A stretch of 64,000 bases of DNA from NCBI RefSeq assembly GCF_946892675.1, contig NZ_CAMPOV010000003.1, forward strand, positions 124,001-188,000, read 5' to 3'. Origin of the DNA: Arthrobacter sp. Marseille-P9274. GTDB lineage: Bacteria; Actinomycetota; Actinomycetes; Actinomycetales; Micrococcaceae. The translations under genes were made by a program, and so were the position numbers. Under the pieces are notes generated by a model. The model had not been told where the DNA came from. It did no database searches and was given only the letters and a program-made list of their open reading frames with translations. Position 1 is the first letter of the stretch. Every line of letters begins with the position of its first letter. This document shows positions 1 through 64,000 of this stretch, piece by piece.

Positions 1-206
1 TCGTCGTCGGGCAAGTACGCAAACTGGAGATCACCGAGCGGGAGCCGCTGCTGTTCTTCGGCGGCAAGTTCCGCGAGATCGGTCCGCTGTCCGGCCCCAG
101 CCCCTGGCACCACTCTGGCGACTCGCTGGAGACCGGCTGGTTCTCCGGCGCCGACGCCTTCAAACCCCTCACGTCTGCACGCCCTCTGAAAGGACCCGAC
201 CGATGA
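1..206 (+). CDS. flavin reductase, C-terminal fragment (cut by window start)
   Basis: An open frame runs in from the left edge (first full codon at base 3) and ends in TGA at 204-206. About 67 residues are visible. The stretch [14 protein letters not shown] is the typical last beta-strand of HpaC-like flavin reductases, and the same signature recurs in the two reductases near 60-61 kb. The stop overlaps the ATG of the next gene in an ATGA, so the two are translationally coupled. Its likely job is to supply reduced flavin to that HpaB-type oxygenase. The N-terminal flavin-binding part lies outside the window, so FMN versus FAD preference cannot be judged. Confidence 0.8.
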
Positions 207-1786
207 CTGACACGGTGGACAAGAAGCCGGACATCGGCGCACGCACCACACCCGCGGACAGCTCCAAGCCCATGACCGGCGACGAATACATCAACTCGCT
301 CAAGGACGACCGGGAAGTCTGGATCTACGGCGAACGGGTCAAGGACGTCACCACGCACCCGGCCTTCCGCAACTCCATCCGCATGGTTGCGCGGCTCTAC
401 GACGGCTTTCACAACCCTGAAACGGCTGACAAGCTGCTGGTTCCCACGGACACGGGCTCCGGCGGCATGACCCACCCGTTCTTCAAGGCCGCCCGTTCCG
501 TGGAAGACCTCAGGCAGGACCGGGTCGCCATCGAGACCTGGGCCCGGATGACCTACGGCTGGCTCGGCCGCTCCCCCGACTACAAGGCGGCATTCTTGGG
601 AACCTTGGGCGGGATGCCGGACTTCTACCAGCCCTACCAGGAGAACGCCCTGCGCTGGTACAAGGAGTCGCAGGAAAAGGTCCTCTACTGGAACCACGCG
701 ATCATCAACCCGCCGGTCGACCGCAACCTGCCGCCGGACCAGGTCGGCGACGTCTTCATGAAGGTGGAGAAGGAAACCGATTCCGGCGTCATCGTCTCGG
801 GCGCCAAGGTGGTGGCCACCGGCTCGGCCATCACCAACTACAACTTCATCGCCCACTACGGACTGCCGATCAAGAAGAAGGAATTCGCGCTGATCTGCAC
901 CGTTCCCATGGATGCGCCCGGCGTGAAACTGATCTCCCGAGCGTCGTACTCGCATCAGGCCGCCGTGATGGGTACGCCCTTCGACTACCCGCTGTCCTCC
1001 CGCCTCGACGAGAACGACTCGGTCTTCGTCTTCGACAAGGTCCTCATCCCCTGGGAGAACGTTTTCTGTTACGGCGACATCGACAAGATCAACAACTTCT
1101 TCCCGCAGACCGGCTTCCTCAACCGCTTCACCTACCAAGGCGTCATCCGGCTGGCCGTCAAGCTGGACTTCATCGCCGGCCTGCTGCTCAAGGCGCTGGA
1201 GATCGCCGGGACCCAGGACTTCCGCGGCGTGCAGTCGCGGGCCGGCGAGGTCATCGGTTGGCGCAACATGTTCTACGCCCTCGCCGACGCCATGGCGGCC
1301 AATCCGGACCAAGGCCCCAACGGCACGATCCTGCCGAAGCTCGACTACGGGCTGACCTACCGGATGTTCATGGCCACGGGCTACCCCCGGGTCAAGGAGA
1401 TCATCGAGCAGGATGTCTCCTCGGGCCTGATCTATCTCAACTCCTCCGCCCTGGACTTCAAGACGGCGGAGATCCGGCCCTACCTCGACAAGTATGTCCG
1501 CGGTTCCGGCGGGATCCAGGCCGTGGACCGGGTCAAGCTCATGAAGCTGCTCTGGGACGCCGTCGGCACCGAATTCGGCGGCCGGCATGAACTGTACGAG
1601 CGCAACTACTCCGGAAACCACGAAAACGTCAAAGCCGAGATCCTCTTCGCCGCCCAGGCCGAGGGCATCACGGACATGATGACCGGCTTCGCCGAGCAGT
1701 GCATGAGCGAGTACGACCTCGACGGCTGGACCGTTCCGGACCTCATCAACAACGACGACGTCAGCGTCTTCCTCAACCGGAAATAG
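203..1786 (+). CDS. HpaB-family FADH2-dependent aromatic monooxygenase (oxygenase component)
   Basis: A 527-residue protein of the 4-hydroxyphenylacetate 3-hydroxylase / chlorophenol monooxygenase family, about the usual length. Family hallmarks seen are the N-terminal [20 protein letters not shown] opening, the central [20 protein letters not shown] segment and the C-terminal [17 protein letters not shown] segment. These enzymes are soluble, take reduced FAD from a separate reductase and ortho-hydroxylate phenols. Its ATG overlaps the stop of the preceding flavin reductase, which is the expected partner. The substrate cannot be told from sequence. A phenolic acid or halophenol is plausible given the aromatic-degradation genes elsewhere in the window. 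Family assignment is firm; substrate is open. Confidence 0.9.
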
Positions 1787-1891
1787 CCCCTTGACCAAAC
1801 ACTGGCCGGCGACCACACACTGACCGGCTGGGCGGAACTACAGCGCGCTGCCCGAATATGATTGCGACCGACAAACACCTCAGGAGATTAC

Positions 1892-2551
1892 ATGTCCCTC
1901 GTCCGCGTGCATAACTTCTCGATCTCCCTCGACGGCTTCGGCACCGGGGAGGGCCAGCAACTCGACGCTCCGTTCGGTCACGCAGGCTCACGGCTAGTGG
2001 AGTGGGCTTTCGAGACGCGCACCTTCCGCGAGATGGGCATCCACGGGAAGTCGGCCGGATCCCTCGGCGTCGACGAGGCGTTCGCCAGCAAGTGGGGGCC
2101 CGGGATCGGCGTGGAGATCATGGGGCGCAACAAGTTCGGACCTCAACGCGGTCCCTGGGAGGACGAGGAATGGAAGGGATGGTGGGGCGATAACCCCGTC
2201 TTCCACACCCCGGTCATTGTCCTGACCCACCATCCGCGGCCGACACTCGAGATGGAGGGCGGAACGACCTTCCATTTTGTTGATGCCGACCCCGTCTCCG
2301 CGCTCAAGCAGGCCCGCGCCCTGGCCGGCGACCTCGACGTCCGGATCGGTGGCGGCGTCAGCACGGTTCGACAGTTCCTCGAGGCCGATTTGATCGACCA
2401 TATGCACCTGGTCCTCGTGCCGATCGTCCTGGGCCGTGGCGAACGGCTCTGGGATGGGCTCGAAGGACTCGAACAACGCTTTGCCATCGAGGCGACCCCT
2501 TCTCCAGCCGGAGTGGTCCATCTGATTTTCACGCGTCGAACGGCCGGCTAG
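1892..2551 (+). CDS. RibD C-terminal / dihydrofolate-reductase-like protein
   Basis: A 219-residue protein. The start at ATG 1892 is preceded by AGGAG (1882-1886) at good spacing. An upstream in-frame TTG at 1862 is less likely. The N-terminus (VRVHNFSISLDGF) and the C-terminal GGGVSTVRQFLEADLIDHMH followed by PIVLGRGERLWDG are typical of the RibD_C/DHFR-like fold used by many actinobacterial stand-alone reductases. The true substrate of these paralogues is usually unknown; they are not folate enzymes by default. It stands alone between the monooxygenase (about 100 bases upstream) and a convergent panE-like gene. NADPH-dependent reductase activity is inferred from fold only. Confidence 0.8.
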   Translation: MSLVRVHNFSISLDGFGTGEGQQLDAPFGHAGSRLVEWAFETRTFREMGIHGKSAGSLGVDEAFASKWGPGIGVEIMGRNKFGPQRGPWEDEEWKGWWGDNPVFHTPVIVLTHHPRPTLEMEGGTTFHFVDADPVSALKQARALAGDLDVRIGGGVSTVRQFLEADLIDHMHLVLVPIVLGRGERLWDGLEGLEQRFAIEATPSPAGVVHLIFTRRTAG

Positions 2552-2573
2552 GCCGACTTGGGACCGATCGGGC

Positions 2574-3491
2574 CTAGCCGCGGGTCAGGCGGTCGTGGAC
2601 GCGGAGCTGGAGCAGGGCCAGCCGCGTCAGCGGAACGTCGACGCCCAGCGCGTCGGCCCGGGCGACGAGCTGGCCCAGGATGTGTTCGCCCTCGTGCGGC
2701 AGGGCGGCCGTGACATCGCGGTACAGCGAGGAGGTGAAGGACGAGCCCGGCTCGGTCAGCATCCGCACGCTCAGCCCGTGCTCCCTCTCGGACACGGGAT
2801 GGCCGGCAGCCGCCGATACGGCCTCGGCCTCCGCGATCGCGGCCAAGGCGAAGTCCCTTCCGCCGTCGCACGCCACAATGTCGCCGACGGGACCGCGCAT
2901 GAGGCAGGTGATCGTCCCGGCGGCAGCGATGAAGACCCACTTGTGCCACATCGCCGCCATGATGTCGTCGGCCAGAGTGAGCTTGTAGCCCGGGACGTCC
3001 AGCTCGCGGAACAGCTCCTCCACCCGCGCCGTGCGCTCCCCCGACGGTTCGCCGATCGACATGGTGGCCAGCGGGTTCATCTGCCGGATGCTGCCGTCCT
3101 CGGCCACGGTGGCCACGACCTTCACCAGCCCGCCGAGCACGCGGTCCCTGCCATAGCGGGCGGTCAGCACGTCGAGGTGCGACATTCCGTTCAGGAACGG
3201 CAGGATCATGGTTTCCGGCCCGACGGCGGGGGCCACCTGCTCCGCGACCGCTTCCAGGGCGCCCGCCTTGACCGCGACGATCACCAGGTCGAACGGGGAA
3301 TCGAGTTCCTCCGCGGTGACCGTCCTGACGGGAATGGTCTGCTCCTCCTCGGGGCCGCGAAGCCTCAGCCCGCCACTCAGTTCGGCGGCTCGCCGCGGCC
3401 GGACCAGGAAGGTCACGTCCCGTCCGGCCTGCACCAGCCTGCCGCCGAAGTAGCCGCCCGTGGCTCCTGCACCCGCAACCAGTATTCTCAT
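2574..3491 (-). CDS. ketopantoate reductase family protein (PanE/ApbA-like)
   Basis: 305 residues with an N-terminal Rossmann motif GAGATGGYFGG at residues 6-16 and a C-terminal helical domain. The segment MWHKWVFIAAAGTIT carries the lysine that is catalytic in PanE. The start at ATG 3491 is chosen because the Rossmann strand begins right there and AGGGA lies just upstream. PanE reduces 2-dehydropantoate to pantoate with NADPH in coenzyme A synthesis, but many soil actinobacteria carry several paralogues of unknown substrate. No pan gene is adjacent, so a paralogue role is as likely as pantothenate synthesis. It is convergent with the RibD-like gene. Confidence 0.82.
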   Translation of the reverse strand: MRILVAGAGATGGYFGGRLVQAGRDVTFLVRPRRAAELSGGLRLRGPEEEQTIPVRTVTAEELDSPFDLVIVAVKAGALEAVAEQVAPAVGPETMILPFLNGMSHLDVLTARYGRDRVLGGLVKVVATVAEDGSIRQMNPLATMSIGEPSGERTARVEELFRELDVPGYKLTLADDIMAAMWHKWVFIAAAGTITCLMRGPVGDIVACDGGRDFALAAIAEAEAVSAAAGHPVSEREHGLSVRMLTEPGSSFTSSLYRDVTAALPHEGEHILGQLVARADALGVDVPLTRLALLQLRVHDRLTRG

Positions 3492-3945
3492 TTTCCCTGC
3501 CACGCTCGCGGACTCCGCTTCCTGCAGACCACCCAAGCATTATCCGACGGCTCCCGGCAACACTGCTGCTTGCAGACGCGGCGGCCGGGTTGGGGAGGGT
3601 ACGGTACAGGGCGGGGCTGGGGAGGGTACCAGGGCCGGAGCCGGGGAGGGTACCAGGGCCGGAGGGGAGGTACCAGGGCCGGAGCCGGAAGGCGGGGCCG
3701 AACTTCCCTCGCTTCAGCGCTCGTTTCCTGCTTTAGCCTTCAACCAACGCTCTGGCTAGCGGGTTTATCCGCACGCGCGGCGAACTCTGGGGAGTTGGCT
3801 GCGGCGGGGCTGCGGCGCGCGGCAGGACGGCGTCCCGGCTCTCGCCCGCCCGTGCTGGCCTCAGGTGAGCCATTCGCGGGGCAGGGCTGCGTCGCGCGGT
3901 AGGGCCACGGGCGCCAGTCGAACCGGCCACCCGATGGCGGAGGCA
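3492..3945. other. gene-free stretch between two minus-strand genes
   Basis: 454 bases with no supported gene. Open frames here have no ribosome-binding site and no family signature. The left third holds the GGTACC tandem repeat described separately. The right part is a GC-rich leader or trailer downstream of the ribokinase gene. No clear rho-independent terminator was recognised. Confidence 0.5.
3591..3687. repeat. tandem repeat with core GGTACCAGGGCCGGAG
   Basis: Three perfect copies of the 16-mer GGTACCAGGGCCGGAG lie at 3625-3640, 3649-3664 and 3669-3684, spaced 24 and 20 bases apart. A degenerate copy lies just to the left (3591-3617). The spacers are variants of CCGGGGAG. The GGTACC inside each unit is itself a palindrome. 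Function is unknown; it lies between genes. Confidence 0.8.
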
Positions 3946-4896
3946 TCAGGCGAGCCGGGCCCGCACGTCCTCGAGGCTCGGGTAGGCGGCCTGGGTTCCC
4001 TTTTGGGTGGTGGCGAGGGCGGCGGCGACGGAGGCGAAGCCGGCGGCTTGGGCGAGGGTCTCCCCCGCGGCGAGGCGGGCGGCGAGGGCTCCGGTGAAGG
4101 CGTCGCCGGCTCCGGTGGTGTCGACGGCGTCGACCTTCGTGGGTGCGATCCGCGTGATCCGGCTGCCCTCGGCGGCCAGAGAGTCCAGCACCACCGACCC
4201 GTGCGCGCCGAGCGTGACGACGGCCCGGTCCAGCCGGTGCTCCGCGAACTTCAGCCGCACGGATTCCCAGTCGGCGGCGTCCGCCTCGGGTTCGGGAATG
4301 TCCGCGCCGCCGAGGAACTGCGACGCCTCGTGGGCGTTGACCAGCAGCACGTCGGCCGCCTCGGCCAGGCCCTCCGGGACCGGAGCGTAAGGCGAGAGGT
4401 TGAGCAGGACGGTAGCGCCAGCGTCGTGCCCGGCCCTGGCGGCCGCCTCCACCGTTTCGAGCGAAACCTCGAGGCACAGGCAGACCGCCGCGGCGCCGTC
4501 GAACACGTCCTTGGCCGCGTCGATGTCCGCCGGGGCCACGGTGCCGTTGGCCCCCGCGGAGATGACGATGCTGTTCTCGCCGCGCGAGTCGACGGTGACG
4601 ACGGCAACGCCGGTCTCCACGTCCCCGGCGCGCCGGACGCGGGAGACGTCCACGCCGGCGGCGGCCGCGGACGCCAGCAGCATGTCGCCATTGCTGTCCC
4701 CGCCCACGGCGCCGACGAGGCTGACGTTGGCGCCCAGCCGGCCAGCGGCGGCCGCCTGGTTGGCGCTCTTGCCGCCCGGGTTCACGGTGAAGCCCTCGCC
4801 CTGCAGCGTTTCGCCGGGGTTGGGCAGGCGTTCGGTGTAGATCGTCAGGTCCGCATTCAGGGAACCGACGACGACGATGCGGCCGGGCGCGGTCAC
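3946..4896 (-). CDS. rbsK: ribokinase (PfkB family)
   Basis: 316 residues. The N-terminal VVVGSLNADLTIYTERLPNP and PGGKSANQAAAAGRLG are PfkB signature 1, and DTTGAGDAFTGALAARLA is signature 2 carrying the catalytic aspartate and anion hole. The family phosphorylates ribose to ribose 5-phosphate with ATP. It starts at GTG 4896 in a GTGA overlap with the MFS stop (4893), so it is translationally coupled and last in the nucleoside operon. The context supports ribose released by the hydrolase as substrate. Deoxyribokinase or a related sugar kinase is the alternative. Confidence 0.9.
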   Translation of the reverse strand: MTAPGRIVVVGSLNADLTIYTERLPNPGETLQGEGFTVNPGGKSANQAAAAGRLGANVSLVGAVGGDSNGDMLLASAAAAGVDVSRVRRAGDVETGVAVVTVDSRGENSIVISAGANGTVAPADIDAAKDVFDGAAAVCLCLEVSLETVEAAARAGHDAGATVLLNLSPYAPVPEGLAEAADVLLVNAHEASQFLGGADIPEPEADAADWESVRLKFAEHRLDRAVVTLGAHGSVVLDSLAAEGSRITRIAPTKVDAVDTTGAGDAFTGALAARLAAGETLAQAAGFASVAAALATTQKGTQAAYPSLEDVRARLA

Positions 4897-6353
4897 GGCG
4901 CCACCTCTGCCTCTACCGCCTTGGGGCGCTCTTCCTTGACCTCGGCCTCGACGGGCTTGGGGATCAGCAGCGAGGCGGCGAACGCGGCGGCGGTGATCAC
5001 CAGGCCGACCAGCACCACGGTGAAGTAGGAGCCGCGGTCGCCCAGGGCGGAGGTGCCCACCAGGACGGCCGGCAGCACCAGGAAGCTCAGCCCGGCGCCG
5101 AGGTTGAAGGCGCCGGCGTTCATGCCGGGCAGGAAGCCGGGGTTGCCCGGGGGCGAGAGCACCACGCCGAGGCCGTTGAGCATGATGTTGGCGGTGCCGG
5201 CGTACATGATGCCGAGCAGCGCGGTGCCGGCGATCATCAGCGGGAGGCTGTCCAGGCCGAACAGCACGATGATGCCGAGGGCAACGAGGCTGCCGATCAT
5301 GCCGATGCGCAGCACGGTGGTGTAGCCCAGCACGGGCGCCAGCCGGCCGCTGATCGGGCCGAAGATCCAGCCCAGCAGCGCGTACGGGGTCAGGATGAGC
5401 AGCGCCATTTCGGTGGGGCCGACGCCGAAGCCGGGGTCGGCGGCCTGCACGTAGGCCGGGACGATCCCGTTGATGACGGCGAAGATGCCGGTCATGGTGA
5501 GCACGGTGGTGAGCAGCGGGGCCCAGGTGGAGCGCTGGCGCAGGTGGACGATCTCGACCATCGGCTGCTTGGCGCGTTTCTCGGTCCCCCAGAACGCCGC
5601 GAACGCGGCGGCGGAGACGGCGAGCAGCACCAGTGCCAGGACGAGCGTGCCGGTACTGAACGCGCTGACCAGCTTGGCGGCCTCGTTCAGCGCGGTGAGC
5701 GCGGTGCCGACGGCGACGACGATGAAGAACACGCCGACCCAGTCCATGGTGGTGCCGGCCTGCGGCTTGCTTTCGCGGGTCAGCCGGGCGACGAGGAGGG
5801 CGGCGATGACGCCGAGGACGGCCATGAACCAGAAGATGCTGCGGAAGCCGTGGTGCTCGGCCAGGTAGCCGCCGAGGAAGGAATCCACGCCGGCCACGCC
5901 GCCGTTGACGGCCAGGATGACGCCCATCATGGTGCCGTAGGACTTCGGGTTGGGGACGGCGGTGCGCAGCATGATCAGGCACAGCGGCACGGTGGGTCCG
6001 CTGACGCCCTGGATGATGCGGCCCACGAAGAGCCAGGTGATGTCCGGGGCCAGCGCCGCGATCACGGAGCCGGCGGCGGTCAGCAGCATCATCCCGACCA
6101 GGATCCGCTTCCGCCCGACCACGTCGCTGAGCCGGGGCAGGAACAGGGAGAAGAGCGCGGCGGTGGTGAAGAACCACGTCTGCGACAGGCCGATCGAGGC
6201 CTGGTCGGTCTGCAGTTCCTCGCCCATCGTGACCAGCGCCGGGCTGAGCATGGAGGCGTTGAGCTGGAAGGCCACGCAGGCGGTCAGCAGGGCGACCATC
6301 AGCGCGGTGGTGCCGCCGCGCGCGGTCTTGGTTTCGGACAGGACGTTGCTCAT
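4893..6353 (-). CDS. MFS transporter, probable nucleoside importer
   Basis: 486 residues with about 14 hydrophobic segments. It has the MFS loop motif RLSDVVGRKRILVG between TM2 and TM3, as in DHA2-type proton antiporters. The C-terminus is a charged tail rich in Glu and Lys. The start codon forms an ATGA with the nucleoside hydrolase stop (6350-6353) and its own stop overlaps the ribokinase start, so all three genes are one coupled operon. DHA2 members are often drug exporters, but this position between a nucleoside hydrolase and ribokinase argues for uptake of a nucleoside or ribose-containing compound. That substrate is an inference from context. Confidence 0.8.
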   Translation of the reverse strand: MSNVLSETKTARGGTTALMVALLTACVAFQLNASMLSPALVTMGEELQTDQASIGLSQTWFFTTAALFSLFLPRLSDVVGRKRILVGMMLLTAAGSVIAALAPDITWLFVGRIIQGVSGPTVPLCLIMLRTAVPNPKSYGTMMGVILAVNGGVAGVDSFLGGYLAEHHGFRSIFWFMAVLGVIAALLVARLTRESKPQAGTTMDWVGVFFIVVAVGTALTALNEAAKLVSAFSTGTLVLALVLLAVSAAAFAAFWGTEKRAKQPMVEIVHLRQRSTWAPLLTTVLTMTGIFAVINGIVPAYVQAADPGFGVGPTEMALLILTPYALLGWIFGPISGRLAPVLGYTTVLRIGMIGSLVALGIIVLFGLDSLPLMIAGTALLGIMYAGTANIMLNGLGVVLSPPGNPGFLPGMNAGAFNLGAGLSFLVLPAVLVGTSALGDRGSYFTVVLVGLVITAAAFAASLLIPKPVEAEVKEERPKAVEAEVAP

Positions 6354-7417
6354 GACGCCGCCTCGGAGGTCAGGGACGCCACGGAGGAGGACGCCGGCGT
6401 CGTACGCGCAGAGGGACGTGCGGAAGGCAGCGCGGAGACGGACGCCCCGGGGATGACCTCGCCGATGCGCACCAGAGCGTCGGTGACCAGGTTCCAGAAC
6501 TTCTCCCGGTCCAGCTCCACCGCAACCGAGGTGTGGCAGTCGGCCGGCGCCGGGGCGCGGAAGTCCGCGACGGTCATGCCCAGGGTGTGCGTGCCCTGCA
6601 GCTCGATGTTCACCGGGACGCGCCGGGTGGTCATCACGGTCGGGTCGATCACGTAGGCCACAGCGCACGGGTCGTGGACCGGCGGGTAGTCGAAGCCCTG
6701 CGCATCCTTGTAGGTCTGCGCGAAGAAGTCCATCAGCTCGCGGACGAAGCGGGCGGGGCCGGTGCCCACCGCCTCGATCTGAGCGACCACGTCCGGGGTG
6801 GCCAGCGCCTGGTGCGTGAGGTCGAGCCCCACCATGACCACGGGCCACTTCTCGTTGAAGACGATGTGGGCGGCCTCGGGGTCGATGATGATGTTGAATT
6901 CGGCCACGGCGCTCCAGTTGCCGACGTGGTAGCCGCCGCCCATCAGGACAACTTCCTTGACCCGCTCGACGATGCGCGGCTCCTTGCGGGCGGCCATCGC
7001 GATGTTGGTCAGGCCGCCGGTCGGGACCAGGGTCACGGTTCCGGGCTCGTGGGCCATGACCGTGTCGATGATGAGGTCGACGGCGTGGCGCGGGTCCAGC
7101 TCGATCGCGGACTCCGGCTGGGCGGGGCCGTCCATGCCGGACTCGCCGTGGATGTCCGGGGCGGTTTCGATGGTGCGCACCAGCGGGCGGTCGCAGCCGG
7201 CGGCGAAGGGGACGCCGGTGATGCCGGCGATGGTCCCCACGGCCAGCGCGTTCTTCGTGACCTTCTCCAGCGTCTGGTTGCCGACGACGGTGGTCACGGC
7301 GAGCAGGTCGATGTTCGGGTTGCCGTGGGCCAGCAGCAGCGCGACGGCGTCATCGTGCCCCGGATCGCAGTCGAGGATGATTTTTCGGGGTTCGGGGCTG
7401 ACGGATGTGGCGTCCAT
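6350..7417 (-). CDS. inosine-uridine preferring nucleoside hydrolase
   Basis: 355 residues. The diagnostic Ca-binding motif DCDPGHDDA lies near residues 16-24, followed by AVTTVVGN, EFNIIIDPEAA and VHDPCAVAYVIDP with the late calcium-site aspartate. The enzyme cleaves the N-glycosidic bond of ribonucleosides to base plus ribose in the cytoplasm. The start at ATG 7417 is supported by GGAGAAA upstream. It is the first gene of a three-gene operon with an MFS carrier and ribokinase, so uptake, cleavage and phosphorylation are encoded together. The C-terminal tail of about 25 Ser/Ala/Pro-rich residues is outside the family core. Confidence 0.92.
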   Translation of the reverse strand: MDATSVSPEPRKIILDCDPGHDDAVALLLAHGNPNIDLLAVTTVVGNQTLEKVTKNALAVGTIAGITGVPFAAGCDRPLVRTIETAPDIHGESGMDGPAQPESAIELDPRHAVDLIIDTVMAHEPGTVTLVPTGGLTNIAMAARKEPRIVERVKEVVLMGGGYHVGNWSAVAEFNIIIDPEAAHIVFNEKWPVVMVGLDLTHQALATPDVVAQIEAVGTGPARFVRELMDFFAQTYKDAQGFDYPPVHDPCAVAYVIDPTVMTTRRVPVNIELQGTHTLGMTVADFRAPAPADCHTSVAVELDREKFWNLVTDALVRIGEVIPGASVSALPSARPSARTTPASSSVASLTSEAAS

Positions 7418-7494
7418 ATATTTTCTCCACGTCATCGGGGCGCGCCGCGAAGGGCACTTCAATCAGAGGAAGTGTGGCATCTGCTACCCTCCCG

Positions 7495-7510
7495 CGTCAA
7501 ACGCTTGACG
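7495..7510. promoter_or_regulatory. LacI-type operator between divergent nucleoside operon and lacI
   Basis: CGTCAAACGCTTGACG is a 16-bp palindrome with one mismatch and a central CG, the usual form of LacI-family operators. Each arm ends in TTGACG on one strand, resembling a -35 box in both directions, so one bound dimer could block both divergent promoters. Matching -10 boxes are weak. Confidence 0.65.
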
Positions 7511-7559
7511 AGGCATATGCGAAGGGGTTGATCTTCCGCTCCGCCCTAACGTGCCTACG

Positions 7560-8612
7560 ATGGAGCCTATGGAAACCGCGCCTCGACCCCAGCAGCATCG
7601 GCCCGGGAAGCGCGTGACCGCGGCGATGGTTGCCGCCCGGGCGGGCGTCTCCACGGCCACGGTTTCCCTGGTCGCCAACGGCAAAACGAGCGGCCGGGTC
7701 TCGGACGGCAACGTCACCAGGGTCCGACAGGCGATCGCCGAACTCGGCTACGTGGTGGACAGCGTCGGCAGCTCGCTGGCCCGCGGCGTCAGCTCCATTG
7801 TGGTCCTGGTCGCGCCGGACATCTCCAACCCGTTCTTCGCCAAGGTCATCGCCGGCGTGCGCGAGTCCCTCGGCTCCGATTTCCAGCTGCTGCTCTCCGT
7901 CACCGAGGCCGGCGAATTCCCCCGCGCGGACGACATCCGGCGGATCCTTGCCCTCCGGCCCGCCGGCCTGCTCGTGGACGCGCCCGATGCCGCGTTCCTG
8001 GAGGACCTGTCCAGCACCGGCCCGCTGGTGCTGCTCGACGCCCCCGGCCTGGAGGGCTACGCCCCGTCCGTGAACCTTGACGTCGCCCAAGGCGCCCGCG
8101 AGCTCGCCAAGCATCTGGCCGGCGGCGGACACCGCCGCGTCGCCTATCTGGACAGCGTCACCGGGACCGCGACCTTCGAACTCCGCCGCGCGGCGTTCCT
8201 CGCGGAGGCCGCCGCGCGAGGTATGGCCGTCGAGGACGCAGACCTCCGAACCACCATCGACGTCGGAGCGGCCGCCGAGGCATTCGCCGCCGCCTGGCCG
8301 CGGTGGCAGCGGGCGGGGGTGACCGCCGTCGTCTGCGCCACGGACACCCACGCCTATGGCGTGCTGCAGGAAGCCCGCGTCGCCGGCCTGCGGGTCCCCG
8401 AGGAACTCGCCGTCGCCGGCTTCGACGATCTGCCCTACTCCGCCACGAGCAGCCCCGGCCTCACCAGCGTCCACCTCCCGGCCGAGCCACTGGGCGCCAA
8501 GGCCGGCGAACAGCTCCGCGCCCTGATCGAAGGCCGCGAGCTCGAGCAGCCCCAGCTCACTCTGGAAAGCTCACTCATCGTCCGCGGTTCCACGGACCGC
8601 GCCGCAGTTTAG
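7560..8612 (+). CDS. LacI-family transcriptional regulator
   Basis: About 350 residues. The N-terminal helix-turn-helix reads AAMVAARAGVSTATVSLVAN and is followed by the periplasmic-binding-protein-like effector domain (VLVAPDISNPFFAKVIAGV through FDDLPYSATSSPGLTSV). The start is uncertain: GTG 7551, ATG 7560 and ATG 7569 are all in frame, none with a strong ribosome-binding site, so a leaderless transcript is possible. It is divergent from the nucleoside hydrolase operon with a LacI-type palindrome between them. The expected role is a repressor of that operon relieved by a nucleoside or ribose, and it is probably autoregulated. Confidence 0.88.
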   Translation: MEPMETAPRPQQHRPGKRVTAAMVAARAGVSTATVSLVANGKTSGRVSDGNVTRVRQAIAELGYVVDSVGSSLARGVSSIVVLVAPDISNPFFAKVIAGVRESLGSDFQLLLSVTEAGEFPRADDIRRILALRPAGLLVDAPDAAFLEDLSSTGPLVLLDAPGLEGYAPSVNLDVAQGARELAKHLAGGGHRRVAYLDSVTGTATFELRRAAFLAEAAARGMAVEDADLRTTIDVGAAAEAFAAAWPRWQRAGVTAVVCATDTHAYGVLQEARVAGLRVPEELAVAGFDDLPYSATSSPGLTSVHLPAEPLGAKAGEQLRALIEGRELEQPQLTLESSLIVRGSTDRAAV

Positions 8613-8658
8613 CTCAGGACGCCGCCCCTCGCGCCGCGGGGGTCCCTGGTGTTCGGGG

Positions 8659-9300
8659 CTACGGCAGGATCTTCAGCGCCGTGTCCCAATTGAAGTGGAT
8701 ATGCTCCGGATTGACCTGCAGGCCCGACACCAAGAGCATGATCGCCTCCAGCTCGCGCGCCCGGCGCAGCGGACCGACGTCGATCGGGCGCATGCCGCCC
8801 GCGGCCACCAGCGCACTGATCTCCTCCTTGGCCCCCTCGGAGTCCCCCGCGATCAGCACGTCCAGCGGCTGTCCCGCCACAATGCCGGTCTCCAGGGTCC
8901 GGGCAAACGTGGTGTTGAACGCCTTGACCACCTCCGCCCGGCCGCCCAGCAGTTCCGCCACCTCCTCCGCCGCCGACTTTCCCGGCGCCGTGGTGAGCCG
9001 GTCCATGGTCGTGTAGTCCAGCGGATTGCTGATATCGACGACGATCTTGCCGTCCAGGGCGTCGCCGTATTCGAGGATGACCGGCTTGGCCTGCCCATGC
9101 GGCACGGCCAGCACCACAATCCTGGCCTCCAGCGGATTCCCGGCGTAGGCTCCGCTGGCTCCGGGTCCGAGGGATTCCACCAGGTCCCTCAGCTGCGCGC
9201 CGTTCCGCCCCAGGATCCGCACGGTGTTGTTGCCCTTGAGCATCCGGATCGCGATGCCTCGGGCCATGTGCCCGCTGCCGATAATGTCGATGACGGCCAT
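8659..9300 (-). CDS. NADPH-dependent F420 reductase-like / Rossmann oxidoreductase
   Basis: 213 residues. The Rossmann motif IIGSGHMARGIA lies at residues 5-16, followed by LAVPHGQAKPVILEYGD, VDISNPLDY and VKAFNTTFA, the pattern of the F420-dependent NADP reductase (NADP_oxidored coenzyme F420) family. The start at ATG 9300 has GGAAGGG nine bases upstream. Family members include true F420:NADP reductases and broader NADP oxidoreductases of unknown substrate. No F420-synthesis gene is nearby. It is convergent with lacI and divergent from a small unknown gene. Confidence 0.8.
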   Translation of the reverse strand: MAVIDIIGSGHMARGIAIRMLKGNNTVRILGRNGAQLRDLVESLGPGASGAYAGNPLEARIVVLAVPHGQAKPVILEYGDALDGKIVVDISNPLDYTTMDRLTTAPGKSAAEEVAELLGGRAEVVKAFNTTFARTLETGIVAGQPLDVLIAGDSEGAKEEISALVAAGGMRPIDVGPLRRARELEAIMLLVSGLQVNPEHIHFNWDTALKILP

Positions 9301-9493
9301 CGTCAGAACCCTTCCAGCGAACCAATGCGGCTGCCTCCGCGGGCAGCACCCAAGCATGCTATTACCGCCGCCCCGGAACGGGTAGGGCACATCGGCCGGC
9401 TAAACGTCCCGCCGGACCGGCGTCGCCTCTGCCGCTGACACCGCACCCGGGTTTATCGTTATGTCCAAGCGCCCCCACCCCCAGGAGAAAGCC

Positions 9494-9895
9494 ATGGAAC
9501 CCCTCACCGTCGAAGGCGGCAAAGCCACCCTTGAGCTCAGGACGGACGGCATCCTCAACCTCAAGTGGGTCACCGGCGCGCGCCTCGAGGCCGACGACGC
9601 CCACGCAGCCATGCGCGCCGTCAACGAACTCTGCGGCGACACCGAGCACCCCATGCTGGTGGACATGGCGACCACGGAGGCCGTCAGCCGCGGCGCCCGA
9701 GCCGTCTTCTCCATCCCCTGCGCAGCCAACCGGATCGCGCTCCTCGGCAAATCGGCCGTCGACCGCGTCATCGCCAACTTCTTCCTCGGCGTCCACACTC
9801 CGCCCTGTCCCACCCGCTTCTTCACCTCCCGCCCGGAGGCCCTGAAGTGGCTGATGCAGGATCTCAACGCGGTGCCGGACCAGTCCTCGCATTGA
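9494..9895 (+). CDS. small STAS/SpoIIAA-like hypothetical protein
   Basis: 133 residues beginning MEPLTVEGGKATLELRTDG, with an AGGAG box just upstream of ATG 9494. The alternation of short beta strands and helices, with MLVDMATTEAVSRGARAVFS in the middle, resembles SpoIIAA/STAS-like small actinobacterial proteins. From memory, relatives are labelled DUF7793 in some databases; this could not be checked. No enzyme motif, signal peptide or membrane segment is seen. It stands alone. Function is unknown; a protein-protein or ligand-binding role is only a guess from the fold. Confidence 0.65.
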   Translation: MEPLTVEGGKATLELRTDGILNLKWVTGARLEADDAHAAMRAVNELCGDTEHPMLVDMATTEAVSRGARAVFSIPCAANRIALLGKSAVDRVIANFFLGVHTPPCPTRFFTSRPEALKWLMQDLNAVPDQSSH

Positions 9896-10068
9896 GCTGC
9901 GAATCGCCGGACATGACACTCGCCTGACCTGCGGCTTCACCACATGAATTGGCGGAGCGCAAGAGCACAAGGTAATTTGTCTGGAGCTTGCGTCCGAACG
10001 CCCTGTCAGCGAAGAGGAATCGTCGGACGTCAAGCGCTTCCCACCGCAGCCGAACAAAGTTGACCAAG

Positions 10069-10293
10069 ATGAGCACCTCCACCCTGGCCAAAAAGAAGAT
10101 CACCGCCTCCACGGTCGAGCAGGCCCACAGCGAGCTCAACGCCGTCGTGGAAGAGTTCCAGCGCGAGGCCGCCCTCCTCGGCCGCAGCGGCGTCCTCGTC
10201 ACCAAGACCGGCCCCGGCCGGTTCACCGTAGAGCTCAGCGATCAGGTCCCCTACGGCGTCACCCACGAAACCGTCGCCCCCGCGGCCGCCTGA
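10069..10293 (+). CDS. small hypothetical protein
   Basis: 74 residues starting MSTSTLAKKKITA, with a helix-forming middle (VEQAHSELNAVVEEFQREAA) and a short beta-rich tail (VTKTGPGRFTVELSDQVPYG). Codon use is GC-rich in the third position like its neighbours, which supports a real gene. The ribosome-binding site is weak. It ends just before a hairpin and is convergent with the CPBP-like gene. No family recognised. Confidence 0.55.
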   Translation: MSTSTLAKKKITASTVEQAHSELNAVVEEFQREAALLGRSGVLVTKTGPGRFTVELSDQVPYGVTHETVAPAAA

Positions 10294-10327
10294 CCAATAA
10301 CGACGGCGACGTCACGTAGGCGTTGCG

Positions 10328-10342
10328 CCCGCCTCGGGCGGG
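10328..10342. terminator. short hairpin between convergent genes
   Basis: CCCGCC-TCG-GGCGGG, a 6-bp GC stem followed by CCTTAGTT on the plus strand. It lies between the ends of the small gene at 10293 and the minus-strand gene ending at 10363, where a shared terminator is expected. The T-run is weak. Confidence 0.5.
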
Positions 10343-10362
10343 TCCTTAGTTCCGCCGACCCC

Positions 10363-11181
10363 TCAGTAGAGGAAGATCGGCAGCCAGTCCCGGTTGTGGG
10401 CGTGCACCAGCGCGAGGAACAGCACGAAGTCGAAGATCAGGTGCACCGAGACCACGTAGGTCAGCGACTTCGTCAGCTTGAACGTGTAGCCCTGCAGCAA
10501 CGCGAACGGAAACGTCAGCAGCGGGCCCCACGCCTGGTAGCCGATCTCCCACAGGAACGATGAGAAGACCACGGCCTGCAGGAGATTGGCGAGCCAGTCG
10601 GGAAAGTGCCGCCGCAGCAGCGTGAAGGTCGTGCAGATGAAGAAGAGCTCGTCCCAGATGCCCACCGCGTTCACTCCGACGAAGAGCCGCCAGAAAATCG
10701 CGGGGTCGGACGCGTCGGGCCAGTTCCGGTAGACCCCGGTGCTGATCAGATAGACCGGCAGGATGAAGTAGCCGAGTGCCACCACGCCGACCAGGTACAG
10801 CTTCGCGGCCAACGGCCATTTCCGGCCCGTCCTCACCGGAAACTTGATGATGTTCTCGCGGTAGACAAACCGGGACACCAGCCACGGCACCAGCACCGCC
10901 AAAGCGAGGGCGGCGCCCATCAGGGCCATGTGCCCGATGCTCAGGTCGGCGTTCAGCGGCACCAGGCTGATGATCACCATTCCCGCCGCGACCAGCGCCA
11001 GATGCCGCAGTAATTCGCGGTCGACGAGTGCCGCCGCAGCCAGGCTCAGGGCGAGCACGCCGTAGCCCACCGGGTCGTTCCCGACCCCGAACAGCAGCAC
11101 TCCCGATGCGGACAGCAGCACCGCCGGCACCAGCTTCCAGCTCAGCGCGGTCCGGGGCACTTCCGTCGAAATCGAGGTCAC
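10363..11181 (-). CDS. CPBP-family membrane protein with degenerate active-site motifs
   Basis: 272 residues, about seven or eight hydrophobic segments. It starts at GTG 11181, with GAGGG close upstream. The region WDELFFICTTFTLLRRHFP corresponds to CPBP/Abi motif 1 (normally EExxxR), here with Asp for the first Glu and Ile for the Arg. The second motif (FxxxH) is not evident, while SVHLIFDF fits the third (HxxxN/D). CPBP proteins are intramembrane glutamic proteases or their inactive relatives. This one may be non-proteolytic. It stands alone, divergent from the TetR gene. Confidence 0.65.
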   Translation of the reverse strand: MTSISTEVPRTALSWKLVPAVLLSASGVLLFGVGNDPVGYGVLALSLAAAALVDRELLRHLALVAAGMVIISLVPLNADLSIGHMALMGAALALAVLVPWLVSRFVYRENIIKFPVRTGRKWPLAAKLYLVGVVALGYFILPVYLISTGVYRNWPDASDPAIFWRLFVGVNAVGIWDELFFICTTFTLLRRHFPDWLANLLQAVVFSSFLWEIGYQAWGPLLTFPFALLQGYTFKLTKSLTYVVSVHLIFDFVLFLALVHAHNRDWLPIFLY

Positions 11182-11341
11182 CCCTCAAGCATCGCAGCTT
11201 CGCGCATCAGAGCGGCGGAAAAGAATCGATCACCGACCGGCACCGCTCCAGAGGGCCCAGTCCGCGTGGCCTGAATCCAAGCGGCCGCCCGACGACCGCG
11301 AACAATTCACTCGGGCCGGGTTTTGGCCATAGTCTGGCCGA

Positions 11342-11926
11342 ATGAAGACAGGCACCGTGAACTCCGGCGTACAGGTTGACAGGCAGACGCGGATTCTTGA
11401 CGCGGCCATGGACCTGCTGTCCCGTCATGGGATCTCGGGTGTCAACATGCGCGCCGTTTCCCGGGAAGCCGGCGTTGCGCTGGGGCTCGTGAACTACTAC
11501 TACGCGGACAAGGCGAGCCTGATCCGGGCAGCCCTGAAACGGGTGGACGAGCACGACGTCGCGCTGGTCGCGCCCGATCCGGCCTTGGCCCCGGAGGAAC
11601 GCCTGCTCAAGGCCCTTCGGGACGTTGTGGATCCGGATTTGCTGACGAGGCAATATCTGTCGCTGCGCCTCCACCTTTGGGCGCTCGCGAAGGCCAACGA
11701 GGACTTTGCGCGGATCAACGACGCCGCGTTCGAGCGGTATGTCGCAGGGCTCGCCGCCCTGATCGGCGATGCCAGGCCGGAACTGTCTGCAGAGGAATGC
11801 CGGAAGCGGGCCGACGACATAGTGGTTCTGCAGAACGGTGTCTGGCTGACGGCGCTCCTCGGCATGGACAGGACAGCCACCGAGCGGAGCATCAGCCGCA
11901 CGGAAGAGATCGCCTTCGCCCCGTAG
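11342..11926 (+). CDS. TetR-family regulator, BetI-like
   Basis: 194 residues. The helix-turn-helix lies at about residues 33-60 (VNMRAVSREAGVALGLVNYY) and the helical ligand-binding domain follows. A TAGTCT -10-like box lies at 11330-11335 just upstream of ATG 11342. It lies directly upstream of betT-betB-betA in the same direction, with two perfect palindromes in between. That makes it the probable choline/betaine-responsive repressor. It is called BetI-like from context; it could also respond to another ligand. Confidence 0.82.
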   Translation: MKTGTVNSGVQVDRQTRILDAAMDLLSRHGISGVNMRAVSREAGVALGLVNYYYADKASLIRAALKRVDEHDVALVAPDPALAPEERLLKALRDVVDPDLLTRQYLSLRLHLWALAKANEDFARINDAAFERYVAGLAALIGDARPELSAEECRKRADDIVVLQNGVWLTALLGMDRTATERSISRTEEIAFAP

Positions 11927-12041
11927 CACAAGGCGGAGCGGCCTTTGCGAACGTTCACGGTGGCGAACCCGGCACCGCTGGCCGCCGGTTTTTCACGTCA
12001 TCCAGAAGCCCTTCCATGGTCATAGATCGGCCTAATTTACC

Positions 12042-12057
12042 TTGAACATCTGTTCAA
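12042..12057. promoter_or_regulatory. TetR operator 1 upstream of betT
   Basis: TTGAACATCTGTTCAA is a perfect 7-2-7 palindrome. It is one of a pair with the same half-site TTGAACA, centred 24 bases from the second copy, in the leader between the TetR gene and betT. Confidence 0.75.
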
Positions 12058-12065
12058 ATCTAGTC

Positions 12066-12094
12066 TTGAACACTTGTTCAATCTCAACTAGCCT
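12066..12094 (+). promoter_or_regulatory. betT promoter overlapping TetR operator 2
   Basis: TTGAACACTTGTTCAA (12066-12081) is the second perfect 7-2-7 palindrome. Its left arm TTGAAC serves as a -35-like box, followed after 17 bases by TAGCCT (12089-12094) as a -10-like box. A repressor bound here would cover the -35 region. The transcript would carry a leader of roughly 270 bases before betT; nothing else was recognised in that leader. Confidence 0.65.
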
Positions 12095-12368
12095 GCTCTG
12101 CATGAGCCGATTCGCGGCGGTTGAAGGAGCACTGCCCCCTTCCTGCCCACCCCTGAGCTGATGGAGGACCCTACCTGTACGGGAGCATCCTTGCGAGTGA
12201 TGCCCCTCAACCAAACGAGTGATACCTGCCACCTTTTGGATGTGCTATGCGCGCGCCAGCGTGCTGATTTCCACTGTTGCTAGCGTCAGGGCTCAGACCC
12301 TGATGAGGCCATGGCTATCAGCGAGACCGCGACCAGCACCAGCTATCGATGCGAGGTACGAGACCGAA

Positions 12369-14570
12369 ATGAGCACGCCGCCCGAGACCGTCGAGCCCCG
12401 GCTCGACGAAGGAAACAGCAAGAGTCCTGCGCCGGACACCACACCTCCCCTGCCCGGGCCTGTGCCCGACCCCGAGCCACGAACGCGGGTCAACAAGACC
12501 GTCTTCATCGGTTCGGCAGCCGGCGTCCTTGGCATCGCCCTCTGGGCCATCCTGGACCGCGAGTCCGCGGACGCGGTGATCGGCTCCGCGGTGACGTGGG
12601 TGGGCGAGACGTTCGGCTGGTGGTACTCACTGATCGTCGTCGCCGTCCTGGCGTTCGTCGTCTTTGTGGCGCTGAGCCGGGTGGGCAAGACCCGCCTCGG
12701 CCCGGACCATTCTAGGCCGACCTTCAACATCTTCACCTGGACGGCGATGCTCTTCGCCGCCGGCATCGGCATCGACCTGATGTTCTTCTCGGTGTCGGAG
12801 CCCGTGACCCAGTTCCTGGCTCCGCCGACGGGCGAGGGTTCCTCGGTTGAAGCCGCGCGCCAAGCCATGGTCTGGACCTTGTTCCACTACGGCATCCTCG
12901 GCTGGGGCCTCTACGCCCTGATGGGGCTGGCCCTGGGCTACTTCGCCTTCCGGCACAACCTGCCGCTGAGCATCCGCTCCGCCCTGTACCCCATCCTCGG
13001 CAAGCGGATCCACGGGCCGCTGGGACACGCCGTCGACATTGCGGCCCTGCTCGGCACGATCTTCGGCATCGCGACCAGCCTCGGCATCGGCGTCGCACAG
13101 CTCAACTACGGCCTGAGCTTCCAGTTCGGCATTCCGGAGAACACCTTCGTCCAGATCGCCCTGATCGCGGTGGCCGTCGTGATGGCGACCGTCTCGGTAC
13201 TCACCGGGGTCGAGAAGGGCATCCGCCGGCTGTCCGAGCTCAACGTCATCCTGGCGATCGCGCTGATGGTCTTCGTCCTCATCACCGGGTCCACCCGCTT
13301 CCTCTTCGACGGCATCGTGAACAACATCGGCGACACCTTGTCCCGCTTCCCGTCCATGGCGCTCGACACGTTCGCCTACGACCGGCCGGACGAGTGGCTC
13401 AACGGCTGGACGCTGTTCTTCTGGGCCTGGTGGATCGCCTGGGCTCCCTTCGTGGGGCTGTTCCTGGCGCGCATCTCCCGCGGCCGGACCCTGCGCGAGT
13501 TCGTGTTCGGCGTGCTGGTGGTGCCGTTCGGGTTCATCCTGCTGTGGATCTCGATCTTCGGCAACAGCGCCCTCGAGCTGGTGATGGGCGGCAACGCGGA
13601 GTTCGGCGAGATGGCGATGAGCCACCCGGAGCGCGCGTTCTACGGCCTACTTGAGCAGTACCCGCTGGCCCCGCTGAGCGCGGCCATCGCCACCTTCACC
13701 GGACTGCTGTTCTACGTGACCAGCGCGGATTCGGGCGCCCTCGTCATGAGCAACTTCAGCTCCCACCTGAAGGATGCGGACTCCGACGGCCCCAAGTGGC
13801 TGCGGGTCTTCTGGTCCGTCGCCACCGGCCTGTTGACCTTGGGCATGCTGCTGGTCGGCGGTGTACCCACGCTGCAGAGCGCCACCGTGATCATGGGGCT
13901 GCCGTTCTCCGTGGTGCTGGTCTTCATCATGCTCGGCCTCTACAAGGCGCTGCGCCTGGAGACCGCGCTGGCCGACAGCTACCAGGCCGGCCTGCACTCG
14001 GTGCTGAACTCGCGCACCAACACGGCGGGCGGTCCCCGCCGCGGCTGGCGCCACCGGCTCGCGCGGGCCATGGACTTCCCGGGCCAGCAGCAGGCCCAGC
14101 GCTTCGTCCGCGGGACTGCGGTCCCCGCACTAGATGAGGTGCGGGCCGACCTCTGCACCCGCGGCCTGAAAGCCACGCTGGAAACGAGCACGGTGGAGGC
14201 CTTCGGGATCGACACCGCGGACCTCTGCGTGGAGCTCGACGGCGAGCGCACCTTCAAGTACCAGATCTACCCGGTCCAGCGCGCCGTCCCGTCACACGCA
14301 CGTTCCACCGCCGCCTGCGAGAAGTACTACCGGATCGAGGTGTTCTCGCTCGAGGGCAGCCACGGCTACAACCTCATGGGCTACAGCAAGGACGAGGTCA
14401 TCGCCGACGTGCTGGACCACTACGAAGTGCACCTGGAGTTCCTGCACCAGCACCGCGACACGCTGCCCTACAGCACCGTCGCCGAAAACGTCCCGCCCAA
14501 GGCGGACTGGGAAACCGACTACCAGACAGTCGACGAACCCGTCGACGCACCAGCAAAGGAGACACCTTGA
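12369..14570 (+). CDS. betT: BCCT-family choline/glycine betaine transporter (BetT-type)
   Basis: 733 residues from ATG 12369. Twelve membrane segments span about residues 40-560. The BCCT signature WAWWIAWAPFVGLFLARISR and the early FNIFTWTAMLFAAGIGIDLM are present. A soluble C-terminal domain of about 170 residues, including FKYQIYPVQ and YYRIEVFSLEGSHGYNLMGY, is the osmosensory/regulatory tail typical of BetT rather than BetP. The substrate is probably choline, because betaine aldehyde dehydrogenase and choline dehydrogenase follow immediately. The stop overlaps the next gene's TTG start. The GAGG box upstream is 12 bases away, so translation initiation may be modest. Confidence 0.92.
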   Translation: MSTPPETVEPRLDEGNSKSPAPDTTPPLPGPVPDPEPRTRVNKTVFIGSAAGVLGIALWAILDRESADAVIGSAVTWVGETFGWWYSLIVVAVLAFVVFVALSRVGKTRLGPDHSRPTFNIFTWTAMLFAAGIGIDLMFFSVSEPVTQFLAPPTGEGSSVEAARQAMVWTLFHYGILGWGLYALMGLALGYFAFRHNLPLSIRSALYPILGKRIHGPLGHAVDIAALLGTIFGIATSLGIGVAQLNYGLSFQFGIPENTFVQIALIAVAVVMATVSVLTGVEKGIRRLSELNVILAIALMVFVLITGSTRFLFDGIVNNIGDTLSRFPSMALDTFAYDRPDEWLNGWTLFFWAWWIAWAPFVGLFLARISRGRTLREFVFGVLVVPFGFILLWISIFGNSALELVMGGNAEFGEMAMSHPERAFYGLLEQYPLAPLSAAIATFTGLLFYVTSADSGALVMSNFSSHLKDADSDGPKWLRVFWSVATGLLTLGMLLVGGVPTLQSATVIMGLPFSVVLVFIMLGLYKALRLETALADSYQAGLHSVLNSRTNTAGGPRRGWRHRLARAMDFPGQQQAQRFVRGTAVPALDEVRADLCTRGLKATLETSTVEAFGIDTADLCVELDGERTFKYQIYPVQRAVPSHARSTAACEKYYRIEVFSLEGSHGYNLMGYSKDEVIADVLDHYEVHLEFLHQHRDTLPYSTVAENVPPKADWETDYQTVDEPVDAPAKETP

Positions 14571-16063
14571 CCGATACCGTGTCCACCCTATTCATCAACG
14601 GCGCCTGGGAGCCGGCCGCATCAGGCGCGGTGCGCGAGATCCGGAACCCGGCCGACGGCGAACTGGTCGCCACCGTGTCCGAGGCCGGCCGCGCGGACGC
14701 CGGGCGCGCCATCGCCGCGGCCCGCGCCGCCTTCGACTCCGGCGTCTGGACCTCCGTCCCGGCACCCGAGCGCGGCGCCTTCCTGCTCAAGGTCGCCGCG
14801 GAACTGCGCGAGCGCCGCGAGAAGTTCGCCCGCGCCGAGTCCCTGGACACCGGCAAGCGGATCATCGAGAGCCGCATCGACATGGACGACATCGCGGCCT
14901 GCTTCGAATACTTCGGCAGGCTCGCCGGACAGGAGGCGGGCCGCGTGGTCGACGCCGGGGACCCCGGCGTCGTTAGCCGGATCGTGTACGAGCCGGTGGG
15001 CGTCTGCGGGATGATCACGCCGTGGAACTACCCGCTGCTGCAGGCCGCGTGGAAGATCGCGCCCGCGCTGGCGGCCGGCTGCACCTTCGTGCTCAAGCCC
15101 TCCGAGCTCACCCCGTCCACCTCGATCCTGACCATGCAGCTGCTGCAGGACCTGGGCCTGCCGGACGGCGTCGCCAACCTGGTGACCGGCGCCGGCGCCG
15201 AGGCGGGCGCACCGCTCTCGGAACACCCCGACGTCGACCTCGTCTCCTTCACCGGCGGGCTGGAGACCGGCAAGCGCATCGCCGCGGCCGCCGCCGGCAC
15301 GGTGAAGAAGGTCGCGCTGGAGCTCGGCGGCAAGAACCCCAACGTGGTGTTCGCCGACGCGGACTTCGACGCCGCCGTCGACAATGCGCTCAACGGCGCG
15401 TTCGTGCACTCCGGGCAGGTCTGTTCCGCGGGCGCGCGGCTGGTGGTCGAGGAATCGATCGCCGAGCGCTTCGTCGACGAGCTGGTCCGCCGCGCGCAGG
15501 ACATCCGGCTCGGCGGCCCGTTCGACGAGGCCGCGGAGACCGGGCCGCTGATTTCGGCGGCGCACCGCGAGAAGGTCCACGCCTACGTCCAGCGCGGGAT
15601 AGAGGAGGGCGCGCGGCTGCGCTGCGGCGGCGCGGCGCCTGAGGGGGACAACTACGACGGCGGTTTCTACTACCAGCCGACCGTCCTGGACCGTGTCCAC
15701 AGGGGAATGTCCGTCGTCGTGGATGAGGCCTTCGGCCCGGTGGTCACGGTCGAAACCTTCCGCACCGAGGACGAGGCCGTGGCGACCGCCAACGACACCA
15801 ACTACGGGTTAGCCGGCGCGGTCTGGACCCAGGATGCCGGGAAAGCGCAGCGCGTGGCCGGCCGGCTGCGGCACGGGACCGTCTGGATCAACGACTTCCA
15901 CCCCTACCTTCCGCAGGCCGAGTGGGGCGGTTTCGGCCAGTCCGGGGTCGGCCGCGAGCTCGGCCCGACCGGCCTGGCGGAGTACCAGGAGGCCAAGCAC
16001 ATCTACCAGAACACCAGCCCGCAGGTGACCGGCTGGTTCGCTGACCACGGCAAGGAGAACTAG
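14567..16063 (+). CDS. betB: betaine aldehyde dehydrogenase
   Basis: 498 residues starting at TTG 14567 (TTGA overlap with the betT stop) behind a strong AAAGGAG. Aldehyde dehydrogenase landmarks are TPWNYPLLQAAWKIAPALAA, the NAD-binding SFTGGLETGKRI, LELGGKNPN with the general-base glutamate, and SGQVCSAGARLVV with the catalytic Cys near residue 286. The enzyme oxidises betaine aldehyde to glycine betaine with NAD(P)+. Position between a choline transporter and choline dehydrogenase fixes the role. Translational coupling implies matched synthesis with BetT. Confidence 0.93.
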   Translation: MTDTVSTLFINGAWEPAASGAVREIRNPADGELVATVSEAGRADAGRAIAAARAAFDSGVWTSVPAPERGAFLLKVAAELRERREKFARAESLDTGKRIIESRIDMDDIAACFEYFGRLAGQEAGRVVDAGDPGVVSRIVYEPVGVCGMITPWNYPLLQAAWKIAPALAAGCTFVLKPSELTPSTSILTMQLLQDLGLPDGVANLVTGAGAEAGAPLSEHPDVDLVSFTGGLETGKRIAAAAAGTVKKVALELGGKNPNVVFADADFDAAVDNALNGAFVHSGQVCSAGARLVVEESIAERFVDELVRRAQDIRLGGPFDEAAETGPLISAAHREKVHAYVQRGIEEGARLRCGGAAPEGDNYDGGFYYQPTVLDRVHRGMSVVVDEAFGPVVTVETFRTEDEAVATANDTNYGLAGAVWTQDAGKAQRVAGRLRHGTVWINDFHPYLPQAEWGGFGQSGVGRELGPTGLAEYQEAKHIYQNTSPQVTGWFADHGKEN

Positions 16064-17713
16064 ATGCACATCGACAACATCAAAAACATCGAAAGCCCGG
16101 CTGACCGCGAGTTCGACTACATCGTCGTCGGCGGCGGATCCGCCGGGGCCGCCGTCGCCGCCCGGCTCAGCGAGGATCCCGCCGTGACCGTGGCGCTGGT
16201 GGAGGCCGGCCCGGACGACCGCGGCCTGCCCGAGGTGCTGCAGCTGGACCGCTGGATGGAACTGCTCGAGTCCGGCTACGACTGGGACTACCCGATCGAG
16301 CCGCAGGAGAACGGCAACTCCTTCATGCGCCACGCCCGTGCAAAGGTCATGGGCGGCTGCTCCAGCCACAACTCCTGCATCGCCTTCTGGGCGCCGCGCG
16401 AGGACCTGGACGAGTGGGAGTCCAAGTACGGCGCCACCGGCTGGAACGCCGAGGCAGCCTGGCCGCTGTACCAGCGGCTGGAAACCAACGAGGACGCCGG
16501 CCCCGACGCGCCGCACCACGGGGACTCCGGCCCCGTGCACCTGATGAACGTGCCCCCGAAGGATCCCGCCGGCGTCGCACTCCTGGACGCCTGCGAGCAG
16601 GCCGGCATTCCCCGCGCGAAGTTCAACACCGGCACCACCGTGGTCAACGGCGCCAACTTCTTCCAGATCAACCGCCGCGCTGACGGCACCCGCTCCTCCA
16701 GCTCGGTCTCCTACATCCACCCGATCATCGAGCGGGAGAACTTCACCCTGCTGACCGGCCTGCGCGCCCGCCAGCTCGTGTTCGACGCGGACAAACGCTG
16801 CACCGGCGTCGACATCGTGGACTCTGCCTTCGGCCGCACCCACCGGCTGGCCGCGCGGCGCGAAGTCGTGCTCTCCACCGGCGCCATCGACTCGCCGAAG
16901 CTGCTCATGCTCTCCGGCATCGGCCCCGCCGCGCACCTCGCCGAGCACGGCATCGAGGTCCTGGTCGACTCCCCCGGCGTCGGCGAACACCTGCAGGACC
17001 ACCCGGAAGGCGTGGTGCAGTTCGAGGCCAGGCAGCCCATGGTCGCGGAGTCCACCCAGTGGTGGGAGATCGGCATCTTCACCCCCACCGAGGACGGCCT
17101 GGACCGCCCCGACCTGATGATGCACTACGGCTCCGTGCCGTTCGACATGAACACCCTGCGGCACGGCTACCCCACCACCGAGAACGGCTTCAGCCTCACG
17201 CCCAACGTCACGCACGCCCGTTCGCGCGGCACCGTCCGGCTGCGCAGCCGGGACTTCCGCGACAAGCCCATGGTCGACCCGCGCTACTTCACCGACCCCG
17301 AGGGCCACGACATGCGCGTCATGGTCGCCGGCATCCGCAAGGCCCGCGAAATCGCCGCCCAGCCCGCCATGGCCGAATGGGCCGGCCGCGAGCTCTCCCC
17401 CGGCGTCGAGGCGCAGACCGACGAGGAGCTGCAGGACTACATCCGCAAGACGCACAACACCGTCTACCACCCCGTCGGCACCGTCCGCATGGGGCCGGCC
17501 GATGACCACATGTCGCCCCTCGATCCCGAGCTGCGCGTCAAGGGGGTCACCGGCCTGCGCGTCGCCGACGCCTCGGTCATGCCCGAGCACGTCACCGTTA
17601 ACCCGAACATCACCGTCATGATGATCGGCGAGCGCTGCGCGGACCTCATCCGCGCTGGCGGCGCCGGTGAAACAACGACGGCGGACGCCGAGCTGAGCGC
17701 GGCCCTCGCCTAG
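16064..17713 (+). CDS. betA: choline dehydrogenase (GMC oxidoreductase)
   Basis: 549 residues. The ATG at 16064 directly abuts the betB stop. FAD-binding is shown by YIVVGGGSAGAAVAARLSE near residues 19-37, the GMC signature by ARAKVMGGCSSHNSCIAFWA and LSTGAIDSPKLLMLSGIGP, and the catalytic histidines by HNTVYHPVGTVRMGP and HVTVNPNI. It is cytoplasmic or membrane-associated and oxidises choline to betaine aldehyde. It is the last gene of the betT-betB-betA operon, followed within ten bases by a strong hairpin. Other GMC alcohols are possible by sequence alone, but the operon makes choline the substrate. Confidence 0.92.
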   Translation: MHIDNIKNIESPADREFDYIVVGGGSAGAAVAARLSEDPAVTVALVEAGPDDRGLPEVLQLDRWMELLESGYDWDYPIEPQENGNSFMRHARAKVMGGCSSHNSCIAFWAPREDLDEWESKYGATGWNAEAAWPLYQRLETNEDAGPDAPHHGDSGPVHLMNVPPKDPAGVALLDACEQAGIPRAKFNTGTTVVNGANFFQINRRADGTRSSSSVSYIHPIIERENFTLLTGLRARQLVFDADKRCTGVDIVDSAFGRTHRLAARREVVLSTGAIDSPKLLMLSGIGPAAHLAEHGIEVLVDSPGVGEHLQDHPEGVVQFEARQPMVAESTQWWEIGIFTPTEDGLDRPDLMMHYGSVPFDMNTLRHGYPTTENGFSLTPNVTHARSRGTVRLRSRDFRDKPMVDPRYFTDPEGHDMRVMVAGIRKAREIAAQPAMAEWAGRELSPGVEAQTDEELQDYIRKTHNTVYHPVGTVRMGPADDHMSPLDPELRVKGVTGLRVADASVMPEHVTVNPNITVMMIGERCADLIRAGGAGETTTADAELSAALA

Positions 17714-17719
17714 GGAAAC

Positions 17720-17759
17720 ATCAGGCGTAGGCGGAGCCTCGGCTCTGCCTACGCCTGAT
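17720..17759 (+). terminator. strong hairpin terminator of the bet operon
   Basis: The 19-base arms starting ATCAGGCGTAGGC and ending GCCTACGCCTGAT pair with one G-U position around a two- to four-base loop. No T-run follows, as is common in actinobacteria. The hairpin begins seven bases after the betA stop. Confidence 0.85.
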
Positions 17760-17929
17760 CCCGTGGTAGTCGAGGACCGTAGACACCAGCTTCTTGTCGC
17801 GTCTTTGCGGAGGACGTCGCCTCCTGACACTCACGGAAACTGCGCTGATTGCAGCCCAGCTCCAGCTGAACAGGTCGTCCCCACTAACGAGCGGCTCCTG
17901 TCGGAACCTCGTTCGGTAGGCCCAGACGG

Positions 17930-18700
17930 CTACCCCGGGTCCGGATAATGTCCAGTGCGGACTTCCTGGAACAGCTTGTGTGTTCCACGTTGAAGAACGC
18001 CCACGTCACTGCCGATGGCGACCAGGGACGCGCCCTTCATGGCCCACTCCCTGCCATCGGCGGGAGAGCTGGCGTTGAGCCCCGAATACACGCCGACGCT
18101 CTGAGCAGTTTCGAGCACGTGGGCGACTGCCTCCCTGACTTCCGGGTGCCGCGGGTTGCCGAGATGGCCGAGCGAGGCAGCCAGGGCGGCCGGCCCGACG
18201 AAGACGCCGTCGACACCTGTCACCGTGGCGATCTCCTTGACTGAGTCCAGCCCGGCTGCAGATTCGATCTGCATAAAAAGGCAGATCGGCTCGTGCGCTG
18301 TCCGGAGGTAGTCGGCGTTCTGCCCAAAGCCGGACGCTCGGTTGAGTGTATGCGAGACTCCCCTGGTGCCCGCGGGTGGGAAGCGGGTCGCTGCCACTGC
18401 CGCGGCGGCCTGCCCTGGTGTCTCAACCATGGGCACCAGGAGATTCTGCACGCCGAGATCGAGATATTGCTTGATAATGGTCGGTTCCCGGTCCGGAGGC
18501 CGCAGCACAACTTCCGCCAGACCGCGCACGGCCTGCACCTGGCCCAACACCGTGGTCAGGGTGTTGGGGGCATGCTCTCCGTCGACAAGAACCCAGTCCG
18601 GACCGGACCCGGAACTGATCTCAGCGGAATAGGCATTCGCCAGCCCCAGCCACAGTCCATACTGGGGTTCGCCCGAGCTCAACTGATCCTTCAGGCTCAT
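17930..18700 (-). CDS. HpaI/HpcH-family class II 2-oxo acid aldolase
   Basis: 256 residues. Family marks are WVLVDGEHAPNT, LGVQNLLVPMVETPGQAA, LFMQIESAAGLDSV with the metal-binding glutamate, and GVFVGPAALAASLG. These divalent-metal enzymes split 4-hydroxy-2-oxo acids to pyruvate plus an aldehyde (4-hydroxy-2-oxoheptanedioate, 2-dehydro-3-deoxyglucarate and relatives). It is the last gene of the minus-strand ABC transporter run, 42 bases after the permease. In the context of a ring-cleavage cluster, a lower-pathway aldolase for the 4-hydroxy-2-oxo acid formed after hydrolysis and hydration is plausible. The exact substrate is unassigned. Confidence 0.87.
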   Translation of the reverse strand: MSLKDQLSSGEPQYGLWLGLANAYSAEISSGSGPDWVLVDGEHAPNTLTTVLGQVQAVRGLAEVVLRPPDREPTIIKQYLDLGVQNLLVPMVETPGQAAAAVAATRFPPAGTRGVSHTLNRASGFGQNADYLRTAHEPICLFMQIESAAGLDSVKEIATVTGVDGVFVGPAALAASLGHLGNPRHPEVREAVAHVLETAQSVGVYSGLNASSPADGREWAMKGASLVAIGSDVGVLQRGTHKLFQEVRTGHYPDPG

Positions 18701-18742
18701 GGATCACTCCTCTTTCCAGTTATCCGGGGCATCAGCATACGA

Positions 18743-20506
18743 TCAACGCCCTGTCGCTTTTCGGTTGCGTGCCTGCATCTTTCGGACCCACCCAGGACGG
18801 GAGAACCACATCAGGAAGATCACAACGACGGCGGATACCGCAGTCATCATCACAGCAATCGCAGCCACCTGGGTGAAGAAGCCCTCGCTCCATACCTGGA
18901 ATAGCAGTGCGCTTGCCATTGGTGTCTGTCCGGTGCCTAAGAGTACGGCCACTTCAAGGTCGCCAACGATGCGGACGAACACCAGTGCGAAGGTAGCGAG
19001 CAGTCCCGGCCGAAGCAGCGGCAGCACAACCTGCCCAAAGGTACGGCCCTGTCCGGCTCCGCAGAGCCGGGAAGCATCTTCCAAGCTGCCGTCGATCTGG
19101 GCCGAAGTTCCTTCCAAAGAGATCACCGCATATGGCAGGAATGATACGAAATACGCCATTCCCATGATCAGCAAGGTGCCGCCGAGGTCGAACGGGGCAC
19201 CGCCGAAGGCAAAGATGAACGACACTGCGAGGACACTGCCGGGCACGACTGCCGGGAACTTGGCCGCCCCGTTGGCGACCCTCGAAACCCAGTTATTCGA
19301 CTGCCGGGCGTAGGTGAGGATCATCGTCGCAGCGAGCACGACAATCATCCCTGCGCCCACACCCAGGATCACAGAGTTGCGAATACCTTCCATTGCCCCG
19401 CCAGCTCCGGCCGAAGCTACGGAGAAATTCTCCAGCGTCCAGTTCGGGGCAAAGATGTCCGGTTGCCAGTAACGCTGCAGGCTCAGGTAGATCACGGCAG
19501 CCAGCGGGAGGACGGCAGCGCAGAGAATGTAGAGGATGCCCAGCATCCTCACCGGCCAGCACCACCTGCCGAGAGCAATGCGCGCCACCTTGGGGGCCTG
19601 CCCGCCCATGCGTGCGAACCGCTGCTTTGAGATGACAGTGTGCTGGAGGTAGTAGAGAACGAGCAGGACGGCAAGGAGCAGTACGCTCAGCCTCACCGCC
19701 GTACCGTAGTCGACGGGGTAGGAGTTTTGGATTGATCGGACAATACGCACGGACATGATGTCCAAGTCCGTGTTCTGACCCACGATTGCCGGAACCGAGT
19801 AGACACCGGCGCCAATGATCGTCGCCAGGATGAACCCGGAGAGGAGCGAGGGGGCTACTGCCGGCAGCGAGACAGTCCATACGACTCGCAGCGTACTCGC
19901 GCCGGAAGCGCGAGCTGCCTCTTCCAATGATGGGTCCAAGGAACGGAGCGCCGACACGATCGGCAGGTACGTGTATGGCACCGTGAGCAGCACGTAGACC
20001 AGCACCATGCCGGCAGTGGAGTAGATCTGGAATCCGAGCGGTTCCAGGATGTTCGACAGCAAACCGACTTCGGGGCTTGCCAGCGCTACCCAGCCGACGG
20101 CCAGCGCGACTGCCGGCAGGAATAGCGGGATCAGCGGCAGCGCGTCTCCGACCGGCCCTAGCCCGGCATCCGTGCGCTCGTTGACCCATGCGAGGAGGGC
20201 ACCGATCGCCAGTGATAGGAAGGCGCTGATACCTACCACCGCGGCCGTGTCCAGCAGCATGCCGGAGAACCACGGCTCCGAAATCAGCTGCGCCCACGCA
20301 TCGAACGGACCACCAGCACGCTGGAACATCTGAACCAGCGGGTAAGCGACCAAGAAGATCACGAGCACCGACAAGGCAACCAGCACGCTACCGAAGGCCC
20401 CCTTGAACACCCGCTGGCCCGGCCCTTTAGGGGCATCCGGAGCGGAAAGGGGCTGCTGCGGGGAAGACGATCGCGACGACCGGGGACGGGGTGCCAGACT
20501 AGTCAT
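18743..20506 (-). CDS. ABC transporter permease, fused double-domain (iron/polyamine type)
   Basis: 587 residues with two homologous permease halves of six membrane segments each. Each half shows an EAA loop, EEAARASGASTLRVVW in the first and EDASRLCGAGQGRTFG in the second. Fused permeases of this form are found in Fe(III), 2-aminoethylphosphonate and some organic-acid importers. The start ATG 20506 overlaps the ATPase gene end by eight bases. The N-terminal 40 residues are a Ser/Pro-rich cytoplasmic tail. It works with the ATPase and the lipoprotein upstream. Confidence 0.9.
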   Translation of the reverse strand: MTSLAPRPRSSRSSSPQQPLSAPDAPKGPGQRVFKGAFGSVLVALSVLVIFLVAYPLVQMFQRAGGPFDAWAQLISEPWFSGMLLDTAAVVGISAFLSLAIGALLAWVNERTDAGLGPVGDALPLIPLFLPAVALAVGWVALASPEVGLLSNILEPLGFQIYSTAGMVLVYVLLTVPYTYLPIVSALRSLDPSLEEAARASGASTLRVVWTVSLPAVAPSLLSGFILATIIGAGVYSVPAIVGQNTDLDIMSVRIVRSIQNSYPVDYGTAVRLSVLLLAVLLVLYYLQHTVISKQRFARMGGQAPKVARIALGRWCWPVRMLGILYILCAAVLPLAAVIYLSLQRYWQPDIFAPNWTLENFSVASAGAGGAMEGIRNSVILGVGAGMIVVLAATMILTYARQSNNWVSRVANGAAKFPAVVPGSVLAVSFIFAFGGAPFDLGGTLLIMGMAYFVSFLPYAVISLEGTSAQIDGSLEDASRLCGAGQGRTFGQVVLPLLRPGLLATFALVFVRIVGDLEVAVLLGTGQTPMASALLFQVWSEGFFTQVAAIAVMMTAVSAVVVIFLMWFSRPGWVRKMQARNRKATGR

Positions 20507-21680
20507 CGCTCACCACCCGCAGCGACTCCGAGGGGATAGTCACCTCGACCTCCGCCGACTCCCGCAACTGTGGATCGGGGGCGCCGAACGCCCATACCGT
20601 GACAGACTGGTCATCCAGCTGGCACTGGTACTCGGTATGTGCTCCCGAGAAGGTCCGTGCCATGACCACCCCGCGCCACGAACCCGGGCTTCCGTTGCCA
20701 AGTTCAGCCGGGACTATCCGGCACTTTTCCGGACGAACCATCAGAGTTACATCGTCACCGGGCGATACATCAAGAACAGTGTCATGAGCTTGCCGAGGGA
20801 CCTGCATCTCGCTGCCGCACAAATCCACAGTCAGCATGTCTCCGTCCCTTTCCAGGACGGATGCACTAATGAAGTTCGCCTCGCCAATGAACTCGGCGGT
20901 GGCCCGATTGCTGGGCCGCTCGTACACCGCTGCGGGTGATGCCAATTGGTCTACTCGCCCGTGGCGCATCACAGCTATTCGGGTTCCCAGGCCCATGGCC
21001 TCGACCTGGTCATGGGTGACATAGACAGCTGCGAACTCAAGTTGTTTGTGCAGCCGAACCAACAATGATCTGAGCTTCACTCGAATCCGCGCATCCACAT
21101 TGGACAGGGGCTCGTCGAACAGCACGATTGAGGGTTCAGAGATCAGCGTCCGCGCCAGGGCAACTCGCTGCTGCTGACCACCGCTGATCATGCCCGGGTG
21201 CTGATGAGTGAGTCCGCCCAGGCCCACCAGATCCAAGTACTCTGCGGCCCGGTTGCGCGCCGCCGACTTCTTCACACCGGCCGAACGCAGCGGATAAGCC
21301 ACATTGTCCTGCAGGTTCATGTGCGGCCACAGAGCGTAGGACTGGAACATCATGTTGACGTCCCGTTCATTCGGGGCGAGGGAAATCTGCGCCGACGAGT
21401 CGAAGGCTGGCTTGCCATTGATGCTGATGGAACCCTTTGTTGGAGACTCAAGGCCCGCAATGCAGCGCAACAGGGTGGATTTTCCGCATCCGCTGGGTCC
21501 GAGCAGGACCAGCAGTTCTCCGGTCCGCACTTCGAACGAAACGTCATCGACTGCGTTGTGAAGGTCGCCGCCGTGACGCTGGAACTCCTTCACAACGTTC
21601 TGGACGGCCAAGCGGACGGGCTTGGATTCGGCTGCCGATAAGCCCTCAGGCGCAGCGGTTCGTATGTCGGTCATACTCAT
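20499..21680 (-). CDS. ABC transporter ATP-binding protein
   Basis: 393 residues. Walker A GPSGCGKST, Q-loop MFQSYALWPHM, signature ISGGQQQRVALART, Walker B IVLFDEPLSNVD and H-loop YVTHDQVEAM are intact. A C-terminal TOBE-like domain (MVRPEKCRIVP) follows from about residue 280. The start has AAAGGAG nine bases upstream. It energises the adjacent fused permease. The architecture matches spermidine/putrescine, iron and thiamine importers, so the substrate class is not resolved by the ATPase. Confidence 0.92.
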   Translation of the reverse strand: MSMTDIRTAAPEGLSAAESKPVRLAVQNVVKEFQRHGGDLHNAVDDVSFEVRTGELLVLLGPSGCGKSTLLRCIAGLESPTKGSISINGKPAFDSSAQISLAPNERDVNMMFQSYALWPHMNLQDNVAYPLRSAGVKKSAARNRAAEYLDLVGLGGLTHQHPGMISGGQQQRVALARTLISEPSIVLFDEPLSNVDARIRVKLRSLLVRLHKQLEFAAVYVTHDQVEAMGLGTRIAVMRHGRVDQLASPAAVYERPSNRATAEFIGEANFISASVLERDGDMLTVDLCGSEMQVPRQAHDTVLDVSPGDDVTLMVRPEKCRIVPAELGNGSPGSWRGVVMARTFSGAHTEYQCQLDDQSVTVWAFGAPDPQLRESAEVEVTIPSESLRVVSDD

Positions 21681-21707
21681 TGGCGTATCTCCTTTGGAAA
21701 AGTGAGG

Positions 21708-22742
21708 TCAGTCAAGTTCGAACGCGTTGAGAATGGCCTCGCGGTCCTTGTTTGCGCGCATAGGGTCGGCAATGCGCACATCGTCCGGAGTGGGGCTGCA
21801 GCCGTCAACCTCACTCTTGACCAGCGTCATGTACAGATCGTCACCGCAGAAGGCTGCCTGGCCTTCCGTGCTTAATAGGAAATTCGTGAAGAGCAGTGCT
21901 GCGTTAGGGTTGACGGCCTCCGAGGCCACCCCCGTCAAGTTGCTGAAGGCTACAACCGGCTCAGGGATCACGGCTTCCAGCGGAGCGCCTGACTCCACCA
22001 GCGCCAGGGAATGCGCTTTCGCTCCCGGGGCTGCGATGGCAACCTGCCCCGCTGCCGTCTTTTGAACCGCCGGCACCGAGGAGTCGAACCAGTCATCGTT
22101 CTGCCCGCCGAGCGCCTTAAGGTAGTCGGCACCGTACTCATCCATCAGGAGCTGGTAGAAAGACAGTACGCTATCCGTGGCGACCTCCGGGTCGGCAAGT
22201 GTGGCGTCCTTGAGTAATTCGGGCTTGGCTAGGTCCTCCCAGGCGATTGGACCGGAGGAGATCTTCTCGGTGTTGTAAGTAGCCACCCAAGGTGAGGTAA
22301 CGACTGCGACGTGCTCTTTGTGAGCGTAGCCGTCACGAAGATTACTGACGTTGGGGACCCGGTCAGTACTCAGTTCCGTGAACCACTCGGGGTCCTCATT
22401 GAACATCAGCGGATCCGTGACAATGACGGCGTCGGCGCTCCGCGCGCCCGTGGTAGTTTCGGACGCAAAACGGCTGCGCAGATCACCGGTGGAAAGCCGG
22501 GTCACGGCAACCTCGATCTCCGGGTATTCGGCGTTGAAGGCATCGACCAATGCCGAATTCACTGCATCCGTGGCGGAGGAATAAACCACCAGCTTCCCCT
22601 CCTCCACCGCGCGTTCTGCGATGTCGTCAAAATCGGCGCCGATTTCCGCGGCGCTGCTGGAACCTCCACATGCAGTCAGGGCGGCACCTGCGAGGGCCAA
22701 GGCGACAACATGAGGAATAAGGGTCTTGATCGATAGGTTCAT
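21708..22742 (-). CDS. extracellular solute-binding lipoprotein of the ABC importer
   Basis: 344 residues from ATG 22742, with GGAG six bases upstream. An in-frame upstream ATG at 22763 is less favoured. The signal peptide ends in the lipobox LTAC (lipid-bearing Cys 25) followed by a GGSSSAAE linker. The mature part (LVVYSSATDAVNSALVDAFN, VTRLSTGDLRSRF) resembles type 2 periplasmic binding proteins of the Fe(III)/thiamine/2-aminoethylphosphonate group. Given the adjacent ring-cleavage genes and aldolase, an aromatic or organic acid ligand is possible. It starts the transporter run and is followed by the ATPase after 27 bases. Confidence 0.88.
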   Translation of the reverse strand: MNLSIKTLIPHVVALALAGAALTACGGSSSAAEIGADFDDIAERAVEEGKLVVYSSATDAVNSALVDAFNAEYPEIEVAVTRLSTGDLRSRFASETTTGARSADAVIVTDPLMFNEDPEWFTELSTDRVPNVSNLRDGYAHKEHVAVVTSPWVATYNTEKISSGPIAWEDLAKPELLKDATLADPEVATDSVLSFYQLLMDEYGADYLKALGGQNDDWFDSSVPAVQKTAAGQVAIAAPGAKAHSLALVESGAPLEAVIPEPVVAFSNLTGVASEAVNPNAALLFTNFLLSTEGQAAFCGDDLYMTLVKSEVDGCSPTPDDVRIADPMRANKDREAILNAFELD

Positions 22743-23051
22743 GGAGTGCTCCAAAATATGCATATGACCACCATCTCGTGCGGTAGACAGCACTTCGATG
22801 TGTGACAGACTTCACTGTCTGGACTGCACGATACAGACGGCAGTTAGCTGGAGTCTCCGGACACTTTCACCAAGCTTCTCCCGGCATTTGGATGAACAGA
22901 CGAAACCAGCAAGGTTGATTTGCCGCTTTCGTTCGCACTGGCGCAACGCTACCGACCGGCAGGCATCAAGAAAGCTCCGAGGAGTACCCTCGGAGCTTTC
23001 TTACGCAAAGCGGCGGCGCCGGATATGTGTGACTACGTTCTGCGTGGAGTT
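22743..23051. other. 309-base intergenic region, AT-richer than its surroundings
   Basis: It lies between the pucR end and the solute-binding gene, both on the minus strand. It contains a 15-bp perfect terminator hairpin (listed separately) and about 220 bases that must hold the transporter promoter. No gene is supported. Confidence 0.55.
22968..23002. terminator. bidirectional-looking terminator after pucR
   Basis: AAGAAAGCTCCGAGG, a five-base loop, then CCTCGGAGCTTTCTT: perfect 15-bp arms with an A-rich left end and T-rich right end, so it works on either strand. It lies 50 bases beyond the pucR stop and separates pucR from the transporter run. Confidence 0.88.
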
Positions 23052-24137
23052 TCAGTCCGTCAGACCTTCGCTGCGAAGCGCGAGCCAGAGCCGACTGGAC
23101 ATGGTGGGATCAGTGAGGTCGAGTCCGAGCAGCCTCTCCGCCGAAGAGACGCGATACCTGAGGGTATTCCGGTGGAGCGCCAGGGATTCGGCTGCTGCCT
23201 CCCAACGGCCGCGGCAGCGCAGATACTCCACCACCGCTTCCATCACTTGCGGGCTGGCTTCCCGCTGCAATCTGTGCACCCAGTCGCTCGCAGTTTCACC
23301 TCGATAGTCTGAGCGGTCAACGACTGTCCCGGTGGGCGACGACCGAATATCGTTCATCCAGTGCTGCCAGCGGTGCGACAGCTTACTCGCCGGCACCTGC
23401 TCGGTCAGGAGTACTTTCAGCGAGGGGTGGCGGTCGACAAGCGCGACGAGTTCCGGCCTCATCGCTTGGAATTGGACTTGGGATAAGAGGAGCCAGCATT
23501 CGTCGTCGTCGTTATACGCCAATAGCTGACGGGAGTCTGCCGGCACCGCTGCTTCGAGCAAGTCGAGGAGATCGTCGCGGTCCCATGCCCCCACTCCCCG
23601 CACACAAACGATGTGAGGCCGGCTGGGTGGAGTTGCGAGCCCCATCTCGGCGGCCAGCTCCAGGGCGCTTTCAATCCGCCCGGAGAATATCAGCCGCGTG
23701 ATTGAATCGCGCACCATACGTGATGCCGTTTGCAGCCGCCTCATGTCACGCAACAGCAGGCGCAGGAGCAGAGCGGCACTGGATCCGAACCTGGGCAGAT
23801 CCGGATGGCTTGCGTCCGTGGATGCCACAACCAGGATCGCGGTGGCCCTGCCCTCGGCGCCGACAGGAAATGCCTGCAACTCATAACCACCGGAAGTCCG
23901 TCCAGTGGCAGGTTTGACCGGCGGCAGTGGGATCACGGCCGCCGCTTCCGCGAGCACCTGCGCATCCACTTCACCGTTAGTGCTTGCCCTAACTGACTCA
24001 ATGGGCCGCCCGCTAGTGGTGAGCAGGGCACCCCATTCCGCACCGTTGTCAGTCAAGCATGTGAGGATCGAGGAAATCGGATACTTCGATCCCGACGCGC
24101 GGACGAGGTCCGCATACCCCAGTTGTAGAGTCTCCAT
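23052..24137 (-). CDS. PucR/CdaR-family transcriptional regulator
   Basis: 361 residues. The C-terminal PucR helix-turn-helix is clear: YLRCRGRWEAAAESLALHRN followed by TLRYRVSSAERLLGLDL. The N-terminal two thirds are a GAF-like or effector-binding region. Such regulators often activate catabolic genes in response to the pathway substrate or an intermediate. It sits between the ring-cleavage operon (start 29181, end 24169) and the ABC importer run, so it probably controls one or both. It is 31 bases from the preceding hydrolase gene end and may be on the same transcript. Confidence 0.88.
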   Translation of the reverse strand: METLQLGYADLVRASGSKYPISSILTCLTDNGAEWGALLTTSGRPIESVRASTNGEVDAQVLAEAAAVIPLPPVKPATGRTSGGYELQAFPVGAEGRATAILVVASTDASHPDLPRFGSSAALLLRLLLRDMRRLQTASRMVRDSITRLIFSGRIESALELAAEMGLATPPSRPHIVCVRGVGAWDRDDLLDLLEAAVPADSRQLLAYNDDDECWLLLSQVQFQAMRPELVALVDRHPSLKVLLTEQVPASKLSHRWQHWMNDIRSSPTGTVVDRSDYRGETASDWVHRLQREASPQVMEAVVEYLRCRGRWEAAAESLALHRNTLRYRVSSAERLLGLDLTDPTMSSRLWLALRSEGLTD

Positions 24138-24168
24138 GGCTACACGAATATACCGTCATGGCCGTTGC

Positions 24169-25014
24169 TCACGATCTTCGTTTCGTCCCGGACAGGAAGT
24201 TGACGACCAGCGAGTTGAACTCCTCGGCTTTCTCATAGGGCACCCAGAGCCCGCATTCGCCGAAGACATGAAGCTGCGCATGAGGGATCCGGCTGAGCAT
24301 GAATACACCGTTTTCGAACGACTGGGCACGGTTCTCGCGTCCCCACACGATCAGCGTCTGGGCCTGTATCTCGTCGAGCCGCTTCCACAGATCAGGCGGC
24401 GTGTGCCGAACCGGCGTCCGCCCTTCCGGGGCGCGCTCCATGAACTCAGGATCCACGCTTGCTTCGTACCGCTCCCACAGCACGTCGTCGGTAATCAACG
24501 AAGGGTCGTAAAGCAACTGGGAGAGATAATCGTGCATCTTCTGCAGTGAGGGGCCATCGCCGCCGTAATAGACATGACTGGCTGAGTCCCGGCGACGCAG
24601 ACCGAACATGGTCTGGCCGCCGGCAGCGCTCACTAGTATCAGCCGGTCAACGACGTCCGGATAGTCGGCAGCGAGGCGGATGGCCACAGCACCGCCGGTA
24701 GCCATCCCGAGCACATTGACCCGCTCAAGCCCTAAAGCCTCGAACAACGCGACCATAGTGTCGGCATACATTTTGTTGCGCCCCGTGGATACATCGGGCT
24801 TATCCGATTTGCCGTAGCCGGGCAGGTCCACCACGATGACGCGGAAGTGCCGCGCGAGTGCCTCGATGTTACGGCCGAAGTTACCCCAGCCGTATGCCCC
24901 TGGGGCGCCGCCGTGCATGCAGAGCAGGACCGGCCCCTCGCCTACCTCGTGGTAGTGCACCCGATACTCGCCGGCCTGCACAAATCGGCTTGTCGCCTCG
25001 TACGTCAGCATCAT
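24169..25014 (-). CDS. alpha/beta-hydrolase-fold protein lacking the catalytic triad
   Basis: 281 residues, full length for meta-cleavage-product hydrolases (BphD/HsaD-like). The oxyanion-hole region MHGGAPGA, DLPGYGKSD and the C-terminal EEFNSLVVNFL are well kept. However the nucleophile elbow reads GMATGG (Ala 105 for Ser), the acid position reads GREN (Asn 228 for Asp) and the histidine position reads ECGLW (Leu 256 for His). All three were confirmed from the codons. The fold is intact, with no frameshift or stop, so this looks like a maintained pseudo-enzyme or an enzyme with another chemistry. It is coupled by ATGA to the intact hydrolase gene upstream (25011-25961). Confidence 0.9.
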   Translation of the reverse strand: MMLTYEATSRFVQAGEYRVHYHEVGEGPVLLCMHGGAPGAYGWGNFGRNIEALARHFRVIVVDLPGYGKSDKPDVSTGRNKMYADTMVALFEALGLERVNVLGMATGGAVAIRLAADYPDVVDRLILVSAAGGQTMFGLRRRDSASHVYYGGDGPSLQKMHDYLSQLLYDPSLITDDVLWERYEASVDPEFMERAPEGRTPVRHTPPDLWKRLDEIQAQTLIVWGRENRAQSFENGVFMLSRIPHAQLHVFGECGLWVPYEKAEEFNSLVVNFLSGTKRRS

Positions 25015-25961
25015 TCACTCCTGCTTCCAACGAGTTGCTTGCCGTGGAGGTCGCCGGTCTGAATCGGAGGAGCGGCGATCCGGCGGTCCCAGCCGGCAAT
25101 AAACCTCAGGACCAAGTGGTTGAATTCCTCGGCCCGCTCCACCATCGTCCAATGGCCGCAGTGACCGAACACCACAAGGTCCGCGTTGGCAAATGCCTCG
25201 GCTCCGGCCAGAGCATCCTCCGGAGGGTTCACTCGGTCTTCGCGACCGAACAGGAAGAGCATCGGCACCCCGCACCTCCCGGCCCGTTCCAGATCGAGGG
25301 GATGGTGAACCTTGCTTAGCTCCCGCAGCCGCGTGGATGCCAGATGCTGCTGGTACGCCCCCGGCCGCCCGGCCACGCGTGTCCGGAACTCGACCAATTC
25401 CGTCGGGATCTGACGGCGGTCGTGCACCAAGTGCTCCATGGACTTACGCACGAGCTCAGCGGAGAACTCCCCCATATCCTTATGCGACGACTGGTTCGGC
25501 TCAAATCTCGAGCCGGCCTGCCACCGGGCGCCGGCAGTCCCGACGACCACTCCTCCCGCCACCCGTTCAGCATGGTCCAAAGCGAAGCTGGCCAGCACCA
25601 TGCCACCCATCGAATTGCCAATCACATAGACCTTGGGCATGTTCAATGCATCCAAAAGCCTCAGGACCAGATCCACCTGATGGGGACGGTCCGCTACCAC
25701 GCCGGGAGGCGCCTCAGTAAATCCGTACCCGTACAGGTCCGGTGCGATCACGCGGTGCCCCGCAGCCACCAAGGCCGGGATGGTCAGGTAGAAATTCGCC
25801 GCCGCGGTGATTCCGATCGCGGAGCCGTGCAGTAAGAGCACCGGAATACCCTCGGGACCGCCCTCGTCCAGATAGTGGATGCGTTCGCCCGGACGCGTGA
25901 CCAGCCAGTGTGACTGGTAGCCGAAGTACTCGGCTACCAGTGATGAGTCATCTGCGGTCAT
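25011..25961 (-). CDS. alpha/beta hydrolase, meta-cleavage-product hydrolase-like
   Basis: 316 residues from ATG 25961, behind CGGAGG at good spacing. The triad is complete: nucleophile Ser 117 in GNSMGG, Asp 242 in FGREDR and His 270 in GHCGHW. LLLHGSAIG gives the oxyanion hole. BphD/TodF/HsaD-type enzymes hydrolyse the C-C bond of ring-cleavage products to a carboxylic acid and a dienoate. It overlaps the dioxygenase gene by 14 bases and the next, triad-less paralogue by four, consistent with one tightly coupled operon. A plain esterase or haloalkane-type function is less likely in this context. Confidence 0.9.
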   Translation of the reverse strand: MTADDSSLVAEYFGYQSHWLVTRPGERIHYLDEGGPEGIPVLLLHGSAIGITAAANFYLTIPALVAAGHRVIAPDLYGYGFTEAPPGVVADRPHQVDLVLRLLDALNMPKVYVIGNSMGGMVLASFALDHAERVAGGVVVGTAGARWQAGSRFEPNQSSHKDMGEFSAELVRKSMEHLVHDRRQIPTELVEFRTRVAGRPGAYQQHLASTRLRELSKVHHPLDLERAGRCGVPMLFLFGREDRVNPPEDALAGAEAFANADLVVFGHCGHWTMVERAEEFNHLVLRFIAGWDRRIAAPPIQTGDLHGKQLVGSRSE

Positions 25962-26919
25962 TAGTGCCTCCGGCGGCCACCAAGGCTGGCCATTTGGCAA
26001 AGGCAATGCCTGTGAAGCAAGCGTGAACCGGCATGTAATCGATGATTTTGCCTGGACGATTCATGGCTGCCGCGACGGAGATCCAGGCACGAATTTCACC
26101 GGTGCCGGAGCGCATGGCTGCGGAATCGAAACTGAACAACTTGGACAACTCTTCGACTTCGTTTTTCTCGACCCGTTCCATGACCCAGGTATCGAGCGGA
26201 GTATCGATATCCCCACGGTTGAAGTCGCGGTCGGAGGGGTAATGACTCAACCCGCCCGAGGCAACCAGGAGGATCTTTTCCTCACGCCTGTTCAGAATGT
26301 CAGCGATGGCGCTGCCCAACTCCGCGCAGCGCTCACCGTTCGGTAGCGGCTCGTAGTACTCATTGAGCAGGACGCACACGATTGGGATCTGGCCGGAGGG
26401 ATCGAGTTCGGGCGCGATCCTAGCCGCCATATGAGGCAGTCCGTAACCTTCCCGACCCTGCGGATTGAACCTATGCAGTGTGGAAACGTCGAACTTGCGC
26501 TTGATCAGTCCGTGGGCCAAGTCCGTCGAGACGTCCACATGGTTGTTGAACTTAACCACTGATCGGTCCTTCATGGGCACGTTCCACTCGTAGCCCTGAT
26601 GCCCCCACATCTCTTCTTCGCCGATGTAGACGGCGAGCGACGGATTATTCGACAGGTTGAACAGGTCCCCTTGGTCGTCACCGACGAAGACGATCACATC
26701 CGGCTCATAAGCGGCAACCTCTTTGCGCATCTCGTCGAAACCGTCATGAATCCGACGGTAGAGATCCTGGCAGACCTCCAGGCTGTCCCGCTGCCGCCGG
26801 GCCTCTGGGTAACGTTCGAAAACGCCGGGTGCGACTCGGTCAATCATCCACTGCTGCCAAGCCTCCGGGGGACGGAACATTCCAGCTGCGTGGGAACAAG
26901 CCAAACCAAGACCAATCAT
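25948..26919 (-). CDS. class III (LigB-type) extradiol ring-cleavage dioxygenase, catalytic subunit
   Basis: 323 residues from ATG 26919 with AGGAG upstream. LigB-superfamily landmarks are ACSHAAGMF (His 10, first iron ligand position), LVASGGLSHYPSD (His 226, the LigB active-site acid-base position) and SGTGEIRAW (Glu 275, third ligand position). The second LigB ligand position reads GDDQGDLFNL, giving Gln 83 instead of His. From memory a GDDQ subfamily exists, so this may be a family trait. The reaction would be Fe(II)-dependent opening of a catecholic ring. No small LigA-type subunit is encoded nearby. It lies between the hydroxylase pair and the hydrolases, exactly the expected pathway order. 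Confidence 0.83.
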   Translation of the reverse strand: MIGLGLACSHAAGMFRPPEAWQQWMIDRVAPGVFERYPEARRQRDSLEVCQDLYRRIHDGFDEMRKEVAAYEPDVIVFVGDDQGDLFNLSNNPSLAVYIGEEEMWGHQGYEWNVPMKDRSVVKFNNHVDVSTDLAHGLIKRKFDVSTLHRFNPQGREGYGLPHMAARIAPELDPSGQIPIVCVLLNEYYEPLPNGERCAELGSAIADILNRREEKILLVASGGLSHYPSDRDFNRGDIDTPLDTWVMERVEKNEVEELSKLFSFDSAAMRSGTGEIRAWISVAAAMNRPGKIIDYMPVHACFTGIAFAKWPALVAAGGTNDRR

Positions 26920-26956
26920 TGTTTCTCCTCTTATTCTTCTGAACTGCAAGTAGTTG

Positions 26957-27922
26957 TTAGTCGTGAGCAAGGGCCATGAGGACTCGGTGAGCTGCGGCAA
27001 CGTCACTTTCCGGCAGCCCAGCCAGGGTGGCTTCGTTGAATCGGCGCGCGTCCTCCGCTACCTCTTCGCGGAGGGCTCGCCCCGCCTGCGTCTGGCAGTA
27101 CACTGGCCCATCGGTCTCGACCAAGCCCCTTTCGCTGAGTTGGCTCAGCGCATCCTCGATGGCCTGAGGCCCCAGGAAGGCCGACTCCACCAACTCTTGG
27201 ACCATCTGCGGGCCCGCGGAGAGCCTTTTGAGCACCCGGCTGCTGGCTACGGTCAGCCCAAAGCGTGAACGATGCTCGTCAAAATTGCGCTGGAGCCGAT
27301 GATTTACCGTCGTTACGAGTTGGGCGAACTGGGCTTGGTCGCTGTCGCTCGCACCAGCCGAAGCAGCAGCTGGTCCGTGTGCTGCGGTGGAGGCAGGGAA
27401 CGACTGGGAAGTGGCATAGGCGCCCTGAACGAAGAGCAGCGGCTCGCCCTCTGTGACGGTGCAGCGCTCCACGCGGCCAAGAATGATCTGATGGTCGCCG
27501 CCTGGCAGGACGTTATGAGTCCGGCACTCAAAACGCGCTATGGCCTCGTCGATGAGCGGGGCTCCTTCCATCCCCTCGGTCCACGCGATCCCGTCGAATG
27601 GATCGATACCGGCCATGGGCGAGGCAACAACACGGGAAATGTCAACCTGCTCAGCCGCCAACACGTTGACCGCGAAGTGTGCTGCAGCAGTGAAAGCAGC
27701 CGCCCTACCTGAGGCGTTCTGCACAGACCACAGGATCAGTGGCGGGTCCAGTGAGACGGCGGCAAATGAGTTGACGGTCATGCCGACCGGTCGACCATCG
27801 CACATGGCGGTGATGACCGCGACCCCCGTGCCGTACTGTCCAAGGGCGCTGCGGAACGCCCGGATGTCCTTCAATGGCTCGCTGGCCACGTACTCCAGCG
27901 AGGGGGCTGCTGAGGCGGTCAT
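26957..27922 (-). CDS. flavin reductase fused to a C-terminal MarR-like domain (HPAH C1-type)
   Basis: 321 residues. Residues 20-175 form a flavin reductase domain (FRSALGQYGTGVAVITA, GMTVNSFAAVSLDPPLILWS, GDHQIILGRVERC, EPLLFVQGAYA). A Ala/Ser-rich linker follows, then residues 200-318 form a MarR-like winged-helix domain (HRLQRNFDEHRSRFGLTVAS, DALSQLSERGLVETDGPVY). The same layout is known in the C1 reductase of Acinetobacter p-hydroxyphenylacetate hydroxylase, where the MarR-like part is an effector-controlled autoinhibitory domain. It overlaps the oxygenase stop by ATGA. Substrate-gated flavin supply to the adjacent oxygenase is the inferred role; DNA binding is an alternative. Confidence 0.88.
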   Translation of the reverse strand: MTASAAPSLEYVASEPLKDIRAFRSALGQYGTGVAVITAMCDGRPVGMTVNSFAAVSLDPPLILWSVQNASGRAAAFTAAAHFAVNVLAAEQVDISRVVASPMAGIDPFDGIAWTEGMEGAPLIDEAIARFECRTHNVLPGGDHQIILGRVERCTVTEGEPLLFVQGAYATSQSFPASTAAHGPAAASAGASDSDQAQFAQLVTTVNHRLQRNFDEHRSRFGLTVASSRVLKRLSAGPQMVQELVESAFLGPQAIEDALSQLSERGLVETDGPVYCQTQAGRALREEVAEDARRFNEATLAGLPESDVAAAHRVLMALAHD

Positions 27923-29181
27923 CGGTAGTACGCCAGGGTGCGCATGGACGGGTTGTCTTCGAAACTAGGACCCGGCAGGCCCAGCAGGCTCTGGGCATAC
28001 AGCGTCGCGGCAGCTTCCCGCCCGGCCGATCCGTGTACGCGCATGGCGTGCAGGTCCCGGACCACACGTTGCAGATGGTTGCTCGACAGGATGGAGCCGG
28101 CTCCGGCCACAGGCCAAATCTCCTGAAGCGCATCAAGGCTGACGGCGATCGCATCAGCAGCCTCGAACCGAACCTTCAGGCGTTCCACCGGATCCGCAAG
28201 ACTGCCCTCGCAGGCAATCTGGAAGAGCTCCCGCCAGTTGCCGAGATGCCGCCGCTTCACCGTGTTCACATTCGACAAGGCCCCGGCCAACCGCACCAAC
28301 AGATGCGGGTTTTCGGTAACGGCTACACCCGTTCCGCGGCGGGCCCGGCGAATCTTGCTATCTTCGATGAACTCCTCGAAACCACCAAGCGTTGCCCCGA
28401 TAGCAGAGTTGGCCATGGTGGAATTGAAGATCGAAAGGAAGGAAACGCGGTAAAGGGGACGGTCGTTGACCTCCCAGCCAGGATTGTTATCCCTGTAGGT
28501 GTCTTCGAGCACATGGGTCCGGTAGTCCGGAACGAAAGTGTCGACGACGGTGACCGACTTGCTGCCGGTGCCCTTCAAACCGGAGACGTCCCAGCTGTCT
28601 TGGGCGATACTGAAGTCGCTGCGGGGAAGAACGAAGTTGCGGTCACCGCCACCGAGGATCACCCATTGGGCGTGGTCCACCCCGCTGGAGAAACCCCACG
28701 TTCCGTTGAGGATGTACCCTCCCTCGACTTTTTGCCACTGCCCCGTTGGCGCATAGGAACTGGAAGCCCGGGTGTCGGGTCCATCCGCCCAGAACTCGTC
28801 CTGGAGCCGCTTGTCCATCAACGCGATCTCGAATGAGTGGACATTTAGCTGTCCCCCGATCCAAGCCGCTGATGCCTCCGCGCTGGCGATTTTCATGATG
28901 CCTTCGAAGAATGCGGCCGGGGCCATTTCCAATCCGCCGTACTGCAATGGGGTCAACGCCCTGAAGACTCCCGCGCTGGTCATGGCCGCGACCGTCGCGT
29001 CCGGAACTCTCCCCAGACGCTCGGTCTCCGCACGGGCAGCACGGATCTCCTCGAGGATGCTATCGACGTCGGTCAGATAGCGGGCACCAACCTGGTAGGC
29101 CCGCTGCGAGTACTGCTCGGGGGTGACACCCGTCCCGCCCTGAAGGAGCGCGGTTTCTATGGTTCCTGTGGTGGCTTGCAT
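27919..29181 (-). CDS. acyl-CoA-dehydrogenase-fold flavin monooxygenase, oxygenase component (C2/HsaA-like)
   Basis: 420 residues from ATG 29181, with AGAGGA upstream. The acyl-CoA dehydrogenase-like fold is shown by VPDATVAAMTSAGVFRALTP, PLQYGGLEMAPAAFFE, WGFSSGVDHAQWVILGG and the C-terminal VRDLHAMRVHGSAGREAA. This pattern belongs to reduced-flavin hydroxylases such as HsaA, C2-HPAH and related phenol hydroxylases. It is the first gene of the five-gene operon and is coupled to the MarR-fused reductase. It probably ortho-hydroxylates a phenolic substrate to a catechol for the LigB-type enzyme. Confidence 0.88.
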   Translation of the reverse strand: MQATTGTIETALLQGGTGVTPEQYSQRAYQVGARYLTDVDSILEEIRAARAETERLGRVPDATVAAMTSAGVFRALTPLQYGGLEMAPAAFFEGIMKIASAEASAAWIGGQLNVHSFEIALMDKRLQDEFWADGPDTRASSSYAPTGQWQKVEGGYILNGTWGFSSGVDHAQWVILGGGDRNFVLPRSDFSIAQDSWDVSGLKGTGSKSVTVVDTFVPDYRTHVLEDTYRDNNPGWEVNDRPLYRVSFLSIFNSTMANSAIGATLGGFEEFIEDSKIRRARRGTGVAVTENPHLLVRLAGALSNVNTVKRRHLGNWRELFQIACEGSLADPVERLKVRFEAADAIAVSLDALQEIWPVAGAGSILSSNHLQRVVRDLHAMRVHGSAGREAAATLYAQSLLGLPGPSFEDNPSMRTLAYYR

Positions 29182-29815
29182 GTCAGGTCCTCTCACATGG
29201 TCGTCTAGCAGGCCGCAACCGGGATGCAGTGCGTAGTCCCTACGCGGACTGCCCGGTGAGTAGTGGTGCAACTGAACTTGTCGCACAACAGTAGAACCGG
29301 ACCGATGCGACTGTCTTTGGCTGTATCGACCAACGTGGCGACGGAGTATAGATAGACCGTTCATTCCCGTGCTCCTCCAACCCGTCCTGTTCATCTACGC
29401 CAAAATCTTGGGAGTTGTGCACTACGGACAAACTCCTCTTGGAGGTGGTCGTTTCTATCCGGTGCAGGCAGTTCGACAGCGCGTTATGTTGGTTCCCCGG
29501 CGCCGCCAGAACGGGCCGAAATGCCTCACCAAAACGACAGAAGGCAGTGTTATCCCGATGCAGAACGACAAGACCGTGGCTAACGGAAATCAAGGTCAAC
29601 CCGAAAATGAGCGTGAACCTGCAACTATCGGCCTCTTCGCAGTCTTATCCGTGCACCCAACGACCCTCACAAGTCCGCCTGACGATTGCCCCGGTTCTTG
29701 CCAAAACCCCTGTTTCTCCCGCCGGTCTGGAGGCCAGCAAGCAGGCATACAAGGGTGGCAGTAGGTCAAACGGATTAGCACTCGACATTTAACCGACCGA
29801 TGTAAGGAGCGATAA
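29182..29815. other. 634-base stretch without a supported gene
   Basis: It lies between the divergent hydroxylase operon and a small plus-strand gene. It must carry both promoters. Two overlapping plus-strand open frames of about 125-130 codons exist here, but they lack ribosome-binding sites, share no family signature and have mixed codon use. The stretch is visibly AT-richer than the window average. It may contain remnants of an inactivated gene, which cannot be shown by eye. Confidence 0.5.
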
Positions 29816-30181
29816 ATGCGACTCCAGAAGGCTGCTTCTTCAACGTGCAACCGATGCACCGAAGTGCTTGAGGCGCAACTTCTCCAGCAGAAACAACTAG
29901 GCGGCCGACTGACACGTCTCTTTGGAGCTCATGTACTGGCATTCCCCGAGGGCGAGTACACCCTGAGAACTCAACGCCAGAGCGGGCACGGGCATTGCGA
30001 GTTGGTCATTTCGGCGAGTGTTCGTGCTGACCCACCCCGACTGGACACCTGGTGCACCAGTTGGACTGTGCCGGGAGATACGCATCTGGACGTGGCCGGT
30101 TTCGTCACAGCAGAAATTCAGCGAGCCCGGCAACGCTTCCTGGCCATGCTTCAAGAGCACCGTGAACCAGTGCCTTCCTAG
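29816..30181 (+). CDS. hypothetical protein
   Basis: 121 residues. The start at ATG 29816 is backed by AAGGAG at eight bases, the best ribosome-binding site in this part, so translation is likely. The protein has CNRC near the N-terminus (Cys-x-x-Cys), a beta-rich middle (VLAFPEGEYTLRTQRQSGHG, CELVISASV) and a helical tail (AEIQRARQRFLAMLQEH). No signal peptide or membrane segment is seen. No family recognised. It faces away from the aromatic operon and ends 90 bases before the convergent peptidase gene. Confidence 0.6.
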   Translation: MRLQKAASSTCNRCTEVLEAQLLQQKQLGGRLTRLFGAHVLAFPEGEYTLRTQRQSGHGHCELVISASVRADPPRLDTWCTSWTVPGDTHLDVAGFVTAEIQRARQRFLAMLQEHREPVPS

Positions 30182-30271
30182 GTGTGTCCCAGCTGGCGCC
30201 TCCTTAGGAACCTACGACCAGAACCGCACCCGTGGCCCGAAACCCCAATAGCCTTGGCGCAACCGACTTTG

Positions 30272-31471
30272 CTAGGCCGAAGGCGTACCGCAGGGCTGCT
30301 GGGTCGCCGCAGACAATCCAGCGGCCAGCCGCTGGAGGGTGCCGGCGGTTATGGCTGTGTAGGCCGGGATCTCGTCCGGGTAGATGTACTCGTTCCGGGC
30401 GTGCGCGCCGTCGCCTACGGCGCCCAGGCCGCACAGGACTGGGACGCCCAGGGCGGAGACGAAATTGGCGTCGCTCCCGCCGCCCACGGCTGCGGTTTCC
30501 AGCTTCCTGCCCATCTCCAGGGCCGCGCTGCGGACAACCTCGAGGAGCCCGGCGCTGGCTTCCGTCAGCGTCATGGGCGGCCGGTTCCAGTAGTGGTCGA
30601 TCTTGACGGCAACCCGCGGGTCGCTGAGCTGGATCGCGTCGAACTCCCGGTCGACTCGTTCCATTTCCTCAATGGACTCAATTCGGATGTCGATCTCGGC
30701 GACGGCCAGGCCGGCCGAGACGTTGGTTCCCGAGCCTCCCCTGATCAGTCCCACGTTGATCGAGGTGCCGCGGCCCAGATCCTGGATGCGTGTGGCAGCG
30801 GTGATGAACTCGGCCAGGGCGTGGATGGCGCTGGCACCCGCGGTCGGATTCAGCCCTGCGTGGGCCTCCACCCCGGTGACGGTGGCGGTGAAGATCCCGA
30901 TGCCCTTCCGGCCCGTCTTGACTGCGCCGTCCAGCGTTGGCTCGAGGACCAGCACAGCGTCCGCCTCGGCGGCGGCGGCTTCGATGAAGGGACGGGAGGC
31001 CCTCGAACCGGGCTCCTCGTCGCCGTTGAAGAGATAGGTGACGGTCGGGTGTTCGAGGCCCTGCTCGCGCAGGAGCTTCAGGGCCCAGATGCCCTGGACC
31101 AGGCCGGTTTTCATGTCGAAGATGCCCGGCCCGCTGACGGTTTCGCGGCCGCCGGCGCCCGTCCGGCGGGTGACCGGCCAGCCGGCGAGGGTGCCGGTCG
31201 GCCAGACCGTATCGTAGTGCCCGATGATCAGGACGTGGCCCGAACCCGTCCCGCGGTAAGTCATGCGCAGCACGCTGCCGTAGTCGCCGCCGTCGTCCGT
31301 TACCTCCCCCTCCGGTTCGCCGAGGTGGCGGACAACCAGCCCGCGAAGCCGGGCCAGTCCGCGCTCCAGCGCGGCAAGGTTGGCGCTGTAGGTTTCGGTT
31401 TCGACGAGGCTGACGATGTCGCCCAGCATGGACTCGCGGCTGCTGTGCGCCGCATCGAGCAGGGATGGCAC
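30272..31471 (-). CDS. M20-family metallopeptidase, glutamate carboxypeptidase (CPG2)-like
   Basis: 399 residues from GTG 31471 with AAAGGAG seven bases upstream. Metal and catalytic motifs are in order: IIGHYDTVWP (His 85, Asp 87), GPGIFDMKTG (Asp 119), FNGDEEPGS (Glu 152/153), GVEAHAG in the dimerisation domain and GDGAHARNEY near the end. CPG2-like enzymes remove C-terminal glutamate from folates and acyl-glutamates; others act on dipeptides or N-acyl amino acids. The gene is third in an amidase, D-threonine-aldolase-like, peptidase operon and faces away from an AbgT-type transporter. That supports import and hydrolysis of an amide-linked amino acid. Confidence 0.88.
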   Translation of the reverse strand: MPSLLDAAHSSRESMLGDIVSLVETETYSANLAALERGLARLRGLVVRHLGEPEGEVTDDGGDYGSVLRMTYRGTGSGHVLIIGHYDTVWPTGTLAGWPVTRRTGAGGRETVSGPGIFDMKTGLVQGIWALKLLREQGLEHPTVTYLFNGDEEPGSRASRPFIEAAAAEADAVLVLEPTLDGAVKTGRKGIGIFTATVTGVEAHAGLNPTAGASAIHALAEFITAATRIQDLGRGTSINVGLIRGGSGTNVSAGLAVAEIDIRIESIEEMERVDREFDAIQLSDPRVAVKIDHYWNRPPMTLTEASAGLLEVVRSAALEMGRKLETAAVGGGSDANFVSALGVPVLCGLGAVGDGAHARNEYIYPDEIPAYTAITAGTLQRLAAGLSAATQQPCGTPSA

Positions 31472-31508
31472 GGTGGGTCTCCTTTACTGAGGCTGCGGAC
31501 TGTGGGGC

Positions 31509-32609
31509 CTAGTTGTTCTTTCCGCGGGCGGCGACGGCCCAGCGGTCGACGACGTGGCCGTTGCTGACCACGGCGACGGAGTCAACGAGGTTGATCGCCA
31601 CGCAGACATGGTTGGGGATCACCCGCAGCCTGGTTCCGAGGGCAGGCAACTCGGCGTTCCCGGGCCAGACCACGGTGGCGTGGTGTTCGGACAGCGCCGT
31701 GATGCGGGCGTCCGGGTGGTCCATGAGCCGCCCGAATCCGGTGGCCCAGGCCGGCCGGTCGCCGCCGATGATCTTGCTGCCCGAGTCGAGGACCACCCTG
31801 CGGGGTGTGGTGCCATCTCCCTCATGCCGGCTGACGACTGTTGCCGCGATGGTCAGGGCGATGTCCTCCATTGCGCACCGCTCCAGTTCGAGCTGCTGGG
31901 CGTCGCCGAAGGCATAGACGCCCGGGCGCATTTCCGTTGCCGCGGTGGCACCGGTGAGGGCAGCGGTGGGAGTCGAACCGCCGCTCGCGCGGCTGACTTC
32001 GAAGCCCGCCTCCTCCAGCAGCTTGGCCGCTTCGCGGAGGGCGCGTTCCTCCTGCTCCGCTGCCTCGACGGGCATGCCGGGCGCGTAGCCGTGGCCGGGA
32101 AACGTGAAGACGCCCGTGACGCGAAGCCCGGCCCCCGACGCGGCGCGGGCGATGTCCACGGCCCGGTCGGGGCCGACGCCGCTGCGGTGGTGGCCGCTGT
32201 CGATTTCCACCAGGACCTCGATCCCGCCCGCTGCGGCGCCGAGGTGTCCGGCCAGGTTTTCGGCTGCTTCGACTGAGTCGGTTCCCACCGCGATGCGGGC
32301 CCGGGTGCTGAGCCGGGAGAGGCGCTCCGCCTGTCCCGGACCGACCCAGAGCGGGTAGGCGATGAAGACGTCATCGACTCCGCGCTCCACGAAGACTTCG
32401 GCCTCGCCGATAGTGGCGACGGTCAGCCCCACAGCCCCCGCGGCTATTTGCAGCGCCGCGATCTCCGGAATCTTGTGGGTCTTCGCGTGCGGCCGCAGTT
32501 GAAGCCCCTTGGAGCGGGCTGTCTCCGCCATCCGTCCGATGTTCCGCTCAAGCACTTCCCTGTCGATCACGATTTCCGGCGTTTGGATCTCGTCTGGAAT
32601 TGCGTGCAT
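31509..32609 (-). CDS. D-threonine aldolase / D-serine dehydratase-like PLP enzyme
   Basis: 366 residues from ATG 32609 with GGAGGAAGG upstream. It is a fold-type III PLP enzyme: LRPHAKTHK carries the Schiff-base lysine (Lys 43) and the C-terminal [11 protein letters not shown] carries the His and Cys metal ligands of the DSD/DTA family. PAFGDAQQ-type segment [15 protein letters not shown] is also typical. Known activities are metal-dependent D-threonine aldol cleavage and D-serine dehydration. It lies 37 bases before the M20 gene and 81 bases after the amidase. A D-amino-acid released by the neighbouring amidase or peptidase is a reasonable substrate, unproven. Confidence 0.86.
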
Positions 32610-32690
32610 CAATGACCTTCCTCCGGGCAGTTCGTGTCTCCCCAGAATGGCAGCTGCGCCCAGTCCCCGCTGGTTCCGGGCGGTGGTGCC

Positions 32691-34124
32691 TTACATCGTG
32701 GACGCGACCGGAACGTCCAACCGCGGTTTCCGGCGGTGGAAGCCCGTCGCCTGCTCGAACGAGTGGGCGACGCGCAGCAGCAATTGGTCGGCCTGGTCCG
32801 CGGTGACGATCTGCAGTCCCACCGGCAGTCCGGACGAGGTGAAGCCTCCCGGGATGGACAGGGTCGGCAGGCCGGTGGCGGAGATGAGGCATGCCGCGCG
32901 CATCCAGTCGAGGTAGGTGTCCATCGGGACCCCCTCGATGCTGGCCGGATATTCCAGCTCCGCGTCGAACGGCAGGACCTGGACCGCCGGTGCCAGCAGG
33001 ACGTCGTAGCGGGAGAAAAAGTCGCGCACGGCCGCCGCCAGCCGGGCACGCGCGGAGTTGGCATCGATGAAGTCCTGGGCGGTGAGGGCCATCCCCTTGT
33101 CCACGTTCCACTGCACTGCGTGCTTCATCTGGTCCCGGTGTTCTGGCAGAAGGTGGCCGTAGCTGGTGGCGAAATCGAAGGCGCGGGTGGTCTGGAAGAC
33201 CTCGTCGGCGTCAGAGAGATCCGGGCAGGCAACCTCCACCCTCGCTCCGAGTTCCTCGAACACGCCGAGGCCCGGAGCCAGCACCTCGAGCACCTCACGC
33301 TCCACCGGGACCCCCAGGCCGAAGTCGGCGGTCCAGCCGATCCGCAGCCCGTCCAGCCTTCCGGGCGCCTCCGACTCGTAGGAGCCGTCAAGGGCCACCG
33401 AAGAGGGGCTGGACGGGTCCGGACCGGCCAGGACGCGCATCAGGTAGCGGACGTCTTCGACATCATGGGCCAGCACGCCCTGGCGCGAGATCCAGGCCCA
33501 CGGATTCTTGGCCGGCAGCATGGGGATACGACCCAGGGACGGCCGGTAGCCGACAAGGTTGCAGAAGGACCCCGGAGTCCGCAGCGACCCGCCCATGTCC
33601 GAGCCGTCGCCAGCGGCCTGGATGCCGGACGCTATGGCCGCCGCGGCTCCGCCGCTGCTGCCGCCAGCGCTGCGCGTCGGGTCGTAGGGGTTGGTGGTGG
33701 TGCCAAAGAGCGGATTGAAGGTGTGCGAACCGGCCGCGAACTCCGGGACGTTGGACTTGCCGGTGGTGTTGACGCCGGCGCTCTTGAGCCGCCGGATGAT
33801 CAGGCTGTCTTCCTGTGGGACGTTGTCGGCCATGATCGGCGAACCGAGGGTGGTCCGGAGACCCTTGGTGAGGTGGTTGTCCTTGTGCGTCATCGGCACT
33901 CCATGCAGCGGGCCCGCTTCAGCTCCGGACGCCAGCCGTTCATCCGCTTCCTCGGCCCGTCGCCACGCCGTCTCCGCGTCCAGGGTCACGATCGCGTTGA
34001 TGACCGGATTAACTTCCTCGATCCGTGCCAGATGGGACTCGAGGGCCTCGCGTGCCGAAATGTCCCGCCGGCGGATCCCGCCCGCCAGCTCGCGTAGGGA
34101 CAAAGCCTGAATGTCGCTGTTCAT
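32691..34124 (-). CDS. amidase signature family enzyme
   Basis: 477 residues, typical amidase length. The Ser-cisSer-Lys triad is visible: Lys 81 in PMTHKDN, Ser 156 in RSAGGSSGGAAAA and Ser 180 in SDMGGSLRTPG. The start ATG 34124 has GAGGAG upstream. The family hydrolyses carboxamides and also acts in aryl-malonate or carbamate breakdown. It is the first gene of the operon with the D-threonine-aldolase-like and M20 enzymes. It is cytoplasmic, with no signal peptide. The substrate is unknown; the operon hints at an amino-acid amide or acylated amino acid. Confidence 0.9.
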   Translation of the reverse strand: MNSDIQALSLRELAGGIRRRDISAREALESHLARIEEVNPVINAIVTLDAETAWRRAEEADERLASGAEAGPLHGVPMTHKDNHLTKGLRTTLGSPIMADNVPQEDSLIIRRLKSAGVNTTGKSNVPEFAAGSHTFNPLFGTTTNPYDPTRSAGGSSGGAAAAIASGIQAAGDGSDMGGSLRTPGSFCNLVGYRPSLGRIPMLPAKNPWAWISRQGVLAHDVEDVRYLMRVLAGPDPSSPSSVALDGSYESEAPGRLDGLRIGWTADFGLGVPVEREVLEVLAPGLGVFEELGARVEVACPDLSDADEVFQTTRAFDFATSYGHLLPEHRDQMKHAVQWNVDKGMALTAQDFIDANSARARLAAAVRDFFSRYDVLLAPAVQVLPFDAELEYPASIEGVPMDTYLDWMRAACLISATGLPTLSIPGGFTSSGLPVGLQIVTADQADQLLLRVAHSFEQATGFHRRKPRLDVPVASTM

Positions 34125-34385
34125 GGATCTCCTCGTTCAGGTCCGAACGTGATGGGACCGGCGCCGTTGCAGCAGCCTGTTTCCAGCTTGCCCGCCGCGG
34201 AGAAGCGGAACTAGGGCAACGCGCTGATTGCGTATTTCCGCCCGTTTCGTGGCCGATTGGCGCAATAGTGCGGAAAAGCCGTAACAGGCAATGCGCCGGA
34301 AACATGGACCGGCTTAAGTAGGAACAGCACCAGGCAAATGTGCCGTAGGTCACTTACCGTCGAAGACCCTGCCGAAGGAGCGTCC

Positions 34386-35960
34386 ATGTCCAGTCGCCTT
34401 CACGATCCATCTGCCTCAGCGACGGCCAGCGCTGATCAGCTGTCCCGGGGGCTAAGGCCCTTCTTTAAGGTGCTGTCCGGGATCGAGTATGTGGGCAACA
34501 AGCTTCCCCATCCTTGCCTGCTCTTCTGGATCCTGGCGGGGGTACTGGCGGTCGTCAGCGCCGTGCTTGCGGCAGCAGGGACGAGTGTTGTGCTGCCCGA
34601 CTCCGGCGAGACGGCAGTGGTGAAGAGCCTGCTGAGCGGCGAGGGCGTCGCGATGATCTTCGGCACCGCCCTCGAGAACTTCGCCGGCTTTGCCCCCTTG
34701 CCGATCATCGTCACGATCATCCTCGGGGTCTCCGTGGCGGAACAGTCCGGCCTGCTCAAATCACTGCTGCGCGTCACGGTGGTGCGCCTGCCCGCCAAGT
34801 GGGTCACCTTCGCCGTGGCGTTCGCCGGCATGATGTCCCACGTCATGTTCGATGCGGCCTTCATCGTGGTCCTGCCGCTCGCCGCCATGGCTTTCAAGGC
34901 GGCCGGCCGGAGCCCCGTGCTGGGCATCATGGTGGCCTTCATATCGATCTCCGGCGGGTACAACGCATCGCCCCTGATCACTCCGAGCGACGCCATCATC
35001 TCCTCGCTGACCACCTCGGCCGCCCAGATCGTCGATCCGGGCTACACGGTGACGCCGGTGGCCAACTACTTCTTCAGCCTGGCCTCGTCGGTAGTGTTGT
35101 CCGCCTTCATCACCCTGGCCGTCGAACTGGTGATGAAGAAGCGCGCGAGCCTGGAACCCGACGCCGGCACCGACGTGGATGACGCGGATTTCGCGCTGGA
35201 GCTGGCACCGGAGGAGAAGCGAGGCCTGCGCCGTGCCGCGATCGCCCTGGCCGTGTTCGCCGCCGCCGTGGTGGCTGCCCTCCTGCCGGCCGGCTCCCCG
35301 CTGCGGGGGGAGGACGGCGACCTCATTCGCTCCGTGGTGCTGCAGAACATCGCCTTCTTCATCGCGCTGGCATTCGTCCTGACCGGATGGGTCTACGGCC
35401 GGGCCACCGGCACCCTGCGCCGGGCGGCGGACATCCCCCAGGCGATGGCCACCGGGCTGAAGACCCTGACGCCGATCCTCGTGCTCTTCTTCGCCATCTC
35501 GCAGTTCCTGGCGTACTTCAAGTGGACCGGCATCGGCAGCGTCATTGCCGTCAACGGGGCGCATCTGCTGCAGGCGGGAGGCATCCACCCTCTGGTGGTG
35601 TTTGCGCTGATGCTGGTGCTGATCTCCCTCATGAACATCCTGGTCACGAGCGGATCGGCCATGTGGTCGCTGCTGGCACCGATCCTCGTGCCGATGCTGA
35701 TGTACGTGGGAATCAACCCCGAAACCACCCAGGCCGTCTACCGGATCGCCGACTCCTGCACCAACGCCGTCACGCCGATGTCTGCGTATTTCGTCGTGGC
35801 GCTCGGCTTCATCCAGGGCTACCGCAAGGATGCCGGCATCGGCACGCTGGCTTCGTTCACGATTCCGCTGGCCTTCGGCATGCTCCTGGTGTGGGCGGCG
35901 CTGTTCAGCGCCTGGTACTTCCTGGGCCTGCCCCTGGGACCGGGGGCTCCCATCCGGTAG
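34386..35960 (+). CDS. AbgT-family transporter (p-aminobenzoyl-glutamate type)
   Basis: 524 residues from ATG 34386 behind GAAGGAG. Eleven to twelve membrane segments are present. Family features are [20 protein letters not shown] near the N-terminus, [19 protein letters not shown] in the middle and [19 protein letters not shown] near the C-terminus. AbgT members import p-aminobenzoyl-glutamate or export sulfonamides with proton drive. The divergent operon contains a CPG2-like peptidase and an amidase, the expected intracellular partners for an acyl-glutamate or similar conjugate. The 261-base gap to the amidase start must hold both promoters. Confidence 0.87.
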
Positions 35961-35976
35961 GGCCCCGGCAAGCCGG

Positions 35977-36966
35977 TCAGTAGAGGTAGGACGCCGAGGC
36001 CGCGGCACCCAGGCGGCTGCCGCTGCGCTTGGTGGCCTTCAGGATGGGCGTCACCGAAACGGACTCGGCCAGTGCCGACCATTCCGACCGGGTGACCATC
36101 TGGTGCAGGGCGAGCCGGTCCGTGCAGGCCAGGTTGACGAGCACGCTGTTCGTGCCTGCCAGGGCAGCCGCGTAGCGGACCTCGGAATGCTTGAGCAATG
36201 CCTCGACCAGGGCATCGTGCCGGGCGGGCGGGACGTTGACCCAAACCATCGCCTCGGCCTTGAAACCCAGCAACGAGGGCTCCACCACCACGCGCAGCCG
36301 CGACTGGTGATTGGCCTCGAGGCTCTCCAGGTGCCTGCGGACCGTATTCTCCGAGATCCCTACCATCCGCCCGATTTCCGACGTCGGAGTGCGCGCGTCG
36401 TGGGCCAGGATGCGAAGGATCGCGCGGTGCACGTCGGGAATCTCCGAGCCGCCGCTCCCGTCAGGCTGGTACACGTCCTGGCGGGAGCGGGCCAGGGCAC
36501 CCATCTGTGCCGGCGTAAGGATTCCGGGCCGCCATTCCCGCACCGAACGGTAAAGCCGCGTTATGGGATCGATGCGGAGTTCCCGGATCCCTGCCACACT
36601 CGGCAGGTCGTCGAGCACCAGGTCGGCGAGGTGCGCGTCGTCCACCTGCAGCTCGGCGACGCAGTCTTCCTCGCCGGAGGTGGCGTAAACAAACACGGTG
36701 TCGTCCCGACGGGCGAGCCCTGCGGCCACCGAACGCGTCATGCCGACCAGGCAGCGGGCGCGCAGTATCGCTACGCCGGACGCCCCAATAACGCCGACCA
36801 CCCGGACGTCCCCCGATTCCAGCAATTCCTTGCCGCGCCGCGTCACCGTCCGCTCGGCCTCTGCCAGCACCGTCGCGATCCGCGACCAGGACGCCCGGGG
36901 GTACACCTGGAGGGCCGCTGTTATGCGGCAACTCAAGAGGTCGAACTCTTCACCGTCGTGGCTCAC
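35977..36966 (-). CDS. double-length Lrp/AsnC-family regulator, AcdR-like
   Basis: 329 residues, about twice a normal Lrp. A first winged-helix region (residues 5-60) and a first RAM-like effector domain are followed by a classical AsnC helix-turn-helix, [20 protein letters not shown] then [19 protein letters not shown], and a second RAM-like domain. The start is GTG 36966 with GGAGG seven bases upstream. It is divergent from ACC deaminase with a palindrome in the gap. In proteobacteria acdS is switched on by the adjacent Lrp-type AcdR, so the same role is inferred here. The two-HTH form is common in actinobacteria. Confidence 0.82.
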
Positions 36967-37018
36967 TCGCACACCTCCATACGCGGTCCCGAACGTCGAA
37001 AAGTCTACGCGGAAGTCC

Positions 37019-37054
37019 TTGACAGCCCCCTCCCCCGATGTGCAATATATTGCA
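37019..37054 (+). promoter_or_regulatory. acdS promoter with Lrp-type palindrome
   Basis: A consensus -35 TTGACA lies at 37019-37024. The perfect 14-bp palindrome TGCAATATATTGCA (37041-37054) covers the -10 position. TGCAAT-type half-sites around an AT-rich centre are typical of Lrp/AsnC proteins. The start codon of acdS is 42 bases further. Confidence 0.72.
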
Positions 37055-37095
37055 TACCAGAAGCCTCCGCCGCAGTTCCAGAGACAGGATCTCCC

Positions 37096-38118
37096 ATGGC
37101 CATCACCGATTTCGAGCGTTACCCGCTGACCTTCGGGCCCAGCCCGATCCATCACCTGCCGCGGCTGACGCAGCATCTGGGCGGGGCCCAGGTCTGGGCG
37201 AAGCGCGAGGACGTCAACTCCGGCCTGGCGTTCGGCGGCAACAAGACCCGCAAGCTCGAATACATCGTGCCGGACATCCTCGCCGAGGGCGCCGACACGA
37301 TCGTCTCGATCGGCGGCTTCCAGTCGAACCACACCCGCCAGGTCGCCGCCGTCGCCGCGAAACTGGGCCTGAAGGCCCGCCTGGTTCAGGAGAACTGGGT
37401 GGACTGGCCGGACCCGCTGAACGACCGTGTCGGCAACATCCTGCTCTCCCGCCTGATGGGCGCCGACGTCCGGCTGGATGCCTCCGGCTTCGACATCGGC
37501 ATCCGCGACTCCTGGAAGGACGCCCTCGCCGAAGTCGAGGCCGCCGGCGGCAAGCCCTACCCCATCCCCGCCGGCGCGTCCGAGCACAAGTTCGGCGGGC
37601 TCGGCTTCGCCAACTGGGCCTACGAAGTCCGCCGGCAGGAGGAGGAACTCGGGGTCTTCTTCGACACCATCGTGGTCTGCACCGTCACCGGATCCACCCA
37701 CGCCGGCATGATCGCCGGATTCGCCGCACTCGAGGACGAGGGCGGCCGTCCCCGCCGCGTGATCGGCATCGACGCCTCCGCCACCCTGGCCAAGACCCGC
37801 GACCAGGTCGGCCGGATCGCCCGGGACACCGCCAAGCTGATCGGCCTCGGGCGCGACCTGCGCGAGGACGAGACCACCGTCCTCGAAGGCTGGGCCGGCG
37901 ACCTCTACGGCATTCCCGTCGACTCCACCCTTGAAGCCATGCGGCTGGGCGCCTCGCTGGAAGCGATGATCACCGATCCGGTCTACGAGGGCAAGTCCCT
38001 GGCCGGCCTGATCGACCTCGTCAGCAGCAAGGAGATCCCCGCCGACAGCAACGTCCTCTATGCCCACCTCGGCGGGCAGCCGGCCCTCAACGCCTACAGC
38101 GGACTGTTCCGCTCCTAG
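37096..38118 (+). CDS. acdS: 1-aminocyclopropane-1-carboxylate deaminase
   Basis: 340 residues, the usual length. The PLP lysine is Lys 50 in FGGNKTRK, and the nucleophile serine is Ser 77 in [10 protein letters not shown]. The residues that separate ACC deaminase from D-cysteine desulfhydrase keep the ACC form: TDPVYEGKS (Glu) and [14 protein letters not shown] (Leu). The loop SNHT instead of the usual SNQT is a small deviation that desulfhydrases share. The enzyme opens ACC to 2-oxobutyrate and ammonia. It is controlled in all likelihood by the divergent Lrp gene and followed by an E1-type dehydrogenase able to take 2-oxobutyrate. D-cysteine desulfhydrase is the alternative. Confidence 0.86.
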
Positions 38119-38124
38119 GCCATA

Positions 38125-38181
38125 ACGACGGCGGGGCGCGCCTCCCGCGCGTTTCCCGCCCCGGGTGCGCACCGCCGTCGT
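38125..38181 (+). other. long-arm hairpin between acdS and the E1 gene
   Basis: ACGACGGCGG at 38125-38134 pairs perfectly with CCGCCGTCGT at 38172-38181. Further GC pairing is possible inside. There is no T-run. It sits seven bases after the acdS stop, so it may attenuate or stabilise the acdS transcript rather than end it. Confidence 0.6.
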
Positions 38182-38207
38182 ACTCCCCGACCTGAAAGGA
38201 CAGCACC

Positions 38208-40586
38208 ATGACAGAGACGGCCGTGTCCGCGGACGCCGGAGATTCACCCTCGGTCAACGGGCGCCCGCTCTCGGCCGCCGCCAGCCTGAACGACGACGTC
38301 CTGGACTCGATCGCCCAGCGCGTCCTCTGGCTGTCCACGGCGATGATCGACGCCGCCAACCGGGGACGGCCCAACGCCTCCGGCGTGAAGGCCGGGGGGC
38401 ACCAGGCCTCCAGCGCCTCGATGGCCGGGATCATGACCTCGCTCTGGTTCTCGGAGCTGACCAGGGAAGACCGCGTCTCGGTCAAGCCGCACGCGTCCCC
38501 GGTGCTGCACTCCATCAATTACCTGCTGGGAGAGCTGGACGAGTCCTACATGTCCCGGCTGCGCGAGAAGGGCGGGCTGCAGAGCTACCCCAGCCGGACC
38601 AAGGATCCGGACACGGTGGATTTCTCGACCGGCAGCGTCGGCATCGGCGCCACCGCCCCGGTGTGGGCCGCCCTGTCGCACCGCTACCTGCGCGACCAGT
38701 TCCCCGACACGCCAAAGGGCGGGCGGTTCATCAGCCTGCTGGGCGACGCGGAACTGGACGAGGGAGCCGTCTGGGAGGCCGTCACGGACCCGGCCGTGCG
38801 CCAGCTCGGCGAGCTGCTGTGGATCGTCGACCTGAACCGGCAGTCCCTGGACCGGATCATCCCCGACGTCCAGATCCAGCGGCTGCAGGGCATGTTCGCC
38901 GCCGCGGACTGGCAGGTGCTCACGTGCAAGTGGGGACGCCGGATCGAGCAGCTGTTCGCCTCCCCCGGCGGAGAGACCCTGCGGCGCCGGCTCGAGGACA
39001 TGCCGAACGAGGAATACCAGCGGCTGCTGCGCAGCCACCCGGACCAGCTGCACGAACGCCTGCTCGGCGGCAGCCCGGATCCCCAGCTGGCCGAACTTCT
39101 CGCCGGCGTGCCCCCGCGCGACGTCGCCGCCGCCATCCGCGACCTGGGCGGCCACGACATCGGGCTCCTGCTGGACACCTACAAGCAGGTGGACTCCAGC
39201 CGGCCCACCGTCATCTTCGCCTACACGGTCAAGGGCCGCGGCCTGGCCACCGAGGGGCATCCCAACAACCACGCCGCGCAGCTGACCGAAGCCCAGATGC
39301 GCGAACTCGCCCAGCTCTCCGGCATGGAGCTGGAGCACCCGTGGCAGCGCTTCGAAGCGGGCAGCGAGGAGGCCGAAGCGTGCCGGAACGCCGCCGCACG
39401 ACTGAAGCGCCCCGCCGTCGTCGATCACCCCTCGCCGCAGCTGCCGGCGGAGCTCCCGTGGTCCTACAAGGCGACCGGATCGACCCAGGCGGCGCTCGGC
39501 CGGTTCCTCTCCGACCTGCTGCGTGGTGCGCCCGAGGCCGCCTCGCGGGTGGTCACGCTCAGCCCGGACGTTGCGTCCTCGACCAACCTCGGCGGGTGGA
39601 TCAACAAGACGGGCGTGTGGGCCGTCGGCGAGCGCCGCGACTGGTTCGGGGACGATGCCGAGCGGCTGCTGAAGTGGACCGAGGGGGCGCAGGGCCAGCA
39701 CATCGAACTCGGCATCGCCGAGGTCAACCTGGTCTGCCTGGCGGGCGAACTCGGGGCGACCTGGAGCCGGTGGGGCCAGCCCCTGATCCCCATCGCGACC
39801 CTGTACGACCCGTTCGTCAACCGCGCCCTGGAGCCGTGGTCCTACGGGATCTACGCCGGCGGCCAGTCCATCCTGGTCGGCACGCCCTCCGGCGTCACCC
39901 TCGCCCCCGAAGGCGGCGCGCACCAGTCCATCAACACGCCCTCCATCGGGCTCGAGCAGCCCGGAACGGTGGCCTGGGAACCGGCCTTCGCGCAGGACCT
40001 CGAGTGGTGCATGCTCGCGGCGATGAACCAGATCGGCCGCCCGGGCGGCAGTTCCGCCTATTTCCGGCTGTCCACCCGTCCCGTGGACCAGGCCCTCGCC
40101 CGGCTGCCCGAGGACCCGGCGCTCCGTGAACGCAGGCGCGAGCACGCCGTCGCCGGCGGCTACCGGATCATCCACCACGGGCCCGGCGCCGAGCAGGTCA
40201 CGCTGGTGGGCGTCGGCGCGGTGATGCCCGAGGTCGTCGAGGCGGCCGCCCGGCTGGAGGCGCTCGGCGTGCGGGCCGGCGTCGTCTGCCTCACCAGCCC
40301 GGACCTGGTCTTCCGCTCGCTGCAGGACCGGCACAGCACCGCCGGCAGCCGGCGCACGGCCATCGTCGACGCGCTGTTCCCCGCGGCCCAGCGGGCCCCG
40401 ATCGTCACGGTGATGGACGGCCACCCGCACACCCTGGCCTTCCTCGCCGGCGTCCGCGGGGACCGCATCCGCAACCTGGGCGTCACCGAGTTCGGCCAGT
40501 CCTCCAGCCTGGAGGACGCCTACAAGATCCACGGCATCGACGTTGACTCGATCGTGCGTGCCGCGGCTGACCTGGCCGGACTCTGA
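38208..40586 (+). CDS. E1-type 2-oxoacid dehydrogenase (AceE/MdeB-like, TPP-dependent)
   Basis: 792 residues, related to homodimeric pyruvate dehydrogenase E1. The TPP/metal region reads LGDAELDEGAVWEA followed by IVDLNRQSLD. The middle transketolase domain has LSPDVASSTNLGGWI and HIELGIAEVNLVCLAGELGA, and APEGGAHQSINTPS aligns with E1 active-site histidines. ATG 38208 is preceded by AAAGGA. It directly follows acdS. In Pseudomonas putida the MdeB protein, also an AceE homologue, oxidises 2-oxobutyrate from methionine, so here the 2-oxobutyrate from ACC is the inferred substrate giving propionyl-CoA. It is shorter than AceE (about 890), and E2/E3 partners are not in the window. Confidence 0.85.
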   Translation: MTETAVSADAGDSPSVNGRPLSAAASLNDDVLDSIAQRVLWLSTAMIDAANRGRPNASGVKAGGHQASSASMAGIMTSLWFSELTREDRVSVKPHASPVLHSINYLLGELDESYMSRLREKGGLQSYPSRTKDPDTVDFSTGSVGIGATAPVWAALSHRYLRDQFPDTPKGGRFISLLGDAELDEGAVWEAVTDPAVRQLGELLWIVDLNRQSLDRIIPDVQIQRLQGMFAAADWQVLTCKWGRRIEQLFASPGGETLRRRLEDMPNEEYQRLLRSHPDQLHERLLGGSPDPQLAELLAGVPPRDVAAAIRDLGGHDIGLLLDTYKQVDSSRPTVIFAYTVKGRGLATEGHPNNHAAQLTEAQMRELAQLSGMELEHPWQRFEAGSEEAEACRNAAARLKRPAVVDHPSPQLPAELPWSYKATGSTQAALGRFLSDLLRGAPEAASRVVTLSPDVASSTNLGGWINKTGVWAVGERRDWFGDDAERLLKWTEGAQGQHIELGIAEVNLVCLAGELGATWSRWGQPLIPIATLYDPFVNRALEPWSYGIYAGGQSILVGTPSGVTLAPEGGAHQSINTPSIGLEQPGTVAWEPAFAQDLEWCMLAAMNQIGRPGGSSAYFRLSTRPVDQALARLPEDPALRERRREHAVAGGYRIIHHGPGAEQVTLVGVGAVMPEVVEAAARLEALGVRAGVVCLTSPDLVFRSLQDRHSTAGSRRTAIVDALFPAAQRAPIVTVMDGHPHTLAFLAGVRGDRIRNLGVTEFGQSSSLEDAYKIHGIDVDSIVRAAADLAGL

Positions 40587-40658
40587 GGCGCACGGCGGCG
40601 AGCCGGGCAGGCCGGCTTCGCCTAGGCTGGCCCCAGGACGACTTGAGGAGTTGCAGCA

Positions 40659-41555
40659 GTGTTTACCGGTTTAAGCGCTTTCCCGCTCACCCCGCTCGTT
40701 AACGATGCGGTCGACGAGGGCGCCTTTGCCCGCCTGGTCCGGCGGCTCGCCGACGCGAAGGTCGATTCGATTACCGCGTTGGGTTCCACCGGCTCCTACG
40801 CCTACCTGACAGGTGAGGAACGACGCAGGGTGGCGCGCCTCGCCGTCGAACACGCCGGGGATGTGCCGGTGTTCATCGGGATCGGGGCGCTGCGGACCTC
40901 GCAGGTCCTCGCCAACGCGGAGCAGGCGGAACGGGCCGGAGCGTCGGGCCTCCTGCTGGCCCCGATGACCTACCAGCCGCTGACCGACGACGACGTGTTC
41001 GAGCTCTTCCGGACGGTCACGGCGAATTCGTCGCTGCCCGTGATCGTCTACGACAACCCGGGCACCACGCACTTCACGTTCGGCACCGAGCTGTACGGCC
41101 GCATCGCCGAGCTTCCCGGCATTGCCTCGATCAAGATCCCCGGCGTTCCGGACGTTCCCGGCCAGGCGCGGGAACGGATCCGGGACATCCGCTCGGTCAT
41201 CCCGGGGCACGTGACGATTGGCGTGTCCGGAGACGCGAAGGCCGCCGCCGGTCTGGCCGCGGGCTGCGACGCCTGGTACTCGGTCATCGGGGGAACCCTG
41301 CCGGCACCCGCCTTGCGGATCACCCGGGGGGTGCAGGAGGGGCGGGTGGCCGACGCACTGGCCGAGTCCGAGCGGCTTGCTCCTCTATGGCGGCTGTTCG
41401 CCGAGTACGGCGGGAGCCTGCGGGTCGTCGCCGCTATCGCCGAGCATCTCGGGCTCGTGCCCAAGGCCTGCCTGCCGCTACCTATCCAGGGATTGGACGA
41501 GCAGCAGCGCGCCCGCGTGGTCGGCATCATCGATGAACTGGGCCTCGACCGGTAA
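40659..41555 (+). CDS. DapA/N-acetylneuraminate lyase-family aldolase
   Basis: 298 residues from GTG 40659 with GAGGAG upstream. It is a TIM-barrel class I aldolase: ALGSTGSYAYLTGEER, Tyr 131 in VIVYDNPGTT and the Schiff-base Lys 159 in GIASIKIPG, matching positions 133 and 161 in DapA of E. coli. It could be dihydrodipicolinate synthase, but stand-alone members in catabolic neighbourhoods usually act on other 2-oxo acids. GSTGSYAYL differs from the GTTGE motif of true DapA, which argues for another substrate. It is 72 bases after the E1 gene and may share its transcript. Confidence 0.83.
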   Translation: MFTGLSAFPLTPLVNDAVDEGAFARLVRRLADAKVDSITALGSTGSYAYLTGEERRRVARLAVEHAGDVPVFIGIGALRTSQVLANAEQAERAGASGLLLAPMTYQPLTDDDVFELFRTVTANSSLPVIVYDNPGTTHFTFGTELYGRIAELPGIASIKIPGVPDVPGQARERIRDIRSVIPGHVTIGVSGDAKAAAGLAAGCDAWYSVIGGTLPAPALRITRGVQEGRVADALAESERLAPLWRLFAEYGGSLRVVAAIAEHLGLVPKACLPLPIQGLDEQQRARVVGIIDELGLDR

Positions 41556-41635
41556 TCCGGGGGCGGCCTGCCCGCCGGTCCGCGGGCACAGCGTTCGGCA
41601 ACCGCTCGGATGGCGGCGACTGTGGCCGCGCGACG

Positions 41636-42928
41636 CTAGGACCGGACCGGCCAGGAGGCGGTGATGGCGGCGCCGCCGTCGGGCGAGTCGCCGATGGTGA
41701 TGGTGCCGCCGTGGGCCTGCGCCACGCGCGCGCAGATGGCCAGGCCGAGGCCGGTACCCTGCGGCTCGCCGGCGCGGTTGAGCCGGCCGAGCGGAGCCAG
41801 CACCCGGGCCCGGTCGGCGGTTGGGATGCCCAGGCCGTTGTCGTGGACCACCATTCCGCTCATCCCGGGTTCGGTGACCGCCTCGATCCGGATGCGCGGC
41901 AACCTGTCGGCAGGGCAGTAGCGGATGGCGTTGACCAGCAGGTTCTGCGCCAGGGCCCGCAGCTGGGCGTCGTCCCCGCGCACGCTGCCGCCCGAGCTGG
42001 TGATCCGGGCGCCGGATTGCGAGACCAGGCCGCGAATGTCTGCGGTGACCTTGTCGGTCAGGGCCGACAGGTCCAGCTCCCGGGCCTCGAGCCGCTGGCT
42101 CGTCGTCGAATACTCGAGCAGTTCCTCCAGCGTGGCGAGCATGCGCTTGCCCGCGCCGCTGGCCTTTCGGAGATTGCCCGCGACCCGTTCGTCGGCGGTC
42201 TGGTCCTCGGCGATTTCGAGATGCCCGAGGATGGTGGTCAGGGGCGTGCGCAGGTCGTGGCTGATCTCGCCCGCGAACGTCTTGAGCCGCTCGTTCGACA
42301 GCGCCGCCTCGGCCAAGGCGGCGTCGAGCTGTCGGCCGCGGAACTGCAGCTGGAGCACGTCCGTCACGTGTTCGGCCAGGCTCTCGAGGACTGCCTGGTC
42401 CTTCGGCTCCAGGGTGGCGGGATAGGGCGAGAAAACGCACAGCGATCCGAGGGCCACCTCGGCGACCAGCGGCACCGAGACGTAGAAGCGCACATCCCCC
42501 AAGGCTCCCGTGACAAACGGGTTGCCGCGGAACCGCGCGTCCACGGACGCATCCGGAACCACCGTCGTCGTACCCGAACGGAAGACCTGCGCACACATCG
42601 AGTCCTCGCGCGAGCAGATTCCGGGCTCCAGCCCGTGGGCGGCGATCTGGTGCTGCTCGTCGGCGGTGATCACGTTCACCACCGCGAACGGCGCGTCGCA
42701 GACGGTCGCCGCCGTCCGCGCCAGCCGGTTGAGCTGGTCCACCGGAACCACGCGCGCCCCCACCGCTTCACCCGCGCTGCGGGCCCTGCCCGTCCAGCCG
42801 GCGGGCAGCCCGTAGGCCACCATCCAAGGCAGCCGCTCCTGCTCGAACCGATCCGCTTCCATCAACCCCGCGTCCTGCAGGACGCCTCCCGCACGGATCA
42901 TGCTCGATACATCCGGACCGGACGACAT
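41636..42928 (-). CDS. soluble GAF-domain sensor histidine kinase (orphan)
   Basis: 430 residues from ATG 42928. Residues 65-195 form a GAF domain (FAVVNVITADEQHQIAAHG, SREDSMCAQVFRSG). HisKA follows with the phospho-acceptor His 224 in EISHDLRTPLT. The HATPase part has the N box QNLLVNAIRYCPA, G1 HDNGLGIP and G2 GTGLGLAICARVAQAHGG. No membrane segment or signal peptide is present, so it senses a cytoplasmic cue. No response regulator gene lies in the window. It is convergent with the DapA-like gene. Confidence 0.88.
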   Translation of the reverse strand: MSSGPDVSSMIRAGGVLQDAGLMEADRFEQERLPWMVAYGLPAGWTGRARSAGEAVGARVVPVDQLNRLARTAATVCDAPFAVVNVITADEQHQIAAHGLEPGICSREDSMCAQVFRSGTTTVVPDASVDARFRGNPFVTGALGDVRFYVSVPLVAEVALGSLCVFSPYPATLEPKDQAVLESLAEHVTDVLQLQFRGRQLDAALAEAALSNERLKTFAGEISHDLRTPLTTILGHLEIAEDQTADERVAGNLRKASGAGKRMLATLEELLEYSTTSQRLEARELDLSALTDKVTADIRGLVSQSGARITSSGGSVRGDDAQLRALAQNLLVNAIRYCPADRLPRIRIEAVTEPGMSGMVVHDNGLGIPTADRARVLAPLGRLNRAGEPQGTGLGLAICARVAQAHGGTITIGDSPDGGAAITASWPVRS

Positions 42929-43179
42929 GGCCCCCACCCTCTCTCCAGCGCCAGGTACATAACGCCCGGCACGAAGTTCCCCCGGGTTAACTCGGCGCGG
43001 CTCCCTGCGCTCGATGGGATGCGCCTTGCTCGACCGACTGCTGAATCGTCTCATCACGCCGGTCCAATTGAGCCTACCCGAGCCACGCCATGCAACTGAA
43101 GGCCTACATCACCCGAGCGTGAAATCGCTGTCTATTGCCCGATGTGTCCGGTTCAAGCCCGGACGGGACTTCGCTTGTG

Positions 43180-43195
43180 TCGAAAATATGTTCTA
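43180..43195 (+). promoter_or_regulatory. candidate SOS (LexA) box
   Basis: TCGAAAATATGTTCTA matches the actinobacterial SOS box TCGAAC-N4-GTTCGA at 10 of 12 defined positions. It lies about 130 bases upstream of the DUF6504-like gene, inside an otherwise gene-free 394-base gap after the histidine kinase. A -10-like TATGTT overlaps it. Confidence 0.45.
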
Positions 43196-43322
43196 CCCTT
43201 GAGGCGTGGATCGGGCTGCGCATTGCGGCAGATGATGACGGGCAGTCCGGACTGTCGCTACCATGCGGCGCCGGACCGGTGACATGCGGAAGACGGCTTG
43301 GGCGAGAGGATCGTGAAGAGCA

Positions 43323-43646
43323 GTGACGGCGACACTGGAGCAGGCGCAGCAGCGGACGCTGGATGAACCGGTGGAGGTTCGCTTCACCCCGCAGGGCAGG
43401 CCGCTGGCGATCAGGTGGCGCGGCCGGCTATGGCCCGTCGTCGCCGAACCGGTCCGTGAAATTCGGGAGCTGAACGGGACCGATCCGCTGGATGTCGGGA
43501 TCGGCGTCGAGGGCGGCACCGTTGTCGAGGCCGAGTGCTGGCGGCTGCAGGTGCAGGCAAGCTCGACCTCTCCCCTGCACACCCTCGAGGTCCGGAAGCA
43601 GCCGGGCCAGGACGGCTGGCTTTTGGGCGACGTCAGCGAGGATTAG
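43323..43646 (+). CDS. DUF6504-like small protein
   Basis: 107 residues from GTG 43323. The composition and the WRGRLWPVVAEPV core match small actinobacterial proteins that, from memory, are labelled DUF6504 and often lie beside the imuB/dnaE2 DNA-damage mutagenesis genes. No such genes are in this window. The middle looks like a small beta-barrel (EVRFTPQGRPLAIRWRGR, CWRLQVQASSTSP). An open frame of about 48 codons ends in a GTGA overlap with its start; whether it is a leader is unclear. It is convergent with the GNAT gene, overlapping by 14 bases. The DUF name is from memory. Confidence 0.6.
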   Translation: MTATLEQAQQRTLDEPVEVRFTPQGRPLAIRWRGRLWPVVAEPVREIRELNGTDPLDVGIGVEGGTVVEAECWRLQVQASSTSPLHTLEVRKQPGQDGWLLGDVSED

Positions 43647-44217
43647 CCCCGAGATCGAGCCGCATCAGGACGCGCGGGAATCCGTTCAGCACCGAGTCGG
43701 TATCGGCGGCTTTCACGAAGCCGGCCCGTTCGAAGAGCGAGCGGGTGCCGACGTACGCCATGGTGAGGTCGACCTTCTTGCCCTGGTTGTCCACGGGGTA
43801 GCCCTCGACCGCGGGAGCCCCGTTGGCGCGCGCAAAGTCGACGGCGCCGGCCAGCAGATGGTGCGAGATGCCCTTCCCGCGGTGGCCGGGCTTCACCCGG
43901 ATGCACCACACCGACCACGCATCGGCGTCGTCGACGTGCGGGATCTTCCGGTTGCGCGCGAAACTCGTGTCGGCGCGCGGATGCACGGCGGCCCAGCCCA
44001 CCACCTCGTCCCCGTCATACGCGAGCACGCCCGGCGGCAGATCCTCCCCGCACAGCTGCTGCACGCGCATCCCGCGGTCCTCCCCCAGCAGCGTCCGGTT
44101 CTCCTTCGACGGCAGCCGGTAGCTCAGGCACCAGCACACGTTCGCATCCGGCCGCTTCGGTCCCAGAACCTGCCTCACGTCGTCGAACTCTGCAGCAGCG
44201 CGCACCTCGATCGGCAT
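43633..44217 (-). CDS. GNAT-family N-acetyltransferase
   Basis: 194 residues. The acetyl-CoA-binding motif A is WCIRVKPGHRGKGISHHLL, preceded by VVGWAAVHPRA (motif D) and followed by ARANGAPAVEGYPVD and FERAGFVKAAD (motif B). The substrate is not predictable. An N-terminal region with DANVCWCLSY has two close Cys residues, an uncommon feature seen in a subgroup of actinobacterial GNATs. It is convergent with the DUF6504-like gene and stands alone otherwise. Confidence 0.85.
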   Translation of the reverse strand: MPIEVRAAAEFDDVRQVLGPKRPDANVCWCLSYRLPSKENRTLLGEDRGMRVQQLCGEDLPPGVLAYDGDEVVGWAAVHPRADTSFARNRKIPHVDDADAWSVWCIRVKPGHRGKGISHHLLAGAVDFARANGAPAVEGYPVDNQGKKVDLTMAYVGTRSLFERAGFVKAADTDSVLNGFPRVLMRLDLGANPR

Positions 44218-44324
44218 GCACCTACGTTCTCACCTACGCCGGATCCGGACAATGCCAAGCAGCCAGCGACGACGAAGGGCGGAGAGCTTCGCCTGACGAC
44301 GTTGCTCCTCGCCCTTCCCCGAAG

Positions 44325-44352
44325 CCCATGCCCATGCCCATGCCCATGCCCA
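44325..44352. repeat. hexanucleotide microsatellite (CCCATG)n
   Basis: Four full CCCATG units (44325-44348) and a partial fifth lie in the gap between the GNAT gene start and the tctA end. It is non-coding on present evidence. Confidence 0.85.
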
Positions 44353-44381
44353 GAGACCAGAGAACTATGCGGCTAACGGAC

Positions 44382-45917
44382 CTATGCCGCAACAGACTCC
44401 CGCTGACCGTCGGCCTTATCCAGCTTGCGGTGGCGCAGGTGCTGGATGCCGCTGATGGCCAAGCCAGCGGCGAGCACGATGTACAGCGTGACGGTGATCG
44501 GACTGCCGATCAGGATTCCGGGGTCACCCTCTGAAACCGCCAGCGCCCGGCGCAGTTCGGTTTCTGCCATCGGCCCGAGGATTACCGCAATCAACACGGG
44601 CGCGAGCGGAATGTTGTAACGGCGCATCATGAAGCCGACCAGTCCGATCCCCACCAGCAGCCACAGATCCAGCATCGACGAGCTGATTGCGTACACGCCG
44701 AGCATGGAGAAGACAGTAATCCCGGCGTAGAGGTAGTGCTTCGGAATGGTCAGGAGCTTGGCCCAGACGGCTGCGAACGGCATGTTGATCGTCACCAGGA
44801 TGACAAGGCCGATGAACAGCGAGGCCAGCAGCGCCCAGACCAAGTCGCCACTGCGTTCGAACAGCAACGGGCCCGGCTGCATGCCGTACTGCTGAAACGC
44901 CGCCAGCATGATCGCTGCAGTGGCGGACGTCGGCAGCCCGAGTGCCAGCAGCGCACCCATTGCGGTGCCGGCGGTTGCATTGGCCGCCGCTTCGGGTGCC
45001 GCCAGACCGCGAATGGAGCCCGTAGTGCCAAACTCCCGGTCGCCGCGCCGCTTGGCGAGCTGCTTCTCTGTGCCGTAGGCCAGGAAGGTCGGCACCTCCG
45101 CACCCCCGGCAGGGATCAGGCCAAACGGGGCCCCGAAGGCTGTTCCCCTCAACCAGGCCGGCAACGCCCGCTTGATGTCGACCAGGCCGAGGCGCGCTTT
45201 CCCTGCGGTAGAGATCTGGGTGGCTCTGGGGTCGCGGTGGATCCGGGCAGCGACGTGCAGCACCTCGCCAAGTGCCAGCAGGCCGACCGTAATGACGACG
45301 ACGGAAATTCCGTCGAACAGCTGCGGCGCGCCGAGGGTGAACCGGGCAGTGCCGCTGGGACCGTCGATTCCGACCAGCGCCAACGCCAGGCCAATGCCCA
45401 GGGCCGCGATCCCCCTGATAACCGATTCGGCCACGACGGCCGAGATAGCCAGGAACGCGAAGACCGCCAGGGCGAAGTATTCGGCCGGACCGAAGACGGT
45501 CGCCATCTTCACCAGGGTGGGCGCGAAGAAGACGACGAGCGTCGTAGCGATGAGGCCACCGATAAACGCGCCCAGGGCGGCCGTAGCCAAGGCCTTCGCT
45601 GCCTGCCCGTTCTTTGCCATGCGGTGGCCCTCGAAGGTCGAGGCAATGGCCGAAGAGTTGCCAGGAGTATTGAGCAGGATGCCCGAGGTGGAGTCACCGA
45701 AGAGGCCGCCGAAGTAGACGCCCGCAAACATGATGAAGGCGGCGGTCGGCTCGAGCGAGAAAGTCACGGGCAGCAGCAGTGCCACGGCCATGGCGGACCC
45801 GAGCCCGGGCAGGACGCCGACGGCGGTGCCAAGAACGGCACCGACCAGGACCCAGACCATGTTCATTGGGGTCAGCGCGTGGGCGAACCCTTCGGCCAGA
45901 AGTGCAAGCTGGTCCAT
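44382..45917 (-). CDS. tctA: tripartite tricarboxylate transporter large permease (TctA)
   Basis: 511 residues with about 11-12 membrane segments. TctA marks are GVLPGLGSAMAVALLLPVTF near residue 34, FGGLFGDSTSGILLNTPGNS and the repeat-related GLIPAGGAEVPTFLAYGTEK in the second half. It forms the channel of the TctABC secondary carrier that uses an extracellular binding protein. It directly abuts tctB and is the last of three coupled genes. The divergent TcuA-like dehydrogenase suggests a tricarballylate or citrate-like ligand. Confidence 0.92.
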   Translation of the reverse strand: MDQLALLAEGFAHALTPMNMVWVLVGAVLGTAVGVLPGLGSAMAVALLLPVTFSLEPTAAFIMFAGVYFGGLFGDSTSGILLNTPGNSSAIASTFEGHRMAKNGQAAKALATAALGAFIGGLIATTLVVFFAPTLVKMATVFGPAEYFALAVFAFLAISAVVAESVIRGIAALGIGLALALVGIDGPSGTARFTLGAPQLFDGISVVVITVGLLALGEVLHVAARIHRDPRATQISTAGKARLGLVDIKRALPAWLRGTAFGAPFGLIPAGGAEVPTFLAYGTEKQLAKRRGDREFGTTGSIRGLAAPEAAANATAGTAMGALLALGLPTSATAAIMLAAFQQYGMQPGPLLFERSGDLVWALLASLFIGLVILVTINMPFAAVWAKLLTIPKHYLYAGITVFSMLGVYAISSSMLDLWLLVGIGLVGFMMRRYNIPLAPVLIAVILGPMAETELRRALAVSEGDPGILIGSPITVTLYIVLAAGLAISGIQHLRHRKLDKADGQRESVAA

Positions 45918-46550
45918 TTAGAGCATTCCTCCCAGGAATCCGGACGGCAGGTTGAGGCCCAACCCCGCGTTGAAAGCAAGCTGGACGGCGGAGGCGAAGA
46001 GCAGGGCCACGCCGAGGTCGAACACGGGACGTCTGCTGCCGAGCGCCCGGGAGACGACCCAGAACAGCAGTGCCGCACTGATAATCCAGCCAACCGGCTG
46101 CAGGATGAGCGTGAAACCGACGACGCCGGCGACGACCTGTCCGACAGTCTTCCAGTCGGTGTATGTCTTGTCCGTGTTTGCGGCCACCGGACCCGGTGCT
46201 GCAGTCTGCCGTTCGCCCTCTGGCATGTGGGCCAGGTCCCGGAGCATATCGGCAGAAAAATCTCCATGACCGGGATGCGGGTCCGTGTCCGGCACATGCG
46301 GATTGCGGAAGACATGGACGGCCAACAGGGCTGCCGTTGCATAAAGCACGATGCAGACGAGGACCGGGAAGAACTGCGGACCCGGAACGGAATTGCCCTG
46401 TACCTTCATGGTTGCGGTGCCGATGGTCATGAAGATTGCCATGGCAAGGAGCAGGGCGACGACGACGAGTTCGCTCCGTCCTGCCCAAAAATTCCGGCTC
46501 GGCTGCTGCGCTGTTTCCGTTCGGCCCGTCTTATCTTGGGTCATGCTCAT
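45918..46550 (-). CDS. tctB: tripartite tricarboxylate transporter small permease (TctB)
   Basis: 210 residues with four membrane segments (about residues 27-46, 63-80, 135-155 and 160-200). A hydrophilic loop of about 50 residues between TM2 and TM3 is longer than usual. GPQFFPVLVCIVLYATAALL is the typical TctB segment. The start overlaps the tctC stop in an ATGA, and its own stop abuts the tctA ATG. It couples the binding protein to TctA. Confidence 0.9.
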   Translation of the reverse strand: MSMTQDKTGRTETAQQPSRNFWAGRSELVVVALLLAMAIFMTIGTATMKVQGNSVPGPQFFPVLVCIVLYATAALLAVHVFRNPHVPDTDPHPGHGDFSADMLRDLAHMPEGERQTAAPGPVAANTDKTYTDWKTVGQVVAGVVGFTLILQPVGWIISAALLFWVVSRALGSRRPVFDLGVALLFASAVQLAFNAGLGLNLPSGFLGGML

Positions 46551-47527
46551 AGTCCGAGGTCCTTCACGATCTCTTGGGCAATGGTCACTTCTTTATCGAT
46601 GTATCGCTCGAATTCCTCGCCGGTGGTGAAGCTGTCGGTCCAACTGTTGCGTTCAAGCGCGTCCTGCCACTCCTCGGACTCCCGCACTTCGCTGGCTATC
46701 CGGATGAACTCTTCCTTCGCCTCGTGGCTGATGCCCGGGGCCGCGACGAGACCGCGCCAGTTAGACATCGAAACCTCATAGCCCTGTTCACGGAACGTCG
46801 GTATGTCGACCCCCTCCAGCCGCTCCGGGGACGAGATAGCCAGCGGCCGCAGCGTTCCCGACTCGATCTGGTCCGCGACTTCGTTGTAGCCGGACATGCC
46901 CGCGGCGGTAGTGTGCGACAGCAGCGAGGTCAGCGCTTCTCCCCCTCCCGAATAGGCGATGTAGTTGACCGACTTCGGGTCGACGCCGACTTCCTTGGCC
47001 AGCAGGCCGCTCAGCAAGTGATCGATGGACCCGAGTGAACCGCCACCGATCGATACGGCACCCGGGTCTTCTTTCCAGGCCTCGATGAAGTCGTCGAGGG
47101 TCTTGAATTCGGAGTCGGCAGGAACGACGAGTGCGGCGAAGTCGTCCGCCATCCGGGCGATCGGCACCACGTCGTCCATCGTCTCGGGATTATCCCCGAG
47201 TTCGATTGCGCCGACCATCACTCCTCCGGTGACCAGCAGAGCGTCCTCGCGGCCGGGCATCTGCACGAACTGGCTCAGACCAATGGTTCCGCCCGCCCCC
47301 GGCACATTCACCACCTGGGGATTGTTGACGATTCCGTCGCCCCGCAATGCCTGCTGCGCTTCACGGGCGAAGCCGTCCCAGCCTCCGCCCGGTGCTGCGG
47401 GAGCGACCAGGGTGAGCTTGCTCCTGGCGGTGCTGGTGCTAGCCGTCGAAGCTGCATTGGCGAACGCAGGCACCGCCACGGCAGCCACCAGGGCGGCGAA
47501 AAGGACTGTTCGGATTGGCTTTTTCAT
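46547..47527 (-). CDS. tctC: tripartite tricarboxylate transporter substrate-binding protein (TctC)
   Basis: 326 residues from ATG 47527. A signal peptide with a hydrophobic core FAALVAAVAVPAFANA is present, without a lipobox, so secretion or membrane tethering by other means is expected. LTLVAPAAPGGGWDGFAREA is the ligand-carboxylate loop of TctC/Bug proteins, and IAYSGGGEALTSLLSHTTAA is the second ligand loop. An upstream in-frame TTG (47557) is possible but would precede the signal peptide. It is the first gene of tctCBA, divergent from the dehydrogenase. Confidence 0.9.
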   Translation of the reverse strand: MKKPIRTVLFAALVAAVAVPAFANAASTASTSTARSKLTLVAPAAPGGGWDGFAREAQQALRGDGIVNNPQVVNVPGAGGTIGLSQFVQMPGREDALLVTGGVMVGAIELGDNPETMDDVVPIARMADDFAALVVPADSEFKTLDDFIEAWKEDPGAVSIGGGSLGSIDHLLSGLLAKEVGVDPKSVNYIAYSGGGEALTSLLSHTTAAGMSGYNEVADQIESGTLRPLAISSPERLEGVDIPTFREQGYEVSMSNWRGLVAAPGISHEAKEEFIRIASEVRESEEWQDALERNSWTDSFTTGEEFERYIDKEVTIAQEIVKDLGL

Positions 47528-47620
47528 GCTCCCCGTTTCGTGGGCTCTGGTGGACAAGACGGGCTGCCGGGGAGGCAGCCGCGAAACGGCTCGGACTCTA
47601 TTCGTCCAAGATGAATACGT

Positions 47621-47750
47621 TTGTACACAATGAAATACAGTTATACATGGTGAGTTGAGTCACGACAACCGTAATACATCGGCACCGGGGGGCTAACAGC
47701 GGGAGACTTCCATTTTCACACTGCACATGATTGTATACATCTGTGTACAG
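47621..47750. promoter_or_regulatory. GntR/FCD-type operator cluster in the tct-tcuA divergent promoter
   Basis: TTGTACACAA (47621-47630) fits the FCD-GntR pattern TNGTNNACNA exactly. TTGTATACAT (47731-47740) and CTGTGTACAG (47741-47750) are adjacent near matches, and TTATACAT at 47641-47648 is a weaker one. One group lies near each divergent gene, fitting control by the GntR protein encoded at 49310. Confidence 0.6.
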
Positions 47751-47766
47751 ACAGAAGGAGGAGCAC

Positions 47767-49257
47767 ATGTCTCAGGAAACTCTTAGTCCCGAAAGCATCG
47801 AATCGGTCCAGGTCGTCGTCGTCGGCGGGGGTAACGCCGGCTTTACGGCAGCGCATGCCGCTGCGGTGCGCGGCCGCTCGGTCGTGTTGCTCGAAAAAGC
47901 CGAGAAGGACATGGCCGGAGGAAACAGCTTCTACACGGCCGGAGCCACCCGGATCGCACACAATGGCCTTGAAGATCTGGCGGGTCTGGTCGAACCGGAC
48001 GAACGGCACGCCGTCACCGTTGTTCCGCCGTACTCCGAGGAGGAATACGCAGCCGACCTCGCCAAAGTGACCGAAGGACGCAACGATCCCGAGCTGACCA
48101 AGGTCTTGGTTTCCGAGAGCCAGTCCACCTTGCGCTGGCTCAACAGCCTTGGGCTGAAGTACCGCCTGATGTACGAACGGCAGGCGTATGAGCGCCCCGA
48201 CGGCAGCTACCTCTTCTGGGGCGGGCTGCATGTCGGCAACGTCGGTGGCGGCGAGGGCCTCATCGAGGACCACACCCGCGTAGCCGGCGAACTGGGCATC
48301 GATGTCCGCTACGGCCACGCGGCACGGAGCCTGACGATGACCGAAGGCCGGGTTACCGGCGTCGTCGTCGAAACAGCAGAAGGCACGAAGCAGATCCACG
48401 CTGAATCCGTCATCATGACCGCGGGCGGGTTCGAGTCGAATCCGCAGTGGCGCCAGGAACACCTCGGTGAAGGCTGGCAGAACGCCAAGGTGCGCGGCAC
48501 TCCCTGCAACACCGGCGACATGATCTCCGCCGCGCTGCAGGTCGGTGCCGCCAAAGGCGGCGACTGGAACAGTTGCCACAGCGTCCAGTGGGATGCCTTC
48601 ACAGCCAAGAACGAAAGCAACCGGGAACTGACCAACCGGCTGACCCGCCAAAGCTATCCGCTGGGCATCATCGTCAACACGGAGGGCAAGCGCTTCCTGG
48701 ACGAAGGCGCGGACTTCCGCAACTACACCTACGCAAAATACGGCAAGGAGATCCTCAAGCAGCCGGGCTCCGTGGCATACCAGATCTTCGACGCCTCGCT
48801 GCGTCCGCTGCTCCGGAGCGAAGAGTACGAGATGCCGGGCGTGTCGGAGGTCGTCGCAGACACCCTGGAAGAACTGGCCGCCAAGCTCGGCATTGACGCG
48901 GAAAGCCTGGCAAAGACCGTGTCCGACTTCAACAACTCGATAGACCGCAGCATCTCGCTCGATCCCAATGTCAAGGACGGCCGCGCTGCCAACACCGAGC
49001 CGGTCAAGAGCAACTGGGCCTCCCCGATCGAAACCGGCCCCTTCTACGCCTACGGTGTCACCTGCGGCATCACGTTCACCTTCGGCGGCGTCAAAGCGGA
49101 CACGTATGGACGGGTGCTGAACGAAGCCGGCGAGCACATTGAGGGACTGTATGCCGCGGGTGAAATGCTTGGCGGTTTGTTCAGTGCCAATTACCCCGGC
49201 GGCTCCGGCCTGGCAGCAGGCTGCGTCTTCGGGCGCCGCGCCGGAAGCTTGGCGTAG
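47767..49257 (+). CDS. tcuA: FAD-dependent tricarballylate dehydrogenase-like (TcuA)
   Basis: 496 residues from ATG 47767 behind AAGGAGGAG. The FAD Rossmann motif VVVVGGGNAGFTAAHAAA lies near residues 14-32. The fumarate reductase/succinate dehydrogenase flavoprotein fold follows, with GNSFYTAGATRIAHNG and the C-terminal YAAGEMLGGLFSANYPGGSG. TcuA oxidises tricarballylate to cis-aconitate. The divergent TctABC importer and the following GntR gene form a self-contained utilisation locus. No tcuB (the partner that reoxidises TcuA) is found nearby. A related fumarate-reductase-like activity is the alternative. Confidence 0.84.
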   Translation: MSQETLSPESIESVQVVVVGGGNAGFTAAHAAAVRGRSVVLLEKAEKDMAGGNSFYTAGATRIAHNGLEDLAGLVEPDERHAVTVVPPYSEEEYAADLAKVTEGRNDPELTKVLVSESQSTLRWLNSLGLKYRLMYERQAYERPDGSYLFWGGLHVGNVGGGEGLIEDHTRVAGELGIDVRYGHAARSLTMTEGRVTGVVVETAEGTKQIHAESVIMTAGGFESNPQWRQEHLGEGWQNAKVRGTPCNTGDMISAALQVGAAKGGDWNSCHSVQWDAFTAKNESNRELTNRLTRQSYPLGIIVNTEGKRFLDEGADFRNYTYAKYGKEILKQPGSVAYQIFDASLRPLLRSEEYEMPGVSEVVADTLEELAAKLGIDAESLAKTVSDFNNSIDRSISLDPNVKDGRAANTEPVKSNWASPIETGPFYAYGVTCGITFTFGGVKADTYGRVLNEAGEHIEGLYAAGEMLGGLFSANYPGGSGLAAGCVFGRRAGSLA

Positions 49258-49309
49258 AGTTTTGTAGCGATAGGCCGGTAAAGCCGCCAAGCACTCAAGG
49301 ACGATCATC

Positions 49310-50002
49310 GTGGCTCAAATAGCGTCAGCAGCACGCGCAGACGGGGAAAGCATCTTCCTCACCCTGCGCAGCGAGATCCTGTCCGGGCTGCATCAGCCCG
49401 GCACGGCGATGCGCGAAGTCACCCTCGCCGACCGGTTCGGCGTCTCCCGGACACCCGTCCGGGAGGCGCTCTCCCGGCTTCAGCAGGAGCGGCTGCTGGA
49501 GCGGGTTGCGCGGGGTCTTCAGGTTCCCCAGATCGATCCCCAGCAGATCATCCAGATCTACGACATGAGGATCCTGCTGGAGGAAGAGGCCGCCGGGCAG
49601 GCAGCTACCGCGCGGCGATTCACCGATCTCATGAGGCTTGAGGCCCTGCTGAACCGTGATCGGGAACTGACCGATCCGGACGACCAGACCCGCATCACCA
49701 CAAACCTGGAGTTCCACGCCGCCGTCTGGGAGAGCACGCACAACCCCATCCTGCAGGACTTGCTGGAGCGCCTTTCCACCCACCTGATCCATGCTCCCCG
49801 GTCAACCCTCTCGGTGTCCGATCGGTGGGCTGATGCCCTCGAGGAACATTCCGCGCTCATCAAGGCCATCGAGGAACAGGACGTCGGCACCGCACGCAAA
49901 ATCGCACGTGAACACATGGAGACGGCACGCAAGCTACGGCTTCAACTGCTGCGCGAGTCGGCCCTGGAACAGCCAAGCAGGACAGCCGGACGGTCCCGCT
50001 AG
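49310..50002 (+). CDS. GntR-family (FCD) transcriptional regulator
   Basis: 230 residues from GTG 49310. The N-terminal winged helix ([20 protein letters not shown]) and the C-terminal FCD domain ([49 protein letters not shown]) with metal-binding His positions are clear. It follows tcuA by 52 bases and is probably cotranscribed. FCD sites in the tctC-tcuA gap point to local control, with a tricarboxylate as ligand by inference. Its stop overlaps the convergent qcrA-like stop in a shared CTAG. Confidence 0.9.
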
Positions 50003-51060
50003 GGGCGGTCGGATTCCTTGTCCAGCCGATCACGCTCCCAGAAGCTCGGGCCGACAGGTTCATGGAAGTCGCTCCGGGCGACCAGGTAGCCCTCGCTGTT
50101 CACGGTGATCGGCAGCTGCGGCAGCGGTCGGGACGCCGGGCCGAAGATAACCTTGCATTGCTGCGTCACGTCGAAGGTCGACTGGTGGCAGGGGCACAGC
50201 AGGTGGTGGGTCTGCTGCTCGTAAAGGGCCACAGGGCAGCCGACGTGCGTGCAGATCTTGGAATACGCAACGATGCCGTTGTAGGCCCAGTCCTCCCGGC
50301 CGGGACTGGGATGCAGGTCCGCAGGGTTGAGACGCATGAGCAGGACGACGGCCTTGGCCTTTTCTTCCAGCTTGTGCTCGGCTTCGTTCAATCCCTCGGG
50401 AATGACGTGGAAGGCCGAGCCGAAGGTCACGTCCGAGGCTTTGATGGGGGTGCCCTCGGGGTCGCGTGCCAGGCGCGTCCCTTCCTTCCACATCGTATGT
50501 CCCAGGACGTCAGGGTCGAGGTTCTTGGACAGGTCCCGGAAGATGCCGATGGCCGGCAGGATAGCCAGCACCCCGGCACCGATGAGGGTGTTTCGGATCA
50601 GCGGCCGGCGCTTGATGCCCGACTCCGAGATAATCTCGCTGACCATCGTTTCCGCGATCTGGCGATCCTCTTCCGTGCGGACCGCATGCCGCTCTTCGGC
50701 GATCTCGTGGTCCGGCATCAGGGTCTTCGCCCAATGCACGATGCCGACGCCGATCCCGAGCATCGCGAAAGCGGTACCCATACCGAGCATGAAGTTCTGC
50801 AGACGCAGCGTGGAAATCGCGGTGGAGTCATCCAACGGGATGGCGAAGTATCCGACGAAGAAAAGCAGGGTACCGATCACGGAAATTGCGAAGAGAATTG
50901 CTACCTGTCGCTCGGCACGCTTTCCGGCCCGGGGATCCTTGTCGGCAAGGCGCGGGCGGTGGGGAGCTAGTCCAGGATCCTGGAACTTCTCCACTTGGCC
51001 CTGGCCAGTCCTAGCAACGGCCTCCGAGATGTTCGGGTCGCCGTGACTATGGTCGCCCAT
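49999..51060 (-). CDS. QcrA-type Rieske iron-sulfur protein, stand-alone copy
   Basis: 353 residues from ATG 51060. It has the actinobacterial QcrA form: an N-terminal cytoplasmic tail, three membrane segments (about 53-75, 88-110 and 155-172) and a C-terminal Rieske domain with CTHVGC (ligands Cys 270, His 272) and CPCHQS (ligands Cys 289, His 292; disulfide Cys 275-Cys 291). In actinobacteria qcrA normally sits in ctaE-qcrCAB. Here no qcrB, qcrC or ctaE is adjacent, so this is an extra copy or a displaced gene. All cofactor residues are intact. Confidence 0.88.
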
Positions 51061-51306
51061 GATCCCTCTCATCCTTCTCTTTATATGACTCTAAGAGCGC
51101 GTCTGTGTTATTACAACGGTTTTCCCGGCGGCCCCTGGGCGAGCCGCCGTCGGAAGACCTAGGATGACCGCTGGACCAGCCAGATCGTGAAGGCGATGTG
51201 GGCAGGCTGCGAACCGGGAGGCGGATAGGCCTGATCTGGCTACGCCAATAAAGAGACGTGCCCAAGCCGCAGGGAAGGCGGGTGCTTTTGAAGCGGCAAC
51301 CGACCG

Positions 51307-52065
51307 TTAAACGGCCGTGTAGCCGCCGTCGACCAGGTAGTAGCCGCCCGTCATGAACGAGGCGTCATCAGACAGAAGGAAGCTCACCAGGTGGGCGACC
51401 TCCTCGGCGGTGCCCAGTCGTCCGAGCGCGTGCTTGCCCTCGAGCGCCTTCCGGATTTCTTCGCTGAGGCTGTTCACGACCAGCGGGGTGTTGATGTAGC
51501 CCGGGCCGACGGAGTTGATGCGCAGGCCCTCGGGCCCGTACTCCGCCGCCGCGTTCTTGGTCAGACCGACGACGCCGTGCTTCGCCGCGGTGTAGGCGCC
51601 GTTGCCCAGGGCGGCGACGGAGCCGTGGATGGAGGCCATGTTCACGATGGCGGAGTTCCTGCCGCCGGCCTTGAGCATCTCCGGGATCTGGTAGCGCATG
51701 CCGTAGAGCACGCCGTTGAGGTTGATGTCGATGACCTTGTCCCAGTCCTCCAGGTCCACCTCGCCCGCCGGCGCATTCTTGCCGCCGATGCCGGCGTTGT
51801 TGACCGCGTAGTGCAGGGCGCCGTAAGCGTCGACGGCGTGGCGAACCGCCTTCTCCGAATCTTCCTTGCGCGCGGTGTCCTGCTGCACCGCCGAAGCCGT
51901 GCCGCCGCCGTCGGCAATCTCCTTCGCCACCCGCTCCGCCGCTTCCAGGTTGATGTCGGTGACGACCACGCTGGCGCCCTTGGCCGCGAGCTCCTTGCTG
52001 ATCGCCTCGCCGATACCGGAACCGCCGCCGGTCACCAGGGCGACCTTGCCGTCGAACTGTGCCAT
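51307..52065 (-). CDS. short-chain dehydrogenase/reductase
   Basis: 252 residues from ATG 52065 with AAAGGA upstream. The classical SDR motifs are present: TGGGSGIG cofactor loop at residues 12-19, NNAG, the catalytic Ser in NMASIHGS, YTAAK with Tyr and Lys, and PGYINTPL. The segment VVVTDIN with an acidic residue after strand 2 suggests NAD preference. The C-terminus DGGYTAV is typical. The substrate cannot be named. It stands alone between the Rieske gene and an unknown membrane-anchored gene. Confidence 0.88.
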   Translation of the reverse strand: MAQFDGKVALVTGGGSGIGEAISKELAAKGASVVVTDINLEAAERVAKEIADGGGTASAVQQDTARKEDSEKAVRHAVDAYGALHYAVNNAGIGGKNAPAGEVDLEDWDKVIDINLNGVLYGMRYQIPEMLKAGGRNSAIVNMASIHGSVAALGNGAYTAAKHGVVGLTKNAAAEYGPEGLRINSVGPGYINTPLVVNSLSEEIRKALEGKHALGRLGTAEEVAHLVSFLLSDDASFMTGGYYLVDGGYTAV

Positions 52066-52249
52066 GTAGATCAGTCCTTTCTGCCGCAGGCCGCAGGGAA
52101 TCCGCGGCATCCCAAGCCGAGTCAACCAGACGCGTCACCCCATGGGCAGGCGCGCGGCGGAATCAACGGAAGTTTTGCATTGGAACGACGCCGGTGCTGC
52201 GGCAGAGCGTTTCGACCCACCGACGTCCCGGTTGCTTCCGTGCCTCGAG

Positions 52250-52825
52250 TCAGCGGTTGAACTCAATGAGCCGTATGTCCTCGAGTTCGATCTGCACCCG
52301 CCCGAGCTTGTTCTCGCCGAAAACCGGGCAGTTCCAGGTGTAGATGGGGTCGGATAGCTCCTGCCCGCTCAGCAGCGTCACCAGACCGTCTGCGCTTGCA
52401 CTGTCGAGATAGATTGCATCGAACCGGATGGTGCGCACGTCTTCCAGCCTGATCTCCTGGCCGTTCTCGAAGCGCATGCTGCCGGTGGCACACGCCAGAC
52501 CCACCGTTGAGGCCTTGACCGTGGTGCTCGTCCCGTCCCGCCGCACCAAGTCGGCATCGGCCCGGTCCCACGCGACAGGGTTGGTCCCGTCCCGGTCAGG
52601 TGCCGTCTTCGCGTCCTCGGCCCGTCCGCCTTCGTCCCCGCTGGCCGGGTCCTGAGTCGCGCTCAGCTGCTGGCCGTTGTTCCCCCACCCGATCACGCCG
52701 TTCTGGACCAGAATGCCCAGAATCCCACCGAGGGCGGTAACGAGGGCCGCTATGGCAGTGATCAGTCCCGGCATTGTGTGCCAGAAGCCCTTATCCGCTT
52801 GTTCCCCCTTCGCCGGTTCTTCCAT
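52250..52825 (-). CDS. membrane-anchored hypothetical protein
   Basis: 191 residues. A cytoplasmic stretch (1-15) with FWHTMPGL is followed by one membrane helix (about 18-42, ITAIAALVTALGGILGILV). Then comes an acidic linker rich in Asp, Gly and Ala and a beta-rich domain of about 90 residues with two Cys (ACATGSMRFENGQEIRLEDV, TWNCPVFGENKLGRVQIELE) that could form a disulfide. The repeated LEDVRTIRFD / LEDIRLIEFN pattern suggests two similar beta modules. Function unknown; an extracellular interaction domain is likely. Confidence 0.65.
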   Translation of the reverse strand: MEEPAKGEQADKGFWHTMPGLITAIAALVTALGGILGILVQNGVIGWGNNGQQLSATQDPASGDEGGRAEDAKTAPDRDGTNPVAWDRADADLVRRDGTSTTVKASTVGLACATGSMRFENGQEIRLEDVRTIRFDAIYLDSASADGLVTLLSGQELSDPIYTWNCPVFGENKLGRVQIELEDIRLIEFNR

Positions 52826-52905
52826 GGCGAATCACTCCCAATCAGGTAGTGGGAACCACCATATTCCCACTGGGATGGCGGTGAGCACTAGTGGGAAGTC
52901 ACTGC

Positions 52906-53216
52906 TTACGGGACCAGCAGCGGCTGGCCCTGGACGGCGCGGGACTCCCGCAGCCGGTGGGCCTCTCCCGCGTGGGCAAGCGGGAAGGTTCCGGTTAACC
53001 GAACCGGCCAGCCCGCCGACCATGCCGGACGCGGCGGCGATGACGGCGACATCATCTGGTCGCCCGAAGCGAAGTTCGTGACCGCGGAGCCGACGCCGGC
53101 GACCACTCCCATTCCTTCGGTCCCGGGGGCGACGGGGTACTCGACGGGATAGACACGCTCGCGCTGGCAAGTCTCCATGAAGTTCACGCAGGACTTCGAG
53201 ATTTCGGGCCGGCGGA
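52906..53216 (-). pseudogene. remnant of NADPH:quinone oxidoreductase (zinc-less MDR family)
   Basis: The open frame keeps an N-proximal part, NFMETCQRERVYPVEYPVAP then GTEGMGVVAGVGSAVTNF, and after about 20 unrelated residues a C-terminal end, GTFPLAHAGEAHRLRESRAV and QGQPLLVP. The first 45 or so and about 200 central residues of a normal 320-residue quinone reductase, including the NADPH-binding fold, are missing. The two ends are still in one frame, which points to an internal deletion. It abuts the MFS gene end, so the 5' part was also lost. Confidence 0.8.
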
Positions 53217-54557
53217 CTATTTCGAAGCGCCGCCGGATGCAGCGCTGAGGTCGAGCCCCTTGGTCTCCGGGGCCAGGAAGTGGGACACCACGCCGCCGAC
53301 GAGGGAAATCGCCGCGGCGAACATCATGGTCGTCGCGACGCCCAGACCCTCCATCGAGACCGGAAGGACGAAGGTACCTACGGCCGCTCCGACCCGCGAT
53401 GCCGCGGTCGCGAAACCTACGCCGGAACCGCGGATCTCAGTGGGGAAGACCTCTCCGGGGTAGACGGCGGTGAGGGCCGTGGACACGGCATTGAAGAAGG
53501 AGAAGGTCAGGAAGCAGAGAATCACCACGGCCGGCGAGGCGCCGGCGAAGAGGGCCACGCCGGCCAGGGCAATCGCCGAGATCCAGAAAGGCGGTACGGC
53601 CAGTTTCCGGCGGCCGACGCGCTCGATGAACACGACCGTGAAGATCGAGCCGAGGACCACGATTCCATTGAGGGCCAAGGCGGCGGTGAGCCCGTCCTCG
53701 AGGCCGACCTGGGTCAGGACGACCGGGGCAAAGGTGGCGATGGCGAAGTACGGAGTGACGTTGCAGATCCAGAAGACGCAGACGAACGTGGTGCTCTTGA
53801 TGTGCTTGGCGGAGAAAAGGCTGCCGAAGCCGCCCTGGCGGACCTGCTCTTGCTTGAGGTCGGCCTGCTCTGCCTCGCTCATGTACAGGGCAGCGAGCTC
53901 CGCGGCTTCCCTGGTGCGCCCCTTGCTCATGAGCCAGCGCGGGGACTCGGGGATGCTGAGCCGCATCAGGAACACGATGACCGACGGAATGGTGCTCAGG
54001 CCCAGGACGATCTGCCAGTCGACGCTGGCGGTGCTGGCGAGCGCGTACCCCAGGGCGTACGACGCCAGGTAGCCGACGTACCAGGCGACTTCCTGCACGG
54101 CCATCAGCTTGCCCCTCAGCCTCGCCGGCGCGAACTCGGCGAGCAGCGGCCATCCGATGGCATAGTCCGCGCCGATCGCCATTCCCATGAGGAGCCGGAC
54201 AAGGAAGAGCGACATGGCGTCACCGACGAAGAACTGTGCGGCCGAGCCGATGACAAAAATCCCCAGCGTACAGATGAACATCGGCCTGCGGCCGACCTTG
54301 TCCGCCAGGTAGCCGCCGAGGGGTCCTCCGAAGAAGATGCCGATCAGCGCCGAGGCGCCGATTAGCCCCTGCCAGGCGGCCGATAGTTTCAGTTCATCCG
54401 TGATGGCCGGCATCACGACGCCGATGCCGCCAAGGATGAAACCGTCGATGAACATGCCGCCGCCAATCACCAGGCCTAGCTTGGCGAGGAAGCGGCGCTG
54501 CTTTGTCTGCTCGGGAGTCAGCCTGACCGGCGGGGCTTTCGTGCTCGTTGAAGTCAC
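53217..54557 (-). CDS. MFS transporter, sugar-porter/aromatic acid symporter type (copy 1)
   Basis: 446 residues from GTG 54557 with AAGGA upstream. Twelve membrane segments. MFS motifs are GGYLADKVGRRPMF (loop 2-3), RLLMGMAIGADYAIGWPLLA and PESPRWLMSKGR (sugar porter signature), and IERVGRRKL (loop 8-9). It is closely similar along its whole length to the second MFS gene at 55835. Both flank the iclR gene and both have the same operator, so they belong to one regulon. An aromatic or heterocyclic acid is a likely cargo, but this is inferred from the neighbouring monooxygenase genes. Confidence 0.88.
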   Translation of the reverse strand: MTSTSTKAPPVRLTPEQTKQRRFLAKLGLVIGGGMFIDGFILGGIGVVMPAITDELKLSAAWQGLIGASALIGIFFGGPLGGYLADKVGRRPMFICTLGIFVIGSAAQFFVGDAMSLFLVRLLMGMAIGADYAIGWPLLAEFAPARLRGKLMAVQEVAWYVGYLASYALGYALASTASVDWQIVLGLSTIPSVIVFLMRLSIPESPRWLMSKGRTREAAELAALYMSEAEQADLKQEQVRQGGFGSLFSAKHIKSTTFVCVFWICNVTPYFAIATFAPVVLTQVGLEDGLTAALALNGIVVLGSIFTVVFIERVGRRKLAVPPFWISAIALAGVALFAGASPAVVILCFLTFSFFNAVSTALTAVYPGEVFPTEIRGSGVGFATAASRVGAAVGTFVLPVSMEGLGVATTMMFAAAISLVGGVVSHFLAPETKGLDLSAASGGASK

Positions 54558-54643
54558 GTGGAAAAGTCCTTGTCTTCGGGGAAAATGCGCAAGGTTACGG
54601 AGACAGCCTGCGGCAGTCGGGGGTGCTGCGCGGCGCAATGGAT

Positions 54644-54699
54644 ACGTTCATAAGCTGAACGTTGCGTTCGAATTTATGACACCCGTCACGACAGGTCAA
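54644..54699 (-). promoter_or_regulatory. MFS-1 promoter with IclR-regulon operator
   Basis: Reading the minus strand: TTGACC (54699-54694), 17 bases, TAAATT (54676-54671), eight bases, then the palindrome ACGTTCA-N5-TGAACGT (54662-54644). The operator thus begins at about the transcription start. The same arrangement is found at two other promoters of this locus. Confidence 0.8.
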
Positions 54700-54764
54700 G
54701 TTCCCCACGTCACATTTTCGACGGCGCCTGTCAGGTGCGGCCAGAATCGGCAGCCGGGCTGAAG

Positions 54765-55580
54765 CTAGGCCAGAGCCTTGGCAATCTCTCCGGCGGCGTG
54801 GCCCAATTCATCAATCATGGCCGGGAGCCGGTCTGACTTGAGCCGTTGAGTAGGACCATTGATGGTTAGGATGCCGACGAGGACGCCGGCCGGGTCGCGC
54901 ACCGGGTAGCCGGCTGCGAGGAGGCCTTCTTCGAGTTCGTCCTCGATGAGCGCGTAGCCCTGCTCCCGGACCTGTTGCAGTTCCTGCAGGAGCGCCTTGC
55001 GAGTGGTCAGGGTGCGCGCCGTGAACTTCTCCAGCTTGTCGGGCAACACGGATGCGATTTTGTCATCGCCCAGCTCGGCGAGGATGAGCTTTCCCGTGGC
55101 GCTCGCATGCAAGGGGTAAGTGCCGCCGAGGTACTGGTTGGATGTCAGGAAGCGCGAGCCGGAAGCCTCGGCCACGACCTCGTGTTCGGCCTCGCCTCTC
55201 ACCATGACGAAGGTGAGCGTCTCGTTGAACTTGGCGGCATACTCATCGAGGATGGGCTGGATCCGGGCGACCGCCCCGGCATAGGGGTCGGCCAGCCTGC
55301 CCAGGCGGGCTATCTGCCATCCGAGCATGTAGCGGTTGTCCACCCGGTCGACGAAGCCGGTCTGTTCCAGGCTCAGCAGCAGGCGGAAGGCCGTAGGACG
55401 GGTGATGCCCACGGCTTGGGCGATTTCGGTGGCGGTGATGCCCTGCCGGTGGCGGCCGAGTTCGCTGAGCAGCACCGTGGCCTTGACGACCGACTTGTTA
55501 ACCAAGTCCAGGGACTCCGAAGAGGCCGGGGCTTCGCCCTCCGGGGCCGCCTCAGGCGCCGAGCGTCGTCCCGCTGCCAT
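54765..55580 (-). CDS. IclR-family transcriptional regulator
   Basis: 271 residues from ATG 55580 with GGGAG upstream. The N-terminal winged helix is ITATEIAQAVGITRPTAFRL and LSLEQTGFVDRVDNRY. The IclR effector domain follows (YPLHASATGKLILAELGD, EDELEEGLLAAGYPVRDPAG). It lies between two paralogous MFS genes. Three promoters around it carry the same 19-bp palindrome, so it is almost certainly their regulator. Operators at the transcription start suggest repression relieved by a pathway compound. No such site lies in front of iclR itself. Confidence 0.9.
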   Translation of the reverse strand: MAAGRRSAPEAAPEGEAPASSESLDLVNKSVVKATVLLSELGRHRQGITATEIAQAVGITRPTAFRLLLSLEQTGFVDRVDNRYMLGWQIARLGRLADPYAGAVARIQPILDEYAAKFNETLTFVMVRGEAEHEVVAEASGSRFLTSNQYLGGTYPLHASATGKLILAELGDDKIASVLPDKLEKFTARTLTTRKALLQELQQVREQGYALIEDELEEGLLAAGYPVRDPAGVLVGILTINGPTQRLKSDRLPAMIDELGHAAGEIAKALA

Positions 55581-55708
55581 GTCCACTCCCGATCCTCGTC
55601 CGGTCCAGGCCACGTCGGGCCAACTGCCGATTGCCCCTCCATCCTAGGCCCTTTCGCTGGACCGGCCCGACGGCACCCTGCGCAGGGCGGTCCGGGCTGC
55701 TCGGACAA

Positions 55709-55744
55709 CGATCGGGGCCCTTCCGGCTGGAAAGGCCCCGATCG
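55709..55744 (-). terminator. hairpin downstream of MFS-2
   Basis: CGATCGGGGCCCTTCC and GGAAAGGCCCCGATCG pair over 16 bases with one mismatch and a four-base loop. It lies about 90 bases beyond the MFS-2 stop and ahead of iclR on the minus strand. No T-run follows. Confidence 0.75.
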
Positions 55745-55834
55745 GGGACAGGAAACACTCGGCTCCCGGCTACGCCTCGCCGTCGGACTTCCCCTCCGGA
55801 GAATGGGCTCTGACGCTTTAGAGGCTGATGGCGA

Positions 55835-57214
55835 TCACCCCGCCGCCTTCCCCAGCGGTGCCGACGTTTCGTTCAGGCTCAGGCCCTTGGTTTCGGGAGC
55901 CAGGTAGTGGGAGATGACGGCACCAACAACGCAGATGCCCGCGGCAATCAGCATGGTGGCGCCAACACCGAGGCCATTAACCGAGATGGGAAGGATGAAG
56001 GTGCCCGCAGCGGCGCCGATGCGGGAGAACGCCGTGGCAAAGCCGACGCCGGCCCCGCGGATTTCGGTGGGGAAGATTTCGCCCGGATAGACCCCGGTCA
56101 GCGCGGTGGAAAGCGCGTTGGCGAAGGAGAAGGTAACGAAGCAGACGAGGATGACAAGCGGAGAGACATCCGCGAGCAGCCCGATCGCGACGAGGGCCAC
56201 GGCGCTGGTCCACATCGGAGGGATGGCCAGCAGGCGGCGGCCGACGCGTTCGATGAGGAACATCGCGGCCACGGCGCCGGCCACGACGACGCCGTTGAGC
56301 AGCAGCGCGCCGCTCAGCCCGTCCTCGACGCCCAGGCTCTCGAGCACGATCGGGGCGAAGGTGGCGATGGCGAAGTACGGGGTGACGTTGCAGAACCAGA
56401 ACATGCAGATGAAGATCGTGGATTTGCGGTACTCGCGGGAGAACAGCCTGCGGAAACTGGTTGGTTGGCGCTTTTCGCTTTCCACGTCCCGGATGTCGCC
56501 GTCCTCCATGTATTCGCGGGCAATGGCCATGCCCTCGTCGACCCTCCCCTTGCTGATCAGCCAGCGCGGAGATTCGGGGGTTCCGAGGCGGAGCAGGAAG
56601 ACGATGAGGGACGGGACCGTGCTCATGCCCAGGATGATGCGCCAGTCCGCGTCGATGGTCGAGGCCATGAAGTAGCCCAGCGCGTAGGAGCCGAGGTAGC
56701 CGATGTACCAGGCGACCTCCTGTGCAGCCAGGAGCTTGCCCCTGAGGCGTGCCGGCGAGAACTCGGCGAGCAGGGGCCAGCCGATCGCATAGTCGGCACC
56801 GATCGCCATCCCCATCAGCAGGCGAATCACAAACAGGTGCCATGCCTCCGCGACAAAGAACTGGGCGGCGGAGCCGACCAGGAAGATCGCCAGATCGACG
56901 ACGAACATCGGTTTGCGGCCGACCTTGTCGGCCAGGTATCCGCCGAGCGGCCCGCCGAGGAAGATGCCAATCAGGGCGGAGGCACCGATGAGGCCCTGCC
57001 AGGTGAGGGACAGGCCCAGATCCTCGGTCATCGTCGGCATGACCAGTCCGATTCCGCCGAGGATGAAGCCGTCGATGAACATGCCGCCGGAGATTACGGC
57101 CGTGAGCTTGTACAGGAACCGCTTCTTTTGCGGGTCCAGCACCGCTTGCAATTCAGGGGCCGCGGCAGGGGCTGGGTTAACAGGTGGATTCACGGTGAAC
57201 TTCCTAGTGTTCAT
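55835..57214 (-). CDS. MFS transporter, sugar-porter/aromatic acid symporter type (copy 2)
   Basis: 459 residues from ATG 57214; a GTG 21 bases downstream is an alternative start with AGGAAG upstream. Twelve membrane segments. GGYLADKVGRKPMF, RLLMGMAIGADYAIGWPLLA, PESPRWLISKGR and IERVGRRLL match the copy at 53217 nearly word for word, so this is a duplicated carrier. It is divergent from the LLM monooxygenase operon, with an IclR-type operator at each start. The two copies may differ in affinity or in substrate. Confidence 0.88.
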   Translation of the reverse strand: MNTRKFTVNPPVNPAPAAAPELQAVLDPQKKRFLYKLTAVISGGMFIDGFILGGIGLVMPTMTEDLGLSLTWQGLIGASALIGIFLGGPLGGYLADKVGRKPMFVVDLAIFLVGSAAQFFVAEAWHLFVIRLLMGMAIGADYAIGWPLLAEFSPARLRGKLLAAQEVAWYIGYLGSYALGYFMASTIDADWRIILGMSTVPSLIVFLLRLGTPESPRWLISKGRVDEGMAIAREYMEDGDIRDVESEKRQPTSFRRLFSREYRKSTIFICMFWFCNVTPYFAIATFAPIVLESLGVEDGLSGALLLNGVVVAGAVAAMFLIERVGRRLLAIPPMWTSAVALVAIGLLADVSPLVILVCFVTFSFANALSTALTGVYPGEIFPTEIRGAGVGFATAFSRIGAAAGTFILPISVNGLGVGATMLIAAGICVVGAVISHYLAPETKGLSLNETSAPLGKAAG

Positions 57215-57288
57215 GCTTTCCAGCAGGATGAAGCGCCGGCGATCTGATGCGCGGCGGGGGTGAGCGAAGATTCGATGCGAGCTCAAGA

Positions 57289-57347
57289 ACGTTCATTTTG
57301 TGAACGTGACGCTCAAAAATATGACATCGGCCACATTGAGGTGTCAA
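57289..57347 (-). promoter_or_regulatory. MFS-2 promoter with IclR-regulon operator
   Basis: Reading the minus strand: TTGACA (57347-57342), 18 bases, CATATT (57323-57318), ten bases, then ACGTTCA-N5-TGAACGT (57307-57289). This is the same layout as at MFS-1 and the monooxygenase gene. Confidence 0.8.
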
Positions 57348-57384
57348 GGCTGGGCGGGAAAGATTTTGTGAGCCGATTCACGTA

Positions 57385-57439
57385 TTGACAGTGAGTCACG
57401 CAACACCTAAATTGAACGGCATGTTCATTTGTTGAACGT
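57385..57439 (+). promoter_or_regulatory. monooxygenase operon promoter with IclR-regulon operator
   Basis: TTGACA (57385-57390), 17 bases, TAAATT (57408-57413), seven bases, then ATGTTCA-N5-TGAACGT (57421-57439), one base off the perfect palindrome. The start codon follows 50 bases later. A second overlapping half-site, TGAACGGCATGTTCA, lies just to the left. Confidence 0.82.
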
Positions 57440-57489
57440 CCACACGAGTTGTCGTGCTATCGGCACCAGTCCAAGGAAGCCCCGCTGCC

Positions 57490-58890
57490 ATGAAAAATGA
57501 ACCGCTGAGCCTTTTTGCCTTCGACGTCTTCGCCCCGGCCCACCTGACCTCGGGGTCATGGCGGAACGACGGCGACCAGGGCAACCGCTACACCGACCTG
57601 CAGTACTGGACAGGCGTCGCGCAAATGCTTGAGGAGGCCGGTTTCGACGGCATCTTCTTCGCCGACAACGTCGGCTACCACGATGTTTTCCGCCGCAACG
57701 GCGACGCCGCACTGCGCGACGCGGCACAGTTCCCGATCAACGACCCGACCGTGCTGATCAGCGGCATGGCGGCAGTGACGAAGCACCTCACTTTCGGCGT
57801 GACCTGCTCGGCGACCTACGAGCCGCCCTATCTGCTGGCCCGGAAGTTCAGCAGCCTGGACCACCTCACCTCCGGCCGCGTGGGCTGGAACATCGTGACC
57901 TCGTATTCGGATGCCGCTGCCCGCAACCTGGGCAAGGAACAGCAGCTCACCCCGCTGGAGCGCTATGACATGGCGGACGAGTACATGGACGTTGTCTACA
58001 AGCTCTGGGAAACCTCCTTCGAGGAGGACGCCGTGGTGCGCGACGCCGGCTCGGCCACCTATGTGGACCCCGCCAAGGTGCATCCGATCAACCATTCCGG
58101 TGCACACTTCACCGTGCCCGGCTTCCACCTCTGCGAGCCGTCCCCGCAGCGCACCCCGGTGCTGTTCCAGGCCGGCTCGTCCTCCAGGGGCATGGAATTC
58201 GGCGGCAAGCACGCGGAAGCGGTCTTCATCCAGAGCACGTCCGTCGAGGGGGCCAAGCGCACGGTGGCCAAGGTCCGCCGGTCCGTCGCCGACGCCGGCC
58301 GCGATCCCCGCGATGTCAAGGTGGTCATCCTGCTCACCGTTGTCGTCGCGCGCACCGACGAGGAGGCCCGGGCGAAGTACCAGAAGGCTGTGGAAGACGC
58401 GCCGATCGACGGAATCCTGGCACGTTTTAGCGGATGGACGGGCATCGACATGTCCGAGTACGGCCTCGACGCTCCCCTGAGGTCCGTCGGAACGAAAGCC
58501 GCCCAGTCGATGGTGGATATGTTCTCCAAGGCCGACCCGGACCGGGACTGGACCCCGCGCCAGATCGCCGAGTTCCTCGCCGTCGGCGGCAGCGGTTCCA
58601 CGGTCATAGGTTCCCCGGAGACGGTTGCCGCCGAGCTGCGCCGCTGGCGCGACGAGGCCGACGTCGACGGCATCAACCTCAGCTACATCACCAAGCCGGG
58701 CAGCTGGGAGGAATTCATCGAACTCGCCCTGCCGGAGCTCCGGGCCCAGGGGATCGTTTCGCCGGCACGGGCACAGGACGAAGCGCCGGTAACCCTGCGC
58801 GAAAAGCTCTTCCCCGGCCACAAGTACACGCTGGACAACCACCCGGCCACGACGCACCGCGCCCGGTACCTGACCGGCGTCGGAAACTGA
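57490..58890 (+). CDS. FMN-dependent monooxygenase, luciferase-like (NtaA/SnaA/DszA family)
   Basis: 466 residues, the usual length of this group. Family marks are the N-terminal PLSLFAFDVFAPAHLTSGSW, the FFADNVG segment, GVTCSATYEPPYLLARKFSS, SGRVGWNIVTSY and RYDMADEYMDVVYKLWE. These enzymes use FMNH2 from a separate reductase and oxidise aminopolycarboxylates, sulfones, sulfonates or N-heterocycles. It is the first gene of an operon with an amine oxidase and two flavin reductases and is controlled by an IclR-type operator. The substrate cannot be named from sequence. N-containing compounds are favoured because the next gene is an amine oxidase. Confidence 0.9.
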   Translation: MKNEPLSLFAFDVFAPAHLTSGSWRNDGDQGNRYTDLQYWTGVAQMLEEAGFDGIFFADNVGYHDVFRRNGDAALRDAAQFPINDPTVLISGMAAVTKHLTFGVTCSATYEPPYLLARKFSSLDHLTSGRVGWNIVTSYSDAAARNLGKEQQLTPLERYDMADEYMDVVYKLWETSFEEDAVVRDAGSATYVDPAKVHPINHSGAHFTVPGFHLCEPSPQRTPVLFQAGSSSRGMEFGGKHAEAVFIQSTSVEGAKRTVAKVRRSVADAGRDPRDVKVVILLTVVVARTDEEARAKYQKAVEDAPIDGILARFSGWTGIDMSEYGLDAPLRSVGTKAAQSMVDMFSKADPDRDWTPRQIAEFLAVGGSGSTVIGSPETVAAELRRWRDEADVDGINLSYITKPGSWEEFIELALPELRAQGIVSPARAQDEAPVTLREKLFPGHKYTLDNHPATTHRARYLTGVGN

Positions 58891-58929
58891 CCACCCATGC
58901 ACGCGACACAGAATCAACGGAGCTACAAC

Positions 58930-60231
58930 ATGCCTGAACAGACGGACATCGTCGTCATCGGTGCCGGTCTTGCCGGCCTCATCACCGCCCGCGAGCTCGG
59001 AAACCGCGGCCACCAGGTCGTCGTCCTCGAAGCCCGTGACCGTCTCGGCGGCCGCCTGTGGACCGACCACCGGCTGGGCCGGAAGCTGGAGATCGGCGGC
59101 AACTGGCTGCACTGGACCCAGCCCCACGTCTGGGCCGAGGTCACCCGCTACGGCCTCGAGGTCTCCCGCGGCCCGCGCTCGGAGGAGACCTACTGGCTGG
59201 CCGGCGACGAGGTCCGCCGCGGCAACCTCGACGATTTCATGGGACTGATCGATCCCGGGATGACCCGGCTGCTCGAAGACACCATGAAGTGGCTGCCCCG
59301 CCCGGACGCGCCGCTGACCAACGAGAATCTGGCCGAGGCCGACCAGTACAACCTGCAGGAAATGCTGGACAAGCTCGAACTCTCCGAAGACGAGCGCAAC
59401 GCCAACGAGGCCGCCTGGGTCGGCCACTTCAACGCACCGCTGGACCAGTGCGCCTACGTCAACGCCCTGCGCTGGACCGCCGCGGCCTCCGGCCACTGGC
59501 ACCTCATGCACGAAGCCTCCGCGATCTACCGCATCAAGGACGGCAACGACACCCTGCCGAAGGCGATCGCCGCCGACACCAGCGCCGACATCCGCCTCAA
59601 CGCCCAGGTCACCGCCGTCCGCCATGACAGCGAGGGAGCCACCGTCGCGTACAGCAACGGCCGGGAAATCCAGGCCCGGAAGGTCGTCATCACGCTGCCG
59701 CAGAACATCCTGCACAAGCTTGATGTCCAGCCCGCCCTGTCCGAGGGCAAGCTCGCGCCCAGCCGGGAAAGGACCGCCTCGCAGGGCGTCAAGGCCTGGA
59801 TCCGGGTCAAGGGCCCGATCAAACCGTTCTTCGCCTACTCCGCCCAGGACAAGCCGCTGTCAGTGATCCGCACCGAATTCGTCAGCGACACCGACGCCGT
59901 GCTGGTCGGCTTCGGTGCCGACTCCAACCGCATCGATGTCACGGACCGCGACCAGGTCCAGGAAGCCATCAAGGTATGGCGCGACGACCTGGAGGTCCTA
60001 GAGGTCGCCGGCCACCAGTGGATGGCTGACGGGTACGCCGAAGAGACCTGGCAGATCCAGCGCCCCGGCCAGCTGACCAAGTACCACCGCGACCAGCAGG
60101 CCAGCGAAGGCAACCTGCACTTCGCCAGCGGCGACATCGCCAACATCTGGGCCGGTTTCTTCGACGGCGCCATCGAATCCGGCCTCCGCGCCGCCCGCAA
60201 CATCAACTCAGAGCTCCAGGAGGAATCATGA
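58930..60231 (+). CDS. flavin-containing amine oxidase
   Basis: 433 residues from ATG 58930. The dinucleotide fold IVVIGAGLAGLITARELG lies at residues 7-24, GGRLWTDHRLGRKLEIGG follows, and the C-terminal ASGDIANIWAGFFDGAIESG is the FAD-contacting end of monoamine oxidases. There is no Cys at the usual covalent-flavin position, so FAD is probably non-covalent, as in most bacterial members. It oxidises an amine to an imine or aldehyde. It is second in the operon, 39 bases after the monooxygenase, and ends in ATGA with the next gene. The aldehyde dehydrogenase at 61804 could take its product. Confidence 0.87.
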   Translation: MPEQTDIVVIGAGLAGLITARELGNRGHQVVVLEARDRLGGRLWTDHRLGRKLEIGGNWLHWTQPHVWAEVTRYGLEVSRGPRSEETYWLAGDEVRRGNLDDFMGLIDPGMTRLLEDTMKWLPRPDAPLTNENLAEADQYNLQEMLDKLELSEDERNANEAAWVGHFNAPLDQCAYVNALRWTAAASGHWHLMHEASAIYRIKDGNDTLPKAIAADTSADIRLNAQVTAVRHDSEGATVAYSNGREIQARKVVITLPQNILHKLDVQPALSEGKLAPSRERTASQGVKAWIRVKGPIKPFFAYSAQDKPLSVIRTEFVSDTDAVLVGFGADSNRIDVTDRDQVQEAIKVWRDDLEVLEVAGHQWMADGYAEETWQIQRPGQLTKYHRDQQASEGNLHFASGDIANIWAGFFDGAIESGLRAARNINSELQEES

Positions 60232-60752
60232 CCGCCACGGCCGTAACCGCCCGCCCCATCGACTCGGACCGCTACCGTGCCGTGATGCGGCACCTGCCTA
60301 CCGGCGTCGCCGCGATTTGCTCGACGGACCCGCTCAGCGGGGGCCAGAACGGCATGATCGTGGGCACCTTCGCCTCCCTGTCCATGGACCCCGCCCTGGT
60401 GACGTTCAGCGTCACGCACACCTCCACGAGCTGGCCCAAGATCGCGCGGGCCGACCGCTTCGGCGTCAGCCTGCTCGCCGAGGGCCAGCAGCAGGTCTGC
60501 CGGGCGCTCTCCGCCAAGGGCGAGGACAAGCTGGGCGCCCTCGATTGGTCCGAATCCGACTGGGGCACCCCGCACATCCACGGGTCGCTCGCCTGGTTCG
60601 ATTGCCGCGTCGAGCAGCAGATCGTTGCCGGCGACCACCTGATCGTCGTCGCCAGCGTGCTGGAGATGACACCCAGTGACGGCACGCCGCTCATCTTCCA
60701 CGGCGGCCGTTTCGGCAGCTTCCGCGAAAGCGCCCCGGCGCAAGCGGCATAA
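60228..60752 (+). CDS. flavin reductase (HpaC-like), first of two
   Basis: 174 residues with the start overlapping the amine oxidase stop (ATGA). Flavin reductase domain marks are MRHLPTGVAAICSTDP, GTFASLSMDPALVTFSV, GDHLIVVASVLEM and TPLIFHGGRFGSF. It supplies reduced FMN or FAD to a monooxygenase. It is adjacent to a second reductase with a similar N-terminus, the two being distinct paralogues. The LLM monooxygenase is the nearest acceptor. Confidence 0.9.
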   Translation: MTATAVTARPIDSDRYRAVMRHLPTGVAAICSTDPLSGGQNGMIVGTFASLSMDPALVTFSVTHTSTSWPKIARADRFGVSLLAEGQQQVCRALSAKGEDKLGALDWSESDWGTPHIHGSLAWFDCRVEQQIVAGDHLIVVASVLEMTPSDGTPLIFHGGRFGSFRESAPAQAA

Positions 60753-60769
60753 GCGGAAGAGGAACAGTC

Positions 60770-61306
60770 ATGGATACCAACCTCGTCGCGGACATCATCA
60801 CCCCCGCGTACTACCGCCAGGTCCTGGGCAAGCTGCCCACCGGCGTCGTGGCCATCACGGGAGTTAACGACGACGACGAAAAGCTTGGCCTCGTCGTCGG
60901 CACCTTCCAGTCGCTCTCCCTGGAGCCGCCCCTGGTCACGTTCTGCGTCGATAAGTCCTCCTCCACCTGGCCCAAGCTCCGCAAGCTCCAGAACTTCACA
61001 GCGAACATCCTCGCCGATGACCAGGTCGGCATCTGCCGTTCGCTCTCCCGCAAGGGGCCGCGGAAGTTCGAGAACCTGCCCTGCAGCCTCGGCCCCCTCG
61101 GCACGCCGCACCTGGACGGGGCAACCGCGTGGATCGACTGCGTGGTCACTGCGGAAGTCGCGGTCGGCGACCACTACATGGTGGTCGGCGCCGTCACCAA
61201 CATGACCGAAGGCAGCGGCGACGCCCTGCTGTTCAGGGGCGGAAAGTTCGGCCAGTACCAGCCGATCGAGATGCCCGTACCGGAAGAAGCAAGGAGCGCA
61301 TCATGA
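60770..61306 (+). CDS. flavin reductase (HpaC-like), second of two
   Basis: 178 residues. LGKLPTGVVAITGVND, GTFQSLSLEPPLVTFCV, GDHYMVVGAVTNM and DALLFRGGKFGQY show the same domain as its neighbour. The two differ over most of the length, so this is an old duplication rather than a recent repeat. It is 17 bases after the first reductase and overlaps the following gene by ATGA. It may serve a second monooxygenase, for example an HpaB-type enzyme elsewhere, or have a different flavin preference. Confidence 0.9.
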   Translation: MDTNLVADIITPAYYRQVLGKLPTGVVAITGVNDDDEKLGLVVGTFQSLSLEPPLVTFCVDKSSSTWPKLRKLQNFTANILADDQVGICRSLSRKGPRKFENLPCSLGPLGTPHLDGATAWIDCVVTAEVAVGDHYMVVGAVTNMTEGSGDALLFRGGKFGQYQPIEMPVPEEARSAS

Positions 61307-61719
61307 GCATCAGGCGGGAAGCCATCCTGCACGCGTGGAACCAGGCCTGGGGCCAGGGCGACACGGCGGCCTTCGAACAGCTCCTCGCCCCCGGCTATGT
61401 GCGCCGGTCCAAGTCGGGCAGCGAAGACTACGTGAGCCTGCGCAAAACCATCGAGGCCACGCATGCGGCGTTCCCGGATACGACCACCGAGATCCTGCGC
61501 ATCCTCGAGGACGGAGACACCGCCGCCATCCACTGGCAGACGCGGGCCACCCACCAGGGCACGTTCATGGACGTGCCGGCCACCGGCCGCAGCATCACCG
61601 TCAACGCCGCGTCCTTCCTGCGGTTCGAAGACGGCAAACTCGCCGAGGAGTGGGTCGTCTGGGACCCGCGGGAGCTTCTGTCGGCCCTCGGCATCTGGCA
61701 CCTGGGCAGCGGGAACTGA
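61303..61719 (+). CDS. SnoaL-like / NTF2-fold protein
   Basis: 138 residues, behind AAGGAG, start overlapping the reductase stop by ATGA. The fold is shown by ILHAWNQAWGQGDTAAFEQL, LAPGYVRRSKSG, the central HWQTRATHQGTF and SFLRFEDGKLAEEWVVWDP. SnoaL-like proteins include polyketide cyclases, hydratases, isomerases and small catabolic enzymes. In this operon it could act on an oxidised intermediate between the amine oxidase and the dehydrogenase. No activity can be assigned from sequence. Confidence 0.82.
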   Translation: MSIRREAILHAWNQAWGQGDTAAFEQLLAPGYVRRSKSGSEDYVSLRKTIEATHAAFPDTTTEILRILEDGDTAAIHWQTRATHQGTFMDVPATGRSITVNAASFLRFEDGKLAEEWVVWDPRELLSALGIWHLGSGN

Positions 61720-61803
61720 CCGGCAGCAGCAGCCACCATCCACCGAGGCGGCGGCGGGCAAGGCCCCGCTTCCGCCGGCACTCTCAACGCAGGAGACGCA
61801 ACG

Positions 61804-63390
61804 ATGACACTAACCGGACATTCCCTGATCGCCGGGGAAGCTGTTGCCGGAACCGAGGGCCGGGCCTTCGGTATCAACCCGTCCACCAACGAACAGCTGG
61901 AACCGGCCTACGGCCTGGTCAGCACGGAGCAGCTCAGGGCGGCCACCGCGGCGGCCGCGGATGCCTTCGAACCCTTCAGCAGCCTGGAGCCGGAGCGGCA
62001 CGCACGTTTCCTGGAAACCATCGCGGACAACATCGAAGCCATCGGTGACGAACTGATCGATCGGGCCTCGGCAGAGACGGGGCTCGGCGCCGAGCGGCTG
62101 CGCGGCGAGCGGGCCCGCACCACCGGCCAGCTACGGCTGTTTGCCGACGTCGTACGCCGCGGCGATTTCCGCGGCGTGCGGATCGATCCCGCCCTGCCGG
62201 ACCGCACGCCGCTGCCCCGCGCGGACATCAGGCTGCGCCAGATCCCGCTGGGACCCGTGGCAGTCTTCGGGGCCAGCAACTTTCCTCTCGCTTTCTCCGT
62301 GGCCGGCGGAGACACCGCCTCGGCTTTCGCGGCCGGCTGCCCGGTGATCGTCAAGGCGCACAACGCCCATCCCGGCACCTCGGAACTTGTCGGCCAGGCC
62401 ATCAGCCGCGCCGTCCGCGACCTCGAACTGCACCCCGGCGTCTTCTCGCTCGTGTACGGGGCCGGCACAAGCATCGGCCAGGAACTGGTCGCCGACCCGG
62501 CCATCAAGGCCGTCGGCTTCACCGGTTCCCGCGCGGGCGGCACCGCCCTGATGCGCACCGCAGCCGCCCGCCTCGAACCCATCCCGGTCTACGCCGAGAT
62601 GTCCTCGATCAATCCGGTCTACGTGCTCCCGGGGGCCGTGCGCGGCGATGCCGACGGCCTGGCCCGCCAGTACGTCGCCTCGGTGACCGGCAGCTCCGGC
62701 CAGCTGTGCACCTCGCCCGGACTCCTGTTTGTGCCCGCCGGCGAGGACGGGGACCGCCTGGCGGACGCCGTCGCCCGGGCCCTCACCGGACAGGCCGGCC
62801 AGACCATGCTGACCGAGGGAATCGCCTCGTCCTGGCAGCAGGGCTTCAGTTCGGTGGAGTCCGCAGCCGAGGTGGAACTGCTTGCCCGGGGCCAGGCAGG
62901 CACCACGGCGAACGCGCCCGCACCGGCGATTTTCAGCTCCGACCTGGATGTCTTCACCGGCAACCGCGTCCTCCACGAGGAGATCTTCGGCGCGGCCAGC
63001 CTCATCGTCCGCTACAAGAACGTGGAAGACCTCGCCGAGGCCACGGACCTGCTCGAGGGGCAGCTGACGGCCTCGGTCCAGGCCACCGAGGAGGACTACG
63101 CATCGGCCGCCGCCCTGATTCCGGTCCTGGAACGCAAGGTCGGCAGGATCATCATCAACGGGTGGCCCACGGGCGTGGAGGTCGGCCATGCCATGGTCCA
63201 CGGCGGCCCCTACCCGGCAACTTCGGCCCCGAGCACGACCTCGGTCGGCACGCTGGCCATCCACCGGTTCCTGCGGCCCGTCTCCTACCAGAACTTCCCC
63301 CAAGAGCTGCTTCCGGCACCCCTGCAGGACGCCAACCCCTGGCAGGTGAACCGGCTCGTCGACGGCGAAGCCGAGATCCAGCCCCGCTAG
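61804..63390 (+). CDS. aldehyde dehydrogenase, 2,5-dioxovalerate (alpha-ketoglutarate semialdehyde) type
   Basis: 528 residues, matching the long KGSADH group. VFGASNFPLAFSVAGGDTAS, the NAD region VGFTGSRAGGTALM, VYAEMSSINPVYVLPG with the general-base Glu and SSGQLCTSPGLLFVP with the catalytic Cys are present. These enzymes oxidise 2,5-dioxopentanoate to 2-oxoglutarate; others of the group use related semialdehydes. It is 84 bases after the SnoaL-like gene, on the same strand. It may oxidise the aldehyde produced by the amine oxidase. Confidence 0.87.
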   Translation: MTLTGHSLIAGEAVAGTEGRAFGINPSTNEQLEPAYGLVSTEQLRAATAAAADAFEPFSSLEPERHARFLETIADNIEAIGDELIDRASAETGLGAERLRGERARTTGQLRLFADVVRRGDFRGVRIDPALPDRTPLPRADIRLRQIPLGPVAVFGASNFPLAFSVAGGDTASAFAAGCPVIVKAHNAHPGTSELVGQAISRAVRDLELHPGVFSLVYGAGTSIGQELVADPAIKAVGFTGSRAGGTALMRTAAARLEPIPVYAEMSSINPVYVLPGAVRGDADGLARQYVASVTGSSGQLCTSPGLLFVPAGEDGDRLADAVARALTGQAGQTMLTEGIASSWQQGFSSVESAAEVELLARGQAGTTANAPAPAIFSSDLDVFTGNRVLHEEIFGAASLIVRYKNVEDLAEATDLLEGQLTASVQATEEDYASAAALIPVLERKVGRIIINGWPTGVEVGHAMVHGGPYPATSAPSTTSVGTLAIHRFLRPVSYQNFPQELLPAPLQDANPWQVNRLVDGEAEIQPR

Positions 63391-63414
63391 CGGCCTGTCC
63401 GCAGCCCAAAGCTT

Positions 63415-63460
63415 CCGGCCCCGGATGGACCTAAACCACCCAACCCTCATCCGGGGCCGG
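63415..63460 (+). terminator. hairpin between dehydrogenase and hydratase genes
   Basis: CCGGCCCCGGATG (63415-63427) pairs perfectly with CATCCGGGGCCGG (63448-63460) across a 20-base loop, followed by ATCTTCAC. It could be a weak or internal terminator. The hydratase gene begins 30 bases further, so read-through or an mRNA-processing role is also possible. Confidence 0.6.
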
Positions 63461-63489
63461 ATCTTCACATCTTGAAAGGAACCACACCC

Positions 63490-64000
63490 ATGTCCACCAT
63501 CACCCTCGAGGACGTCGCCGGCACCCTCCGCACCGCCCGGCAGCAGGGCGAGCCCATCGCCGCACCGACGGAGACCTGGCCCTCCCTGGACGCCGACGCC
63601 GCGTTCGCCGTCCAGAAAATCAACATCGACCAGGCCGTCGCCAACGGCGACCGTCTCGTGGGCTACAAGCTCGGGAACATCGCCAAGGTCATGCAGGATG
63701 CCTTCGGCCTCGACCAGCCGGACTACGGACACCTGCTGGCCAGCACCTTCGCCTGCGAGGGGACCGCCCTGGAGCGGGGCAGGTTCATCGAGCCGTTCGT
63801 GGAACTCGAGCCGGCCTTCGTCCTGCGGCGGCACCTGCGCGGCCCGAACGCTACCGTCGCCGACGTCGTGAATGCCGTCGAATTCGCCATGCCGGCGATC
63901 GAAATCATCGACTCCCGGGTCAAGGACTGGGCGATCGGGCTTCCGGACACGCTGGCCGACAACGGATCCACCGGAGCGGTCATTCTCGGCGGAACGCCCC
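63490..64000 (+). CDS. 2-keto-4-pentenoate hydratase family enzyme (cut by window end)
   Basis: 170 residues are visible from ATG 63490, behind AAAGGA, before the sequence ends. Family marks are VGYKLGNIAKVMQDAFGLDQ, a later FIEPFVELEPAFVL with metal-binding glutamates, AIEIIDSRVKDWAI and LADNGSTGAVILGG. The family includes 2-hydroxypentadienoate hydratase and 4-oxalocrotonate decarboxylase. The C-terminal third is missing, so hydratase and decarboxylase cannot be separated. It continues the IclR-controlled locus or begins a following unit. Confidence 0.85.
   Translation, partial: MSTITLEDVAGTLRTARQQGEPIAAPTETWPSLDADAAFAVQKINIDQAVANGDRLVGYKLGNIAKVMQDAFGLDQPDYGHLLASTFACEGTALERGRFIEPFVELEPAFVLRRHLRGPNATVADVVNAVEFAMPAIEIIDSRVKDWAIGLPDTLADNGSTGAVILGGTP

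Follow-up and report, generated by a model that had tools for sequence, protein, structure and literature searches.

An apparently maintained meta-cleavage hydrolase homologue without a catalytic triad in a predicted aromatic-degradation operon of Arthrobacter sp. Marseille-P9274

INTRODUCTION

Functional meta-cleavage (MCP) hydrolases, among which HsaD and BphD are the closest described systems for the protein considered here, rely on a Ser-Asp-His triad, and Arg190 and Asn51 of BphD presumably bind the dienoate. Laboratory Ser-to-Ala mutants of these enzymes trap meta-cleavage substrates; the entries 2wud (HsaD) and 2rhw (BphD) are taken here to be single mutants of this kind, with Asp and His retained. 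The alpha/beta-hydrolase fold has also been re-used for binding or non-hydrolytic chemistry, as in the plant receptor GID1 (hydrolase-fold receptors act as ligand sensors in plants), the catharanthine and tabersonine cyclases and Hod/Qdo, which are cofactor-free dioxygenases keeping a functional His/Asp. The protein analyzed below, called ANL after its Ala, Asn and Leu residues at the three triad positions, belongs to a different subfamily from these examples and is without the His/Asp of Hod/Qdo. As regards the pocket of BphD, PMC7034887 gives Ala at position 112 (the nucleophile position) of 2rhw, ligand contacts at G41-G43, A46, N111, M113, G138, G139, F239, V240, His265 and W266, and a contact of Gly136 with the nucleophile backbone. 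BphD numbering throughout follows the Polaromonas BphD row of our alignment, which agrees with that source at Asn111, Gly136, His265 and Trp266.

Relatives of catabolic hydrolases that have lost the triad are readily written off as decayed genes, but the three losses of ANL persist in distant bacteria. ANL shares Ala at the nucleophile position with the aligned engineered HsaD (2wud) and differs from the engineered mutants in that its replacement is natural, triple and conserved. It can thus be regarded as a natural counterpart of the substrate-trapping mutants, which makes it testable whether bacterial aromatic pathways contain product-holding pseudoenzymes or an unrecognized non-hydrolytic step. 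Among the titles and abstract openings listed in searches of the open-licence PMC literature, no triad-less MCP hydrolase was found.

THE GENE, ITS PRODUCT AND ITS OPERON

The window, i.e. the whole stretch of 64,000 nucleotides that was analyzed, contains the ANL gene within a block of genes on the minus strand. The features are as follows, in window coordinates.

24169..25014, minus strand: ANL, triad-less MCP-hydrolase homologue of 281 aa, retaining Arg182, Trp257 and Asn45 (BphD Arg190, Trp266 and Asn51)
24700..24702, minus strand: codon 105 of ANL, GCT, Ala at the nucleophile position
24331..24333, minus strand: codon 228 of ANL, AAC, Asn at the acid position
24247..24249, minus strand: codon 256 of ANL, CTC, Leu at the histidine position
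25011..25961, minus strand: hyd1, MCP-type hydrolase with Ser117, Asp242 and His270; its stop codon and the start codon of ANL overlap in ATGA
25948..26919, minus strand: LigB-family (class III) extradiol dioxygenase (ligB)
26957..27922, minus strand: flavin reductase resembling HsaB and the p-hydroxyphenylacetate-hydroxylase reductase (hsaB)
27919..29181, minus strand: HsaA-like two-component monooxygenase, oxygenase subunit (hsaA); the start at 29181 was picked from the alignment with genome G121 (see below)
23052..24137, minus strand: PucR-type regulator (pucR), directly downstream of ANL
21708..22793, minus strand: ABC solute-binding protein (SBP)
20499..21680, minus strand: ABC ATPase
18743..20506, minus strand: ABC permease
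17930..18700, minus strand: HpcH/HpaI-type aldolase (hpaI), final gene of the conserved block

The frame of ANL is uninterrupted over 281 codons, and the motifs around the replaced residues are GMATGG at 103-108 (Ala105), GREN at 225-228 (Asn228) and ECGLW at 253-257 (Leu256), against GNSMGG (Ser117), GRED (Asp242) and HCGHW (His270) in hyd1. These residue calls in both proteins, the absence of stop, frameshift or shortening, and the ATGA junction had all been given in a preliminary description of the locus and are confirmed. That description had also presented ANL as a paralogue next to an intact copy. An intact hydrolase does adjoin it, with the same fold, in the same operon and with overlapping start and stop, but the word ‘copy’ is loose: hyd1 keeps the triad, the two proteins are only ~30% identical, and hyd1 and the Caballeronia-type hydrolases (see below) occupy long branches of their own, in positions that the tree program flagged as unsure. 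A recent duplication of hyd1 was for these reasons rejected as the origin of ANL.

Homology of ANL to HsaD/BphD extends over the full length of the alpha/beta-hydrolase. PDB chains of HsaD match it at E ~6e-58 over residues 3-277, and the NCBIfam HsaD equivalog model NF045632 gives 238.3 bits over residues 3-275, where its cut-off is 400 bits (hyd1 reaches 146 bits on the HsaD model). A further likeness to the HsaD/BphD systems is the setting in an operon with a monooxygenase and an extradiol dioxygenase. An AlphaFold model of ANL, built from a two-sequence alignment, had a mean pLDDT of 54.8 and a pocket that could not be read.

Taken as a whole, the operon reads as a predicted pathway of phenol ortho-hydroxylation and meta-cleavage. 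Adjoining it on the opposite strand (window 12219-17713) are genes for a BCCT transporter, a betaine-aldehyde-dehydrogenase-like and a choline-dehydrogenase-like protein, and upstream of it on the same strand (window 30272-34124) are M20 peptidase, D-serine-dehydratase-like and amidase genes. Two more HsaB-like flavin-reductase matches (31-35% identity) lie in tandem at window 60252-61267.

RESIDUES LOST AND KEPT

All 22 canonical MCP hydrolases chosen for comparison keep Ser, Asp and His; Ala/Asn/Leu is found in none of them and in the three ANL proteins known (the two others are described in the next section). The 22 leave out six hydrolases of the hyd1 and Caballeronia types and two distant hydrolases of the own genome (L003, L005), the weak relatives L004, L006-L011, L021 and L022 were not aligned, and the canonical count of 24 that applies to the rows of the tree is these 22 plus two hyd1 rows. 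At the 47 positions conserved in at least 90% of the canonical set, ANL keeps 33 in all three members and six in part, and loses eight in all three (33, 37, 104, 105, 129, 144, 228 and 256). The lost set holds the whole triad (hypergeometric 0.0035 for all three triad positions falling within it) together with the equivalents of BphD Asn111, Gly43 and Gly136.

Departure from conserved positions as such is not peculiar to ANL. In a leave-one-out control, canonical members depart at 0-7 of 36-40 conserved positions and never at the triad, and the six hyd1/Caballeronia-type rows depart at 8-15 of 36, compared with 7-10 for ANL. At Gly43 both hyd1 rows have Ala, and at Asn111 the four Caballeronia-type rows have Val. 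What distinguishes ANL is its loss of the triad, chiefly of nucleophile and histidine, both of which are retained in each of those six rows.

The equivalents of Arg190, Trp266 and Asn51, at the dienoate end, are kept in all three ANL members. Several BphD ligand-contact positions are altered (43, 111, 113, 138, 239 and 240), and the ligand may therefore differ. No acid or base stands at the old triad positions in any member; Glu227, which precedes Asn228, is Asn in the Caballeronia protein and is thus not a conserved stand-in acid. New polar core residues common to the three members are Thr106 and Ser129. These observations bear on the idea that ANL is still a hydrolase in which other residues activate the water: retention at sequence level of fold, cap and Arg/Trp/Asn cradle speaks for it, but no member has the Ser, Asp or His or the equivalent of Asn111, and no conserved substitute acid is present, so that residual hydrolysis is unlikely.

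DISTRIBUTION AND MAINTENANCE

One homologue, 79% identical, comes from a genome of another genus of the same family (G121; locus L019), and the other, 54% identical, from plasmid p1 of Caballeronia sp. Lep1P3 (locus L012), where the motifs are GLATGG, GRNN and NCGLW. Both carry the same trio and are free of stops. In the plasmid search, which matched 1387 records, the Caballeronia protein scored 327 bits and the other 29 of the 30 matches listed at most 214 bits; residues were inspected for the retrieved records. Caballeronia and the window organism are inferred to come from different phyla, since a Nocardia farcinica sequence nests in the tree among matches from the window organism's class.

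Searches of genome sets that partly overlap, at E cut-offs from 1e-35 to 1e-70 and with the best 6-15 candidates per genome scored in the larger sets, otherwise returned hydrolases with intact triads or nothing:

Family: 5 of 245 genomes matched, namely the own genome, G121 and three with intact triads (ANL clade in 2 of 245)
Genus of the window organism: ANL in 1 of 10, the window genome alone
Genus of G121: ANL in 1 of 29, G121 alone
Order: 1 of 347, the window genome alone
Class: 11 of 394, the own genome and ten with intact triads
Phylum: 3 of 155, the own genome and two intact-triad matches already found in other sets
Phylum of genome G562, at E 1e-60: 0 of 299, in a set holding no positive control

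Viral contigs gave no match to ANL, the ANL alignment, hyd1 or the canonical-hydrolase alignment, and a search of genome contigs gave three weak relatives of other kinds. The ANL clade is rare. Its presence in one of ten genus genomes, together with the low G+C of the operon (0.615 for window 17930-29151 versus 0.670 in the rest of the window), is consistent with horizontal acquisition.

In a maximum-likelihood tree of 33 rows the three ANL proteins form one clade (support 97/90; recovered in 98% of the 200 bootstrap trees). Codons for the trio are GCT/GCC/GCA (Ala), AAC/AAC/AAC (Asn) and CTC/TTG/CTG (Leu), i.e. silent change continued at the Ala and Leu codons while the residues stayed. Between the window and G121, dN is 0.146 and dS 2.08 for ANL, giving a dN/dS of ~0.07 in which dS is saturated; hsaA, hsaB, ligB, pucR and hpaI lie at 0.068-0.144, and for hyd1 dS could not be estimated. 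Against Caballeronia the ratio is 0.40 for ANL and 0.33 for hsaA, so that constraint is less evident over this longer distance and the support for it weak.

Common loss of the same residues in three members, joined to purifying selection on these values, points to a maintained pseudo-hydrolase rather than a broken gene, since a relative from another genus and a distant soil bacterium both retain these replacements. Decay or misreading of the gene would fit the rarity of ANL within family and genus, but the identical trio in the homologues, the open frames, the low ratio against G121 and the conserved position leave this explanation very improbable, and chance or sequencing error is likewise unlikely given the recurrence of the trio in G121 and Caballeronia. 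The claim of the preliminary description that the gene appears maintained is in this way supported, and the scattered substitutions and stops by which decay would have been recognized were not seen in either close homologue.

GENE NEIGHBOURHOODS

Loci with ANL

Gene order in G121 is that of the window (hsaA-hsaB-ligB-hyd1-ANL-pucR-SBP-ATPase-permease-hpaI), after which the block continues with a hydratase gene and a second hpaI-like gene. In Caballeronia a hydrolase gene again adjoins ANL, with the order of the two genes reversed relative to the window; its product keeps Ser and His and has an Asp next to the usual position. The RefSeq start of this gene is 113 bases downstream of ANL; extension of the frame to agree with its relatives places the start within the stop codon of ANL, so that the ANL frame overlaps that of the adjacent hydrolase in the window, in G121 and, if the upstream start chosen here is adopted, in Caballeronia. 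Genes for mhpD, acetaldehyde dehydrogenase and aldolase follow, hsaA, hsaB and two VOC genes lie upstream, and a BphC-like VOC dioxygenase gene is apparently interrupted by an IS3 element (L012:5993-8647).

The earlier expectation of a LigB dioxygenase as constant companion does not hold. A LigB gene stands in the ANL operon in two of the three members; in Caballeronia the ring-cleavage candidates of the cluster are VOC-type, and a LigB-like gene is found ~7 kb off in an mhp cluster. An adjacent hydrolase is present in all three loci, and it is of two unrelated types: hyd1 and the Caballeronia hydrolase are ~29% identical and non-orthologous, which argues against a conserved specific heteromer. 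Since ANL is tied neither to LigB nor to one kind of hydrolase, the arrangement favours a role linked to the small molecule over a fixed heteromer.

Position beside pucR, the next gene downstream in the window and in G121, might suggest a ligand-sensing or regulatory protein, for example one that reports the ring-cleavage product to PucR. This is improbable, as ANL in Caballeronia is flanked in the annotation by the genes for an MFS transporter and the hydrolase, and near hsaA there the regulator is LysR-type.

Hydratase genes

Also part of the preliminary description was that the cluster encodes no separate hydratase, with a hydratase role for ANL as one hypothesis. The first point is right for the operon itself but not for the genome, where a hydratase with a 79% match to that of the G121 cluster lies at C1:553084 with another HpaI-type gene next to it, and a second hydratase-like gene (34-36% to that of G121) starts near window 63484 and runs past the right edge (63484-64000). 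In Caballeronia a hydratase gene is next to the ANL-hydrolase pair, and in G121 it stands at the block end. Because separate hydratase genes are thus available to the pathway, a hydratase role for ANL is disfavoured.

Clusters without ANL

Close relatives of HsaA occur in 5 of 395 family genomes (window, G121, G1362, G1224 and G1256), as searched with window 27922-29148, a query 11 residues short. Those of the last three genomes are 58-63% identical, and ANL is absent from the 20-kb stretches around them and from the whole G1224 genome; HsaA dependence was on this ground rejected. The three stretches encode a hydrolase ~57% and a small VOC protein ~40% identical to those of Caballeronia, and also an MmgE/PrpD-family protein, a hydratase and an HpaI-type protein. 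By these matches Caballeronia has its hydrolase and VOC protein in common with the clusters without ANL, and its ANL in common with the window type.

The MmgE/PrpD-family genes of the ANL-less stretches (L042:6853-8280, L043:6315-7760 and L044:12885-14309) have no counterpart in the three loci with ANL (window, L019 and L012), the comparison covering stretches of 20-25 kb and the whole 64-kb window. This mutual exclusion is a lead and not a result, since the loci are few and related.

PROPOSED ROLE

ANL would descend from an HsaD/BphD-type hydrolase in which the whole triad was replaced (the nucleophile Ser by Ala, the acid Asp by Asn and the base His by Leu) and the oxyanion and nucleophile environment was lost in part. 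Fold and cap would have persisted, along with the residues that hold the carboxylate end of the 2-hydroxy-dienoate (Arg182, Trp257, Asn45). By analogy with the Ser-to-Ala mutants of BphD and HsaD, ANL may then bind, but not hydrolyze, the product of ring cleavage or a close analogue of it and, being co-produced with the hydrolase, may hold, hand over or buffer this reactive product or tune the hydrolase. Such a holding, hand-over or tuning protein beside an intact hydrolase is the likeliest of the roles considered, and is put forward tentatively, at rather less than even confidence.

The main rival, possible but less probable, is that ANL is a non-hydrolytic enzyme (tautomerase, E/Z isomerase, decarboxylase or lyase) acting on the ring-cleavage product or the dienoate, whose Arg/Trp/Asn cradle would bind the substrate and in which other groups or a desolvated pocket would do the chemistry. 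ANL is conserved at 54-79% across loci in which the partner hydrolase is exchanged, as would be the case for an independent step, and Thr106 and Ser129 are new polar residues in its core. Dehydratases, a decarboxylase and an epimerase are among the members of the MmgE/PrpD family, and the occurrence of this family in the clusters without ANL hints that one step is replaced. However, no general acid or base occupies the old triad positions, hydration is already covered by the separate hydratase genes, and the MmgE/PrpD pattern of three against three related loci is confounded by ancestry. The stronger proposition, i.e. that the MCP-hydrolase scaffold has here given rise to a new class of non-hydrolytic enzymes, with a triad-free and unrecognized step of isomerization, decarboxylation or carrier hand-over, is more doubtful still; if it were true, the step would occur in a subset of HsaA-type meta-cleavage pathways common to distant bacteria, and ANL would take the place of the MmgE/PrpD-family enzyme of the sister clusters.

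A POSSIBLE SHIFTED CATALYTIC ACID IN THE CABALLERONIA-TYPE HYDROLASES

The Caballeronia hydrolase (L012:12858-13718) and those of the three ANL-less stretches (L042, L043 and L044) keep Ser and His and have Ala at the usual Asp position. In these proteins an Asp is found one position earlier, in the motif VDAPN, which suggests a shifted catalytic acid.
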